Positions 1-47,562 of a stretch of 47,562 nt of DNA are shown in pieces. A program made the translations under genes and the position numbers. Source of the DNA: Dethiobacter sp. (GTDB lineage Bacteria; Bacillota; Dethiobacteria; DTU022; UBA8154); contig QZJM01000053.1 in NCBI GenBank assembly GCA_003605065.1, positions 1-47,562 of the forward strand, written 5' to 3'. The notes under the pieces are model-generated. The model saw nothing but the letters and a program-made list of their open reading frames with translations. It made no database searches and had not been told where the DNA came from. How positions within the stretch are numbered: the first letter of the stretch is position 1; each line of letters starts with the position of its first letter.

Positions 1-292
1 TATTCCCAGTCAAAAGGGATATGGACTTCCCAACACCAAATAGTATGTTTGTTTATTAATGAAAAGTTGTCAAATGCGGAGCATGAGCTGCATTCCAGGC
101 CAAATTGGGAGATATTTTCAAATATTTTGTTGTTCCAGGTATTGATATTTTCCGATATAAATGTTAACCTTTTTATGATATTTGGGTTTTATTTTTTATA
201 TCGGAAATAGCAGAGAAATCCCTGCTATCTTTTTTGTAATTTATTCAATTCAGTTTCAAAAAGAGTGACTTAGATATGCTTTCTAGTCTCAT
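1..292. other. Gene-free left edge with nested hairpins
   Basis: No convincing coding frame is seen. A perfect 13-bp inverted repeat, TTTCCGATATAAA at 149-161 and its complement at 195-207, is followed by a terminator-like hairpin described separately. The sequence is AT-rich. Its relation to the truncated prophage cluster to its right is unknown. Confidence 0.5.
207..235 (+). terminator. Intrinsic terminator reading rightward
   Basis: Stem ATAGCAG (207-213) pairs with CTGCTAT (222-228) around an 8-nt loop and is followed by CTTTTTT. It would stop plus-strand transcription arriving from outside the window. Confidence 0.55.
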
Positions 293-961
293 TTAAAGTG
301 ACTGGTAACAGCAATGCTCTCCCGAAAGGAATTCTCCCTCGCCTTTGAAGGCAAGATGTGCCTTTGGGCGGAGCTCATCCTCAGCCCACTGGACAAGCTC
401 GACTGCTGACACCTCGTAGGTGGAGATGCTCTCAAGCCTTGGCTGGCAAATATGCAATCTCACCGTTTGGATATCGTACAGTGTGTCGAAAAGGGCCAAG
501 GCCCCCAAGGCGTATAGTTTTAACTGCGGGTTATCCTCCGCCGACACTTCCACTCCCCGGCCGGATTTTAAATCTAAAATGTCAAGGGTTCCATCAGCTA
601 TGATGACGAGGTCTCCGGTTCCAAAGCCGCCTTCGACATATTGTGAGAAATCTAGTCTTTGTTCGAGCAGTATTATGGGGTCTTTGCAAGCCATTTTCGC
701 TGCGGTGATAAGCTCGGCAGCATAACCCACGTAGTCGTCTGTGTATCGCTCCATTTCCTCGCCGTCGAACTCGCTGACAGGTTTCTTGCTTTTCTGTCCG
801 AGGAATATTCGTAGTTTATGCTCGGACAGCGCGTGGGCGGCGGTGCCTTCCTCCGCAAAGACACTGCTCTGTTCATCAAAGGTTTCCTCCAGCCTTGCCG
901 AGGGTGTGCAGTGAAGCCAGCGGTGGGAGCTGGATGCGGATAACAGTGCATGCGCCTCCAT
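293..961 (-). pseudogene. DUF2800 phage protein, C-terminally truncated
   Basis: Resembles the DUF2800 family of Firmicutes prophages and integrative elements, predicted PD-(D/E)XK (Cas4-like) nucleases of the early or replication region. The N-terminal 'SSSHRWLHCTPSARLE' signature, the 'EEGTAAHALSE' helix and the 'DLVIIADGTLDILDLKSGRG' core (about residues 118-137, with the D...D-x-K nuclease signature) are visible. The frame stops at about 222 residues, just after 'GEGEFLSGEHC', where full-length members (about 370 residues, from memory) continue into a cysteine-rich tail. It is therefore truncated by a left-end deletion. A TTG lies directly before the ATG at 961; I choose the ATG because it forms a TGATG overlap with the upstream gene. 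Confidence 0.7.
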
Positions 962-1239
962 CAAAGCACCTCCGCTTCTTTGAGAAGCTCCTTATACGAC
1001 GAAGGATCAATATCAGTCAGCTTGTTTGCGCCGTATTTGGTGATGAGAGCCTTGACCGCTGCCTGCTTTCCGGACTGCGTTTTTTCAGCCAGGACAGCGC
1101 GTACTTTTTCAAGGGTGACTGTCTCCTCTGCGGCAGGCTTCTCTTCATTCGCTTCTATCGCCTTGACAAGGGCTTCGATGCTGCCTGCCAGGCTCCTTAA
1201 ATCCTCCGCTACATCAAGAGCTAGTTTGATTTTGCTCAT
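961..1239 (-). CDS. Small prophage early protein, unknown function
   Basis: A 92-residue, highly charged, helical protein beginning 'MSKIKLALDVAEDLRSLAGS'. The last part, with 'ALITKYGANKLTDIDP', resembles small proteins that sit directly upstream of DUF2800 genes in Firmicutes phages, a position it also has here. Its stop overlaps the DUF2800 start (TGATG), and its own ATG overlaps the stop of a 29-codon ORF (ATGA), so translation is probably coupled. No catalytic motif is seen. The function is unknown; a role in replication or recombination can only be guessed from position. Confidence 0.6.
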   Translation of the reverse strand: MSKIKLALDVAEDLRSLAGSIEALVKAIEANEEKPAAEETVTLEKVRAVLAEKTQSGKQAAVKALITKYGANKLTDIDPSSYKELLKEAEVL

Positions 1240-1325
1240 TTTAAAGACGCCCCCTTTGCAGTTTTCATAAGCTGCTCATTTTTGAGCGGGTTGAAATCCG
1301 CACCTTGTATAAAACCTTCGCACAT
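1236..1325 (-). CDS. 29-residue coupled small ORF in prophage cluster
   Basis: Encodes a 29-residue peptide starting MCEGFIQGADFNPLKNEQ. The start overlaps the stop of the DUF4406-like gene as TGATG, and the stop overlaps the start of the next gene as ATGA. This double coupling, in a cluster where every junction overlaps, is the main argument that it is translated. No homologue or function is recognised, and it could be the remnant of a longer gene. Confidence 0.45.
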   Translation of the reverse strand: MCEGFIQGADFNPLKNEQLMKTAKGASLK

Positions 1326-1651
1326 CACTTTTTTGCCTCCCGGCATTTGTCGTTGAAATATCTGATGGGCTTGTTCAGGCGCAGGGCTGCTTTCAACTCC
1401 GCCTCCATGCCTTCAGTAAGCCTACTGCCAAAAAGCCACATTTCGTCCGCCCGTACAAGGATTTGCAGCCCCAGCTTTATTCCCGCCTCGCGTTCCTCCG
1501 GTATGCTGTCATCAAGAAACTGAGGATTGTGCAGATGCGGTGCATATGGTACGCAGCCTTGCGACTGAACAAACCTGCAATACCCTTGAGCCCTGCTGGT
1601 GTTATACTCCACATTCCCGCGATAAGGGCTGCATACAAAAACTAATTTCAT
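1325..1651 (-). CDS. DUF4406/DUF7768-like nucleoside deoxyribosyltransferase-fold protein
   Basis: A 108-residue protein starting 'MKLVFVCSPYRGNVEYN', with the SPYRG motif and the later 'EMWLFGSRLTEGMEAEL' element. Both are typical of the nucleoside 2-deoxyribosyltransferase-like fold in small phage proteins (DUF4406/DUF7768). The second element contains the Gly-Ser/Glu-Gly-Met region expected to bind a nucleotide-like ligand. Its start overlaps the stop of the HTH gene by 4 bp (ATGA), and its stop overlaps the next ORF. The role is probably nucleotide or nucleotide-sugar metabolism during phage growth. The fold is recognised from motifs; substrate and activity are not known. Confidence 0.65.
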   Translation of the reverse strand: MKLVFVCSPYRGNVEYNTSRAQGYCRFVQSQGCVPYAPHLHNPQFLDDSIPEEREAGIKLGLQILVRADEMWLFGSRLTEGMEAELKAALRLNKPIRYFNDKCREAKK

Positions 1652-1863
1652 GCTGCCGCCTTCCTTCCTATTGTCAGGCTCGCTACGCTTTCTTCAGGGA
1701 ATAACCGCAATAATCCGGACAATAGCTTCCGTCCTGCACCGCGCCTACCGCTCAAGGAATTTGACAGATAACCTTTGCTGATGCCGATTTTCTCCGCAAG
1801 CTGGTTTTGAGACAGGTTGCTTTCATCGATTAACCTTTTTACTGTCTCAGTCTTTAATCGCAT
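1648..1863 (-). CDS. Small XRE-type helix-turn-helix protein
   Basis: A 71-residue protein. Residues about 6-45 form a Cro/C1-type HTH: 'LIDESNLSQNQLAEKIGISK' followed by 'GYLSNSLSGRR'. Such proteins in phage early regions are repressors or Cro-like regulators. It overlaps the upstream gene by 10 bp and the downstream gene by 4 bp, so it belongs to the coupled prophage cluster rather than being a divergently transcribed repressor. Confidence 0.7.
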   Translation of the reverse strand: MRLKTETVKRLIDESNLSQNQLAEKIGISKGYLSNSLSGRRGAGRKLLSGLLRLFPEESVASLTIGRKAAA

Positions 1864-2075
1864 GGTTTTTCATCCCCCTCGCTTTTCCCGGCAGGCGCTC
1901 CCTGTTGTAAGTAACGCTGAACCGCGGCTATTTGGCTATTTATGGAGATGTTTTCATCTCCACCCCTGATAAACCCGAACAACTCACTAATAAAATTGAA
2001 CGCTTCAGCTTTATGCCGGTATGGTGTAGCCTTAATCAGCGTCGCTATTTTCGGAGTCGGATTATGTTCGCTCAC
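1854..2075 (-). CDS. Hypothetical prophage cluster protein (GTG start)
   Basis: Encodes about 73 residues with no recognised domain, including 'PTPKIATLIKATPYRHKAEA' and a charged C-terminus. I take the GTG at 2075 rather than an in-frame start 39 bp upstream, because AGGAGGGTGATT lies at good spacing before it and the upstream frame is occupied by another ORF. It overlaps the HTH gene by 10 bp. Confidence 0.5.
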   Translation of the reverse strand: MSEHNPTPKIATLIKATPYRHKAEAFNFISELFGFIRGGDENISINSQIAAVQRYLQQGAPAGKSEGDEKPCD

Positions 2076-2226
2076 AACAATCACCCTCCTGCGGCAACTC
2101 CCGAATAGATACACACTGGACGCTTTCTCCGGGAACGATTACCATCACTCTGTGCTGATCGCCCAGTAAGCGACTTAGAATCCGCTCCCGCATAGAAACA
2201 TCTAAAATCGCCACCACCTTAGTCAT
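2062..2226 (-). CDS. 54-residue hypothetical, first gene of prophage cluster
   Basis: A compact 54-residue frame starting MTKVVAILDVSMRERILSRL. Its 3' end overlaps the GTG-started gene and carries that gene's ribosome binding site, so expression is probably coupled. No good Shine-Dalgarno precedes its own ATG. A 9-codon mini-frame (MSKKTINND) overlaps the ATG as AATGACTAA and could couple initiation; this is speculative. The function is unknown. Confidence 0.4.
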   Translation of the reverse strand: MTKVVAILDVSMRERILSRLLGDQHRVMVIVPGESVQCVSIRELPQEGDCCERT

Positions 2227-2382
2227 TATTGATAGTTTTCTTGGACATCCTTTTTCACTCCCTTATTGTTGTAGAGGAAACCCTCGCACAAAAGAACACT
2301 TCCGAGTTTTACCTCTCAATCTATAATGGTAAAAACCTACCGGGAAAGCTGTTTTACGAGAAAATTTTCATTGGCAAAAAAG

Positions 2383-2411
2383 AAAAAGCCCCTGAAAAAT
2401 AAGGCTTTTTT
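2383..2411 (+). terminator. Intrinsic terminator hairpin, bidirectional
   Basis: Stem AAAAAGCC (2383-2390) pairs with GGCTTTTT (2403-2410) around a 12-nt loop. The A and T runs would allow termination on either strand. Confidence 0.6.
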
Positions 2412-2490
2412 ACTGGGAAATATTTTTAGTTTTTTAATTGCAGTTACGGTAATAAACTACCCACGAACACGTTTGTAGAAGTGTTACATA

Positions 2491-2531
2491 AAAAAAGACC
2501 CAGCCTAATCTTCCAAGGCGGGTCCTTTTTT
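2491..2531. terminator. Strong bidirectional terminator
   Basis: The stem AAAAAAGACCC (2491-2501) pairs with GGGTCCTTTTTT (2520-2531) with a one-base bulge. It continues inward as GCCT (2502-2505)/AGGC (2516-2519). The A and T tracts allow termination both ways. It is a plausible 3' end for the leftward gene ending at 2773. Confidence 0.7.
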
Positions 2532-2543
2532 ACATGATTACTT

Positions 2544-2615
2544 TTACCTTTGGGTTACCAGCCGGTACAGCATGGCCGCCACTTGCCCTTTGTGTTTAGC
2601 GAGAGCCTTTCGGCG
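2544..2615 (-). pseudogene. C-terminal remnant of an S-layer homology (SLH) domain
   Basis: One minus-strand frame reads ALAKHKGQVAAMLYRLVTQR before a stop at 2544. This closely matches the '...R.E.AAMLYRL..' end of SLH cell-wall-anchoring domains. The same frame has an in-frame stop only a few codons upstream (RRKALAK...), so just the tail survives. Presumably this is the rest of a surface-protein gene lost when the accessory DNA was acquired. Confidence 0.45.
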
Positions 2616-2772
2616 TTAAAAACTTAGTATCTGTGCAGCTAAATGGCTACAGAAATGATGGTTCAGGGTGCCGACCAGAAAGCCCATGATCACAATTGTT
2701 CGCTTTAAAAGTGTGAAGATAGGCTGCTCCCTCTTTTAATAGTTCCCCTTTCTAATAAAAAGCCTCTTATCC

Positions 2773-3795
2773 TTATCCTCCATATCGGAAATCTTCTATA
2801 ATGAATCTGGTCCTATAAGATCTTTCCTCTTTATATGGGTAAAAGGGGTCATCGTCTATCACAAAATAAGCTTTCAGGCACTTTCGAAGCTCTGATACGT
2901 TGTGTTTTAGCTTGTCCTCCTGCCCTCTTAGCTTTAAATCCCCCCATGCTATCTGCCCATTATGCTCCGCCAACAAGCGCAGTATCAGCCAAAGCTTGGT
3001 CGGCTGCCCACCTTTACGTCGGTCCTTAAAGCCCATTTCAGAAAAGTGTATAGTCCTACTCTGCCCCTTGACAGTGATTTTGACCTCCTCATCAGAAATA
3101 AACCTAATGGAGATCTGTTCCCACTTGGTCCCGGGAGTAGTCTGAAACGGTATGATTTGTGCCGGTTCACACATTTTCCCCGAGGAAAGTGCCGACTCAA
3201 TGTCCAGCAAACCTATGTTAATACCTGACTCTGATAGGTTGCTATAACGTGCTAATGGGAAGAAGCAAATATCAGGGGGAAGTCCCACAGGTAGTGTTAC
3301 GGGTACAAATACCACAGCGAAAGGAAACCCCGTAAGGCTTGTTTGAAAATTATTAGTGACACGTGCAGAACGCAGAAAGTAAAAATCACGTCTTCTGCGC
3401 CCGATATACCTATGCCCGAGTGACCAAATGTCTTTATATATCTCTACAACCTCGATGTTTAGGCTCAAAGTTTTGGCAATTTGCTTAGACAGGTTTTCCA
3501 TACTGACGGCCCAGTGCTTTAAATCATTCAGGTCAACTTCCATCATCCCAAACCGTCCACAGTAACTGAAGCCTTGTACCTTCTCCCCGTGCCGCTGGAT
3601 ATCAACTTCCACAAAGCAACCGTTTTCGCAACCATCACACTCAACCGTCCTAGCAGGTGCTATCTCAACGAGTACACACATTTTAAGCAAAGCGTTAAAA
3701 AGCGCAGGATCCCATTCTTTAGTCTCCTGCCTGCTAAAAGTTGGCAGTTCCGGCCACTCTAATCGTCTTAAAATAGCGTTCAAAACGTCAGCCAC
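2773..3795 (-). CDS. Unknown protein with Cys cluster and C-terminal winged-helix-like region
   Basis: A 340-residue soluble protein, not assigned to a named family. A Cys cluster near residues 53-60 (ECDGCENGCFVEV) and a following 'YCGRFGMMEVD' look like a metal-binding module. The last 70 residues (LILRLLAEHNGQIAWGDLK, then KHNVSELRKCLK and a basic hairpin) resemble a winged helix of the transcriptional-regulator C-terminal type. The middle is beta-rich. It overlaps the end of the upstream unknown gene by 8 bp, so the two form a unit. Lying between prophage relics and a restriction system, it may be a defence-associated regulator or sensor; that is inference only. Confidence 0.6.
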   Translation of the reverse strand: MADVLNAILRRLEWPELPTFSRQETKEWDPALFNALLKMCVLVEIAPARTVECDGCENGCFVEVDIQRHGEKVQGFSYCGRFGMMEVDLNDLKHWAVSMENLSKQIAKTLSLNIEVVEIYKDIWSLGHRYIGRRRRDFYFLRSARVTNNFQTSLTGFPFAVVFVPVTLPVGLPPDICFFPLARYSNLSESGINIGLLDIESALSSGKMCEPAQIIPFQTTPGTKWEQISIRFISDEEVKITVKGQSRTIHFSEMGFKDRRKGGQPTKLWLILRLLAEHNGQIAWGDLKLRGQEDKLKHNVSELRKCLKAYFVIDDDPFYPYKEERSYRTRFIIEDFRYGG

Positions 3796-4190
3796 GGTCT
3801 ATACCCCACCGTTTTAGGTATTTTCTCAGCTTGATGTGCCGCTCTGACTCCCCTAAATCGCAAAGGTTTGGCCAAGTCAGCCGGAAAGTAACTCTACCCT
3901 TGTTTCCTTTTCCAGGAAACTTTGCCCTTAGTAGAGCTTGAGTCACGTGCAAATCCCTTAATGGTATGTCCAATAAGTCCAACATATCATAAACATGATC
4001 CGTTGTATCTGCCTCAATAATAATTCGTCTTTTACTGCCATCAGGCCTGCCAAGCACCGAAAATACTGTCAACGTTTTCAGGATTTTTGACATCAACGTC
4101 AGGCAGGCATTGCAAACGCCCAAAATATTCACCTAGCATAGGCCCCGCCACATGCCGTATAAAATTTTTTGGAACAAAATCTTTTGCCAT
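3788..4190 (-). CDS. Unknown protein, probably one gene split by a frameshift
   Basis: Two overlapping frames are seen. The 5' frame begins at an ATG at 4190 behind a strong GGAGG, runs about 49 codons (MAKDFVPKNFIRHVAGPMLG...) and stops. The 3' frame covers up to 114 codons (3788-4132), ends in 'RHIKLRKYLKRWGIDRG' and lacks a convincing ribosome binding site. Joining them near 4070, at a point like ...NPENV/LTVFSVLGRPDG..., would give one protein of about 140 residues. Alternatives are two truly overlapping genes or a sequencing indel. The 3' end overlaps the next gene by 8 bp. No family is recognised; the C-terminal part is basic. Confidence 0.45.
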
Positions 4191-4216
4191 ATTGACACAC
4201 CTCCAGCGTAATAAAC

Positions 4217-4246
4217 CCTATACAAAAACTGTCATTAAAGAATCAA
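4217..4246 (-). promoter_or_regulatory. Candidate sigma-A promoter for the 4190 gene
   Basis: On the minus strand a TTGATT -35 (4241-4246) and TATAGG -10 (4217-4222) are separated by 18 nt. They would place the transcript start a few bases before the GGAGG at about 4197-4202. Both boxes deviate from consensus. Confidence 0.35.
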
Positions 4247-4440
4247 AATATTCGGGCTACCTTACAATAACTACCATAACACAAAAGTACCTGTTGGTTG
4301 AGGCTCGGTTCTTAACTCTAATTCGTAATTTGAGATAATACGACCTTTTTATGCCCAAAAACTATGTGGGCAAGTATCTTGCCGCCCATAAGAAGTGCGT
4401 CAAAATGGAGCGGTTCATGTAATCTGAAGCATAGGAAAAC

Positions 4441-4617
4441 TCAAATTACAAAATCAAGGGGTTGCGATCGCCCTTTTCCCAGAGGCCATGTATTACCGCT
4501 AGATGAAACCGTATTTATTGTGTCTTCGGGGTAGTCCCTCTTGAGCAGGTCAAAAACCGGGTCGTTAATATCAATAATTGTAGGTTTGAATGCTAGACCA
4601 TCTAACTCTTCTCCCAC
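4441..4617 (-). CDS. 58-residue hypothetical or gene remnant after res
   Basis: A frame opening at a GTG (4617), 20 bp after the res stop, encodes a 58-residue acidic peptide containing 'DINDPVFDLLKRDYPEDTIN'. The composition looks protein-like, but only a weak AAAAGAAA precedes the GTG. It may be the tail of a third gene of the restriction operon or a remnant. No family is recognised. Confidence 0.3.
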   Translation of the reverse strand: MGEELDGLAFKPTIIDINDPVFDLLKRDYPEDTINTVSSSGNTWPLGKGRSQPLDFVI

Positions 4618-4637
4618 GATATTTCTTTTGCCGCTGC

Positions 4638-7600
4638 CTACAACACCTTACTCATCAGTTTCTCCATACAATCCTCATCTTCTAAAAACAAAACATTTCT
4701 GCTCTCGAATTCCGGCTTTTTGAGGCCATAAAAGGCACTAGAATCGGCAGCAGGGGTGCCGGACAGGATAAAGGAATTTAAAATAATCTGTTTTCCCACA
4801 CATGTTGGCTGCAGGCGGGCTTCCAATTCTTTTATGGTTTTATAAAACTGGATTTTGGGATTATTGATGTTCTTTTCCAGCATCATAATGCCCTTGGGGT
4901 CTATAAAAGTAATATACTGTTTGGTGCCTTCAGCAATCCACATAATATAATCGGGGTAAAAATTACCCGCTTCAAAGAAGCCCATGCCCATCTTGCTTTT
5001 ATTGCGCAACAGATACAGCCTCTTTTCGGTAAAAACTGCCGGGTTAGTATCGCAATAATCCTTTAACCTGTCAATAAACCGCTTTTCATCGCTATTTAAG
5101 CTGACAGGCGAGACCTCAATACGTATGCCCTTGTCAATAGAGATAAGGGGAGTATAAAGGTGGCTGTAAAAATCAAAATAGCGGAAATTTAGATGCTTGT
5201 CCTGATATTTGTTCAGGCGTCTGTTTTTTTCCAAAGCATCCTTGATTCCCTCAAACAGTCGTTCAAATTCCTCAAATCTGTCTTTATTAAATAGGGTGAT
5301 GTTGTATTCGTCGATGAAGTTCGGGTCGTTGGCTTTTAAATCTCCATAAACCAAATAGGGCGCTTCCCACTGGGCTTTATGGTATTTAAGAAATCGATCC
5401 AGATAATTTTTCAGGAGCATTACACAAATATCGTTAATCCTAGCAATTTTGTCGTAGCTGTCGATTGACATAAATGCTTCGGGAATAAATAAAGTGTACC
5501 AACCCTTGATTTTCAGGATTTCCGGCAACAGCGGCTTCTCGATACTAATGTTGTAATACGCCTTTTGGTTTTTGTATTGCAAAAGTTCCCTGTAAAGCTT
5601 ATCCCCATCTAAAAAGGCCAGGTGCAGGGGCTCTAATACCGCCTCGCCCTTTTGATAGTTCACGTCCTCTCCCTTAATAGAGGCAAGGCTTTGTACGGTA
5701 GCGTTATAATCAACTTTAACCTTATTTTTCACTAAATTGTCTAGAAAGCCATCCTCAGGGGTAGTAAGAACCAAGCGCTTGGACTGCTTTTTGAAATTTA
5801 TACCCTCTTTGACTTTAATCACCTTTAGCCTGTCTTTTGCATCGGGAAAACGGTTGACCACCGGCAGCTTAAATTCCCTGATGGAGTCATTTAAGTCCAG
5901 ATCTTCTTTTTCAAGATACTCTTTAAATTGGGCCATATAATCGGCTTTTACACCAAAGATGGTCAGGGTTTCAATCTTTCTGATGTTATTTGGCGCCGTC
6001 ACAGGGTAGTCCAGCTTGGCACTGCGCTTGAGGCAGTTTTCATACCCCTTTAGACGCACACCTCTGCCAAAGAGCTGGATAGCCTGGGAGCCCTCCCCCT
6101 TGGCAAAGTTAATCAGTCCCATGGTGGAAACCCGCCAGCTATTCCACCCTTCTGTAAACTTTTTGGAACCAATAAGAATGTTTATCTTGGAATTCTTTTC
6201 ATTTATTTTCCTGAACAACGATTCATTCTCAAATTGATTATCATCAGTGACAATACCGGTTTTTCCTTTTTCAATATTCTTAATCAGATCGCTATCTCCG
6301 CCAACACCAACATTAATAACTCCAAAATATTCATTGTCACTGCCAATACGCAGCCCAATTTCACCAGCAATCTGTTTGAGATTTACCATGTGCAGTCTGC
6401 CTGTAGAAGTTGTATCAAAGACTGTTTTCAGCAGATCATCATACACCGCTTCAGCCTTCCGGTCAAACAAATGCCAGAGAAATGAGAAATCCCCATAAAA
6501 CAACTCATGTCCTCTTTCGTCAAGCAGTCCTGTATTGTCATCCAGCAGCATTTTAATAAGGCCCACTGTTTTTTCTTTGGTTGATGTAAATCCATTAATA
6601 AAGACTAATACTTCCTGTACATCGGTCAATTCGTCCTTACTCACGGTTTTGTTGACGCTGTTCCCCACAAACACAAGCAGGGGATTTTCAATGTTAAAGG
6701 GGGCAAAGGTGGCTTTATCACTCTGATAAATCTTCATTTGCTGATAAAAGCTTAGCAAGCAGCCGGTTAAGTATATCTCCTGCTGCTCTTTGGACAGGCT
6801 CTCTTTCAAATTATAAATACGGTATTCCTTCCCATAGCCATCGTTATAGAAATATTTATAGGAATAATCAAAGATGATTGCTTTGCCATATTGATGGGCC
6901 AGGGCTTCAGCGTCTGATTTCTTCTTTTCTTCCTTGATAGCTTGCTTGAAGGTAGCTGAGTATTCAAAGGAAAACCCGTTCTCCGACAGTCGGCCGCGAT
7001 AGTCATACCATACATTGCCGGATAATCCTTTATGCCCCTCATCAACAAGGACAAGGTTGTTCTGTTCGAAACTATCAACAGAAACAGTCTTCACCTTCCC
7101 CTGCTCCTCAAGCTTGTTGATATCGATGACCAGAACCTCACCTTTTTCCTGCAAGGTATCCTTTTCAAAAAGGCGACAGCGAATACCGGAGAGTTTCATC
7201 TCATCAATATGCTGGTTAGATAAGCCTTCGTTGGGTGTCAGCAGGATGATCTGGTTCATGCTTAAACTTTTATCATACTCCCGGGCTTTCTTAAAATAAT
7301 GCTGGTACTGCAGGATATTGATATGCATGATCAGGGTCTTGCCGCTGCCGGTAGCGCACATAAAGGCCAGCTTGTTCAGGCTGTTCGCTGTATAATCTGA
7401 AATTGTTTCTCCATCGCTTTCAGAATTGAATTCATGCAGGAAATTATTTAAGTCGGCAACAAAGTTCTCCCTGTCCAGGAAGTACCTGTCAAGATACATC
7501 TCGGTAAAAAGGAGAGCAAGATACTGGAAATATTTTAGAGTAAGCCCACCCCGGCCCTCGCCGATATGCTGGACATAACGGAAGATGTTTTCATCATATT

Positions 7601-7838
7601 CCTTCAGCTTGTCCTTATTTAAAAATCCCAGCTTAACATACTTGCGTACTATAAATTCATGGAAATAGGAGGTGTTCTCTTCATTATACCCTTCCAGATC
7701 AGCAGACCTCATGTCTTCCGCCAGCTCTCTGAAATCTCTTTTGCCAAAGAGGGAAAGGAAGTATTTATTGAGCACCAGGCAGTCATTGAGATTAATGGCT
7801 TTATTTGCTTTCTTGGTCTTCTTTGCCCCCATCATCAC
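4638..7838 (-). CDS. Type III restriction enzyme, Res subunit (helicase-nuclease)
   Basis: A 1066-residue superfamily-2 helicase with a C-terminal nuclease; the Res partner cleaves DNA after ATP-dependent translocation or communication between unmethylated sites. Walker A is CATGSGKT at about residues 161-168. The DExH box is DEGH at about 268, and motif III is SAT (FEYSATF). The helicase C-terminal part contains 'GSKKFTEGWNSWRVSTMGLI' and a 'QLFGRGVRLKG' arginine-finger motif. Near residues 975-995, 'YPDYIMWI' and 'TFIDPKG' give a PD...D-x-K nuclease signature. The start overlaps the mod stop by 4 bp (ATGA), typical of co-translated Mod-Res pairs. An in-frame MMMG start leaves the exact ATG uncertain by 1-2 codons. 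The length fits the family. Confidence 0.9.
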   Translation of the reverse strand: MMMGAKKTKKANKAINLNDCLVLNKYFLSLFGKRDFRELAEDMRSADLEGYNEENTSYFHEFIVRKYVKLGFLNKDKLKEYDENIFRYVQHIGEGRGGLTLKYFQYLALLFTEMYLDRYFLDRENFVADLNNFLHEFNSESDGETISDYTANSLNKLAFMCATGSGKTLIMHINILQYQHYFKKAREYDKSLSMNQIILLTPNEGLSNQHIDEMKLSGIRCRLFEKDTLQEKGEVLVIDINKLEEQGKVKTVSVDSFEQNNLVLVDEGHKGLSGNVWYDYRGRLSENGFSFEYSATFKQAIKEEKKKSDAEALAHQYGKAIIFDYSYKYFYNDGYGKEYRIYNLKESLSKEQQEIYLTGCLLSFYQQMKIYQSDKATFAPFNIENPLLVFVGNSVNKTVSKDELTDVQEVLVFINGFTSTKEKTVGLIKMLLDDNTGLLDERGHELFYGDFSFLWHLFDRKAEAVYDDLLKTVFDTTSTGRLHMVNLKQIAGEIGLRIGSDNEYFGVINVGVGGDSDLIKNIEKGKTGIVTDDNQFENESLFRKINEKNSKINILIGSKKFTEGWNSWRVSTMGLINFAKGEGSQAIQLFGRGVRLKGYENCLKRSAKLDYPVTAPNNIRKIETLTIFGVKADYMAQFKEYLEKEDLDLNDSIREFKLPVVNRFPDAKDRLKVIKVKEGINFKKQSKRLVLTTPEDGFLDNLVKNKVKVDYNATVQSLASIKGEDVNYQKGEAVLEPLHLAFLDGDKLYRELLQYKNQKAYYNISIEKPLLPEILKIKGWYTLFIPEAFMSIDSYDKIARINDICVMLLKNYLDRFLKYHKAQWEAPYLVYGDLKANDPNFIDEYNITLFNKDRFEEFERLFEGIKDALEKNRRLNKYQDKHLNFRYFDFYSHLYTPLISIDKGIRIEVSPVSLNSDEKRFIDRLKDYCDTNPAVFTEKRLYLLRNKSKMGMGFFEAGNFYPDYIMWIAEGTKQYITFIDPKGIMMLEKNINNPKIQFYKTIKELEARLQPTCVGKQIILNSFILSGTPAADSSAFYGLKKPEFESRNVLFLEDEDCMEKLMSKVL

Positions 7839-10800
7839 ACCCCCTCGAACATCCTCTTCTTAAATTCAAGCTCGATTAAATGAACCTTCCACTGTTCCTT
7901 TTCGCTCTTGAGATTTTCCAGGTTGTTATCTCCATTGACATAGATGAGGTTAAGCTCCATGCCCCCGGATTCAGCGCGGTATTTCGTAAAAAAGGCGTCC
8001 AGGGCAGCGTTATCGGCTGCCAGATCATCGGTAAGGCTGCGCCAGATAACAAGGGCTTTATCCCCATTAGGCATAATGCCTTCCACTGTTTTAAAGGCAT
8101 ATTTCCCTTCCTTGTCTGCTGTGAGCATTACGGCGTTTTCATATTTAGCCTTGCTATCAGGTATTGCATTAAAACGGGCAGCAGCTTTTTGCCTCGTAAC
8201 AGTAAGGCCAAGGAGGTAATTAAAGGTTTCCACCAGGTCGACGGTTGTTTCTTTTGTCTCGTTGTTTTCAGCAATTTTCATTTTATAGGCAAAAGGCTCC
8301 TTAAAGCTGTCAAGGCTTAAGAGGCTGCCCCTGCTTTCAATGTCCAGCATATAGGATACAAGGTACTCGTTAAAGAATTTTGCGTCCATCCTTAGCTGCT
8401 TCTCCTGTTCAGGCGTGCGGCTAAGCTCGATATTATTCAATGTATCCTCATAGCTTTCCAGACGAATGTATTTAAAAATCTGTGAAACACCTGTATTCCT
8501 GTTCTGCGGCTTGCCGTCCTTCCAGTCTTTAGCGTAGACAACCTTTTTAATCCTCGGCTTGGTAACTGTGTTGAAATAGTTGCCCATTTCTACCAGGATA
8601 TACTTACGGCTGCCTCTGTCTTCGCGGTTGAGGTTTATTACTGCATGACCTGTGGTGCCGGAGCCTGCGAAAAAATCTAAGACATAATCATCATTTTCTG
8701 TTCCAGATACCCTAATACAGTCAGCAACCAACTTTTGCGCTTTAACAAAGTCAAACTCTTTTTCTGCAAATAGTTCCTTCAATTCTGCTGCTCCATAGTT
8801 AGCAGAAGCATATTTTTTATCATCCCACCATGTAATAGGAAGTGATTCTTCATCCATTCGGGTTTTAAAGTCTATACTGATGTCACCGCTTTCACCTCTT
8901 CTAACTCTGTATTCTTCTAACTCATTTGAAACCCTCAAATGTCCTCTTTGCCAATTTTTTTCAATAACCACATCTCCTTTTTTTACAATTGGATATATAA
9001 TCACTTCAGTGCTAAGAGGCTGTTCCAATAACAAATATTCACGTTTACTCTCCACCCATTCCATCTTAGGAATTCGGATTCTATCATTACAGCCTACAAA
9101 AATGGGGTAGTAAAGTTTTGGACGATCTTCCCTCCTATCATTGTTGCCAGACCTAATAAAATTTGCCCAAGCAAACCTTCCTTTTTCATCCTCTTTTGGG
9201 TATCGTGCTAAAGACTTTTCTGTTTTTTCAAGACCACGAGGAATAGAATCCTCTGTTTTCCCATAAAAAACTGCATATTCATGTGAGGGTGCAAATTTAC
9301 CCTTGGTTTTGCGCCCTGCTGGATTGGATCGAACAGCGACAATTCCTACTTGTTTTTGGAATAAACTTGAGAGAAGTGAACGCAATTCACAGACCTCTTC
9401 ATCATCAATGGCTACACATATTATGCCTCGCAAATATAGGTAGCTATGGGTTAAACTAATCCTATCATTCATTAAAGAAAGCCACGAACTTTTCTTGTAG
9501 TCATTTTTATATAAAATAGCTGAAGCGTCGGTATTATACGGCGGATCAATATAAACGCACTGAATCTTTTCCTTATACCTCTCCTGTAGCAAACTCAAAG
9601 CCTGAAAATTCTCACTGTGAATTAAGAGACCGTTTGTCTCCTCATCTAAATTATCGATGCTTGCAACAAGCCGTTCCTTGAATTCCGTTGTAAAATGCTT
9701 TGTGTCCAGCACAAGGTTTTTATTCTGTTTTAAAAAATCTACAGTCAGCGGATTGGAATAGCCTGTTTCCATCAAGTTCCCGGCAATCTCGTCAATGGCA
9801 TACATCTCTACCCATTCCTGTCGCTGGTCATCGTTTGCGGCTATTTCGGGATAGAAACTCTCGTCAATCTTATCCAGGGTGATACACCAGTTTGTCTCCA
9901 ACACAAACTTTTTCTTAAGCCACAGCTTTTTCTGAAAGTCCTCTATTTGCGCCAAAAAGTCAATAATGGTGCGTCCTACTTTCTTAATGGCCTTAACCTT
10001 GGCCAGGTAGGTATTTACTTTCACTTCATTGTCGGTGTCCAGGTCGTCCAGGTGCATAACCTCGGACTTTATGTAAAAATCCAGCTCCATGTTTAAAAAG
10101 CCCCGCAAGTCCTTATGGATAAAATAATCGAAGGTGTTTTTGGCAACATAGGTTTCCAGGTGCTTTTCCAGAATTGTCCGGGTTTTGTTCTTTTCTGTGG
10201 GCGCAGGCAGGTTGACAGCCCAATGAAACCGTTTAAGCTCCGGGTTTTCGGAAACGGCGCTTTTCATTTTATCGACGGCGGATTTATTGAGTTTTGTATT
10301 GTCCTTTAGCTTGTTAATACCGTCGTTCTCGTTGGCGGCATTGCGGTACTCAAATTTGAATGTAAGTTCGTTGCCTTCGGCCTCTAGGAAGGCCCCGTCA
10401 AGCAGGATGAATTCACGCTTCTTGTCACCGTTTTCCTTGTTGTTATTTTGCTCGGTATTGGCATCAACAAGTTTAAAATGTATAGTATATTTTTCTCCTT
10501 GGACATCCACCTTAAAGGAATAATCCCTGAAGTTTTCACTGGTTTTGATGTAGTATTGGTCATGGTTGGCCCAGTAGAGCTTTACCTCTTCCCCTTCATA
10601 GGGAATAGCATAAACTCCTTCTTTGTAACGCCGCTTACTGATGAAATCTCCCTCGTCATAGTAACGGCTAAAGAAGTTATATAGAGCAGAATACACATCG
10701 CTTTCCAACTCGGTGGCCCCTGTGCCGGAGGACAACTTGGCTTTATATTCGGCATATTCTTCCTTCAGCTTGCTGTCCTCAACCTTGACGCCTACACTTT

Positions 10801-11026
10801 CACACTGTTTTTCAATTTCTTCCATACGCTTTTTGCCTTGACTGTTATCAGCAGCATATTTTGACAATATTGAGTTAACCTCGCCGGCAAGGGTGTTTTC
10901 AATGAAATTATTTATCTCGTTTTTCCGGATATTCATGATTCGGTATATGCCGAAGTCAAGGTCTGATTTTTCCAGTTCAAACATTTCTTTTAAAAGTTTT
11001 GTAAAGCGTTGCAGTTTTTCGCTCAT
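7835..11026 (-). CDS. Type III DNA adenine-N6 methyltransferase, Mod subunit
   Basis: A 1063-residue methyltransferase. Catalytic motif IV 'YIDPPYNT' lies at about residue 494, and the SAM-binding motif 'DFFAGSGTTGHAV' at about 782. This order (IV, then recognition domain, then I) marks a beta-class N6-adenine enzyme, as in Type III Mod and related systems. A long N-terminal region of about 450 residues precedes the catalytic core, making it larger than classical Mod proteins (about 650). AGGAGGGG stands before the ATG, and the 3' end overlaps res by 4 bp. The recognition sequence cannot be read from the protein. With Res it should form the methylation and self/non-self arm of the system. Confidence 0.88.
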   Translation of the reverse strand: MSEKLQRFTKLLKEMFELEKSDLDFGIYRIMNIRKNEINNFIENTLAGEVNSILSKYAADNSQGKKRMEEIEKQCESVGVKVEDSKLKEEYAEYKAKLSSGTGATELESDVYSALYNFFSRYYDEGDFISKRRYKEGVYAIPYEGEEVKLYWANHDQYYIKTSENFRDYSFKVDVQGEKYTIHFKLVDANTEQNNNKENGDKKREFILLDGAFLEAEGNELTFKFEYRNAANENDGINKLKDNTKLNKSAVDKMKSAVSENPELKRFHWAVNLPAPTEKNKTRTILEKHLETYVAKNTFDYFIHKDLRGFLNMELDFYIKSEVMHLDDLDTDNEVKVNTYLAKVKAIKKVGRTIIDFLAQIEDFQKKLWLKKKFVLETNWCITLDKIDESFYPEIAANDDQRQEWVEMYAIDEIAGNLMETGYSNPLTVDFLKQNKNLVLDTKHFTTEFKERLVASIDNLDEETNGLLIHSENFQALSLLQERYKEKIQCVYIDPPYNTDASAILYKNDYKKSSWLSLMNDRISLTHSYLYLRGIICVAIDDEEVCELRSLLSSLFQKQVGIVAVRSNPAGRKTKGKFAPSHEYAVFYGKTEDSIPRGLEKTEKSLARYPKEDEKGRFAWANFIRSGNNDRREDRPKLYYPIFVGCNDRIRIPKMEWVESKREYLLLEQPLSTEVIIYPIVKKGDVVIEKNWQRGHLRVSNELEEYRVRRGESGDISIDFKTRMDEESLPITWWDDKKYASANYGAAELKELFAEKEFDFVKAQKLVADCIRVSGTENDDYVLDFFAGSGTTGHAVINLNREDRGSRKYILVEMGNYFNTVTKPRIKKVVYAKDWKDGKPQNRNTGVSQIFKYIRLESYEDTLNNIELSRTPEQEKQLRMDAKFFNEYLVSYMLDIESRGSLLSLDSFKEPFAYKMKIAENNETKETTVDLVETFNYLLGLTVTRQKAAARFNAIPDSKAKYENAVMLTADKEGKYAFKTVEGIMPNGDKALVIWRSLTDDLAADNAALDAFFTKYRAESGGMELNLIYVNGDNNLENLKSEKEQWKVHLIELEFKKRMFEGV

Positions 11027-11044
11027 TGGCTAACCCCTCCTGAT

Positions 11045-11209
11045 CTAGTGTCCCTTTGTATTTATCTTGGTTTCTTGGCTATCTTCTCTTTTAAGCCTTG
11101 CATCTGCTGGTTTTGGGGCATCTTTAGGAATTGCCCATGCCCAGCCAAGACGCTTGGCGCCGTCAACTTTGTCCTGCTCGCAGAGAACCTGCACCCTATT
11201 TCTAATCAT
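11045..11209 (-). pseudogene. Truncated small HTH DNA-binding protein upstream of mod
   Basis: A 54-residue frame ('RVQVLCEQDKVDGAKRLGWA', then 'WAIPKDAPKPADAR'). It matches the second half of the small MerR-like/HTH_17 proteins whose usual form starts with a 'VKEAA.KWGIS.R' helix-turn. That N-terminal helix is absent here; upstream sequence gives no continuation. The stop lies immediately before the mod ribosome binding site, so it was probably the leading gene of the restriction operon, perhaps its regulator. It may still be expressed as a short peptide from the ATG at 11209. Confidence 0.55.
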
Positions 11210-11258
11210 CCTATGCCATCAACTTTCAGGCATTATGGGTTAGCAAGAGCACCAATGA

Positions 11259-13340
11259 TTACGACAAAAATGGAAGGAATAGGAAGTCTTTCTTGCTATC
11301 CTCATCAGCGAATTTTATATTCCATCGTCTTTCCATAAACGCGAGCAGCTTTAATCCCCGGTCAAGAATTGCGTCTGCATTCCAGTCGTTATATCCTGCT
11401 ACTTCAATTTCACTATGTGAGCCATCTGAATAACCTCTTCTAACCTTCTCGCTCTGCACATTTAATTTGGCAATCTTTTTTTCGGGAAAACTGTCGTTTT
11501 GCAGGCTTGAATTGATACTGCTGGACAGCAGCAAAAGATTACCCAGTGACCCCGCCAGAGCTTTCTTTTCCTCTTTTGAATAATTCTTAAATGCGGCATC
11601 CCAGTACGCATTATTAGGCGCTTGGGGATAGATGTGTTCTATCGAGACTCTGTCTTTTTCGCTCTTGACAAAGTAGCTCCAGTCAATTTTTTGATTGCCA
11701 AACTGATGGACTTTTTCGGTTTCGTATTCATACAACAAATACCGAAGTCCGTTCCAATCATAAAAGCCCCCTCCATTTTTATAAAGTCTTTGGATATAGC
11801 TTTTGAAGGGCAGGTACTCAAAATCGGTTTCTGGTTTTAGCCATCCCTCTATCCTATCTTTTAATAATTGGCATATTTCATCTATTGTTATTTCTCCGCC
11901 CCGAAGTTGCCTTGTCGTTCTATAAAATTCATTGTTCCGATATAGGGAAAGCGCCCTGCCTAACCTAAACGTTATGAAAATAAAGCGTTCTATTTCCTTG
12001 AACAATCTAACTCTGTCCGCTGCAGTTACACCTGGGGAGATAAACGACACTGTAACAAGTGGCCTAAAGTAAGCAATACCAATCCGGTTTAACCTATCAA
12101 GCCACATCCTCTCGTCTGCCATTAAATCCGCAGCATTAACAGGGTTAAATGTATTATACCAATGAACCACCGCTGATTTTAGGCTTCCGACATAGTCCTC
12201 AATCTCTTTCGGCGATACTTTCGCACGTCTGATTACTTTTTCTTCTATTTCAACATCTGAAGTGTCATCCTCATCGTTATCATCTCGCATTTCCATTACT
12301 TCGACAACAGAAGCTACTTTAACCTCTGTCTTGCTGAATATGTTTTGCGGCGTGAATTTCTCGTCAAGCAAAAAGCGAATATAGTCATCGCCCTTTTGCC
12401 GGGTATATTGAAAATACATTATCCAGTGTGCAACAAGGAAATCATCGTCTGAAAGAGGCTTTTGCTTATTACGTCCCAACTGATAATATGCCTCTTTCCA
12501 CGCATCGTTGACTTTCCCCCGTAAAACTGCCCGTTCATCGCTTTTTAGCTCATCCTTATCATAGAGCGTCGTGAGATAAATCAGACGGTTTTTTAATAAT
12601 TCAAGGCTTGAGAGCTTTTTCCCACGGTTATTCATTGTTTCAAAAGCCACAAATACATCAAAATCGTCCTGTATCTCGTGGAGATTAAACATTAAGTTTT
12701 GTGTTGCCTTTTTAAACAATGCCTCAATTTCGCTGCCGCCGTATTTCTGATAATGGTTCGCAAGATTTTCTTCAAAGAAGCATTTTGCATTTTCGAGGTT
12801 AAGGGTATAAAAAGTCTCTTGAATACTACCACCGCCCGGCTCGCCCAAAATTCGATGACGTAGATATCTAAAGCTCGGATTATCCGTTTCGTATCCGAAC
12901 TTATATGTATTTATGATAAACTGGGGTGGCTTCTGTACAACAAGATAATCTTCCTTTATTTGTTTAAGATTGAAAGTGCCGATATAAGTGTCCTCATTCT
13001 TTTTATCTTTATTCTCAGGCAAGCCTCTAATAGCATTGACTATCTCTTGAATAAAAACTACAAATGTTGTTAGTCGTTGTTGGCCATCAACTATGTAGAA
13101 AGGCTTGAACCCTCTATCTTCAATCATCCAACGTTCCTCGTTCCAAGCACGCCAGTCTGCTTTGTCAACTTCCTTGAGAGATAGCAAACCGGTATAATGA
13201 AATCGGTCAGATGGCAGGTTAACAATATCCTCCCAGAAATCTTTAAGCTGTCTGGTAGTCCAAGCATATCCCCGCTGATAATCCGGTATCTTAAAGATTC
13301 TATCCTTAAATATACCTTTTAATGACTCTAATGCTTTCAT
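11259..13340 (-). CDS. GmrSD-type DUF262/DUF1524 modification-dependent endonuclease
   Basis: A single-chain fusion of about 693 residues resembling Type IV restriction enzymes of the GmrSD/BrxU group, which cut modified (for example glucosylated hydroxymethylcytosine) phage DNA. The N-terminal DUF262 nucleotide-binding domain shows 'IPDYQRGYAW' (about residues 16-25) and 'FYIVDGQQRLTTF' (about 80-90). A middle signature 'MNNRGKKLSSLELLKNRLI' is present. The C-terminal DUF1524 HNH nuclease has 'SIEHIYPQ' and 'LGNLLLLSSSINSSLQN'. The start at 13340 is chosen because GGGGAGGG precedes that ATG, rather than a TTG 24 bp upstream. It lies 49 bp upstream of the truncated HTH gene and may be co-transcribed with the Type III genes. 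The target modification is unknown. Confidence 0.85.
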   Translation of the reverse strand: MKALESLKGIFKDRIFKIPDYQRGYAWTTRQLKDFWEDIVNLPSDRFHYTGLLSLKEVDKADWRAWNEERWMIEDRGFKPFYIVDGQQRLTTFVVFIQEIVNAIRGLPENKDKKNEDTYIGTFNLKQIKEDYLVVQKPPQFIINTYKFGYETDNPSFRYLRHRILGEPGGGSIQETFYTLNLENAKCFFEENLANHYQKYGGSEIEALFKKATQNLMFNLHEIQDDFDVFVAFETMNNRGKKLSSLELLKNRLIYLTTLYDKDELKSDERAVLRGKVNDAWKEAYYQLGRNKQKPLSDDDFLVAHWIMYFQYTRQKGDDYIRFLLDEKFTPQNIFSKTEVKVASVVEVMEMRDDNDEDDTSDVEIEEKVIRRAKVSPKEIEDYVGSLKSAVVHWYNTFNPVNAADLMADERMWLDRLNRIGIAYFRPLVTVSFISPGVTAADRVRLFKEIERFIFITFRLGRALSLYRNNEFYRTTRQLRGGEITIDEICQLLKDRIEGWLKPETDFEYLPFKSYIQRLYKNGGGFYDWNGLRYLLYEYETEKVHQFGNQKIDWSYFVKSEKDRVSIEHIYPQAPNNAYWDAAFKNYSKEEKKALAGSLGNLLLLSSSINSSLQNDSFPEKKIAKLNVQSEKVRRGYSDGSHSEIEVAGYNDWNADAILDRGLKLLAFMERRWNIKFADEDSKKDFLFLPFLS

Positions 13341-13477
13341 GTATACTAACCCTCCCCAACACAATCATAACATATAATTTGACCAAATTATGGGTATCTC
13401 TGAAAACATATTCCCCCATACAACCCCCACCGTCTACGCAAACATAAGCCGATTTCCCCCAAAACCCTTATGACATC

Positions 13478-13545
13478 AGCCTTCTAATAGGTTTTCCATT
13501 GAGCCAAACTACTGTCACAACATGACATGTATTGTTAAAAAATCT
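13478..13545 (-). pseudogene. RlmD C-terminal scar A (putative attachment-site relic)
   Basis: The minus-strand frame ends CHVVTVVWLNGKPIRRLMS before a stop, like the HVETVVLL end of RlmD methyltransferases. Plus-strand GCCAAACTACTGTC (13503-13516) is identical to 22738-22751 in the intact rlmD. No other part of the gene is present, which fits an attachment remnant rather than ordinary gene decay. Confidence 0.5.
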
Positions 13546-13754
13546 TCCAAACGGCATCTATCCCGTCTACTCACCTATACCAAAAACAGCATGTTATCTA
13601 TCCTGTCAACTCAACCCTCACTTAAAAATCACAGTAGACCTGTTCCCCCATACTATAAAATAGGTCTTTCCGGTCAGTCTGCCACTCGCCATTATTTCGG
13701 CGCAAAGTAGCAAACGCTGGAAAGCCCTTTATTACTGCGTTTCCCCGCTTATTT

Positions 13755-13800
13755 ACTTTCTACACGTGACATCAACACTACTGTCTCAACATGCGGGGAG
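13755..13800 (-). pseudogene. RlmD C-terminal scar B (putative attachment-site relic)
   Basis: The minus-strand frame reads PHVETVVLMSRVESK and stops, a textbook RlmD C-terminus without the body of the gene. ACTACTGTCTCAA (13777-13789) is identical to 22743-22755 in the intact rlmD. The orientation is the same as scar A and rlmD. Confidence 0.55.
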
Positions 13801-13916
13801 ATGACAGCATAAATGATGCGTTATGGGGAAGTGGTCTACCGGAAAGTTTCTGTTTTCAGTGACTTCTCAGTTAACGGGAACAGGTCGAGATTAGTTGGGT
13901 TAAGCGTTATGCTCCC

Positions 13917-14132
13917 TTAACGTGGTTTATTCTTCAATTTATCCAACAACCCCTGAATCTTTTCCTTCTGCTTCTGAGTTCCTTCAAGATCCAACTCAAA
14001 CGATACACTAAGCCAGCTCCCTTCCCGGGCACCCTCCGGGAGGAGTTTTTTTGGTATATTTACTTTTACCTCTTCGTCACCAAAAAGGACAACAGCATAA
14101 TCTCCTTCAAAACGATCAATAACGGCTTTCAT
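13917..14132 (-). CDS. DUF3006 domain protein
   Basis: A 71-residue protein starting 'MKAVIDRFEGDYAVVLFGDE', the signature of DUF3006: a small beta-barrel-like protein with an acidic, then Lys-rich C-terminus. In Firmicutes it is repeatedly found next to ComEC-like metallo-beta-lactamase proteins, and that is the case here, 36 bp downstream of one. AGGAGGG precedes the ATG. The molecular role is unknown; by association it may bind or modulate the neighbouring hydrolase. Confidence 0.8.
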   Translation of the reverse strand: MKAVIDRFEGDYAVVLFGDEEVKVNIPKKLLPEGAREGSWLSVSFELDLEGTQKQKEKIQGLLDKLKNKPR

Positions 14133-14168
14133 TTTGCCCTCCTGTATGTCTAGTTATCTGCATACTGC

Positions 14169-15531
14169 TTATTTAACAGTAAAATGAACCCTTACACTTT
14201 CGCCTCCGCCTTTGATATCAATCGGCCAGGAGCCAGGGGTTGTTTTCGCACCAACTTTCCATGACCAGGTTACCTTACCATTAGCTCCGGATGTTTTCGC
14301 TTCCAAGCCAGAGGCTTTGCTGGGTCCGGCCTTATAAGTGACAGTGATTGAATATTGGGTGTTAGCCTTGCCCTGGATCGTAATGCTGGCTGTCCCGCCC
14401 TGGGCCACTGTTTCTGTATAGCTGACGACGGTAAGCTTGGTCTCGTGAGCAGGTGCGGGTGCAAGGGCAGGCGCAGGTGCTGGTTCTGGCACTTTAGGCG
14501 GGGTATACTGGTAAGGCTGCTTTTGGTTTATCTCATAAGTCTGGCCGTTTGTTGTGATGACAATGGTACCGTGGACATCGGTCCGGTAGATATCGACCTT
14601 GGCATCAGCAAGTTTTTTTAGTGTTTCATCGTGCGGATGGCCGTATTTGTTATCTTTGCCGCACATTATTACGGCCACCTTAGGGCTTACGGAACTCAGA
14701 AAAGCAGGTGTAGTGCTTGTCTTACTGCCGTGATGGCCAACTTTTAGGATAGTGCTCTTCAGGTCTTCTTTTCGCTTCAACATCTGATCCTCACTGGCCT
14801 TCTCTGCATCGCCGGTAAGCATGAAGCTAATCTGGCCAAACGTAATCTTAACCACAATGGAAGCATCATTCAGGTGAGAAGATGAAGGAGAGGTCGGGTG
14901 TAATATATCCATTAAGGCTCCGTTACCGAGATCTCGGGACATGCCGGCCCGGCCCTCGGTGAATTTAATATCTTTCTTATCAATGAGAGTCAGGTAATCC
15001 TCAAAGGTCTTTGTGGTATGTACTACACCCGGGTCTATGACCTCTTTAACAGGAATAACATCCAGGACGTTTATCAAGCCGCCGATGTGGTCCGCATGAG
15101 GATGGGTGCCAATAACTAAATCAAGGCTTTTAACGCCCTGGTTCTTTAGGTAATTAACTACAGTCATGCCTCTGTCTCCACCGTCAATAAGTGTGTTTTG
15201 AGAGGGTGCCTGGATGAGGATAGCATCACCCTGGCCGACATCGATGAAGTGGACCTTAAGCTGGCCGGATGGTTCCGCTTTTGGCTCGGTCGGTTGGCTC
15301 TTTAGTTTCCTCAGTTGGTTTGGCTGGTGCAGGAGTTGTAGCTTCTTTACCGGTGTCTGCAGGGACAGTAGATTCCTTACCAGCATCACTGCTTGATCCG
15401 GTTGATGGTTGTGTTGCCGTTGGAGTCTGCTGGGACGGGGAATCCACTTTTGGTGTCGAACTCCCCCCGCAGCCGGCCAGAAGAGAAAACATCAAAAGAA
15501 CAGAAACAACCAGGGCAATGGTTTTTCTCAT
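14169..15531 (-). pseudogene. Secreted ComEC-like metallo-beta-lactamase lipoprotein, frameshifted
   Basis: One gene appears split by a frameshift. The 5' frame (15256-15531) encodes a lipoprotein signal peptide (MRKTIALVVSVLLMFSLLAGC, lipobox LAGC) and a Ser/Thr/Pro-rich linker. The 3' frame (14169 to about 15310) continues with the catalytic domain: 'VHFIDVGQGDA', 'THPHADHIGG' (HxHxDH metal site), 'LTGDAE' and 'VGHHGS'. After a Pro-Ala linker it ends in a beta-rich domain of about 90 residues resembling an Ig-like surface module. The switch falls within the overlap 15256-15310 in a GACC-repeat-rich stretch, so a one-base indel restores a protein of about 450 residues. GGAG precedes the ATG at 15531. 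The domain fold is that of the soluble ComEC hydrolase; the substrate is unknown, and an extracellular nuclease or phosphodiesterase is plausible. Confidence 0.75.
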
Positions 15532-15619
15532 TTTCTCACTCCAATTATTAGATGAGTGGTTTCATAAAGTCTGAAACCCTTTATCCACGGGACTTCAAGA
15601 GTCGTAGATAAATATTTTT

Positions 15620-15641
15620 CACCCCTATGTGGGGTGTTTTT
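15620..15641. terminator. Bidirectional terminator
   Basis: The stem CACCCC (15620-15625) pairs with GGGGTG (15631-15636) around TATGT, followed by TTTTTG; on the minus strand it is followed by AT-rich sequence. It separates the lipoprotein gene from the transposition-ATPase ruins. Confidence 0.65.
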
Positions 15642-15690
15642 GTTTTGCGCCGATCGGCTGATATCATGAGATATATTAAGAATTCTATGC

Positions 15691-15890
15691 CTAAACAATA
15701 ACACCTCTTTGACGGTCAAGGCCTGTCAGCACTCGAAGGATGCGGGACTCCTCAATCACGTCATGACTTCGCTGTTTTGCGTCATACAGGGCTTGGCTGC
15801 AAATCAGGTTAATAACTCTGGGGATACCCTGGCTGGCAGCGTGAACCTGAGAGATGGCGCTCTCAGCAAACATAGATGTCGTCAGATTGG
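15691..15890 (-). pseudogene. C-terminal remnant of an ExeA/TniB-like transposition ATPase
   Basis: The minus-strand frame ends 'AASQGIPRVINLICSQAL' followed by 'VIEESRILRVLTGLDRQRGV'. This is the C-terminal lid region of ExeA-family AAA ATPases that accompany some integrase-type transposases. The Walker motifs and the whole N-terminal two-thirds are missing. The frame abuts the plus-strand istB remnant at about 15885-15905, so one element was probably inserted into the other. Confidence 0.6.
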
Positions 15891-16300
15891 CCGCCTGCCG
15901 CCAGGGACTAAAAACCAAGTACTACCGGGTTAATCGGCTGCTTACCGATCTTGCCATTGGTCGCGGGGACGGCTCCTATAACAAAATCATGCGTGACCTC
16001 AAGAAAACCGATCTGCTCATCCTTGATGACTGGGGAATGACGGTTCTTGACCCAGCTTCCGGTCGCGACTTGCTTGAAGTCGTTGAGGTTCCAGTTTGGC
16101 TACTGCTCAACCATCATCTCCGGACAACTCCCCGTCAAAGACTGGCATGAACTCTTTGAAGACAGCACTGTGGCTGATGCCGTATACTTGACCGCCTCAT
16201 CCACAACGCCTACCGCTTCGAGCTGCACGACCCTTCAAAACGAAAGCCGGATACTTCCCCTGAAGAAAACTATCAAGATACTATTGCCAAAATCGAATAA
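15888..16300 (+). pseudogene. istB: IS21-family IstB helper ATPase, truncated and frameshifted
   Basis: Three consecutive frames give one broken IstB. Frame one carries 'LAACRQGLKTKYYRVNRLL' and the Walker B region 'DLLILDDWGMTVLD' (about 15888-16085). Frame two carries 'STIISGQLPVKDWHELFED' (to about 16190). Frame three carries 'LDRLIHNAYRFELHDPSKRK' to a TAA at 16298-16300. IstB is the AAA+ target-selection helper of IS21 transposition. The N-terminus with Walker A is absent and no istA is seen, so the element is dead. Tandem repeats resembling an IS21 end follow directly. Confidence 0.75.
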
Positions 16301-16331
16301 TCTTTGCTAAACTGAAGACACTTCACGAGGT

Positions 16332-16415
16332 GGCCGAATCCTACCGGATTCGGAGGCCGAATGTGACCGGAACAGCCGGCCGAATAAGGCCGGATTACTG
16401 GCCGAATGCTCCGGA
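16332..16415 (+). repeat. Four 17-bp repeats at 23-bp period (likely IS21 end)
   Basis: GGCCGAATnnnnCCGGA occurs at 16332-16348, 16355-16371 and 16378-16394; a fourth copy, one base shorter, is at 16400-16415. The start-to-start spacing of 23, 23 and 22 bp puts the copies roughly on one helix face. Their place just beyond istB fits multiple transposase-binding sites at an IS21 terminus. Confidence 0.65.
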
Positions 16416-16433
16416 ATAAGCAAGCAGCTGGGT

Positions 16434-16559
16434 ATGAATAATAGGATGCCGCAAGTCTGTAGAATTATGTACGAAAAAATGCTGCCGCAAGATGAAATAT
16501 TGCGTACAACTCCAAGTGGTCAAAGCTCTACAATAAAAATTAAATATTATCTAAAATAA
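16434..16559 (+). CDS. 41-residue small ORF upstream of the zinc-ribbon gene
   Basis: The frame starts MNNRMPQVCRIMYEKMLPQD and ends 'STIKIKYYLK'. It lies 14 bp upstream of the Cys-rich gene and reads like the C-terminal part of a small beta-strand protein. The ribosome binding site is poor (GCTGGGT). It could be translated together with the Cys-rich gene or be a remnant. The function is unknown. Confidence 0.35.
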   Translation: MNNRMPQVCRIMYEKMLPQDEILRTTPSGQSSTIKIKYYLK

Positions 16560-16573
16560 ATGTGAGGCAGATT

Positions 16574-16843
16574 ATGGTCAGCCTTTTCAATTACGATGCG
16601 ATGGTCGAATGGGCGGAAATAAACGATTGGATTCCATTGCGTTGCAAAGCCTGCGGAGCTTTATACACCACCAAGAATTACCGCTATGTGGGGGCTAAAC
16701 CGGTTCATTATGCCATTGATTATGAGCTGGATCCGGATCCGAAGAGGGCGAAAGAGCTATCTTTCGATAAATGTAAGCGTTGCGAACATAACTTAAAATA
16801 TCTGAAACCCGATTACAAGGTTTATCGGATCGGCAGATGGTGA
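16574..16843 (+). CDS. Small Cys-rich, zinc-ribbon-like hypothetical protein
   Basis: Encodes 89 residues with two CxxC pairs, 'RCKACGALY' (about residues 23-31) and 'KCKRCEHN' (about 66-73), which suggest one zinc site. The first part is acidic and aromatic (VEWAEINDWIPL), the end basic. I choose the ATG at 16574 because GAGG lies 7 nt before it; an in-frame GTG lies 12 bp upstream. It precedes the HEPN-NACHT gene by 355 bp on the same strand. No family is recognised, and a role as a companion of the defence gene is unproven. Confidence 0.55.
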   Translation: MVSLFNYDAMVEWAEINDWIPLRCKACGALYTTKNYRYVGAKPVHYAIDYELDPDPKRAKELSFDKCKRCEHNLKYLKPDYKVYRIGRW

Positions 16844-17198
16844 ATTGATATCGCCGGCTTGATCGTAAGGAAAAATGCGTATAAATAGAGTTCTCGGATC
16901 CAATCTGGATTTATAAGGTCATATATTACCAATAAAACTGTCAGTTTAGAGCTACTTTTTGTATCCGATAAATGTTGCAGCATATTTACAATTTTTAACA
17001 TTAAAAAAATTGCTGGTGTATGAAAAGCATTGGCTCCGATTTAGAAGTTAACTTATGTTATCGAAGTAGCTGAGTAACAGAGATAAGGCAAGCTACGAAT
17101 CTTGATGTTGAAAAAGGCTAAGATGATGAGAACAGATGAAAAGACCAGAATCATGAGAAATAATTAATTGAATGTGTAAGCGGATAGGGGTGAAAAAA
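16844..17198. other. Gene-free leader upstream of the HEPN-NACHT gene
   Basis: AT-rich, no convincing gene and no clear consensus promoter. It contains TCGGATCCAA (16894-16903), a decamer that recurs downstream of the HEPN-NACHT gene at 20651-20660. Only short frames (20 codons or fewer) occur. Confidence 0.4.
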
Positions 17199-20100
17199 AT
17201 GTCTTGGTACGAAGATTTCTGCAACGATACTCAAAACTGGGATGAAGAAGGGTTTATGGAATTTCCATACCCGATAGCTTTTCTCTACAGAAGCTTACGT
17301 AATATGCTTAGTACGGGAGACATGATCGGCTGCCTTCTAAGGCTTAAAGACATTTTTGATGTTACGATAAGACATCTGGTTTTGTTTGCGGCAGCTATAG
17401 AATTGAATAATGGTGATGAGCAGATTGTAAAACTAATGTGTAAGCCTAACAAATCCTTGTCCTTTGGGGATTGGGTTAACGATTTGACTAAGGCTGCGCG
17501 AGAGCTGCCGTGTATATCTGACGGTTCACAGCCAGATTTGTTGGCAGCACTCGTAAAAGCAAATAGGTTTTACAATGAAAAGCAAATCGTGAAGTGGCGC
17601 AATGACGAAATAGCGCATAACATAATGCCTAATACGGCTAGTACGGTGTTTATTGAAAACTTAAGGCAGAAGATCATAGAAGTGGCTGAATTTTTCACAA
17701 AGAATCATACTCTAATTCAAGCCCTGCAACTATATCAGAACGGCCATCCTCTGGTTGGAGATAATTGCCAGGTAGATGATTCGCCTTTGTTCATCCAAAC
17801 AAATGGTAAGTTAGTCCCTACCGAGCCTGTTATAGTCCCATATAAAAAGAGTATTGCCTACTTTGAATCCATCGACCCGAGAAATGTATGCAGGTACATT
17901 GATTACATCTCTGAGGGTAGATATATCGCATCAGATGATTACTTCCGTAATATCAGGAGAAAGCATTACTCGGCGTTATCGGTGACAGATAATAGTGATG
18001 CTACTACTCCGGTATATGTAAGCAGTGTGGATAAGGCGCTGGAGTCGTTTGGTAAAGCGGAGGACTATGTGAAAGCAACGTATTATTTGGACTGGCTTAA
18101 AGCAGCTATGGGCAAGAACGGTAAAGGCATTTATATGATGTGCGCAGAGCGGGGCACGGGTAAAACCGCTTTTACATATGCTATTGATGAACTTGGTGGC
18201 GACAATATGCATATCGAAGGCTGTACTGTACGCTCATATTATATAAATCGGACGAACATTAGAAGCGCGATGGATTTTTCCACCTCCGTTTCAAGGCTAT
18301 TTACAAAGACGAAAACGGATAGGCTTGAGTCCTCATCAGATATGCATCTACCGCGAATTACCATAGCCAGCTGCAATCCAGCAGAAGACATGGCATACTT
18401 ATTAAATACTTATCGGCGATATCATGATAAATTATTTTCGCAGGATCGATTACTGCTGGTAATTGACGGCATTGATGAGTTGCAGGCTGATAATGCAGGC
18501 ATCCTAAACTTTTTACCGCATCCCTCAATGCTTGACGAAGGTGTACATATATTGCTTACTTGTCGAAGCGATGGCGCTATGCCAGCTTATGTGCTCTCGT
18601 TTGTACAGACATTCCAATTTACAGAGATGAAAATCTTTAATCGTAAAGTTGAGAACAGAGAGCTTCTTCGGCAGTATGTAAATTCAAAAATTAGAGTAAA
18701 GGGGTGTAAACTGAAAGAGAACGAAATTGAAAAATTAATGGGTATTTTGCACGATAGCTTTTCAAATGCCCAACTTCTAAAACAGTTCTTGGAGTACGGT
18801 AGCTATGACGATTTGGATGCGATTAAGCACCAATCGGTATTAGATTTTTACTATGACTATCTGAAAAGGCTCTATGGAGAAACGGTGTTTAAGAAAGTGC
18901 TGAAGTTGTTGTGCACTTTAGCCACTTTATATGAACCAGTTGATATTCATGAGTTAATTTGGCTTGCCGATGGTGTCAACGATGCATCCGATATAACGGT
19001 GAGCGATATAGCCATGCTGTACGATTTGAAATGCCTTATCTCAGTGGAACGGAGTTATCAAGGAAATCTCTACTATATGGGCAATAAGCAGTCTACGGAA
19101 TATGTGGTAACAAACTTTTTTGTAGAATTAAAGAGTCAGGTACAAGAGTGGGTTGCTTATATCAAGGCGGCAGAGTTGGAGGAAGGTGGAGTATTTAATC
19201 CGATCTCCTATCTCTTAGCATATTTGTACCACTACTGTAAAGAATATGGCGACATTAAATGGATTGATGATAAAATGATTGAAAAGATGAACAACTACGC
19301 TGTACGTCTAGCCAGAATCAGTAATTACGAGCATTCAATTCACAGAGTGATAAACATCTACTTATCAGTAGCTACAATTCATAAGGCTAGACATTACAAA
19401 GAGCCGCATGAAATAAAGCACATGACTGGGTATATAGTGGCTTGCAGAAATGTAATCCATTCTTATTATAAAATAAAGCAGTACCAGCTTGCGATAGATA
19501 TGGGAAATGAGGTCATTCGGTTTTGTGAAGGCTTTGACACGGAGGTGCGAAAACGTAAAGATATTACCCAAATTCTTTCAATAACATACTCCGATATGTC
19601 CGCTGTATATGGTAGTATTAATGATTATAAAACATCTGAGAAGTTCTACCTTAAAGCTAAAGAATTAGCAGAAAAGGTGAATGACACCGCAGTTCTGCGC
19701 ACATTAAAAATGAACGCATTAAATATCTATAAAGTACTCGATCCTGCTAAGGCTGTGGGGAGTGCAACTTCGATTATTGAAAATGAGGAGAGTTGCTACA
19801 GCAAGGCCGAGATTGCATCTGCACATCTTTGGAGAGGAGTGGCAAAACGAAGGCTAGGCGCAACTAAGGAAGAAGATTATAAGGACTATAATGAAGCCAT
19901 TAAGATCATAGAAACCTTACACGCCTCCACGAAGCCGCCTGCACCTTCCGTGGAACCTCTTGAGGGGAAAATTGTACCTCACAATTTTGAGCTCGAATTC
20001 GGTGTCTATATCCATGCGCTTTTTTTCAGGGGCCAATGCTACAACCGGCAAGAAGGTGATATTGAAAAAGCTATTAGAGATTTTCGTCAGGCACTACAGA

Positions 20101-20552
20101 GCCTAGCAATACTGGAAATGAAAGGCGTCAATACGGATCTATTTTTGAAGCCACGAATATTAACCCAATTGGCCCTTGCTTTTTCCCACCGTCATTTTAT
20201 TAACAAAAAAAATGACGATAAGGAGCAGGCGTTGGGTTGCATTCAGGCTGCAGAATTAATTTGGAGCCAACTAAAAGAGGCAGGAATAATGATAGACAGG
20301 CTATCAGCCATCAACACCTATCACAACCACGGGTTGATACTGAGCAATGTGGGACAAATAAAAGATGGTATAGCTAAGTTGATTGATACGACCAAGATAT
20401 TTATGCCCCAAGACGATAGAGAGTTGAGCGAGATAAAAAGGATATATGATTCAATCAGCTCGCTCTATAACGAAATCGATGATAAAAATAACGCTGATTT
20501 ATACAGTGCGAAAAAGGACGAAGTCACAATTGTGAAAGTCAAAAATGAATAG
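17199..20552 (+). CDS. HEPN-NACHT-TPR STAND NTPase, predicted antiphage defence protein
   Basis: An 1117-residue multidomain protein. About residues 1-180 are helical and contain 'KWRNDEIAHNI' (about 140-150), matching the RN-x4-H catalytic motif of HEPN ribonucleases. Residues about 285-600 form a P-loop NTPase. Its Walker A is AERGTGKT (about 319-326), its Walker B is 'LLLVIDGIDEL', whose DGxDE form is typical of NACHT, and its sensor is 'HILLTCRS'. The C-terminal half contains TPR-like helical pairs (for example 'YSDMSAVYGSINDYKTSEKF', and 'RGQCYNRQEGDIEKAIRDFR'). The architecture of effector, NTPase switch and repeat sensor is that of STAND immune proteins. I start at 17199 because GGGGTG precedes that ATG, rather than 27 bp upstream. 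A terminator follows. Function is inferred from architecture; no partner effector is nearby. Confidence 0.75.
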   Translation: MSWYEDFCNDTQNWDEEGFMEFPYPIAFLYRSLRNMLSTGDMIGCLLRLKDIFDVTIRHLVLFAAAIELNNGDEQIVKLMCKPNKSLSFGDWVNDLTKAARELPCISDGSQPDLLAALVKANRFYNEKQIVKWRNDEIAHNIMPNTASTVFIENLRQKIIEVAEFFTKNHTLIQALQLYQNGHPLVGDNCQVDDSPLFIQTNGKLVPTEPVIVPYKKSIAYFESIDPRNVCRYIDYISEGRYIASDDYFRNIRRKHYSALSVTDNSDATTPVYVSSVDKALESFGKAEDYVKATYYLDWLKAAMGKNGKGIYMMCAERGTGKTAFTYAIDELGGDNMHIEGCTVRSYYINRTNIRSAMDFSTSVSRLFTKTKTDRLESSSDMHLPRITIASCNPAEDMAYLLNTYRRYHDKLFSQDRLLLVIDGIDELQADNAGILNFLPHPSMLDEGVHILLTCRSDGAMPAYVLSFVQTFQFTEMKIFNRKVENRELLRQYVNSKIRVKGCKLKENEIEKLMGILHDSFSNAQLLKQFLEYGSYDDLDAIKHQSVLDFYYDYLKRLYGETVFKKVLKLLCTLATLYEPVDIHELIWLADGVNDASDITVSDIAMLYDLKCLISVERSYQGNLYYMGNKQSTEYVVTNFFVELKSQVQEWVAYIKAAELEEGGVFNPISYLLAYLYHYCKEYGDIKWIDDKMIEKMNNYAVRLARISNYEHSIHRVINIYLSVATIHKARHYKEPHEIKHMTGYIVACRNVIHSYYKIKQYQLAIDMGNEVIRFCEGFDTEVRKRKDITQILSITYSDMSAVYGSINDYKTSEKFYLKAKELAEKVNDTAVLRTLKMNALNIYKVLDPAKAVGSATSIIENEESCYSKAEIASAHLWRGVAKRRLGATKEEDYKDYNEAIKIIETLHASTKPPAPSVEPLEGKIVPHNFELEFGVYIHALFFRGQCYNRQEGDIEKAIRDFRQALQSLAILEMKGVNTDLFLKPRILTQLALAFSHRHFINKKNDDKEQALGCIQAAELIWSQLKEAGIMIDRLSAINTYHNHGLILSNVGQIKDGIAKLIDTTKIFMPQDDRELSEIKRIYDSISSLYNEIDDKNNADLYSAKKDEVTIVKVKNE

Positions 20553-20690
20553 ATAGATCAGCAGAAAAAACCATTTCATGTTCACTTTAATGTTTATAAT
20601 GGAAAATAATATATAAGTATCGTCGGGCCTCCAGAAGATATGTAGACGTATCGGATCCAAATGGCCCTGTTTTTTACGCATATGGATAGT

Positions 20691-20716
20691 AAAACAGGCG
20701 GTTAAGACCTGTTTTT
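20691..20716 (+). terminator. Terminator after the HEPN-NACHT gene, with competing upstream pairing
   Basis: AAAACAGG (20691-20698) pairs with CCTGTTTT (20708-20715) around a 9-nt loop, followed by T. The same AAAACAGG could instead pair with CCTGTTTT at 20666-20673, a terminator/antiterminator-like arrangement. TATCGGATCC (20649-20658) has a near-complement at 20718-20727. Confidence 0.55.
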
Positions 20717-20831
20717 GGGATCCGATATGTTTTCGGTTACTGAGAACACCAGCACCGTATTAACAGTAAATCTTGTGTGTGCCTCAGTACCTCCTCTCAA
20801 GATAGTGTAATCGCGGGTTGCGTGCCGTGTC

Positions 20832-20861
20832 TTGACATCCATCATAGAAGATTGCTATAAT
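20832..20861 (+). promoter_or_regulatory. Consensus sigma-A promoter without an obvious gene
   Basis: TTGACA (20832-20837), an 18-nt spacer and TATAAT (20856-20861) form an ideal promoter on the plus strand. Downstream lies only non-coding sequence and then the converging IS110 transposase. It may drive an RNA, or a gene cut off by the insertion. Confidence 0.55.
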
Positions 20862-21022
20862 TGCGATTAATAAAAGCAAATACCCATTTCTTCATCCCTA
20901 TTTACTCAACAGTGCATTGACGTTATCTACCCTGAAAACATTTTGCCTGTAAAAGGCAACACAAAATAAGGCTACGAGAAAGCTAATTTCGCAGCCCCCG
21001 GATAACAGCACCCAGCGGCTGC

Positions 21023-22243
21023 TTACGCTACTTTTTCTTCCACGATGACCGTATACCCCAGAGCTTGTATACGTTTCACGGCACTCTTTAATACCGCGGC
21101 AGACTTACGTTCGTCAAAGTAGTTGGCGCCTAAATCATGATATGGCTGACGGTTTTTCAGGATATGGTACGCAATAACCAGGATACTGTGGCCTACTGCA
21201 ACAGCGGCACGGTTACCACCCCTCCTGGCGGCGATTCTATGATACTGGGCGGACAGGTACGTTTCTTTACTGCGGGAGGCTGCTCGAGCGCATTGTACCA
21301 GCGTACTTCGCAAATGTTTGTTGCCTTTTGTCGTCTTGCCTGACTTACGTTTACCGGCACTTTCATTGCTGCCTGGCGACATTCCCGCCCAAGAGGCCAG
21401 ATGCGCAGCTGATGGGAAGCGGTCCATATCAGTACCGACTTCAGCCAGAATGCTTTCGGCGGAACGCCTGCCTACACCGGGAATAGTATCAAGCAGCTCC
21501 AGTTCTTCCTCAAAAGGGCGCAGTCGCTGACCGACCTCCTCATCAAGGCTTTTAATCTCCTCGTCCAGAAAGTCAATATGCCGCAGCTGAGCAGCCAGTA
21601 TTTTTCTCTGGTGCGGACCAACCAAGCCATGCAGCGCCTGCTCCAGATTCTCTCTTTTGCTTTTCATGGAGCCCTTTGCCAGTTTGGAGAGCAGTTTGGG
21701 GTCGCTGATATTGTTGATGATTGCTTCAATCATGGAGCGGGAGGAGGCTCCCATAATATCGCTCACTACGGAAGAAAGTTTAATGTTGCACCCCTCCAGA
21801 ACCTTTTGCAGCCAGTTCACCTCGCGGGCGCGCTCTTCAATCAGGCTCTTGCGGTAACGTACCAGTTCCCTTAGCTCACGCTGATCCCTGGACGGGATGT
21901 AACTGCCTTTCAGCAACCCGTGCCTGAGCAGATCAGCAATCCACTCGGCATCTTTGACATCCGTCTTGCAACCAGGGACTGCCTTGATGTGTTGTGCATT
22001 TACAACCATCGCCTCAATCTCCGCTAATTCCAGAAGGTTATAAATCGGTTTCCAGTATACCCCTGTGCTTTCCATGGCCACATGGGTGCATTGATGCTCC
22101 TTGATCCAATCCGCAAGCTCCAGGATCTCGCCGGTCATCGTGCCAAAAGTTCTGATCACCTTCCCTTTCGGTGTGATGATGCAGGCCGTGATGGTCTTTT
22201 TGTGAACATCAAGGCCACAGCATCTCTCATGAATAATATGCAT
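21023..22243 (-). CDS. IS110-family transposase
   Basis: A 406-residue DEDD recombinase. The N-terminal RuvC-like domain shows 'CCGLDVHKKTITACI' (first Asp), 'VAMESTGVYWKPIYNLL' (Glu) and 'CKTDVKDAEWIADLLRHG' (the DxxD pair). The C-terminal Tnp_20 domain carries 'LDTIPGVGRRSAESILAEVG' and the catalytic-serine region 'AGMSPGSNESAGKRKSG'. The family moves through a circular intermediate guided by a structured bridge RNA. The length is normal and the frame intact, so the copy may be active. The ATG at 22243 follows a GGGAAT stretch. It lies between the HEPN-NACHT gene and rlmD. Confidence 0.92.
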   Translation of the reverse strand: MHIIHERCCGLDVHKKTITACIITPKGKVIRTFGTMTGEILELADWIKEHQCTHVAMESTGVYWKPIYNLLELAEIEAMVVNAQHIKAVPGCKTDVKDAEWIADLLRHGLLKGSYIPSRDQRELRELVRYRKSLIEERAREVNWLQKVLEGCNIKLSSVVSDIMGASSRSMIEAIINNISDPKLLSKLAKGSMKSKRENLEQALHGLVGPHQRKILAAQLRHIDFLDEEIKSLDEEVGQRLRPFEEELELLDTIPGVGRRSAESILAEVGTDMDRFPSAAHLASWAGMSPGSNESAGKRKSGKTTKGNKHLRSTLVQCARAASRSKETYLSAQYHRIAARRGGNRAAVAVGHSILVIAYHILKNRQPYHDLGANYFDERKSAAVLKSAVKRIQALGYTVIVEEKVA

Positions 22244-22500
22244 CCGTCATTCCCTTTCCGCGGCATAAAATTGCAGCCGGTGCAGCAATCGTAGAATGAT
22301 ATTCTACCCTGCGTGCTTACCCTCTCGGGAGCAACATTCCGTGGTGCACCAGATCGCTGAGGTCCGTCTTATGGTCGGACTCGAAGTACCAAGGTTATTC
22401 GACCTCATCGCCAGCCGCAGAAGATAACTTCAACAGAAGGGCGTTTTCATCCTTCCGATGGTGCCGTAGGCGGCATGATTGTCTTATGCATGGATTTTAC
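22244..22500 (-). ncRNA. Candidate IS110 bridge RNA region
   Basis: About 250 nt without coding capacity upstream of the transposase, rich in hairpins: TGCCG/CGGCA (22462-22475), GTCCG/CGGAC (22362-22380) and GTAGAAT/ATTCTAC (22291-22307). In the IS110 group the bridge RNA lies in this position. The guide loops cannot be assigned without the exact element ends and target. Confidence 0.45.
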
Positions 22501-22717
22501 TTCTGCAAACTGGAATTTACTTTTTCAATTGAGCAACATTTGCTTTTCGGGAGTTATTAAGCGTTTTTGAGAAGCGTGCTATTTCTATTTTAGCACATCA
22601 TATGACTATGAAAACAGACTCCAAGAGGCCAGAAATAAACATGTTCCCCAATACAACCTTGCCTAATGCAGGAAACATATGCTCAAAATGCCAAAAAGCC
22701 CTGATTCCTCAAGGCTT
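22501..22717. other. Gap between IS110 upstream end and rlmD
   Basis: No supported gene. It includes a short hairpin (GTGCTA/TAGCAC, about 22577-22597) and the rlmD terminator. A 62-codon plus-strand frame antisense to the rlmD end is judged spurious. Confidence 0.45.
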
Positions 22718-22718
22718 T
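22695..22718 (-). terminator. rlmD terminator overlapping its stop codon
   Basis: On the minus strand AAAGCC (22713-22718) pairs with GGCTTT (22695-22700) and is followed by TT. The stem begins at the last base of the rlmD stop. Confidence 0.5.
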
Positions 22719-24061
22719 CAGCTGTGTTTTCTATGCAGCCAAACTACTGTCTCAATGTGGCTGGTCTGCGGGAACATATCCACCGGCTGAACGGGCCCGG
22801 GTTGGTAATTCTGTGAAGCTAAATATTTTAAATCTCTGCTTAAAGTAGCAGAATCGCAAGAAACATAAACCAGGAACGGTATATGCGACTCTGAAATGGT
22901 TTGTAAAAGCTTTTGGGAGCAACCTTGGCGAGGGGGGTCAAGCAATACTGCCTGAGGAGGGTTTTGTCCTGCTAGCAGCCGCGGTAAAAGAATTTCTGAT
23001 GAACCGGTAAAAAAGGAAGCATTCTCTATATTGTTAATCCGGGCGTTTAAACGGGCGTCTTCAATAGCAGGAGCAAAGGAATCCACCCCTATGACTTTAG
23101 CAGCACAGTCCGCAGCCAGCAGGGTCAATGTTCCTGCCCCGCAATACAAATCAGCAAGGCAGGAAATCGGAGCCTTGTCCTGTAGCAGTTCCAGTACTTT
23201 TTTATAAAGGATTTCCGCCTGGAAACTGTTGACCTGGAGAAAAGTACCTGGTCCCAGGTAAAAGTCTTTATGCCATAATTTTTCCTTTATTTTGTCCTTC
23301 CCTGCCAGCAATTTTAACCAGGTTTTACCGGGCCTACCCTTTCCGGGGACCGGTATAATCTGTTGCCACACTGAAGCTAAATAAGGCAATCTTTCCTGGA
23401 GTTTTCGGGCTATTTCCTGCAACATTTCTGTTAAGAAATCGGGAGCCCCAATAACCACCATTACCTCATTACTATAAAAACTCTGGCGAAGGACTACCTG
23501 GTTGCCTGCAGCCATATCCGGCAGGTTATCATTAACTAGCAGTTCCTTTAAAACATTCATGGTTTCATTAAGATAATCGGAAACAAGCAGGCAGCGCTGA
23601 AAAGTAACCAGGCGGTGAGTTTTCGTCGGGTAATAGCCCAGCAACGCTTCTCCTCGGCGTTGCTCCCAGTGCAGGGTAATCTTGTTGCGATAACCGTAAA
23701 TTCTCGGAGAAGCCATGGTGGGGAGTACACTGATTTCAGCCAGGCCTCCCAGTCTCCTAAGACCCTCCTTTACCTTTTGCTGTTTCCAGAGCAGCTGCTG
23801 TTCATAATCGAAGTGCTGCAGCGAGCAGCCTCCACAGGAGTGGAAAACGGGGCAGGGAGGCTCAAGACGATATGGCGACGGATAGAGAATTTCTCCCAAT
23901 TCACCCCTGGACCATGTTTTTTTCTCTTCTTTAACCTGAATAAGGGCCTCTTCTCCGGGAAGGGCATATGGGACGAATACAATCTTCCCCTCAGCAGTGC
24001 GGGCCACCCCTTCACCCCTGTGATTTAATCCGGTAAATGTTACTTTAGTACTTTTTCCCAT
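22718..24061 (-). CDS. rlmD: 23S rRNA (uracil-5-)-methyltransferase RlmD/RumA
   Basis: A 447-residue SAM-dependent enzyme making m5U in 23S rRNA (RlmD/RlmCD class). An N-terminal TRAM domain (residues about 1-55, 'TGLNHRGEGVARTAEGKIVF') precedes a 4Fe-4S motif in 'CPVFHSCGGCSLQH' (about 70-83, plus an earlier or later Cys). The methyltransferase core has 'LADLYCGAGTLTLLAA', 'AVLLDPPRQGC' and the catalytic-Cys motif 'VYVSCDSATLSRDL'. The C-terminus reads TSHIETVVWLHRKHS. The family is complete in length. The last 40 bases are duplicated at two remote scars, marking the 3' end as an integration hotspot. No good Shine-Dalgarno stands directly before the ATG at 24061; 'GGATAAC' is weak. Confidence 0.93.
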   Translation of the reverse strand: MGKSTKVTFTGLNHRGEGVARTAEGKIVFVPYALPGEEALIQVKEEKKTWSRGELGEILYPSPYRLEPPCPVFHSCGGCSLQHFDYEQQLLWKQQKVKEGLRRLGGLAEISVLPTMASPRIYGYRNKITLHWEQRRGEALLGYYPTKTHRLVTFQRCLLVSDYLNETMNVLKELLVNDNLPDMAAGNQVVLRQSFYSNEVMVVIGAPDFLTEMLQEIARKLQERLPYLASVWQQIIPVPGKGRPGKTWLKLLAGKDKIKEKLWHKDFYLGPGTFLQVNSFQAEILYKKVLELLQDKAPISCLADLYCGAGTLTLLAADCAAKVIGVDSFAPAIEDARLNARINNIENASFFTGSSEILLPRLLAGQNPPQAVLLDPPRQGCSQKLLQTISESHIPFLVYVSCDSATLSRDLKYLASQNYQPGPVQPVDMFPQTSHIETVVWLHRKHS

Positions 24062-24339
24062 GTTATCCTTAGATTTTTCTCCTTAAAAAAGTTATACGAA
24101 CTAAAAGCCCGTTAACTGTTATTTTTACCTGATATCAATAAAAATTCCAAGGGGCTTATTGTTCGTATAAAGACAATATTTTACCGCCTAAGAAACATTA
24201 AATATCTTTAAAAAAGTTATTTCGCCTTTACTGATATACCGCCCATAAGTGCCCGGCCATATATTTTTAATAACTTATTTTTTCCTTTGGTTCTCCTTTT
24301 TATCGAAATTCAGATTATCTATCCTTAGCTAAACATTTT
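24062..24339. repeat. Intergenic long inverted repeat
   Basis: TTATACGAACTAAAAGCCC (24092-24110) is complemented, with one extra base and few mismatches, by 24151-24170. An inner ATTTTTA/TAAAAAT-like pairing gives a hairpin of about 80 nt. There is no coding frame. It could be a small mobile repeat or a processed RNA structure upstream of rlmD. Confidence 0.5.
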
Positions 24340-25536
24340 TTATTTTTTTACTTTAAGCTTCTTAATTGCACTTTCCAGCCCTTCCAGGGTAAGTTCAAAC
24401 ATAGGGATAATATCTTTAATTAAGGCTATGGTATAAGCCCCCTCCGTCCATCTCCAGTATTCAGCAGGTATGGGATTCAGCCAGATTACATGGTTGAAAT
24501 GAGCAGCTATACGATGAAGCCATACTATACCGGGTTCACTATTGCTCAAATTCCAATCGACGGCTCCATTAATCATCGTTAATTCACTGGGAGCCATACT
24601 GGCATCGCCCACAAAAACAATTTTATACTCCGGCCCTAATATCCGTAAAAAATCCTCTGTTTTAAGGGAATTGCGCAGGTGGCAGGCAGCATCCAAAAAT
24701 ATGTGTTCATATATGCAGTTATGAAAGTAGAAGTATTTAAGATCCTTAAAATGAGTGGCCCTGTTTACGGCGCTAAATAGCTGGCTGCAAATACGGGTAT
24801 GGGGAATCATAGAACCGCCTGAATCCATAACTAAGGCCAATTTTACCGTATTTTTACGGGCCCGGGACCACACCAGTTGTAGAAGTCCACCTTTATCGGC
24901 CGTGGACTGAATGGTTTCATCGATATCGAGTTCCTCTTTGGGGCCTTCAACTTTACTGCTGAGCTGTCTTAATTTACGCAGGGCCACTTCAAATTGCCTT
25001 ACACCGATTGTCTCATCGGCACGAAAACCCCGGAATTTACGCTCGGCAGCTACTTTAACAGCAGACTTGTTTACTGATTGTCCCCCAATACGGATTCCTG
25101 CAGGGTGATAACCGGAGTGTCCAAAGGGAGATGTTCCCCCTGTCCCGATCCATTTACCCCCGCCGTGGTGTTCCTCCTTTTGTTCCCTGAGCCTCTCCTC
25201 AAGCTGGCGGCGCAGTTCATCAAGGTCCCATTCCTGAAACAGCTTGCGTTCTTCGGGAGAGATGCGCAGTGCAGGAAGTGCTTTTTCTATCCACTTAAGA
25301 GCCCGTTCCGTTAATTCATCCGGGGTTTCTATGCCCTCAAAGCAATGTTGGAAAGCCAGATCATACCTGTCGTAGTGGGTTTCACTTTTAACCAGTACGG
25401 CACGTGCCAGGCAGTAAAAACCGTACAGGCTGGAAAACGCCATTCCGCGGCTTAATGCTTCCATAAGGGTCATCCATTCCGTAATGGAAACGGGAACACC
25501 ATAACTTCTGAGCAAGTAGAAAAAATTAATAAACAT
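24340..25536 (-). CDS. VWA-domain protein, CoxE-like
   Basis: A 398-residue protein of the CoxE/VWA family that works with a MoxR ATPase as an ATP-driven metal-insertion or protein-maturation machine. In CO dehydrogenase systems CoxD-CoxE matures the active site. The VWA domain begins at about residue 225; its metal site reads 'LALVMDSGGSMIPH', i.e. DxGxS rather than the canonical DxSxS. A Gly/His-rich linker (HHGGGKWIGTGGTSPFGHSG) precedes it. It lies 20 bp downstream of the MoxR gene, in the order MoxR then VWA. No CO dehydrogenase subunits are nearby, so the client is unknown. The last residues are Lys-rich. Confidence 0.82.
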   Translation of the reverse strand: MFINFFYLLRSYGVPVSITEWMTLMEALSRGMAFSSLYGFYCLARAVLVKSETHYDRYDLAFQHCFEGIETPDELTERALKWIEKALPALRISPEERKLFQEWDLDELRRQLEERLREQKEEHHGGGKWIGTGGTSPFGHSGYHPAGIRIGGQSVNKSAVKVAAERKFRGFRADETIGVRQFEVALRKLRQLSSKVEGPKEELDIDETIQSTADKGGLLQLVWSRARKNTVKLALVMDSGGSMIPHTRICSQLFSAVNRATHFKDLKYFYFHNCIYEHIFLDAACHLRNSLKTEDFLRILGPEYKIVFVGDASMAPSELTMINGAVDWNLSNSEPGIVWLHRIAAHFNHVIWLNPIPAEYWRWTEGAYTIALIKDIIPMFELTLEGLESAIKKLKVKK

Positions 25537-25556
25537 ATAATGTCACTCCGGCCAGG

Positions 25557-26423
25557 TTAACGCAAAAACCCATGTGTTGATGTTTTTCTCGGCGTTCCCT
25601 GGCTGTTTAAACGTTGTAACACGGCATAAAAGTCCCGGTCTTTTTTAATCAGTACTCCCAGGAAAGGCAGCTCGCTGCTAATCTTCTCCGGGCTGATACC
25701 TCCCACCACCAGGGCTTGTACCCAGTCCAGCAGCTCGCTGGTGCTGGGTTTTTTTTGCAACCCATTTATACTGCGAACCCAGTAAAATGCTTTTAAGGCC
25801 TCTTCCAGCAGTTTTTTCTCCAGATCCGGATAGTGTACACGCACTATTTCCGCCATCATTTCTTCATCCGGAAATGATATATAATGGAAAATACACCGCC
25901 TCAAAAATGCGTCCGGTAGTTCCTTCTCCGCGTTGCTGGTAATTACTACAATGGGCCGGTGCCTGGCAGAGATCGTTTCACCTGTTTCGGGAATATCAAA
26001 GCTCATAATATCCAGCTCCCACAACAAATCATTGGGAAACTCAATATCAGCTTTATCAATTTCATCAATTAAAACAACAACCTGTTCAGGTGATACAAAA
26101 GCTTCACCCAGCTTGCCAAGTTTTATGTAATGCTTAATATCAGAAACGTCATGATCCCCGAACTGGCTGTCATAAAGCCTTTGTACGGTGTCATAAATAT
26201 AAAGGCCATCTTTGGCTTTGGTTGTAGATTTAATGTTCCATATAAATAATTGTTTCTTTAAACCCTCGGCAATACTGCGGGCCAACATCGTTTTACCCGT
26301 TCCTGGCTCTCCCTTGATCAATAAAGGTCTTCCCAGGGCGGCAGCTATATTGACGCTGTTTTGCAAATCCGCTGAAGCAATATAATCTTTCGTTCCTGAA
26401 AAGAGATTATGAATTTGTTGCAA
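25557..26423 (-). CDS. MoxR-family AAA+ ATPase
   Basis: A 288-residue AAA+ protein with Walker A 'IKGEPGTGKTMLARSIAEGL' (about 36-55), Walker B 'VVLIDEIDKADIEFPNDLL' (about 120-138), sensor 1 'IVVITSNAEKELPDAFLRRC' and the arginine finger RRC. This is the CoxD/MoxR type. Paired with the downstream VWA gene (20-bp gap), it probably forms a hexameric chaperone-like machine acting on a metalloenzyme or membrane client. AGGAGG stands before the ATG. No clear promoter is seen. Confidence 0.88.
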   Translation of the reverse strand: MQQIHNLFSGTKDYIASADLQNSVNIAAALGRPLLIKGEPGTGKTMLARSIAEGLKKQLFIWNIKSTTKAKDGLYIYDTVQRLYDSQFGDHDVSDIKHYIKLGKLGEAFVSPEQVVVLIDEIDKADIEFPNDLLWELDIMSFDIPETGETISARHRPIVVITSNAEKELPDAFLRRCIFHYISFPDEEMMAEIVRVHYPDLEKKLLEEALKAFYWVRSINGLQKKPSTSELLDWVQALVVGGISPEKISSELPFLGVLIKKDRDFYAVLQRLNSQGTPRKTSTHGFLR

Positions 26424-26782
26424 GATTGAAATCCTCCTACTCGAAAATATTTTTTATTTTTATTTCTCTACTAGTTTATTATTATCATATAAATTTCTAC
26501 AATAAACTCATTCCTGCTGTTTGACAATAAAAATACCACTACAGGCAGATAACAACTATACTTATAAAAGCAATGTTACTATCGCTTTTTAAAGTATTGT
26601 TCCGGTTGCAGGGGAAAGAACTTATTTATCTCCCTCTTCAGGGACTATACAAATTAAAGCAAAGTTACTTTCGCCTTTATTTACAAACTGGTGTATCTGT
26701 CCGCCGGTACATACGCAAATGAGCCTTCCCGGAGTTCAAAGTCCTTACCGTCCAGATGCAGAATACCCTTTCCTCTCTGTTT
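26424..26782. other. Intergenic region holding a decayed cupin
   Basis: Between the MoxR and radical SAM genes. Apart from the cupin remnant (separate entry) it is AT-rich, with no supported gene. Confidence 0.5.
26622..26776 (-). pseudogene. Cupin-domain remnant with frameshift
   Basis: A minus-strand frame reads 'GILHLDGKDFELREGSFAYV' then 'PADRYTSL' and stops. A second frame takes over from the same spot as 'QIHQFVNKGESNFALICIVP' and runs to TAA at 26622. Together these are the second half of a cupin_2 barrel (G-x5-P-x-...-H-x-F). The N-terminal half is missing and one frameshift is present, so it is not functional. Confidence 0.6.
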
Positions 26783-28555
26783 TTATCTCTTGTTAGGTAA
26801 CAACTCGAAACGAGGAATTTTGAAAGAAAATTTCTTTGTAAAGAGCCCCCTGCCATTCTCTGCCGAATAGATTAACTGCATCCTGTGAACACGTTTCCCC
26901 AATCGTTCCAAAAAGAGCGAAAAGTTTCTCATTGACTTTTCAGACAAATACAATCCCTCCGTATTTATCACCAGATGGAAGCAGCGATGCGGCAGAAGGT
27001 TCTTTAGCGTATGATTCAGTTCTTTAAGCGTAAACCTGTTTAAAAAGCCACGCAAGCGCAAATAAAAGATACCGTTGTTCTCGGAAATATAAATCTTTAA
27101 AAGATTTCCCGCTGTTGTTTCCCCCAGGTTTTCCTGCTTTAGAACTTGCACACGCCGGTAAAGAAGAGGTACTGTCCTGGTACTAATACTTTGACTTTGA
27201 AGCTGTTCTAAAGCCTGGTTATACCAGCGATTCTGTTTTTCAAAACTCTTTACAAGCCACCAGCCAACCCCCCGGTACAGAGTTGAACCCCATCCTGTAA
27301 ATAAGATGTTTTGAAAAAGGTTCTTTGCTGCATAAAAGCGCTTAAAAGCTTTAAAAGTTTCCTCCTGTAACTGCTCCGGAGACATTAGGGCCGGTCGAAA
27401 TACCACGTGATGCCCATCATAAAGCTCCCAATCCTTTGTCAGAAGGCGCCCTTCGGACTCAAGTTTTTTAAACATTGTCGTTCCGGGTAAGGGGGTAAGT
27501 ACCATAAATTGTATGGTGTCAATGCGCATTTCAAGAGCGAAATCTACTGTGTCCCGGATAGTCTGTACTGTATCCTGATCGCTTCCGAATACAAACATGC
27601 CGTGAATTCTGATACCATAATCGTGGAATCGGCGGATAGATCTACGGATATCTTCCACACTTTGTTTCTTGTTATAAGACTCCAGAGTCAAAGGGTTGAT
27701 TGATTCAAATCCTATATAGACAATATTTCCCCCTGTACGGTGCATTAATTCCAGCAGTTCGTCATCCCTGGCCGCCTCTACACGCATCTGGGCGCCCCAC
27801 CCCTTGAGATTAACTTTTTTATCCAGTATTCCCTGCAGCAGCTGCTTAGTGCGTTTAAGATCAGCCGTAAAATTATCGTCACAAAAAAATATATTCCTTC
27901 CCTTGTAAAGAGAAAGTTCCTGTAAAACGCTTTCATTTTCGCGGCAGCGATAACCCCTGCCGAACATTGGCGTAACACTGCAAAATATACAGTTAAAAGG
28001 ACATCCGCGGGAGGTCATTACGGGAACAGCCCGGATTTGTTTATAATGGGCCATGAGCGTAAGGTCAGGTATGGGAAGCTGGTCCATATCCACCCAATCA
28101 TCCTGGCTGGGGTTATGTACCGCCACACCATTATCCCAATAAGAAATTCCGGGAATACCCTCAGGAAGTTTTTCTTCTTCCAGGGAACGGACCAGGGGAA
28201 GAAAAGTAAAATCAGCCTCACCTCTTACAACATAATCCGCATACTGAAGTGCCTCCTCGGGCATAAAGGTGGCATGGATACCACCAATTACAACAGGAAT
28301 ATTTCTCGAACGGAGGTAACCGGCAATACGGTAAGCTTCCCGGCTGGTTGAAGTTGTCGTAGAAATCCCCACCAGGTCAGCCTCTAAAATTTTGGACCAG
28401 GGTAAAGCTTTACTTTGGGCCACATAAATACATACATCATAGCCCGCCTCTTTTAACTGGGTCCCAAGTATCGGTAAGCCCAGTCGTGGCATCCGGACAG
28501 TACTGTAAACATGCCCTTTTTTAGTTTTCGGTTCTATCAGAATGATTTTCTTCAA
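26783..28555 (-). CDS. B12-binding radical SAM protein with C-terminal extension
   Basis: Encodes about 590 residues. The N-terminal cobalamin-binding Rossmann domain includes 'RMPRLGLPILGTQLKEAGYD', then 'ADLVGISTTTSTSREAY'. The radical SAM domain has CxxxCxxC in 'TSRGCPFNCIFCSV' (about residue 190), followed by 'FFCDDNFTAD' and 'VYIGFESINP'. This is the class that methylates or rearranges unreactive carbons. The final 100-120 residues ('NGIFYLRLRGFLNRFTLKEL', 'FHLVINTEGLYLSEKS') resemble a STAS-like module, unusual for the family. A TTG at 28555 is chosen because AGGAG lies 8 nt before it; an upstream in-frame start would extend it by 10 codons. The substrate is unknown. Confidence 0.82.
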   Translation of the reverse strand: MKKIILIEPKTKKGHVYSTVRMPRLGLPILGTQLKEAGYDVCIYVAQSKALPWSKILEADLVGISTTTSTSREAYRIAGYLRSRNIPVVIGGIHATFMPEEALQYADYVVRGEADFTFLPLVRSLEEEKLPEGIPGISYWDNGVAVHNPSQDDWVDMDQLPIPDLTLMAHYKQIRAVPVMTSRGCPFNCIFCSVTPMFGRGYRCRENESVLQELSLYKGRNIFFCDDNFTADLKRTKQLLQGILDKKVNLKGWGAQMRVEAARDDELLELMHRTGGNIVYIGFESINPLTLESYNKKQSVEDIRRSIRRFHDYGIRIHGMFVFGSDQDTVQTIRDTVDFALEMRIDTIQFMVLTPLPGTTMFKKLESEGRLLTKDWELYDGHHVVFRPALMSPEQLQEETFKAFKRFYAAKNLFQNILFTGWGSTLYRGVGWWLVKSFEKQNRWYNQALEQLQSQSISTRTVPLLYRRVQVLKQENLGETTAGNLLKIYISENNGIFYLRLRGFLNRFTLKELNHTLKNLLPHRCFHLVINTEGLYLSEKSMRNFSLFLERLGKRVHRMQLIYSAENGRGLFTKKFSFKIPRFELLPNKR

Positions 28556-28821
28556 ATTCAACACTCCTATTCTATTCTCAAGCAATATCTATATAAGCAA
28601 GGTATTTTTTTAATTTGACTTTTATTTAAAAAACTACCTGATCTTAGTATAGTATATTTAAATGTAACGGGCAACATAAAATTATACCAGACTGGCACCG
28701 CTTTCCGGTATGTAACTTTAAGATAAACCTTTCCCATTAGCCTTAAAGAGTATTATTTCCTAAAAATAAGTATAACCGGGGATCACAAGTTTTATGAAGC
28801 CAAACATTATGTATAAACTTA

Positions 28822-29553
28822 TTAATATACAACTCCCTCTTTCTCCTTTAATATAGAAGCTGGAATTACGTCAGGGAAATAGCTTCCGGAACACTTCAGA
28901 GAAAAAGTCCTGCTTAAAATACTTTCCAGATTTCTTTTATCGTATAAAGAAAAGATAATTTGATTAATAAATAGTTCTTCCGGTTCGATAAAAATTAAAC
29001 ATTCCAACCAGAAAGGGTTTTGGTTGAGATAATCCTTTAAAAACGCTGTTTTTTCCAATTCGTGTGGCGAGATATTCAATAAAACAACCTTTTCCTTTCC
29101 TGCAGAATAATTAACAAACTTGGCTTCTTTAAAAAGATGAGACCATAAGCCCAGTAATTCAAAAGGAGATATAAAAAATTCCTGCAAAGTATCCAGTTTT
29201 AGTTCTGCAGAGCTTTTCCATAGGCCATCTGTTAAATCTTTTGCAAAAAGTTCTCCTGAAGAGTGTTTATAAATTTCCAGCATATAATTGGGTATTTTTC
29301 CATAAATTTTGTTATCCATAAGGCTACCCCTGAAATTTATCCTGTACCCCTGTCCCCGCTCTATAATTTCAACCTCCAGGTGCTCGTAATTTTGTTCCAT
29401 ATTAGATAATGTTTTTTTAAGTATTCTTCCAGGCCGGGCATTTTCCAGAAAGATGATGTTATAGTAGGCCAGGATTACAAGTAATAACAAAAGAGCTGGC
29501 AGAAGTAGCTTTTCTAATTCCAGGTTAGGATTTCTTTTTTTAAAAAGGAGCAT
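28822..29553 (-). CDS. Membrane-anchored hypothetical protein
   Basis: Encodes 243 residues. A single N-terminal membrane segment ('LLLPALLLLLVILAYYNIIF', about residues 16-35) follows a basic start, giving an outward-facing anchored protein. The exposed part is beta-rich ('VEIIERGQGYRINFRGSLMD', 'EELFINQIIFSLYDKRNLES') and resembles LolA/outer-membrane-lipoprotein-carrier-like folds seen in spore or cell-surface proteins, but no motif confirms it. AAGGAGG precedes the ATG. It stands alone: 122 bp from deoC and 267 bp from the radical SAM gene. Confidence 0.6.
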   Translation of the reverse strand: MLLFKKRNPNLELEKLLLPALLLLLVILAYYNIIFLENARPGRILKKTLSNMEQNYEHLEVEIIERGQGYRINFRGSLMDNKIYGKIPNYMLEIYKHSSGELFAKDLTDGLWKSSAELKLDTLQEFFISPFELLGLWSHLFKEAKFVNYSAGKEKVVLLNISPHELEKTAFLKDYLNQNPFWLECLIFIEPEELFINQIIFSLYDKRNLESILSRTFSLKCSGSYFPDVIPASILKEKEGVVY

Positions 29554-29674
29554 AAAAAAACCTCCTTGCTCAGCCTTAAAATAATTTTATGGCCGGAAAG
29601 AAGGAAGTATAACATTTTCTAAAATTAATTTTAAAAAATATAGAAAAACTTCTTACATATACTTTCAAACAGGA

Positions 29675-30084
29675 TTATAAATCTAGATCTATAGATTCCA
29701 AAATAATCTTTTCTGCAGAGCTGGTCCCAATACGGCTTGCTCCGGCATTTATCAGGTCCCAGGCGAATCTGGCCGAACTTATACCTCCGGAAGCTTTAAT
29801 ACCCACTTCGGGCGGAAGAAGAGAGCGTAATAAATAAATGTCTTCCAAAGTAGCACCCCTCGGTCCTAAACCTGTCGACGTTTTCACGAAATGCGCCCCT
29901 GCTTCCACCAGGCAGCAGCAAGCGCGACAAAATAGGGGCTTATACAAACACCTAAAAAATTATACTTCAACGCTTTAAGGCAAAGCTCCTCAATATCACT
30001 TTTTTTAGCCCGGGCGCTAAGCAGCGTTGATTCCAGAAAACTTTTAAGTTTCAAAGTAGAATGCAACACAATTATATCTCCCAT
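29675..30084 (-). pseudogene. deoC: Deoxyribose-phosphate aldolase with internal deletion
   Basis: DeoC splits 2-deoxyribose 5-phosphate to glyceraldehyde 3-phosphate and acetaldehyde. The N-terminal part (29884-30084: 'LKSFLESTLLSARAKKSDIE' through 'VCISPYFVALAAA') joins in a different frame to the C-terminal part (29675 to about 29920: 'EAGAHFVKTSTGLGPRGATL', 'GIKASGGISSARFAWDLINA'). The intervening region of about 80 residues, including the VDMVIN-type Asp, is missing. The Schiff-base Lys (KTSTG) remains. Total coding length is about 135 residues against about 220 in the family, so it should be inactive. The start overlaps the end of surE. Confidence 0.75.
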
Positions 30085-30848
30085 TTAATTTGTTTTAATT
30101 GATGCAACAAATTATAATTTGTTAAATCAAAATGAACAGGAGTTATGGAAATATAGGAGTTCTTAACGGCAACTACATCGGTATCTTCTTCCTCTCCTTC
30201 TGTAGCATCGACCAGCTCTCCTGCCAGCCAGTAATAATTTTTACCACGAGGATCGATTCTTTTTTGAAAAGCATTACGGTATTGACGCAGCCCCAGGCGG
30301 GTAATAGCCACGCCGGCAATTTCTTTACGGGTTTTGCCGGGGATATTAATATTCAGCAAGGTATTATGGGGTAAATCATAGTTATTTATGGTACGTAGAA
30401 ATCGTAAGACAAAATTTGCGGCAAATCGAAAATCCGGGTTCTTTTGTTCCGTCAATGATACAGCCATAGCCGGGATACCGAGTATAATCGCTTCGATAGC
30501 AGCGGATACTGTTCCGGAATAAAGAACGTCAGTTCCCAGGTTGGCGCCGGGGTTGATACCCGAGATAACCAGATCGGGCTTCTGCGGCAGTAAATATTCT
30601 ATAGCCAGTTTCACACAATCTGAAGGGGTTCCGTTAACAGACCATCCTTTTAAGGTTGAATTATGGTAAAATTTTGCTTCCTCTGCTCTCAAAGGGCGGT
30701 GCATGGTAATGGCATGACCTGTGGCACTACGCTCATGATCTGGAGCGACAATATAGATTTCAACATTTTCATCCTGCAATAATGTATCACCGAGTATTTG
30801 AATGCCTTCGGCATAAATTCCGTCGTCGTTAGTCAACAAAACAATCAA
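30072..30848 (-). CDS. surE: 5'/3'-nucleotidase SurE
   Basis: A 258-residue SurE phosphatase, a metal-dependent nucleoside 5'-(and 3'-)monophosphatase. The metal and active-site motifs are 'VLLTNDDG' (residues 3-10), 'SATGHAITM', 'NGTPSDCVK' and 'LVISGINPGANLGTDVLYSG'. It starts at a TTG behind GGAGGG. It lies at the end of the MTA-salvage operon, 96 bp after mtaD, and overlaps deoC. Removal of phosphates from nucleotides would fit a nucleoside-recycling operon; this part is inference. Confidence 0.92.
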   Translation of the reverse strand: MIVLLTNDDGIYAEGIQILGDTLLQDENVEIYIVAPDHERSATGHAITMHRPLRAEEAKFYHNSTLKGWSVNGTPSDCVKLAIEYLLPQKPDLVISGINPGANLGTDVLYSGTVSAAIEAIILGIPAMAVSLTEQKNPDFRFAANFVLRFLRTINNYDLPHNTLLNINIPGKTRKEIAGVAITRLGLRQYRNAFQKRIDPRGKNYYWLAGELVDATEGEEEDTDVVAVKNSYISITPVHFDLTNYNLLHQLKQIKWEI

Positions 30849-30944
30849 GTTAAATCCCTCCGGATAAAAAGCAGCTAAGATCTAAGAAGCTGCACCTTTT
30901 TAGTAATATCATAATTCATTTTTGTAATAAATTAATTACTTCTT

Positions 30945-32255
30945 TTAATCTTTAACAAGCCTTAAGGCTCTTTTTTGCCCCTCGAAAAGCACTCTTTCCT
31001 CATCTATGGTTAACAACCTTCTTTTCTCCATCAACACCCTGCCATTAACCATAACTAAATCCACATCTGCAGCCCCGGCACTATATACGATCTGGGCCAG
31101 AAGGTTATGCAGGGGAAACAGGTGCGGGTTTTTTAACTGCATTATAATCAGATCCGCTTTCGAGCCCTTTCGCAGCGTTCCCACTTCTTCATCCGGGAAA
31201 AGTGCCTCCGACCCGTTTAAAGTGGCCATTTTTAAAGCCATATGTGCCGGTATCGCTGTAGCATCTTCACTTAATCCTTTTTGCAGCAGGGCCGACAACC
31301 TCATTTCTTCCACCATATCCAGGTTATTGTTGCTGGCAGCGCCATCTGTGCCAAGGGCTACCAGTGCGTTCTTTTTTAACAGCTCTATTACGGGTGCCAC
31401 TCCCGAACCCAGCTTTAAATTACTTCCCGGATTATGGGCGACAGCAACTTTTTTTTCGGCAAGAAGGTCTATTTCCCCGGGAGTAAGATGTACACAGTGA
31501 GCCGCTAAGACGTTATATTCCAATAAACCGAGGTCATTTACCAGGCTTACCGGAGTTTGGCCGTAAACTTTGAGGCACTCTGCCACTTCTCCACGGGTTT
31601 CGGCCAGGTGTATATGTATAGGGACCGAAAGCTGCTCAGCCATTTCCATAACCATTTGCAGGTAAGCCGGTGGGCAGGTATAGGGAGCATGAGGTCCCAG
31701 CATTATTGTTATTCTCCCATCGCCTTTTTTGTGCCAGTTGTGAACTAAGCTCTTGCTTTCCCTTAGTCCGGCCATACCTTTTATCTTATCCACTCCAATA
31801 AGGCCCTGGGCCAAAGAAGCCCTGATTCCACTTTCCTGGCAGGCCCTGGCTACTTCGTCCATATGAAAATACATATCAGCAAAGCAGGTAGTGCCCCCTT
31901 TAATCATTTCACAAACAGCCAGTAACGTTCCCCAGTAAATATCTTCTTTTCTTAACCTGGCTTCCACCGGCCAGATTTTTTTTTCCAGCCATTCCATCAG
32001 GGGCATATCGTCCGCATAACCCCTAAATAGAGTCATAGCAGCATGGGTATGGGTATTTACAAGACCGGGCATCACCAGGCTATCCTCTCCCACTATGATT
32101 CTGGTAAAGTTTTCCATGGGACGTTCCTGACGGGCCCCCAGGTAAGTTATAATGCTGTCTTCAATCACTATTTCTCCTGGAGAAATAATTTCAAAATTTT
32201 CATTCCACGTCAGAATATAATCTGCCTGTACCAGTGTCTTCTCCGGCAACTCCAT
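30945..32255 (-). CDS. mtaD: 5'-methylthioadenosine/S-adenosylhomocysteine deaminase MtaD
   Basis: A 436-residue amidohydrolase that deaminates MTA, SAH and often 5'-deoxyadenosine to inosyl compounds. The metal-binding motif 'PGLVNTHTHAAMTLFRGYAD' (about residues 58-77), 'HIHLAET', 'HCVHLTPGEI' and 'ALGTDGAASNNNLDMVEEMR' are all typical. AAGGGAG precedes the ATG and lies inside the end of the aldolase gene, one base away. It sits in the same operon as ahcY, so two SAH-consuming routes (hydrolysis and deamination) are encoded side by side. Confidence 0.9.
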   Translation of the reverse strand: MELPEKTLVQADYILTWNENFEIISPGEIVIEDSIITYLGARQERPMENFTRIIVGEDSLVMPGLVNTHTHAAMTLFRGYADDMPLMEWLEKKIWPVEARLRKEDIYWGTLLAVCEMIKGGTTCFADMYFHMDEVARACQESGIRASLAQGLIGVDKIKGMAGLRESKSLVHNWHKKGDGRITIMLGPHAPYTCPPAYLQMVMEMAEQLSVPIHIHLAETRGEVAECLKVYGQTPVSLVNDLGLLEYNVLAAHCVHLTPGEIDLLAEKKVAVAHNPGSNLKLGSGVAPVIELLKKNALVALGTDGAASNNNLDMVEEMRLSALLQKGLSEDATAIPAHMALKMATLNGSEALFPDEEVGTLRKGSKADLIIMQLKNPHLFPLHNLLAQIVYSAGAADVDLVMVNGRVLMEKRRLLTIDEERVLFEGQKRALRLVKD

Positions 32256-32256
32256 T

Positions 32257-32943
32257 TCACTCCCTTAAAATTTTTTCGTTTTCCATCTTCTGCTCTTTTT
32301 GACCATAATCGAACAAAAAATTTTTTCTTAGTTGGGCAATTTCTTCAGGTTTTAACATAAATGGTGAACCCAAAAGCTTAGACCACATGGTAATTTGAGC
32401 ATTTCTTTCGATAACTCTGCACCTTTGCAGGGCTGTAGAAAGATCCCTTCCCAGCACAACTAATCCATGGTTTGCCAGGAGCACGGCATTGCCTTCCTGT
32501 CCAAGCGCCTTGACAGCATTTAAGGCCAGCTCATTGCTCCCTGGCTGGCCATAATCTGCTACCCGGACTGCTCCACCCACAACCTGGGCCAGATCTTCAA
32601 TAACTACAGGAATATCCTGCCTGCTGACAGCAAAGGCCGTGGCAAAAACGCTGTGCGTGTGGATAATGGCCTTAACATCCTTTCGGGCTTTATATACGGC
32701 CAGGTGGAGAGGCAGTTCCGTAGAGGGTTTCCATTTTCCCTGTTCTACTTCACCGTCAATATTAACCACAACCATATCTACAAAGTGCATTTTTTCGTAA
32801 GGAATGCCGCTGGGCGTTATTACGACCTGGCTTTCCGTCGGCCTGCTGCTGACGTTTCCCCATGTTTCAAAAACCAGCGCCTCCTTGTAAATGGTATGAG
32901 CAATATTTACAACCTCTTCCTTAACCTTTTCTACTATATTCAA
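32257..32943 (-). CDS. Class II aldolase, likely 5-methylthioribulose-1-phosphate aldolase (Ald2-type)
   Basis: Encodes about 228 residues in the fuculose-1-phosphate/ribulose-5-phosphate aldolase-epimerase fold. Metal ligands are in 'IIHTHSVFATAF' (HxH) and 'LLANHGLVVLG' (H); 'TWGNVSSR' and 'ITPSGIPYE' bind phosphate. Flanked by MTA phosphorylase, mtnA and mtaD, it is best assigned to the DHAP shunt, cleaving 5-methylthioribulose 1-phosphate (or 5-deoxyribulose 1-phosphate) to DHAP and an aldehyde. The start is a TTG at 32943 behind AGGAGGT, 7 bp after mtnA. The precise substrate is inferred from context only; a generic fuculose-phosphate aldolase is the alternative. Confidence 0.8.
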   Translation of the reverse strand: MNIVEKVKEEVVNIAHTIYKEALVFETWGNVSSRPTESQVVITPSGIPYEKMHFVDMVVVNIDGEVEQGKWKPSTELPLHLAVYKARKDVKAIIHTHSVFATAFAVSRQDIPVVIEDLAQVVGGAVRVADYGQPGSNELALNAVKALGQEGNAVLLANHGLVVLGRDLSTALQRCRVIERNAQITMWSKLLGSPFMLKPEEIAQLRKNFLFDYGQKEQKMENEKILRE

Positions 32944-32950
32944 AAAAAAT

Positions 32951-34033
32951 TTACCTCCTCTTCGGCACAAGTTGTTTCATCTTTTCTTCATTAGGAAAGT
33001 AAAGTATACCACATTCAGTAATTAAGGCCGTAACTAAATATGCCGGGGTGATATCAAAGGCAGGGTTTTTAACGTTTATTCCCGGGGGAGAAAGAGGCAA
33101 TCCCCGTAATTTAGTTATTTCTTCCGGATCTCTTTCTTCCACGACTATTTCTTTACCGGAATTAACAGACATATCAACAGTGGAAAGGGGTGCTGCAACA
33201 TAAAAGGGGACATTGTTTTCTTTGGCCAGTACAGCAAGAGAGTATGTACCTATCTTATTAGCCACATCCCCGTTGGCGGCAATACGGTCGGCACCGACAA
33301 TGATACAGTTCACATCTCCCTTATGTATATGGTATCCCGCCGCACCGTCAACTATAAGCGAAACAGGAATTCCCTCTTTTTGCAGTTCCCAGGCAGTAAG
33401 GCGGGAACCCTGTAAAAAAGGCCTTGTTTCATCAGCATAAACCATTATCTTTTTCCCCTGGTAAAAAGCACTTCGAATAACACCCAGTGCTGTTCCGTAT
33501 CCTGCTGTAGCCAGGGCGCCGGCGTTACAGTGTGTTAATACGGTGTAATTATCTCCAATTAGTTTGGCTCCCCACTCTCCGATTTTTTTATTAACAGCAA
33601 TATCTTCCTCAAAAATTGCTTTGGCTTCCTGTTCCAGTTCCCGGATTATTAAAGAAGGTGATGCCTCATTTAAGTTCTGGCTTTTATTTATAATTCTTTC
33701 CACTCCCCAGGAGAGATTTACAGCCGTAGGGCGTGTTTCTTTAAGGTTATTGCCTGCAGACTTAAGTTTAGCCTGAAACTTGGAAAAGGAAAAAGCTCCT
33801 TGTTTCTCTTCAAACCGGGTAAAATCCCCCATAAATTCTCGAGCAGCCAGGATTAAACCAAAAGCAGCCGTCACTCCGATGGCTGGAGCTCCCCGCACGA
33901 CCATTTTTTTAATGCATTCCCTGACATCATCAAGCGTATGACATTCCACATAGCGTTCTTCCTCCGGTAAAACCCGCTGGTCGAGCAATTTTAGGGTAGT
34001 TCCATCCCAGATGATAGGATAAATACCTTCCAT
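32951..34033 (-). CDS. mtnA: Methylthioribose-1-phosphate isomerase
   Basis: A 360-residue member of the eIF2B-like aldose-ketose isomerase family, converting 5-methylthioribose 1-phosphate to the ribulose phosphate. Conserved segments: 'MVVRGAPAIGVTAAFG' (about 44-59), 'LTHCNAGALATAGYGTALG' (catalytic Cys), 'DETRPFLQGSRLTAWEL', 'IIVGADRIAANGDVANKIGT' and 'FYVAAPLSTVD'. The length is normal. An AGGAGGG lies 12 nt before the ATG. It is the second step of MTA salvage, between phosphorylase and aldolase. Confidence 0.92.
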   Translation of the reverse strand: MEGIYPIIWDGTTLKLLDQRVLPEEERYVECHTLDDVRECIKKMVVRGAPAIGVTAAFGLILAAREFMGDFTRFEEKQGAFSFSKFQAKLKSAGNNLKETRPTAVNLSWGVERIINKSQNLNEASPSLIIRELEQEAKAIFEEDIAVNKKIGEWGAKLIGDNYTVLTHCNAGALATAGYGTALGVIRSAFYQGKKIMVYADETRPFLQGSRLTAWELQKEGIPVSLIVDGAAGYHIHKGDVNCIIVGADRIAANGDVANKIGTYSLAVLAKENNVPFYVAAPLSTVDMSVNSGKEIVVEERDPEEITKLRGLPLSPPGINVKNPAFDITPAYLVTALITECGILYFPNEEKMKQLVPKRR

Positions 34034-34056
34034 TTAATAAAATACCCTCCTGTTGT

Positions 34057-34851
34057 TTACTGGCCCAAAGCATAGTCTTCTTTTAAAAAGCAATGGCATT
34101 CCTTTTCTAGAGGTATGGAAACCAAAGTTTCCATAAATATTTCCCGGATTAAATTTATCTTTTCTCTCATTACCTCCACCACCTCCTGGTGCGTAAGGGC
34201 ATGGGGAGATATTCCGGAGGCAAAATTAGTAACTAAAGAGAGATTGGCATAGCACAATCCGGCTTCACGGGCCAGGGTCACTTCCGGTACATTAGTCATT
34301 CCCACCACATCGGCTCCCCAGAGGGCAAAGGCTTTAATTTCCGCCGGTGTTTCATAACGCGGGCCTTCTGTGCAGATATAAGTGCCTCTATCAGCAAAAA
34401 CTATTCCTTTTTTAATCATGACATCTTTTAAATATTTTCTTAATTGAGGGCAGTACGGATCGGTAAAATCAGTATGCACGACACCACCTGCGTTCTCTCC
34501 GTCATAAAAAGTATGTTCACGTTGTTTGGTAAAATCGATAAATTGATCAATAATTACCAGCGCCCCCGGGGAAAGCTCTTTTTGTAAAGAACCCACCGCC
34601 GTAGAAGCTAAAACCCGGCTAACCCCGAGCTCTTTTAAGGCGGCAATATTCGCCCGGTAATTTACACGGTGAGGTGGTACCTGGTGACGCCCTCCATGGC
34701 GTGCCAAAAAAGCAATATCAATATCATTAAAAGTACCGACTGCTAATTGGGCTTCCCCAAATCTAGTTTGTATTTTCATTTCCTTGATATCATTCATTAT
34801 TTTAGGATGATAAAAACCCGTTCCTCCAATAATTGCCAGATTAATGTTCAT
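34057..34851 (-). CDS. mtnP: 5'-methylthioadenosine phosphorylase
   Basis: A trimeric-type purine nucleoside phosphorylase (PNP/MTAP family 2), about 264 residues: 'LAIIGGTGFYHPKIM', 'FLARHGGRHQVPPHRVNYRA' (phosphate site), 'TYICTEGPRYETPAEI' and 'VVGMTNVPEVTLAREAGLCY'. It releases adenine and methylthioribose 1-phosphate from MTA. I place the start at 34851, where family members begin; an in-frame TTG lies 21 bp upstream with a GGAGGG further off. It is the first step of the DHAP shunt, 38 bp after ahcY. Some members prefer MTI or other 5'-deoxynucleosides; the neighbouring MtaD makes this possible. Confidence 0.88.
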   Translation of the reverse strand: MNINLAIIGGTGFYHPKIMNDIKEMKIQTRFGEAQLAVGTFNDIDIAFLARHGGRHQVPPHRVNYRANIAALKELGVSRVLASTAVGSLQKELSPGALVIIDQFIDFTKQREHTFYDGENAGGVVHTDFTDPYCPQLRKYLKDVMIKKGIVFADRGTYICTEGPRYETPAEIKAFALWGADVVGMTNVPEVTLAREAGLCYANLSLVTNFASGISPHALTHQEVVEVMREKINLIREIFMETLVSIPLEKECHCFLKEDYALGQ

Positions 34852-34909
34852 AATACGCAACCCTGGGTTCAAAACCAGGCTCTTCCCTCCTTGTTTATAT
34901 TAAAAACAT

Positions 34910-36160
34910 TTAATCTCCAAGTTCCCAGCTTTCCAGGTAGCTTTTTTGTCCTACCGTCAGCGAATCAATACTTATACCCATTCCTTTGAGTTTTAACCAG
35001 GCCACCTCCCGGTCTAATTCCGGAGGTAAAGGTAAAACCTTTTTTTCCAGCAGACCATGGTTTTGCAGAAGATATTTCAGGGCCAGGACCTGCAGGGAAA
35101 AAGACATATCCATTATTTCCGCCGGATGACCGTCAGCGGCTGCCAGGTTAACCAGCCGTCCTTCTCCAAGCAAGTAGATACGACGTCCATCGCTAAAGGT
35201 ATAGGCATCCACATCTTTTCGTACCCGCCGGGGACCATCCGTTAGTAAAGCTAGTGACTGCTTATCAATTTCAATGTCAAAATGTCCTGCATTAGCCAGT
35301 ATGGCCTGGTCCTTCATAACTGCAAAATGCTCTTCCGTTAAAACCTTGCTGCATCCTGTCACCGTTATAAAAATATCCCCCCTGGAAGCAGCCTCAAGCA
35401 GGGGTCTAACCTGGAATCCATCCATATGTGCTTCTAAAGCTTTAACGGGGTCCACTTCACAGACAGTAACCTTCGCACCAAGACCTTTGGCTCTCATAGC
35501 CACCCCTTTACCACACCAGCCATATCCTGCCACAACAACGTTTTTCCCGGCTACAATTAAATTGGTGGAGCGCATTATACCGTCCCAAACAGATTGGCCT
35601 GTCCCATAGCGGTTATCAAAAAGATATTTGCATAGAGCATCGTTAACGGCAATCATAGGAAAACCCAGGATTTTTTTCTTTTCCATCGCTCTTAACCTGA
35701 TTAGCCCTGTGGTAGTCTCTTCCGCACCGCCGATAACCCGGGGAACATGGTTCTGGAAGCTTTGATGAAGCAGCGATACCAGATCTCCTCCGTCGTCAAT
35801 AATCAGGTGAGGTTCTTTACTAACAGTTAAAAAAAGATGCTCTTTATATTCTGCCGGAGAAGCATTGTACCAGGCATAAACTTCTACCCCCTCCCGGTCT
35901 AAGGCCGCTGCCACATCATCCTGGGTAGAAAGAGGGTTGCTGCCTGTGATAACAACGTTAGCACCGGCTTCTTTCAGTACCAAAGCCATATATGCCGTTT
36001 TGGCTTCAAGGTGGATACAGACGGCAATATTCAGGCCTTTAAAGGGTTTGCTTTCCCCGAAACTTCTCTGCAGTTCCCTGAGAACAGGCATGTGTTCCTG
36101 TACCCACTTGATTTTTTCCAGGCCCTGGGGGGCCAGTCTCTTGTCTCTTACTAAAGTCAA
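34910..36160 (-). CDS. ahcY: S-adenosylhomocysteine hydrolase-family protein
   Basis: About 416 residues of the AdoHcyase family, splitting SAH into adenosine and homocysteine with bound NAD. Motifs: 'IAVCIHLEAKTAYMALVLKE' (substrate domain), 'PHLIIDDGGDLVSLLH', 'GGAEETTTGLIRLRAMEKK', the NAD fold 'VVVAGYGWCGKGVAMRAKGL' and 'AILANAGHFDIEID'. The C-terminal region is the short bacterial or archaeal type. A TTG at 36160 suits AGGAAGG (9-nt spacing) better than the ATG 9 bp upstream, which sits on top of the ribosome binding site. It is the first gene of the salvage operon. Confidence 0.9.
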   Translation of the reverse strand: MTLVRDKRLAPQGLEKIKWVQEHMPVLRELQRSFGESKPFKGLNIAVCIHLEAKTAYMALVLKEAGANVVITGSNPLSTQDDVAAALDREGVEVYAWYNASPAEYKEHLFLTVSKEPHLIIDDGGDLVSLLHQSFQNHVPRVIGGAEETTTGLIRLRAMEKKKILGFPMIAVNDALCKYLFDNRYGTGQSVWDGIMRSTNLIVAGKNVVVAGYGWCGKGVAMRAKGLGAKVTVCEVDPVKALEAHMDGFQVRPLLEAASRGDIFITVTGCSKVLTEEHFAVMKDQAILANAGHFDIEIDKQSLALLTDGPRRVRKDVDAYTFSDGRRIYLLGEGRLVNLAAADGHPAEIMDMSFSLQVLALKYLLQNHGLLEKKVLPLPPELDREVAWLKLKGMGISIDSLTVGQKSYLESWELGD

Positions 36161-36250
36161 AAAAATCATCCTTCCTGTTGAAATCTTAAATGATATTTCG
36201 AGAAACTTTATGGCAATTCCTGCTATTTCCTTTTTCCTTTTAATTAATGT

Positions 36251-36276
36251 AAAAAGGCCTTCATAAAGGCCTTTTT
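36251..36276. terminator. Bidirectional terminator
   Basis: AAAAAGGCCT (36251-36260) pairs with AGGCCTTTTT (36267-36276) around a 6-nt loop. It ends the CBM gene and separates it from ahcY. Confidence 0.8.
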
Positions 36277-36299
36277 ACAGAGATCAGAAAATAATGCTC

Positions 36300-36587
36300 T
36301 TACTTAATGGGGTAATTCCAGTTTATTCCCAGGTTGTTATCCCAGTGGTCAGCACTGTCCTTGAAACAAAGGTTAAGATCTTTTTTTCCTTCAGCTTTAA
36401 TTTTACAGTGAAAACCATTCCCTTGTCTTTGCATCTGCAAATCATTTACATTGTTCCAACCGTCAAAACCATAATGTACCCAAAGAGCATCTGCCCCGTT
36501 CTGAAATAAAATGCCCTTATAGTTAATAGATACTTCATTCCCTCTCCTGGGGACTTCCGGGTTAACTTCTACCCTGTCATGATGCAT
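36300..36587 (-). CDS. Small CBM25-like carbohydrate-binding protein
   Basis: A 95-residue protein that is essentially one starch-binding-like domain. 'ALWVHYGFDGWNNVNDLQMQ' and 'LNLCFKDSADHWDNNLGINW' match the CBM25/26 pattern of W/H/GFDGWN and CFKD...WDNN aromatic residues. It has no signal peptide and no catalytic domain, so it is probably cytoplasmic, perhaps binding glycogen or another glucan. AGAGGTGA stands 7 nt before the ATG at 36587; an in-frame GTG lies 9 bp upstream. It is a single-gene unit between two terminators. Confidence 0.75.
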   Translation of the reverse strand: MHHDRVEVNPEVPRRGNEVSINYKGILFQNGADALWVHYGFDGWNNVNDLQMQRQGNGFHCKIKAEGKKDLNLCFKDSADHWDNNLGINWNYPIK

Positions 36588-36701
36588 AAATCTCACCTCT
36601 TTATTGTAAAATAGTTTCTGGTTATATTATTGAACCATACAGTCAGAATATTAATAGTAATTATTGCTTTATTAGTATGAATATGGTTGGGAAATAAAGC
36701 T

Positions 36702-36732
36702 AAAAAACTCCTGGATTTAGCAGGAGTTTTTT
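36702..36732. terminator. Terminator of the tRNA operon
   Basis: AAAAAACTCCTG (36702-36713) pairs with CAGGAGTTTTTT (36721-36732) around GATTTAG. It lies directly after the last tRNA on the minus strand. Confidence 0.85.
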
Positions 36733-36740
36733 AAAACGCT

Positions 36741-36826
36741 TGGTGCGAGAGAAGGGATTTGAACCCCCACGAGATTGCTCTCACCAGGTCCTGAACCTGG
36801 CGCGTCTGCCTTTCCGCCACTCTCGC
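36741..36826 (-). tRNA. tRNA-Leu (CAG)
   Basis: An 86-nt type II tRNA including encoded CCA. The acceptor GCGAGAG pairs with CTCTCGC, the anticodon stem CCAGG/CCTGG holds loop TTCAGGA with anticodon CAG, and a long variable arm and the GGTTCAAATCC T-loop are present. It is the last gene of the four-tRNA operon. Confidence 0.93.
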
Positions 36827-36834
36827 ATAGGATA

Positions 36835-36910
36835 TGGTGAGCCATCCAGGATTCGAACCTGGGACACCCTGATTAAAAGTCAGGTGCTCTGCCAACTGAG
36901 CTAATGGCCC
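36835..36910 (-). tRNA. tRNA-Lys (TTT)
   Basis: 76 nt with encoded CCA. The acceptor GGGCCAT pairs with ATGGCTC (one G-T pair), the anticodon loop CTTTTAA sits in the stem CCTGA/TCAGG, and the T-loop is GGTTCGAATCC. Confidence 0.95.
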
Positions 36911-36947
36911 ATATTAGGGGAGCAAAGCTCCCCTTTTTAAAATATAA

Positions 36948-37034
36948 TGGTGGAGAGGACTGGATTTGAACCAGTGAAGGCGTCGCCAGCAGATTTACAG
37001 TCTGCCCCCTTTGGCCGGACTTGGGTACCTCTCC
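36948..37034 (-). tRNA. tRNA-Tyr (GTA)
   Basis: 87 nt, type II with a long variable arm and encoded CCA. The acceptor is GGAGAGG/CCTCTCC, the anticodon loop CTGTAAA in the stem GCAGA/TCTGC. Confidence 0.95.
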
Positions 37035-37043
37035 ATGCTTTAA

Positions 37044-37120
37044 TGGAGCCGACGGTGGGACTCGAACCCGCAACCTGCTGATTACAAATCAGCTGCTCTA
37101 GCCTGTTGAGCTACGCCGGC
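37044..37120 (-). tRNA. tRNA-Thr (TGT)
   Basis: 77 nt with encoded CCA. The acceptor GCCGGCG pairs with CGTCGGC, the anticodon loop TTTGTAA sits in the stem GCTGA/TCAGC, and the T-loop is GGTTCGAGTCC. It is the first gene after the promoter. Confidence 0.95.
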
Positions 37121-37151
37121 ATGCACTTTTCTTTTTAGCAGTGCATTTATT

Positions 37152-37180
37152 AGTATAACCGATTTTTATTTTAGCGTCAA
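37152..37180 (-). promoter_or_regulatory. Consensus promoter of the tRNA operon
   Basis: On the minus strand TTGACG (37175-37180) and TATACT (37152-37157) are 17 nt apart, about 30 bp before the tRNA-Thr 5' end. An ATGCAC/GTGCAT hairpin lies in the leader. Confidence 0.85.
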
Positions 37181-37300
37181 CTCTTTAAACGCTGAAAAAT
37201 TTTCCGCTTCTAGATAATGCATAAATAATTAAACAAAGAGAATAACAAAAAAAGAATATCAATGCCTTTATTTTAACATTTTCTATAGGGAGGTCAAGTC

Positions 37301-38266
37301 ATGTTCATGCAGAGTTTTGCGATAATCCTTGATTCCATGCAGGAAATTGAAGAGAACCTGAAAAATAACCCTGATGATAACGAAAAAGAAAGGCTAATTA
37401 ACAGCCTGTTAAATTTACGCAACATTATGGATCAATGTGTCAAGTACTGGTTGGTCTTTGAAGAAAAAGTTAATGAATTACAAAAGAAATACAATTTTAA
37501 TCTTCCTGATGTCCTGCCTGACGGCTTTTTACAGGATATAGAATTTAAAAATGAAAAAAACGTTGAGTTTCCCACTTCGGCAGACTGTTTACCCCCAAAA
37601 AACGAAAACACAGGTAAGCAGTCATTCATAAAACTGGAAAGCGAACAGGGAATAGATTCTTTCCGTAAAGGACTTGGTTTTTGGGATCTTGCCATGCTGG
37701 AGGAAGCAATTAACGAGTTTGAAAAAGTTATAAAGCTGGAACCAAATTTTATTTTTGGCCATTTTTGCCTGGGTCTCGCTTACAGCCAAAAAGGCCTGTA
37801 TAATCAAGCCCTGAGCAAATTAAGGTTGGTTAAAGCTTTAAGCCGCGACCTGCACCTCAATGCCTTTGTTCATAACGCCATCGGCAACATTTACGCCAAT
37901 GAAAAACAATATGAGGAGGCCCTGGATGAGTTTATTTTATCCGTGGAGGAGGATCCCTGTTTCTATATAGGCTATTTCAACATGGGAGCCATATATTTCA
38001 ACCTGCGAAGATACAGGGAGTCCATTGAAGCTTTTGAAAAGGTAAAGGCAGCTATGACTTATGATTGGGAAGTTTGCTATTGTCTTGGCAGAGCTTATAC
38101 CCTGGCAGGAGAGTTTATCAAAGCCCTGCAAAACTTTAAAAAAGCTCTTTCCCTAAATCCAACGGAACCTAAAATATTATTTGAAATGGGAGTGCTTTAT
38201 GATCTTCTGGGCGACAAAAAGAACGCCTCCTACTGCTTCAATAGTATTACTAAAAAAGTAAATTAA
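37301..38266 (+). CDS. TPR-repeat protein
   Basis: A 321-residue protein. Residues 1-110 are helical, without a known domain (charged, 'ENLKNNPDDNEKERLINSLL'). From about residue 125 there are at least five tetratricopeptide repeats: 'WDLAMLEEAINEFEKVIKLE', 'GLAYSQKGLYNQALSKL', 'NIYANEKQYEEALDEFI', 'GAIYFNLRRYRESIEAFEKV', 'RAYTLAGEFIKALQNFKKAL'. These form a scaffold for protein-protein contacts. There is no signal peptide. GGGAGG precedes the ATG. It is a single plus-strand gene, convergent with the histidine kinase; the binding partner is unknown. Confidence 0.85.
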   Translation: MFMQSFAIILDSMQEIEENLKNNPDDNEKERLINSLLNLRNIMDQCVKYWLVFEEKVNELQKKYNFNLPDVLPDGFLQDIEFKNEKNVEFPTSADCLPPKNENTGKQSFIKLESEQGIDSFRKGLGFWDLAMLEEAINEFEKVIKLEPNFIFGHFCLGLAYSQKGLYNQALSKLRLVKALSRDLHLNAFVHNAIGNIYANEKQYEEALDEFILSVEEDPCFYIGYFNMGAIYFNLRRYRESIEAFEKVKAAMTYDWEVCYCLGRAYTLAGEFIKALQNFKKALSLNPTEPKILFEMGVLYDLLGDKKNASYCFNSITKKVN

Positions 38267-38301
38267 ATAATATAAACAGCAGTAAAGGTCCAGTTACTCA
38301 A

Positions 38302-40269
38302 TCAGCTGCTTAATTCTTCTATTTCTTCCAGGGGGATTCTTAATATTACCTTGGTGCCTTTTCCCGATTCAGTATCAATAATTAGTTCACCCCCTACCAG
38401 TGTCGCTCTTTCCGTCATACCAAAAAGTCCAAGGGTCTGATGCTCTTTTTGTAATGCAGTAAAATCAAATCCCTTGCCATCGTCTTCAACAATTACTTCC
38501 ATGTTCTTATCATCGCATTTAAGAGAAACCTTAACATTTTGTGCCCCGGCATGCCTTATTACGTTGGTAAGAGCTTCCTGTACAACCCTGTATACCGTTG
38601 TCTCAATAACAGAAATTAAGCGTATATTTTTACAGTGATGCAATTCATATTCAATGTTAATATCAGCATGCTGGGAAAGCTCTTTTATATATCGCTTTAA
38701 TGCTGCTTCTAACCCCAGGTCATCAAGAGCACTTGGCCTGAGCTCATAAGAAAGCCATTGAATTTCCTCTAAAGTTTTATAGATAATCTCCCGAAAATTA
38801 CTGGCCAGTTTTCGTACTTCACTGATATCGTCAGCTTCATGGATAAGTTTAAGTCCCAACATTAAACTTGTTAAAGACTGGCTGGTTTCATCGTGAAGTT
38901 CTCGTGAAATCCTTTTTCGCTCTTCCTCCTGGGTAACAATGATTTTTTTTAGCAGGTGAAGACGCATTTTTTCTTTCTCTTCCAGTTTTTCCTGTAATTC
39001 CTGGTTTCTCTTCCAGTTTGCCTGCAAGCTCTCCATCATTTTGTTAAAAATATTTCCTAACTGTTGAATTTCATCCCCTGCAAATTCTTTTATTTTTGTT
39101 CCACCTTCCAGTAAAAAAGAAGGTGATTTTGGAGTTAATTTTATATTGTTGTAGTTATTTTTATCATGATCGTTTGCCAGGTATCTCTGGGTTAAATCCC
39201 CTGACTCCACCCTTTGCATGGTACTGATAATTTTCTGCAGGGGTTTTTTTATGGTTTGAGCCATAAAATATACGATAAACACTGCCAGGAGAACGCTAAA
39301 AGTTGCAATCAATATAAAAATACTAACGGTTTCTTTCTTGGTTTGTAAAAAAGGAGCTTCAGGTATACCGACGTATAACATTCCCACCACATTCCCCTGA
39401 TCATTAAATATTGGATCGTATGCAGTTAAATACCATTCATCAATGATAAATGCTTTTCCCAGGTAACGTTTGCCCTGATCCAAGACGACACTGGCAACTT
39501 CCTCAGAAACCCTGGTTCCTATGGCTCTCTCACCATTTTTCAACCAAACTGAAGTAGCGATACGTAAATCATCTAAAAAGATGGTAGCTGTTACTTTTAA
39601 TAACTCCGTAACTTCATCTATAAAATTACAATTACGGGTTAAAAGCTCTCCACCATAAAGGGCAGCGATAATCTCATGCTCGTCGTTATAAATGGGAACC
39701 GCGGCTACAATTGCCAGCCCCCTTTTTTCTTCATTTATTCCGTTGTATTGCCTGGCTTCAGGGGTATGGACAATCTGAATGCGGGCTTGTTCCAGGAGGC
39801 CTTCTTGAGTTAAAAAATCTTCATCTAATACGATTACCCCTTTTTGAAGCTCTCCTTTCAGGGACCTGTCAATAAAGTTGTTATTAATACTGTTGTCAGA
39901 AAGAAAATCATTGTTGGCACTGGCAATAATCTTTCCGGACTTTCCTATAATACTTGCGAAACTCAATTCCTTCTTTTCTTTTAATTCTAGTAACATTTCC
40001 CGCAAGGCTGGATCATTATCAGTAATCATCTCGTACAATCTACGGTTGTTGGCTGAAAAATACAGATAAAATAAATTATTATCTACCCTTCGAAAGAATA
40101 TCCTGCTTAGAGCATTAAGATCTTTATTTATGGTAACTTCGGCCTTTTGTTCAACTTCAGTATAGAACAGCCTTATAGCCATATATCCTGTAATAAAAAT
40201 TATAGTTAAAATAACAATATTAAAGCCTAAAAAATACTTTTGCCAGATATTCAGTTTAAATTTTACCAT
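38302..40269 (-). CDS. Orphan sensor histidine kinase (Cache-HAMP-HisKA_3)
   Basis: A membrane sensor kinase of about 655 residues. TM1 ('FNIVILTIIFITGYMAIRLF') and TM2 ('FILIATFSVLLAVFIVYFMA') bracket an extracellular sCache-like domain of about 290 residues ('GNVVGMLYVGIPEAPF' near its end). A HAMP domain with an Asn/Lys-rich insertion and a coiled coil follow. The HisKA_3 dimerisation domain holds the phospho-His in 'ISRELHDETSQSL', and the HATPase has 'EALTNVIRHAGAQN', 'VEDDGKGFD' and 'LGLFGMTERATLVGG'. This is the NarX/DegS-type family. The start at 40269 is preferred over an ATG 42 bp upstream because AAAGG precedes it. No response regulator is in the window; the partner must lie elsewhere. 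Confidence 0.88.
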   Translation of the reverse strand: MVKFKLNIWQKYFLGFNIVILTIIFITGYMAIRLFYTEVEQKAEVTINKDLNALSRIFFRRVDNNLFYLYFSANNRRLYEMITDNDPALREMLLELKEKKELSFASIIGKSGKIIASANNDFLSDNSINNNFIDRSLKGELQKGVIVLDEDFLTQEGLLEQARIQIVHTPEARQYNGINEEKRGLAIVAAVPIYNDEHEIIAALYGGELLTRNCNFIDEVTELLKVTATIFLDDLRIATSVWLKNGERAIGTRVSEEVASVVLDQGKRYLGKAFIIDEWYLTAYDPIFNDQGNVVGMLYVGIPEAPFLQTKKETVSIFILIATFSVLLAVFIVYFMAQTIKKPLQKIISTMQRVESGDLTQRYLANDHDKNNYNNIKLTPKSPSFLLEGGTKIKEFAGDEIQQLGNIFNKMMESLQANWKRNQELQEKLEEKEKMRLHLLKKIIVTQEEERKRISRELHDETSQSLTSLMLGLKLIHEADDISEVRKLASNFREIIYKTLEEIQWLSYELRPSALDDLGLEAALKRYIKELSQHADINIEYELHHCKNIRLISVIETTVYRVVQEALTNVIRHAGAQNVKVSLKCDDKNMEVIVEDDGKGFDFTALQKEHQTLGLFGMTERATLVGGELIIDTESGKGTKVILRIPLEEIEELSS

Positions 40270-40325
40270 TACCTTTAACCTTTCTAACCTGGCCACACCA
40301 TCCTGGATCATGACCCAGTTTAGAA

Positions 40326-40355
40326 AAACCCTGCCGGTATAACGCCACAGCCGGC
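40326..40355 (-). terminator. Weak terminator after hypE
   Basis: On the minus strand GCCGG (40351-40355) pairs with CCGGC (40333-40337), followed by AGGGTTTTTC. The stem is short and the U-run is offset, so confidence is modest. Confidence 0.4.
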
Positions 40356-40379
40356 TATGACGAATGGGAATTCATCCGG

Positions 40380-41396
40380 TTAACAAATTCTGGGAAGAGG
40401 AGTCCCCGCCAGCATCTGCAGAGGCCTTGTGCCGCCTAATTTGGTCCGGAGAAAAAGGTTTCCTTTCCCGGCACGTGCGTATCCTATTATGGAAGCATCC
40501 TTCCCCAGGGGATGTTTTTTAAGCTCTTTTATTATTTCTTCCTCCTGGCCATTTTTTACTACCAGTAAAGCCCTCCCCTCTGAAGCAAGGTAATAAGGAT
40601 CAATCCCCAAAATATCCGAAATGGCTTTTACTTTTGGCTTAACATTTATACTGCTTTCTTCCAACCAGAAATCAAAGCTCCCCGAAATAGCCAGTTCTTT
40701 CAGGGTAGTAGCCAGGCCGCCTCTTGTAGGATCACGCATTACTTTGATATAAGGAAAATATGGTCTTAACAGAGTGGATATGAAGTCCAGCGGTGCACAA
40801 TCGCTTTGAGGAGATTCTTTTGACTCCAGGCCGAGCCTGGCCGCAAGAATTGCTGCACCATGGTCTCCAATACTCCCGGTTATAATTACTTTATCCGCAG
40901 GCTCCACGTTTTTGACGTTGAAATTGCTTTCCGGATAGATTACCCCTATTCCCGTGGTATTAATAAAAAGGTTTTCGGGATCGTTACTGCTTACAACCTT
41001 TGTATCTCCGGTAACAATTGGAAGTTTTAATTGACATGCTATTTCTGACATTGATCGGACAACGTCTGATAATCTTTCTATAGCCATTCCTTCTGGTATA
41101 ATAAAGGCCGCAGAAAGCCACAAAGGCCTGGCACCGCTTACCACAAGGTCATTAACCGTTCCGCAAATGGCCAGTTTTCCTATATCACCGCCCGGGAAAA
41201 AAAGCGGAGACACAACAAAGGAGTCGGTAGAAAAAGCCAGGCGCTCCTGGCCGAAATTTAAAACTGCGGAATCTCCTTCCTCTTCAAGCCATTTATTATT
41301 AAAGCCAGGAAAAAACGTGCCCTGAATAAGCTGGTGGGTAAGAAGGCCACCATCACCGTGGCTCAATAATATAACATCTTTTTCTTGTTCATTCAT
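40380..41396 (-). CDS. hypE: Hydrogenase maturation protein HypE
   Basis: A 338-residue dehydratase that turns the carbamoyl group on its C-terminal Cys into a thiocyanate, the CN donor for the NiFe(CN)2CO site. The C-terminus is LPRIC, the required PRxC acceptor tail. 'ILLSHGDGG' (about residues 9-17) and 'VVSGARPLWLSAAFIIPEG', 'RDPTRGGLATTLKELA' and 'LASEGRALLVV' are PurM-like ATP-fold motifs. It receives the carbamoyl group from HypF and works with HypC/HypD. It is last in the hyp operon, 29 bp after hypD. Confidence 0.95.
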   Translation of the reverse strand: MNEQEKDVILLSHGDGGLLTHQLIQGTFFPGFNNKWLEEEGDSAVLNFGQERLAFSTDSFVVSPLFFPGGDIGKLAICGTVNDLVVSGARPLWLSAAFIIPEGMAIERLSDVVRSMSEIACQLKLPIVTGDTKVVSSNDPENLFINTTGIGVIYPESNFNVKNVEPADKVIITGSIGDHGAAILAARLGLESKESPQSDCAPLDFISTLLRPYFPYIKVMRDPTRGGLATTLKELAISGSFDFWLEESSINVKPKVKAISDILGIDPYYLASEGRALLVVKNGQEEEIIKELKKHPLGKDASIIGYARAGKGNLFLRTKLGGTRPLQMLAGTPLPRIC

Positions 41397-41425
41397 TTAC
41401 TAATCCCTCCTCTGCCCTTACTGCG

Positions 41426-42571
41426 TTAGTGTAGAAGTATTTCTTGTTGTGTCTGTTGTCTATACTGGTAATAAGCGCTGCATGCTCCTTCTGAGGAAAC
41501 CATACATGGTCCGACAGGGGTTAAAGGAGTACAGCTAGTATTGAAAAGAAGGCAATCAAACGGTGTTAATTTGCCTGTAATAATATCACCGCAACTGCAC
41601 CCTGAAAACACTTCTGTTTGGGGAATTTCCAAGTTATTAAACCTGGATCGTGCCTCAAAATCATTATATTCGGTTCTCAGTTTTAAGCCGCTTCCCGGAA
41701 TTGAAGCAAAACCCCTCCACAGGGTTTCTCCTTCTTCAAAAAAAAGGTTAATTATTTCTTTTGCCGTCTTGTTGCCCTTTTCTTTCACAATATGGGCATA
41801 AGCGTTGGTAAGTTCTGCTTTCTCTTCCATGATACTATTTAACAGGTAGTACAGGCCCATAAGGAGGTCAAGGGGCTCAAATCCGGCCACTACACACGGA
41901 AGGGCATACTTTTGGGCAATAAAATCGAAAGTATTACTGCCCAGCACGGTAGAAACATGCCCGGGTAATACCAGGCCGTCCAGATCAAATTTCTTTTCGT
42001 GCAATAAGGCTTCTAAAGCAGGGGGAACAAGTTTTAAAGTGCTGTAAATACTAAAATTTTTAAGTCCTTTTTCCCGGGCTTGTGCAAGGGCTGTCGCTAT
42101 GGTTGGTGCCGTTGTTTCAAAGCCTATGCCCAGCAACACGATTTCTTTTTGAGTATTTGCAGCGGCCAGGTCTATTGCTTCCAGTGGAGAGTAGCAAATG
42201 TGTACATCAGCACCTTTTGCTTTTTCTTTTTCTAAAGAAGTAAAGGAACCGGGCACTCTTAAAAGATCGCCAAAGGTTACTATAATCACTTCCTTTATTC
42301 TTGAAAGGGAAATCATATAATCCAGATCCTGTTGGTGGGTTACGCAAATGGGGCAACCAGGGCCGCTTCGTAAATCAAGGACATCCGAAAGCAGTTGGGC
42401 TATCCCTGAACGTGAAAAAGCAACAGTATGCGTTCCACACACTTCCATGATCTTAGTTTTTTTCCCTTTTTTTTCAGCTATCTTTTGCCCTAACTTAAGC
42501 ACTTTGTTAAGAAGTTGTTCGGTCAGGCGATTATAATTGGTAACGGAGTAACCAAAACTGCCTTGCTCCAT
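41426..42571 (-). CDS. hypD: Hydrogenase maturation protein HypD
   Basis: A 381-residue Fe-S protein on which the Fe(CN)2CO unit is assembled together with HypC. Conserved motifs: 'KIMEVCGTHTVAFSRSGI' (Cys41-type), 'LRSGPGCPICVTHQQDLDYM' (about 68-87), 'LLGIGFETTAPTIATAL', 'LPGHVSTVLGSNTFDFIA' and the C-terminal Cys cluster of the 4Fe-4S site ('VFSGCSCGDIITGKLTPFDC', 'NTSCTPLTPVGPCMVSSEG'). It overlaps the hypC stop (TAATG). The length fits. Confidence 0.95.
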   Translation of the reverse strand: MEQGSFGYSVTNYNRLTEQLLNKVLKLGQKIAEKKGKKTKIMEVCGTHTVAFSRSGIAQLLSDVLDLRSGPGCPICVTHQQDLDYMISLSRIKEVIIVTFGDLLRVPGSFTSLEKEKAKGADVHICYSPLEAIDLAAANTQKEIVLLGIGFETTAPTIATALAQAREKGLKNFSIYSTLKLVPPALEALLHEKKFDLDGLVLPGHVSTVLGSNTFDFIAQKYALPCVVAGFEPLDLLMGLYYLLNSIMEEKAELTNAYAHIVKEKGNKTAKEIINLFFEEGETLWRGFASIPGSGLKLRTEYNDFEARSRFNNLEIPQTEVFSGCSCGDIITGKLTPFDCLLFNTSCTPLTPVGPCMVSSEGACSAYYQYRQQTQQEILLH

Positions 42572-42801
42572 TAATCTAAACCCTCCAGGTTAAGCATTTT
42601 TTCAAAAAGTTCGATTCTCTTACGGGCTTCCACCGGATCAATTTTCTCCATGGCAAAACCGGCATGAACGAGGACAAAATCTCCGGGCTTTGTTTCTGGA
42701 ACCAGCTTTATACTGATGGGTCTCTTTACCCCCATGGTTTCTGCGTAAGCCTTGAAGTTCTTTTCTATCTCAGTTACCCTCATGGGTATCCCCAGGCACA
42801 T
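42571..42801 (-). CDS. hypC: Hydrogenase maturation chaperone HypC
   Basis: A 76-residue HypC/HybG-family chaperone carrying the Fe(CN)2CO group from HypD to the large subunit. The N-terminal 'MCLGIPMRV' has the essential Cys2. 'GDFVLVHAGFAMEKIDPVEA' is the canonical central motif. GGAGG is placed before the ATG, inside the 3' end of hypF, with a 32-bp overlap. The last Lys/Leu-rich helix is typical. Confidence 0.95.
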   Translation of the reverse strand: MCLGIPMRVTEIEKNFKAYAETMGVKRPISIKLVPETKPGDFVLVHAGFAMEKIDPVEARKRIELFEKMLNLEGLD

Positions 42802-45106
42802 TTGCTTTCCACCTCCAGTAAGCTACCGCTGCCTGTCCCAAAGACAGCCCCCCGTCATTCGGGGGTACGCTGCGGTGAAGCAATATTTTGATCTTGCCTT
42901 GAGCCAGGATGTTAACAATTTTTCTCAAAAGGTAAGGGTTATGCCATGTTCCTCCCGATAAGGCGGCTGCATTTAAACCGGTTCTTCCGGAAACTTCTTT
43001 AACCGCCATTATAATGGCCTTAACTATCGTATCATGAAACCTTCTGGCAATCAACGACACGCTGGCGCCTTTCTTTATTTCCCCTGCCATAACGGGAAAC
43101 ATGGGGAAAAAATCAATTTCCTTTTCCTTCAATAAAAAAGGATAGGGATCGAGGGGAAGAGCAATATCCTTATCATTCAACAGCTCCCCCAACTGGATAG
43201 CAGCCTGTCCCTCGTAAGTGTTTTCATAACATATCCCCAGCAATGCAGCCACGGCGTCAAATAAACGCCCACAACTGGATGTAGGTAAGTAATAAGGAAG
43301 AGAATTAATTCCTTTTTCCAGGACTTTTAATTCCCGTTCAAACCTGGGAGCAAATAAACTGCGGGCAACCGACAAGCCCTCCTCACCCATGCTGTGAACC
43401 AGGTAGCTCAAGCACATGCGCCAGGGCCATTTAATGCTGGATTCCCCTCCATACAGGGGTATATAGCGCTGGTGATATTCTCTCTTAAAATTAACAAAAT
43501 CTCCCGTGATAATCTCGAAACCCCATATGGCGCCATCGATCCCGTATCCGGTTCCATCCAGTATTACTCCTATGGCTTTTCCCCCAAAACCATTTTCTGC
43601 CAGGCAGGAAGCAAAATGACCGTGGTGGTGCTGGACAGCGTATTTATTTTTCACGGAAAGTGATTTAGCCGTAGCTGAAATATAATAACCGGGATGGAGA
43701 TCATATCCGAGAATTTGCGGGTGTAGATCAAAAAAGCGTAAAAAATGGTCCAGGCTTTCCCTGTAAAACCCATCGCTTTCCAAAGTGCCCATTTCACCCA
43801 GGTGCTGGCTCAAAAAAGCCTTGTTGTCTTTTAAAAGGCAGAAGGTATTTTTCATTTCCGCTCCAACACCGAGGACTGTTGCTTCGGTTTGGAAGCCCAA
43901 CTCTACGGGTCGCGGAACAAAACCGCGTGAACGGCGCTGAAATTGTAACTCTCCTCCTATTATCCTTACAACTGAATCATCACACCTTTGCACAATATCC
44001 CTGTTGTGCACCAAAAAAAAGTCAGCGATATCCTTTAACTGCTCCTGCGCTTCATCGTTACCTTTCAGAATCGGCAAATCTGTAGGGTTGGCGCTGGTCA
44101 AAATCATAATCTCAAAAGGCCCCTGTAACAGCAGGAAATGAAGCGGTGTATATGGCAGCATGACCCCGAGTGTATTTAACCCCGGGCTGATATTTTCCGG
44201 CAGAAATAGGTCTTTTTTTTGTTCCAGCAAAACAACTGGAGAAGAAGGAGAAGACAAAAGTTCTGCTTCGTCTTCAGTTAAATGGCAATATTTCTCTACT
44301 GTCTTAAGCTCCCTGCACATAACGGCAAAGGGCTTAAATGGCCTTTTTTTCCTGTTTCTTAAAGTCTGAACAGCACTGCTTTGCACAATACAGGCGAGGT
44401 GAAAACCGCCCAGTCCTTTAACAGCAAAAATATTTCCCTGGCACATCTTTTCCCAGAAAAATTCCAGCCAGTTACTTTCTCCGGAGACGACCTTACCCGT
44501 TCTATCTCTAATTTCCAGTTGAGGGCCACAACAGGGACAGGCAACAGGCTGGGCATGAAAACGCCGGTCTCCGGGGTCATCATATTCCTGACGGCACTCA
44601 GGGCAAGGAGGGAAATTGCGCATCGATGTCTTACAGCGATCATAGGGAATATCTTCTACAATAGTAAAACGAGGTCCACAATGAGTACAGTTGGTAAAAG
44701 GATAAAGGTAATGCCTGTCATTGGGATCTGATATCTCTCCCAGGCATTTCCGGCAAACAGCTAGGTCAGGCGGGATAAGAGCATGCCTTTCCTGCTGCGC
44801 CTGACTGCTGTTAATCTCGAAGCTCTGGAAATTACGCAGGGGAATGGTCCTTTGCTCAACTTTATCAATTTTGGCTAAAGAAGGGGGATTACAGATAAGC
44901 TGCCGGCAAAATGAGCTTATTTTTTCCTCTTCTCCTTCTATTTCCAGTAAAACTCCCCCGCTCCCGTTCCTGACCCAGCCTTTAAGATCAAATTTTTGAG
45001 CAAGGCTGAAAACATAGGGCCTGAAACCGATCCCCTGCACTATTCCATTTATTTTTAGCTGCAAACATGTCTTTTCTTTTTTATATCCAACTGTTTCTCC
45101 AGCCAT
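42770..45106 (-). CDS. hypF: Carbamoyltransferase HypF
   Basis: A protein of about 778 residues that makes carbamoyl-AMP from carbamoyl phosphate and passes it to HypE. Domains in order: acylphosphatase ('VQGIGFRPYVFSLAQK', residues about 23-40), two zinc fingers ('CRKCLGEISDPNDRHYLYPF...CTHCGP', then 'PCPECRQEYDDPGDRRFHAQ...CPCC', about 115-210), YrdC ('FAVKGLGGFHLACIV', about 235) and a Kae1-like domain ('VQHHHGHFASCLAENG', 'GVILDGTGYGIDGAIWGFEI', 'LSGGTWHNPYLLRKI'). The start overlaps hypB by about 52 bp and has no good ribosome binding site; a later TTG is possible. The 3' end overlaps hypC. Confidence 0.92.
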   Translation of the reverse strand: MAGETVGYKKEKTCLQLKINGIVQGIGFRPYVFSLAQKFDLKGWVRNGSGGVLLEIEGEEEKISSFCRQLICNPPSLAKIDKVEQRTIPLRNFQSFEINSSQAQQERHALIPPDLAVCRKCLGEISDPNDRHYLYPFTNCTHCGPRFTIVEDIPYDRCKTSMRNFPPCPECRQEYDDPGDRRFHAQPVACPCCGPQLEIRDRTGKVVSGESNWLEFFWEKMCQGNIFAVKGLGGFHLACIVQSSAVQTLRNRKKRPFKPFAVMCRELKTVEKYCHLTEDEAELLSSPSSPVVLLEQKKDLFLPENISPGLNTLGVMLPYTPLHFLLLQGPFEIMILTSANPTDLPILKGNDEAQEQLKDIADFFLVHNRDIVQRCDDSVVRIIGGELQFQRRSRGFVPRPVELGFQTEATVLGVGAEMKNTFCLLKDNKAFLSQHLGEMGTLESDGFYRESLDHFLRFFDLHPQILGYDLHPGYYISATAKSLSVKNKYAVQHHHGHFASCLAENGFGGKAIGVILDGTGYGIDGAIWGFEIITGDFVNFKREYHQRYIPLYGGESSIKWPWRMCLSYLVHSMGEEGLSVARSLFAPRFERELKVLEKGINSLPYYLPTSSCGRLFDAVAALLGICYENTYEGQAAIQLGELLNDKDIALPLDPYPFLLKEKEIDFFPMFPVMAGEIKKGASVSLIARRFHDTIVKAIIMAVKEVSGRTGLNAAALSGGTWHNPYLLRKIVNILAQGKIKILLHRSVPPNDGGLSLGQAAVAYWRWKANVPGDTHEGN

Positions 45107-45732
45107 TGACACCAGTTTTTAAGACCCTCCCCTGTTTTTATTGAAATCGGAATTACCTCCGAAGAATCATTTATCTTTTGCATGTCACGCAGTGTTAAAT
45201 CAAGATTGAAATCACAGTAGGGAAGGAGGTCGGTTTTCGTGATTAGGGTAGCATCTGAAACTTTAAAAGCAAGGGGATATTTTCTGGGTTTATCATTCCC
45301 CTCTGTAACACTGAGCACGGAAACCCTTACATCTTCTCCCAGATCAAATTCTGCCGGGCAGACCAGGTTACCGATATTTTCGATAAATATGATGTCGGCA
45401 GACAATAAGGATGAATTATTTTGGTTCAACAGGTGGCCAATGTAATTGGCCTCCAGGTGGCAGGAACCTTCGGTATTAATTTGTAAAACCTGGTAAGCCC
45501 GTTGTTCCAGCCTTTTGGCATCTTCTGCCGTGTAAAGATCTCCCTCAATAACCCCGATGCGGTACTTGTTGTTCAAAGCTTTAAGTGTCTGCTCCAGCAG
45601 GGCAGTTTTTCCCGATCCCGGGGAGCCGATTATATTTACCATCAAGACTCCGTTTTTTAATAAAAGAGTGCGGTTATCTTCAGCGTTATTTTTGTTAGCC
45701 TCCTGCAGTTCCCTGGCCAGATATATTTTCAT
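45055..45732 (-). CDS. hypB: Hydrogenase nickel-incorporation GTPase HypB
   Basis: A 225-residue SIMIBI GTPase that powers nickel delivery with HypA. P-loop 'IIGSPGSGKTALLEQTLKAL' (about 35-54), 'VIEGDLYTAEDAKRLEQRAY' and 'NTEGSCHLEANYI' (the metal-site Cys-His) are present. 'DIIFIENIGNLVCPAEFDLG' is the switch region and 'TKTDLLP' the base-recognition motif. There is no N-terminal His-rich stretch or CxxCGC motif, so it is the short form with less nickel storage. It is 3 bp after hypA and overlaps hypF. Confidence 0.94.
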   Translation of the reverse strand: MKIYLARELQEANKNNAEDNRTLLLKNGVLMVNIIGSPGSGKTALLEQTLKALNNKYRIGVIEGDLYTAEDAKRLEQRAYQVLQINTEGSCHLEANYIGHLLNQNNSSLLSADIIFIENIGNLVCPAEFDLGEDVRVSVLSVTEGNDKPRKYPLAFKVSDATLITKTDLLPYCDFNLDLTLRDMQKINDSSEVIPISIKTGEGLKNWCQWLEKQLDIKKKRHVCS

Positions 45733-45735
45733 AAG

Positions 45736-46077
45736 CTATTCCCCCTCGTAAAAATCAATATATACCTGCCTGCCTTTAGTAAATGAGGAACACCCTTTCC
45801 CGCAGGAAGGGCAAAGAAAAAAAGGTGGGCTGGGTTTAAAAAGAAGAGAACAGGAATCACATTTACCCTGAAGCTCTTCTATTGTTATTTCAAAAGCGGC
45901 GCCATCCAAAATAGTCCCTTTACATAAATGTTCCAGAGCAAATTCTATGGCGCGGGAACTGGATGTAGACATCTCCCCAATGATCAGGCTGACACGGTTA
46001 ATCTTTTGCAATCCCCTTTTCCTCGCGTCTTCCCCGATTATTTGCATTAATGATGAAACAAGAGATAGTTCATGCAT
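45736..46077 (-). CDS. hypA: Hydrogenase nickel chaperone HypA
   Basis: A 113-residue nickel chaperone with the N-terminal Ni-binding MHE (His2) and a structural zinc site formed by 'KCDSCSLLF' and 'LCPSCGKGCS' (about 71-97). 'INRVSLIIGEMSTSSSRAIE' is the conserved core. It overlaps the protease gene by 8 bp (ATGCATGA). Confidence 0.94.
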   Translation of the reverse strand: MHELSLVSSLMQIIGEDARKRGLQKINRVSLIIGEMSTSSSRAIEFALEHLCKGTILDGAAFEITIEELQGKCDSCSLLFKPSPPFFLCPSCGKGCSSFTKGRQVYIDFYEGE

Positions 46078-46567
46078 TTTTTAGGTAACGGTAAATTTCC
46101 TCCTTAATTTTTTCTTCAATTTTCACAAGCTCGCTTTGAAGCTGCTCGCTAAGTCCGTTTTCAAAAGACGTCTCCCCTATTTGAATCCCAAATATCATTA
46201 TCCTGGGAGGCAGTTTACCGAGAGCTTTAGCAAATCGGAGCAGTTCATAGAGTCCAGACTGGTGAAAAGAAATTTTCTGTTCATTATCAAACATTGATAA
46301 ATCGTCTAAAGAAAAAACCAAGACTTCTCCAGGCCTTGCTTTCATATCTACTGCATCAATGATAATTAAATCAGTGTAATCCTCGAACAAATACATCAAA
46401 CCCAGCCCAATTGTTCCCCCGTCAATAATGTCAATTTTTTGTTCATCTATATCTTTACCCAGGTTTTCGGCTATGATTGAGCCAATACCGTCATCACCAC
46501 AAAAGATATTGCCCAGTCCTAAAACTAAAATTTTTTTATTCTCCCTGCTCGTTTCATTGGCTCTCAA
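46070..46567 (-). CDS. [NiFe] hydrogenase maturation endopeptidase (HupD/HyaD type)
   Basis: A 165-residue aspartyl-type peptidase that removes the C-terminal peptide of the large subunit after nickel insertion. 'VLGLGNIFCGDDGIGSIIAE' (about 16-35) and 'DIIDGGTIGLGLMYLFEDYT' with 'LIIIDAVDMKARPGE' hold the conserved Asp/Glu that sense Ni. It lies directly after the large-subunit gene and is coupled to hypA by an 8-bp overlap. The natural substrate is the protein encoded upstream, whose tail starts after DPCLACAIH. Confidence 0.92.
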   Translation of the reverse strand: MRANETSRENKKILVLGLGNIFCGDDGIGSIIAENLGKDIDEQKIDIIDGGTIGLGLMYLFEDYTDLIIIDAVDMKARPGEVLVFSLDDLSMFDNEQKISFHQSGLYELLRFAKALGKLPPRIMIFGIQIGETSFENGLSEQLQSELVKIEEKIKEEIYRYLKNA

Positions 46568-46606
46568 TTAATTTCCTCCTTACTTTTCCAATGCCCGTCT
46601 TTAGCC

Positions 46607-46638
46607 GCTGGCCGCCTCACAAACTGGAGGCGGCCAGC
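46607..46638 (-). promoter_or_regulatory. 12-bp perfect hairpin between hydrogenase gene and protease gene
   Basis: GCTGGCCGCCTC (46607-46618) and its exact complement (46627-46638) surround an 8-nt loop. On the transcribed strand no U-run follows, so it is more likely an RNA-stability or processing element than a terminator. It sits between the large-subunit stop (46648) and the protease start. Confidence 0.6.
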
Positions 46639-46647
46639 AAAAAGGTC

Positions 46648-47562
46648 TTAATTTGAGGGATAAAGGGGAATAGTTCTTTCCCCTTTAGGATGGATAATAT
46701 GAATAGCACATGCCAGGCATGGGTCATAAGAGCGGATAATACGCACCACATTAAGAGGATTGTCTGGATCAGGAACAGGTGTACCGATTAAGGAATGCTC
46801 CATTGGACCAAGGTGGCCATTTTTATCTTTGGGAGAAAAATTCCATGTTGTTGGAACTACCATTTGATATTGCTTTACCTTTTTCTCCGAGATAGAAATC
46901 CAGTGCCCCAGCGCTCCACGCGGCGCTTCATTAAGGCCAGCACCTTTGCCTTCATCAGGAGGCTCCCAGTGCGCCGTGTCATGGATTCTGGCATTGCCCT
47001 CAGAGCCGTAAACTCCCGTTTCTCCTATTAACTTTACAAGCTCGTCAACCCATCCGGTGATAGCATTTGCCATAACTAAAGTATCCATAGCCCTGGCTGC
47101 ATGTCTCATCACTGCACCGGGACGCTTAATGTCATATTTTTCCAAAAGCTCCATGAAAGGAGGATAATTCATAACCAGCATTCTAGCCATAGGCCCAACT
47201 TCAATTGGTTTCCCTTGATAACGTGGAGCCTTGACGAACGAATACCCTTTTTCTTTGTCTAAGTCCACTTCCGTCATTCTCTGTGAAGGATGTCCTGGTG
47301 ATGCCTCATCCTTATACCAGGAAAAGTCCACAAGCTCAGTGATCTCCTGCGGATTAAAGAGTTTGACATCTGCAAAATTATTATCAAAGATTACCCCGCT
47401 GGGATAGAGATAATTCTTGCCGCCGTCATCCAATGGATAGCCACCGTAGCTTAGATAATGCCCTGCCGTAGCTCCCACAGACAGTTTTTCCAGGGGAAGA
47501 AGAGGCCCTGTAGCCAGTAGAAAGGCATTAGGGACATAGACATCCTTTATAAAAGCAATAAG
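46648..47562 (-). CDS. [NiFe] hydrogenase large subunit, 5' end beyond window
   Basis: The C-terminal 304 or more residues of a NiFe-hydrogenase catalytic subunit; the frame stays open to the right edge. Features: 'NEAPRGALGHWI' (conserved near the site), and the C-terminal NiFe ligand motif 'DPCLACAIH', after which the 16-residue tail IIHPKGERTIPLYPSN would be removed by the adjacent protease. The sequence resembles group 1 membrane-bound or uptake enzymes. N-terminal CxxC ligands and the small subunit are outside the window. It oxidises or produces H2 depending on physiology, and is first in the visible hyd-hyp operon. Confidence 0.93.
   Translation of the reverse strand, partial: LIAFIKDVYVPNAFLLATGPLLPLEKLSVGATAGHYLSYGGYPLDDGGKNYLYPSGVIFDNNFADVKLFNPQEITELVDFSWYKDEASPGHPSQRMTEVDLDKEKGYSFVKAPRYQGKPIEVGPMARMLVMNYPPFMELLEKYDIKRPGAVMRHAARAMDTLVMANAITGWVDELVKLIGETGVYGSEGNARIHDTAHWEPPDEGKGAGLNEAPRGALGHWISISEKKVKQYQMVVPTTWNFSPKDKNGHLGPMEHSLIGTPVPDPDNPLNVVRIIRSYDPCLACAIHIIHPKGERTIPLYPSN

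What the first reader, a model, noticed from the sequence alone, without database searches (positions are those of the whole stretch)
22244..22500. Candidate bridge RNA of an intact IS110-family element
Seen: a complete DEDD transposase and about 250 nt of hairpin-rich non-coding DNA upstream. Known: IS110-group bridge RNAs come from this end and have two guide loops. Inference: a functional, programmable recombinase-RNA pair, useful because the target in the defence island can be read from flanks.
Basis: partly seen in the sequence, partly recalled or inferred. Interest (0 to 1): 0.55.

Follow-up and report, generated by a model that had tools for sequence, protein, structure and literature searches.

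The report
Mirror-image bridge RNA of an IS110
A jumping gene next to bacterial defence genes carries a guide RNA that appears to tell it where to insert, and in its family the target-reading halves of that RNA sit in the opposite order to the best-studied example.

Summary
The finding is real. Window 20927-22484 (minus strand) is an IS110-type element with AG cores at both ends, an open 406-aa DEDD transposase (21023-22243) and a bridge-RNA fold at 22273-22418. A covariance model built without the window finds that stretch and nothing else in the window (130.3 bits, E 1.4e-26). 23 of 29 pairs of the fold show compensatory changes.

The unexpected part is guide order. In this clade the 5' side of the target loop fits the right target (top strand) and the 3' side the left target (bottom strand); the left donor guide is also 3' of its hairpin. 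That mirrors IS621 and resembles the order reported for IS1111, although this RNA lies upstream of the gene as in IS110. In 65 records the mirrored order scores z 20.7 (left) and 9.3 (right), the IS621 order about 0. 19 held-out loci agree for the left guide.

Against a fully readable target: the window's left guide fits its left flank (6 nt with core), but its right guide does not fit its right flank. Activity is untested. New variant of a known kind; published drawings that I could not see may already show it.

The parts
20927..22484 (-). IS110-type element including an AG core at each end (22484-22483 and 20928-20927)
   Evidence: End motifs defined on multi-copy relatives with different flanks, placed on the window
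21023..22243 (-). DEDD/serine transposase (recombinase), 406 aa
22244..22484 (-). Left non-coding end (LE), 241 nt with core
20927..21022 (-). Right non-coding end (RE), 96 nt with core; ends TTTTCAGGGTAG
22273..22418 (-). Conserved bridge-RNA unit (true transcript ends unknown)
   Evidence: Covariance model without the window: 130.3 bits, E 1.4e-26; fold supported in 48 sequences
22392..22399 (-). Right target guide (5' side of the target loop), AATAACCT
   Evidence: Position by family alignment; does not fit the window's own right flank
22368..22375 (-). Left target guide with core (3' side of the target loop), ACCATAAG
   Evidence: Shares CATAAG with the left flank; family concordance 0.91
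22304..22311 (-). Left donor guide with core (3' side of the donor loop), CAGGGTAG, identical to the right end
22461..22476 (-). Hairpin near the left tip (ATGCCGC..GGCAC), upstream of the RNA unit
   Evidence: Sequence and fold

Best explanation
The stretch upstream of the transposase encodes the bridge RNA of an IS110-type insertion sequence. The recombinase binds this RNA; one internal loop pairs with the genomic target around an AG core and the second with the element's own joined ends, so the element inserts at a sequence named by the RNA. In this clade the loops are mirrored compared with IS621: the right target guide (pairing the top strand) is 5', the left target guide (pairing the bottom strand) is 3', and the left donor guide is 3' too. 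The core reads AG on the gene strand and CT on the other. The simplest mechanism is the IS621 chemistry acting with the strands exchanged, the gene-plus-RNA cassette being turned round relative to the core. Shown by sequence analysis: the ends, the fold, the order of the target guides in the clade, the place of the left donor guide. Inferred: that the RNA is made, is bound and guides recombination, and that the cassette is turned round. Unresolved: the right donor guide, and the window's own right target.
For: Ends from multi-copy genomes. Fold: 95.9% of cells paired, 23 of 29 pairs with changes on both sides, 0 of 500 shuffles reach any measure. Covariance match with the window left out. Guide order in 65 records: left 6.72 against 3.95 shuffled, right 4.63 against 3.53, 0 of 500 each; IS621 order 3.17/3.18 and 3.38/3.34. 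19 held-out loci: left 5.63 against 3.62, 0 of 500. Scan of all RNA positions: left target guide z 9.3, left donor guide z 5.7.
Against: The window's right guide does not fit its right flank. In the unbiased scan the right target guide is weak (best right-side signal z 1.9, concordance 0.46), so its order rests mainly. 11 of 65 records have fewer than 6 matching left nucleotides, and 10 of 19 held-out loci. The right donor guide was not found. Relatedness inflates the z values. No RNA or activity data.
Confidence: 0.87

Rival explanations
1. An ordinary IS621-type bridge RNA with the left guides 5' and the right guides 3'.
For: Upstream position and two loops as in IS621.
Against: In 65 records the IS621 order scores no better than shuffled targets (304 and 183 of 500 shuffles reach it); the same in 19 held-out loci for the left side (180 of 500).
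Confidence: 0.04
2. An IS1111-type element whose RNA happens to lie upstream; the target guide order alone would decide membership.
For: The top-strand match is 5' of the bottom-strand match, as reported for four IS1111 elements. A few IS1111 elements with an upstream region are reported.
Against: RNA in the long left end with a short right end, a 406-aa transposase (IS1111 330-350 aa), and only a 6-bp inverted repeat (TGAAAA/TTTTCA), 35 nt inside the left end. Identity to IS4321 26%, to IS621 28%, so sequence does not decide.
Confidence: 0.15
3. Only a structured leader that regulates the transposase, not a guide.
For: It lies just upstream of the gene; a regulatory role of small RNAs was suggested for ISPpu9 (text).
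Against: A leader would not track the flanking insertion site: 0.91 concordance over five positions, repeated in held-out loci.
Confidence: 0.03
4. The family reading holds, but this copy is no longer mobile, or its right flank or right guide changed after insertion.
For: Right guide and right flank do not fit; other copies in this genome are partial; a short repeat found in several relatives starts about 40 bp beyond the right end.
Against: Open reading frame with all catalytic residues, complete RNA fold, both ends present.
Confidence: 0.4

Closest known systems
IS621 bridge RNA system (IS110 group; PMC11208160, PMC11208158)
   Same: RNA in the long left end upstream of a DEDD/serine recombinase; first loop for the target, second for the donor; guides read both strands across a two-base core
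   Different: Left guides are 3' and the target's right guide 5' (IS621: left 5', right 3'); core AG on the gene strand (IS621: CT); the conserved RNA unit starts 66 nt inside the left end; transposase 406 aa against 326 aa in the IS621 copy aligned
IS1111-type elements with seekRNA (ISEc11, ISPa11, ISKpn4, ISPst6; PMC11187229)
   Same: Top-strand match 5' of bottom-strand match in the target-reading part
   Different: Their RNA region lies downstream of the gene; they have longer subterminal inverted repeats and shorter transposases
ISEc21 (IS110 type; PMC11187229)
   Same: Upstream non-coding region carrying both target matches
   Different: Its top-strand match lies 3' of its bottom-strand match, the opposite order

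Membership tests
[quoted passage not shown]
IS110 group (as against IS1111) | Long left end with the RNA, short right end | tested here: met
   LE 241 nt, RE 96 nt, RNA at 22273-22418
IS110 group (as against IS1111) | Bottom-strand (left) guide 5' of top-strand (right) guide in the target loop | tested here: not met
   Reverse order in the clade. This feature is reported for IS621 and ISEc21 only; whether it defines the group is open
IS1111 group | RNA downstream of the gene and subterminal inverted repeats of 7-17 bp | tested here: not met
   RNA upstream; only TGAAAA/TTTTCA, 6 bp
Bridge RNA | Two structured loops conserved with the element | tested here: met
Bridge RNA | Target loop letters follow the insertion site | tested here: met
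   Met for the clade; for the window itself left half only
Bridge RNA | Second loop letters match the element's own joined ends | tested here: inconclusive
   Left donor guide met; right donor guide not found
Bridge RNA | RNA bound by its recombinase and required for recombination | not testable with these tools
   Needs bench work

The most novel reading that the evidence does not exclude
A branch of upstream-RNA IS110 elements, sampled here mostly in Bacillota, uses mirror-image bridge RNAs: left guides 3' in both loops, right target guide 5', handshake-like letters on the left target guide, and an AG core on the gene strand. Its gene-plus-RNA cassette would be turned round relative to the recombination core, a third layout beside IS621 and IS1111, which would mean that the RNA-recombinase unit can be inverted between its ends while the chemistry is kept.
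Probability: 0.6. Interest if true: 0.65.

Novelty: new variant of a known kind. Interest (0 to 1): 0.5.

Why it matters
Bridge RNAs are being developed as programmable DNA-rearrangement tools, and guide order and core decide how a new one must be written; a clade read in the IS621 order would be programmed wrongly. The IS1111-like order in an upstream-RNA element also bears on how the IS110 and IS1111 layouts are related, and offers a testable case of the same recombinase chemistry with strand roles exchanged.

Tried and rejected
Rfam at gathering thresholds found only tRNAs in the window, so I built a model. I first read GATTGCT/GGTTGTT as the right donor guide; rejected because it is the 3' strand of a helix in which all 7 pairs have changes on both sides. 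I first took GTTATCT, upstream of the RNA unit, for the right target guide because it fits the window's right flank; rejected because it lies outside the conserved fold and the family guide lies elsewhere. It remains an unexplained coincidence. A first extraction of the loops failed because its fuzzy pattern caught wrong places; redone by alignment columns. Empty site: flanks searched in 23 and 60 genomes, none found.

Some right ends were probably assigned wrongly (for example L053, L100, L112), which dilutes the right-side scores. The handshake count parsed the guide letters automatically and misread some rows.

Outgroups, hints only: an Enterococcus faecium IS110 (25% identity) has a 9-nt (8-nt in L173) left-flank match in its left end with a TGTTTAG-like right match further 3' by eye, suggesting the IS621 order; the best right-side strings found by the script lay elsewhere. 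An Enterobacter/Citrobacter element (35%) has TAAAAAA 3' of a similar hairpin, suggesting the mirrored order; its right side reached only 4-6 nt.

Full report
What is there. The window lies in a 2.34-Mb, 79-contig genome. On the minus strand a 406-aa open frame (21023-22243) matches both IS110 Pfam domains and the NCBIfam IS110 model. In an alignment of eight transposases the four acidic residues are invariant, and the window has a serine at the place of the IS621 YESG serine. The closest solved structures by sequence are IS621 and ISCro4 transposases.

Ends. A scan of genome contigs kept 79 loci with relatives of 58-82% identity, of 512 found. Several genomes hold many near-identical copies with different flanks (Paenibacillus brasilensis, Paenibacillus sp. 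HW567, P. filicis, Paenibacillus sp. P25), so the ends can be read directly: left end ..AG|AC..CATGCCGC, right end ..TTTTCAGGRTAG|. By the same motifs the window element runs from 22484 to 20927, LE 241 nt and RE 96 nt including cores.

The RNA. 48 units, made non-redundant at 95% from 61 distinct left ends, form alignment A1 and a consensus fold. On the 29-pair, five-helix structure that I named from it, 95.9% of cells pair, 23 pairs have changes on both sides, no shuffle of 500 reaches any of the five measures, and slid controls pair at most 41.8%. A covariance model from 34 of the 48 (window and 13 others left out) finds in the window only 22273-22418 (-), with 130.3 bits and E 1.4e-26. It matches in 51 of 398 genomes drawn from the phylum, the window's own included. 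The window RNA alone folds only 1.8 sd better than shuffles, so single-sequence folding would not have shown this.

Guide order. Of 79 loci, five were left without an assigned left end (L080, L084, L107, L109, L110). With the window this made 75 records, of which 10 were dropped (4 without a usable flank, 6 duplicates), giving 65. Longest common strings: left flank plus core against the 3' side of the first loop 6.72 (shuffled 3.95); reverse complement of core plus right flank against the 5' side 4.63 (shuffled 3.53); none of 500 shuffles reached either. In the IS621 order the values are 3.17 against 3.18 and 3.38 against 3.34. On the left, 54 of 65 records reach 6 nt in the mirrored order and none in the IS621 order; on the right 16 and 2 do. 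The 11 that fall short on the left include L059, L082, L086 and L104. Left ends were chosen from end motifs, ambiguous ones by eye, before the loop comparison but not blind to the sequence.

Held-out check. The 30 best-match loci and the window were read with a profile of A1. Twelve were left out: six at least 95% identical to a member of A1 (the window itself among them) and six without a left end. In the other 19 the left guide scores 5.63 against 3.62 (0 of 500 shuffles) and the IS621 order 3.32 against 3.22 (180 of 500). Nine of the 19 reach 6 nt. The right side was not tested statistically there.

Unbiased scan. Over all RNA positions and both strands in 66 records the best target signal is the left target guide (z 9.3, concordance 0.91), and the best donor signal the left donor guide, which equals the right end plus core (z 5.7, concordance 0.96). 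The right target guide is weak in this scan (z 1.9, concordance 0.46), and no right donor guide emerged. The left donor guide lies 3' of the inner hairpin of the second loop; in IS621 it lies 5'. Letters just past the core in the left target guide match the first letters of the left end, 1.50 of 2 against 1.19 shuffled, 0 of 2000, in 56 records. This resembles IS621 handshake pairing with the sides exchanged. Relatedness inflates all these figures.

Control. IS621 copies from E. coli give left target TTATCAGGC-CT, which fits ATCGGGCCT on the 5' side with one mismatch by eye; the right target CTAC fits GTAG on the 3' side. This agrees with the published order, but the string score alone barely separates the two orders for the one copy scored (left 5 against 4, right 4 against 4), so the control checks my conventions rather than the power of the test.

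The window's own target. The left guide ACCATAAG shares CATAAG with the left flank; 1 of 62 other left targets does as well, and CATAAG stands at 22 of 5,746 AG sites of the window on both strands. The right guide does not fit: 3 nt, which 61 of 63 other right flanks reach. Either insertion tolerated a poor right side, or guide or flank changed later. A short repeat also found in several relatives starts about 40 bp beyond the right end.

Mechanism. IS621 chemistry with strand roles exchanged would explain the parts: the 5' guide of the target loop often ends in CU, as in IS621, and reads the strand that carries CT, here the bottom strand. That is inference. TATAAT stands just upstream of the RNA unit in 19 of 60 left ends (1.7% of shuffles), suggesting an internal promoter, but the window has only a 2-mismatch version. 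In IS621 the promoter is formed by joining the ends.

Known or new. Siddiquee 2024 (PMC11187229, abstract and sections 6, 9, 12, 13 read) reports the top-strand match 5' in IS1111 elements and 3' in ISEc21. Durrant 2024 (PMC11208160, abstract, sections 5, 6, 7, 12, 21 and extended-data legends read) describes the IS621 order and names six other elements whose drawings are not held. Of Hiraizumi 2024 (PMC11208158), the TIGR-Tas paper (PMC12045711) and the Thermus paper (PMC6352166) I saw passages. The listings of eight literature searches showed no title or abstract describing mirrored guides in an upstream-RNA element; only open-licence full texts are held. Hence: new variant of a known kind, with that reservation.

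Noticed in passing
A Thermus paper (passages) notes that 32 bp at an end of IS1000, an IS110 element, equal CRISPR repeats, which could be the same thing seen from the other side.
   Followed up: partly
L040, L041, L043, L048, L065: The left targets look like right ends of other IS110 elements (TTTTCATGGGAG, TTTTCAGGATAG and the like) and fit the left guides over 7-8 nt: these elements may be guided to the ends of their relatives.
   Followed up: no
L003 (1829), L012 (1906), L022 (1508), L029 (1510, 1605), L031 (1510): Short MITE-like units: the left-tip hairpin and a TTTTCAGGGTAG-like right end with neither transposase nor RNA unit between; perhaps moved in trans.
   Followed up: no
own genome contig C39:25475-25621 (L123, same place as L002): A complete bridge-RNA unit (149.3 bits) and left end; the whole-element query matched only the left end there and the DNA that follows shows no IS110 frame by eye.
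   Followed up: partly
window 4638-20552: Defence-like neighbours: type III restriction enzyme and methyltransferase, a GmrSD-type protein, a metallo-beta-lactamase-fold protein, and a 1126-aa NACHT/TPR-like protein with no PADLOC match.
   Followed up: partly
window 20832-20887: A stretch repeated in own contig C61 and in several relatives (for example G040, G041, G048), 40-95 bp beyond the right end; nature unknown.
   Followed up: no
window 22419-22428 and 20921-20928: GTTATCT just upstream of the RNA unit is the reverse complement of the right core plus AT AAC of the right flank; it lies outside the conserved fold and may be chance.
   Followed up: partly
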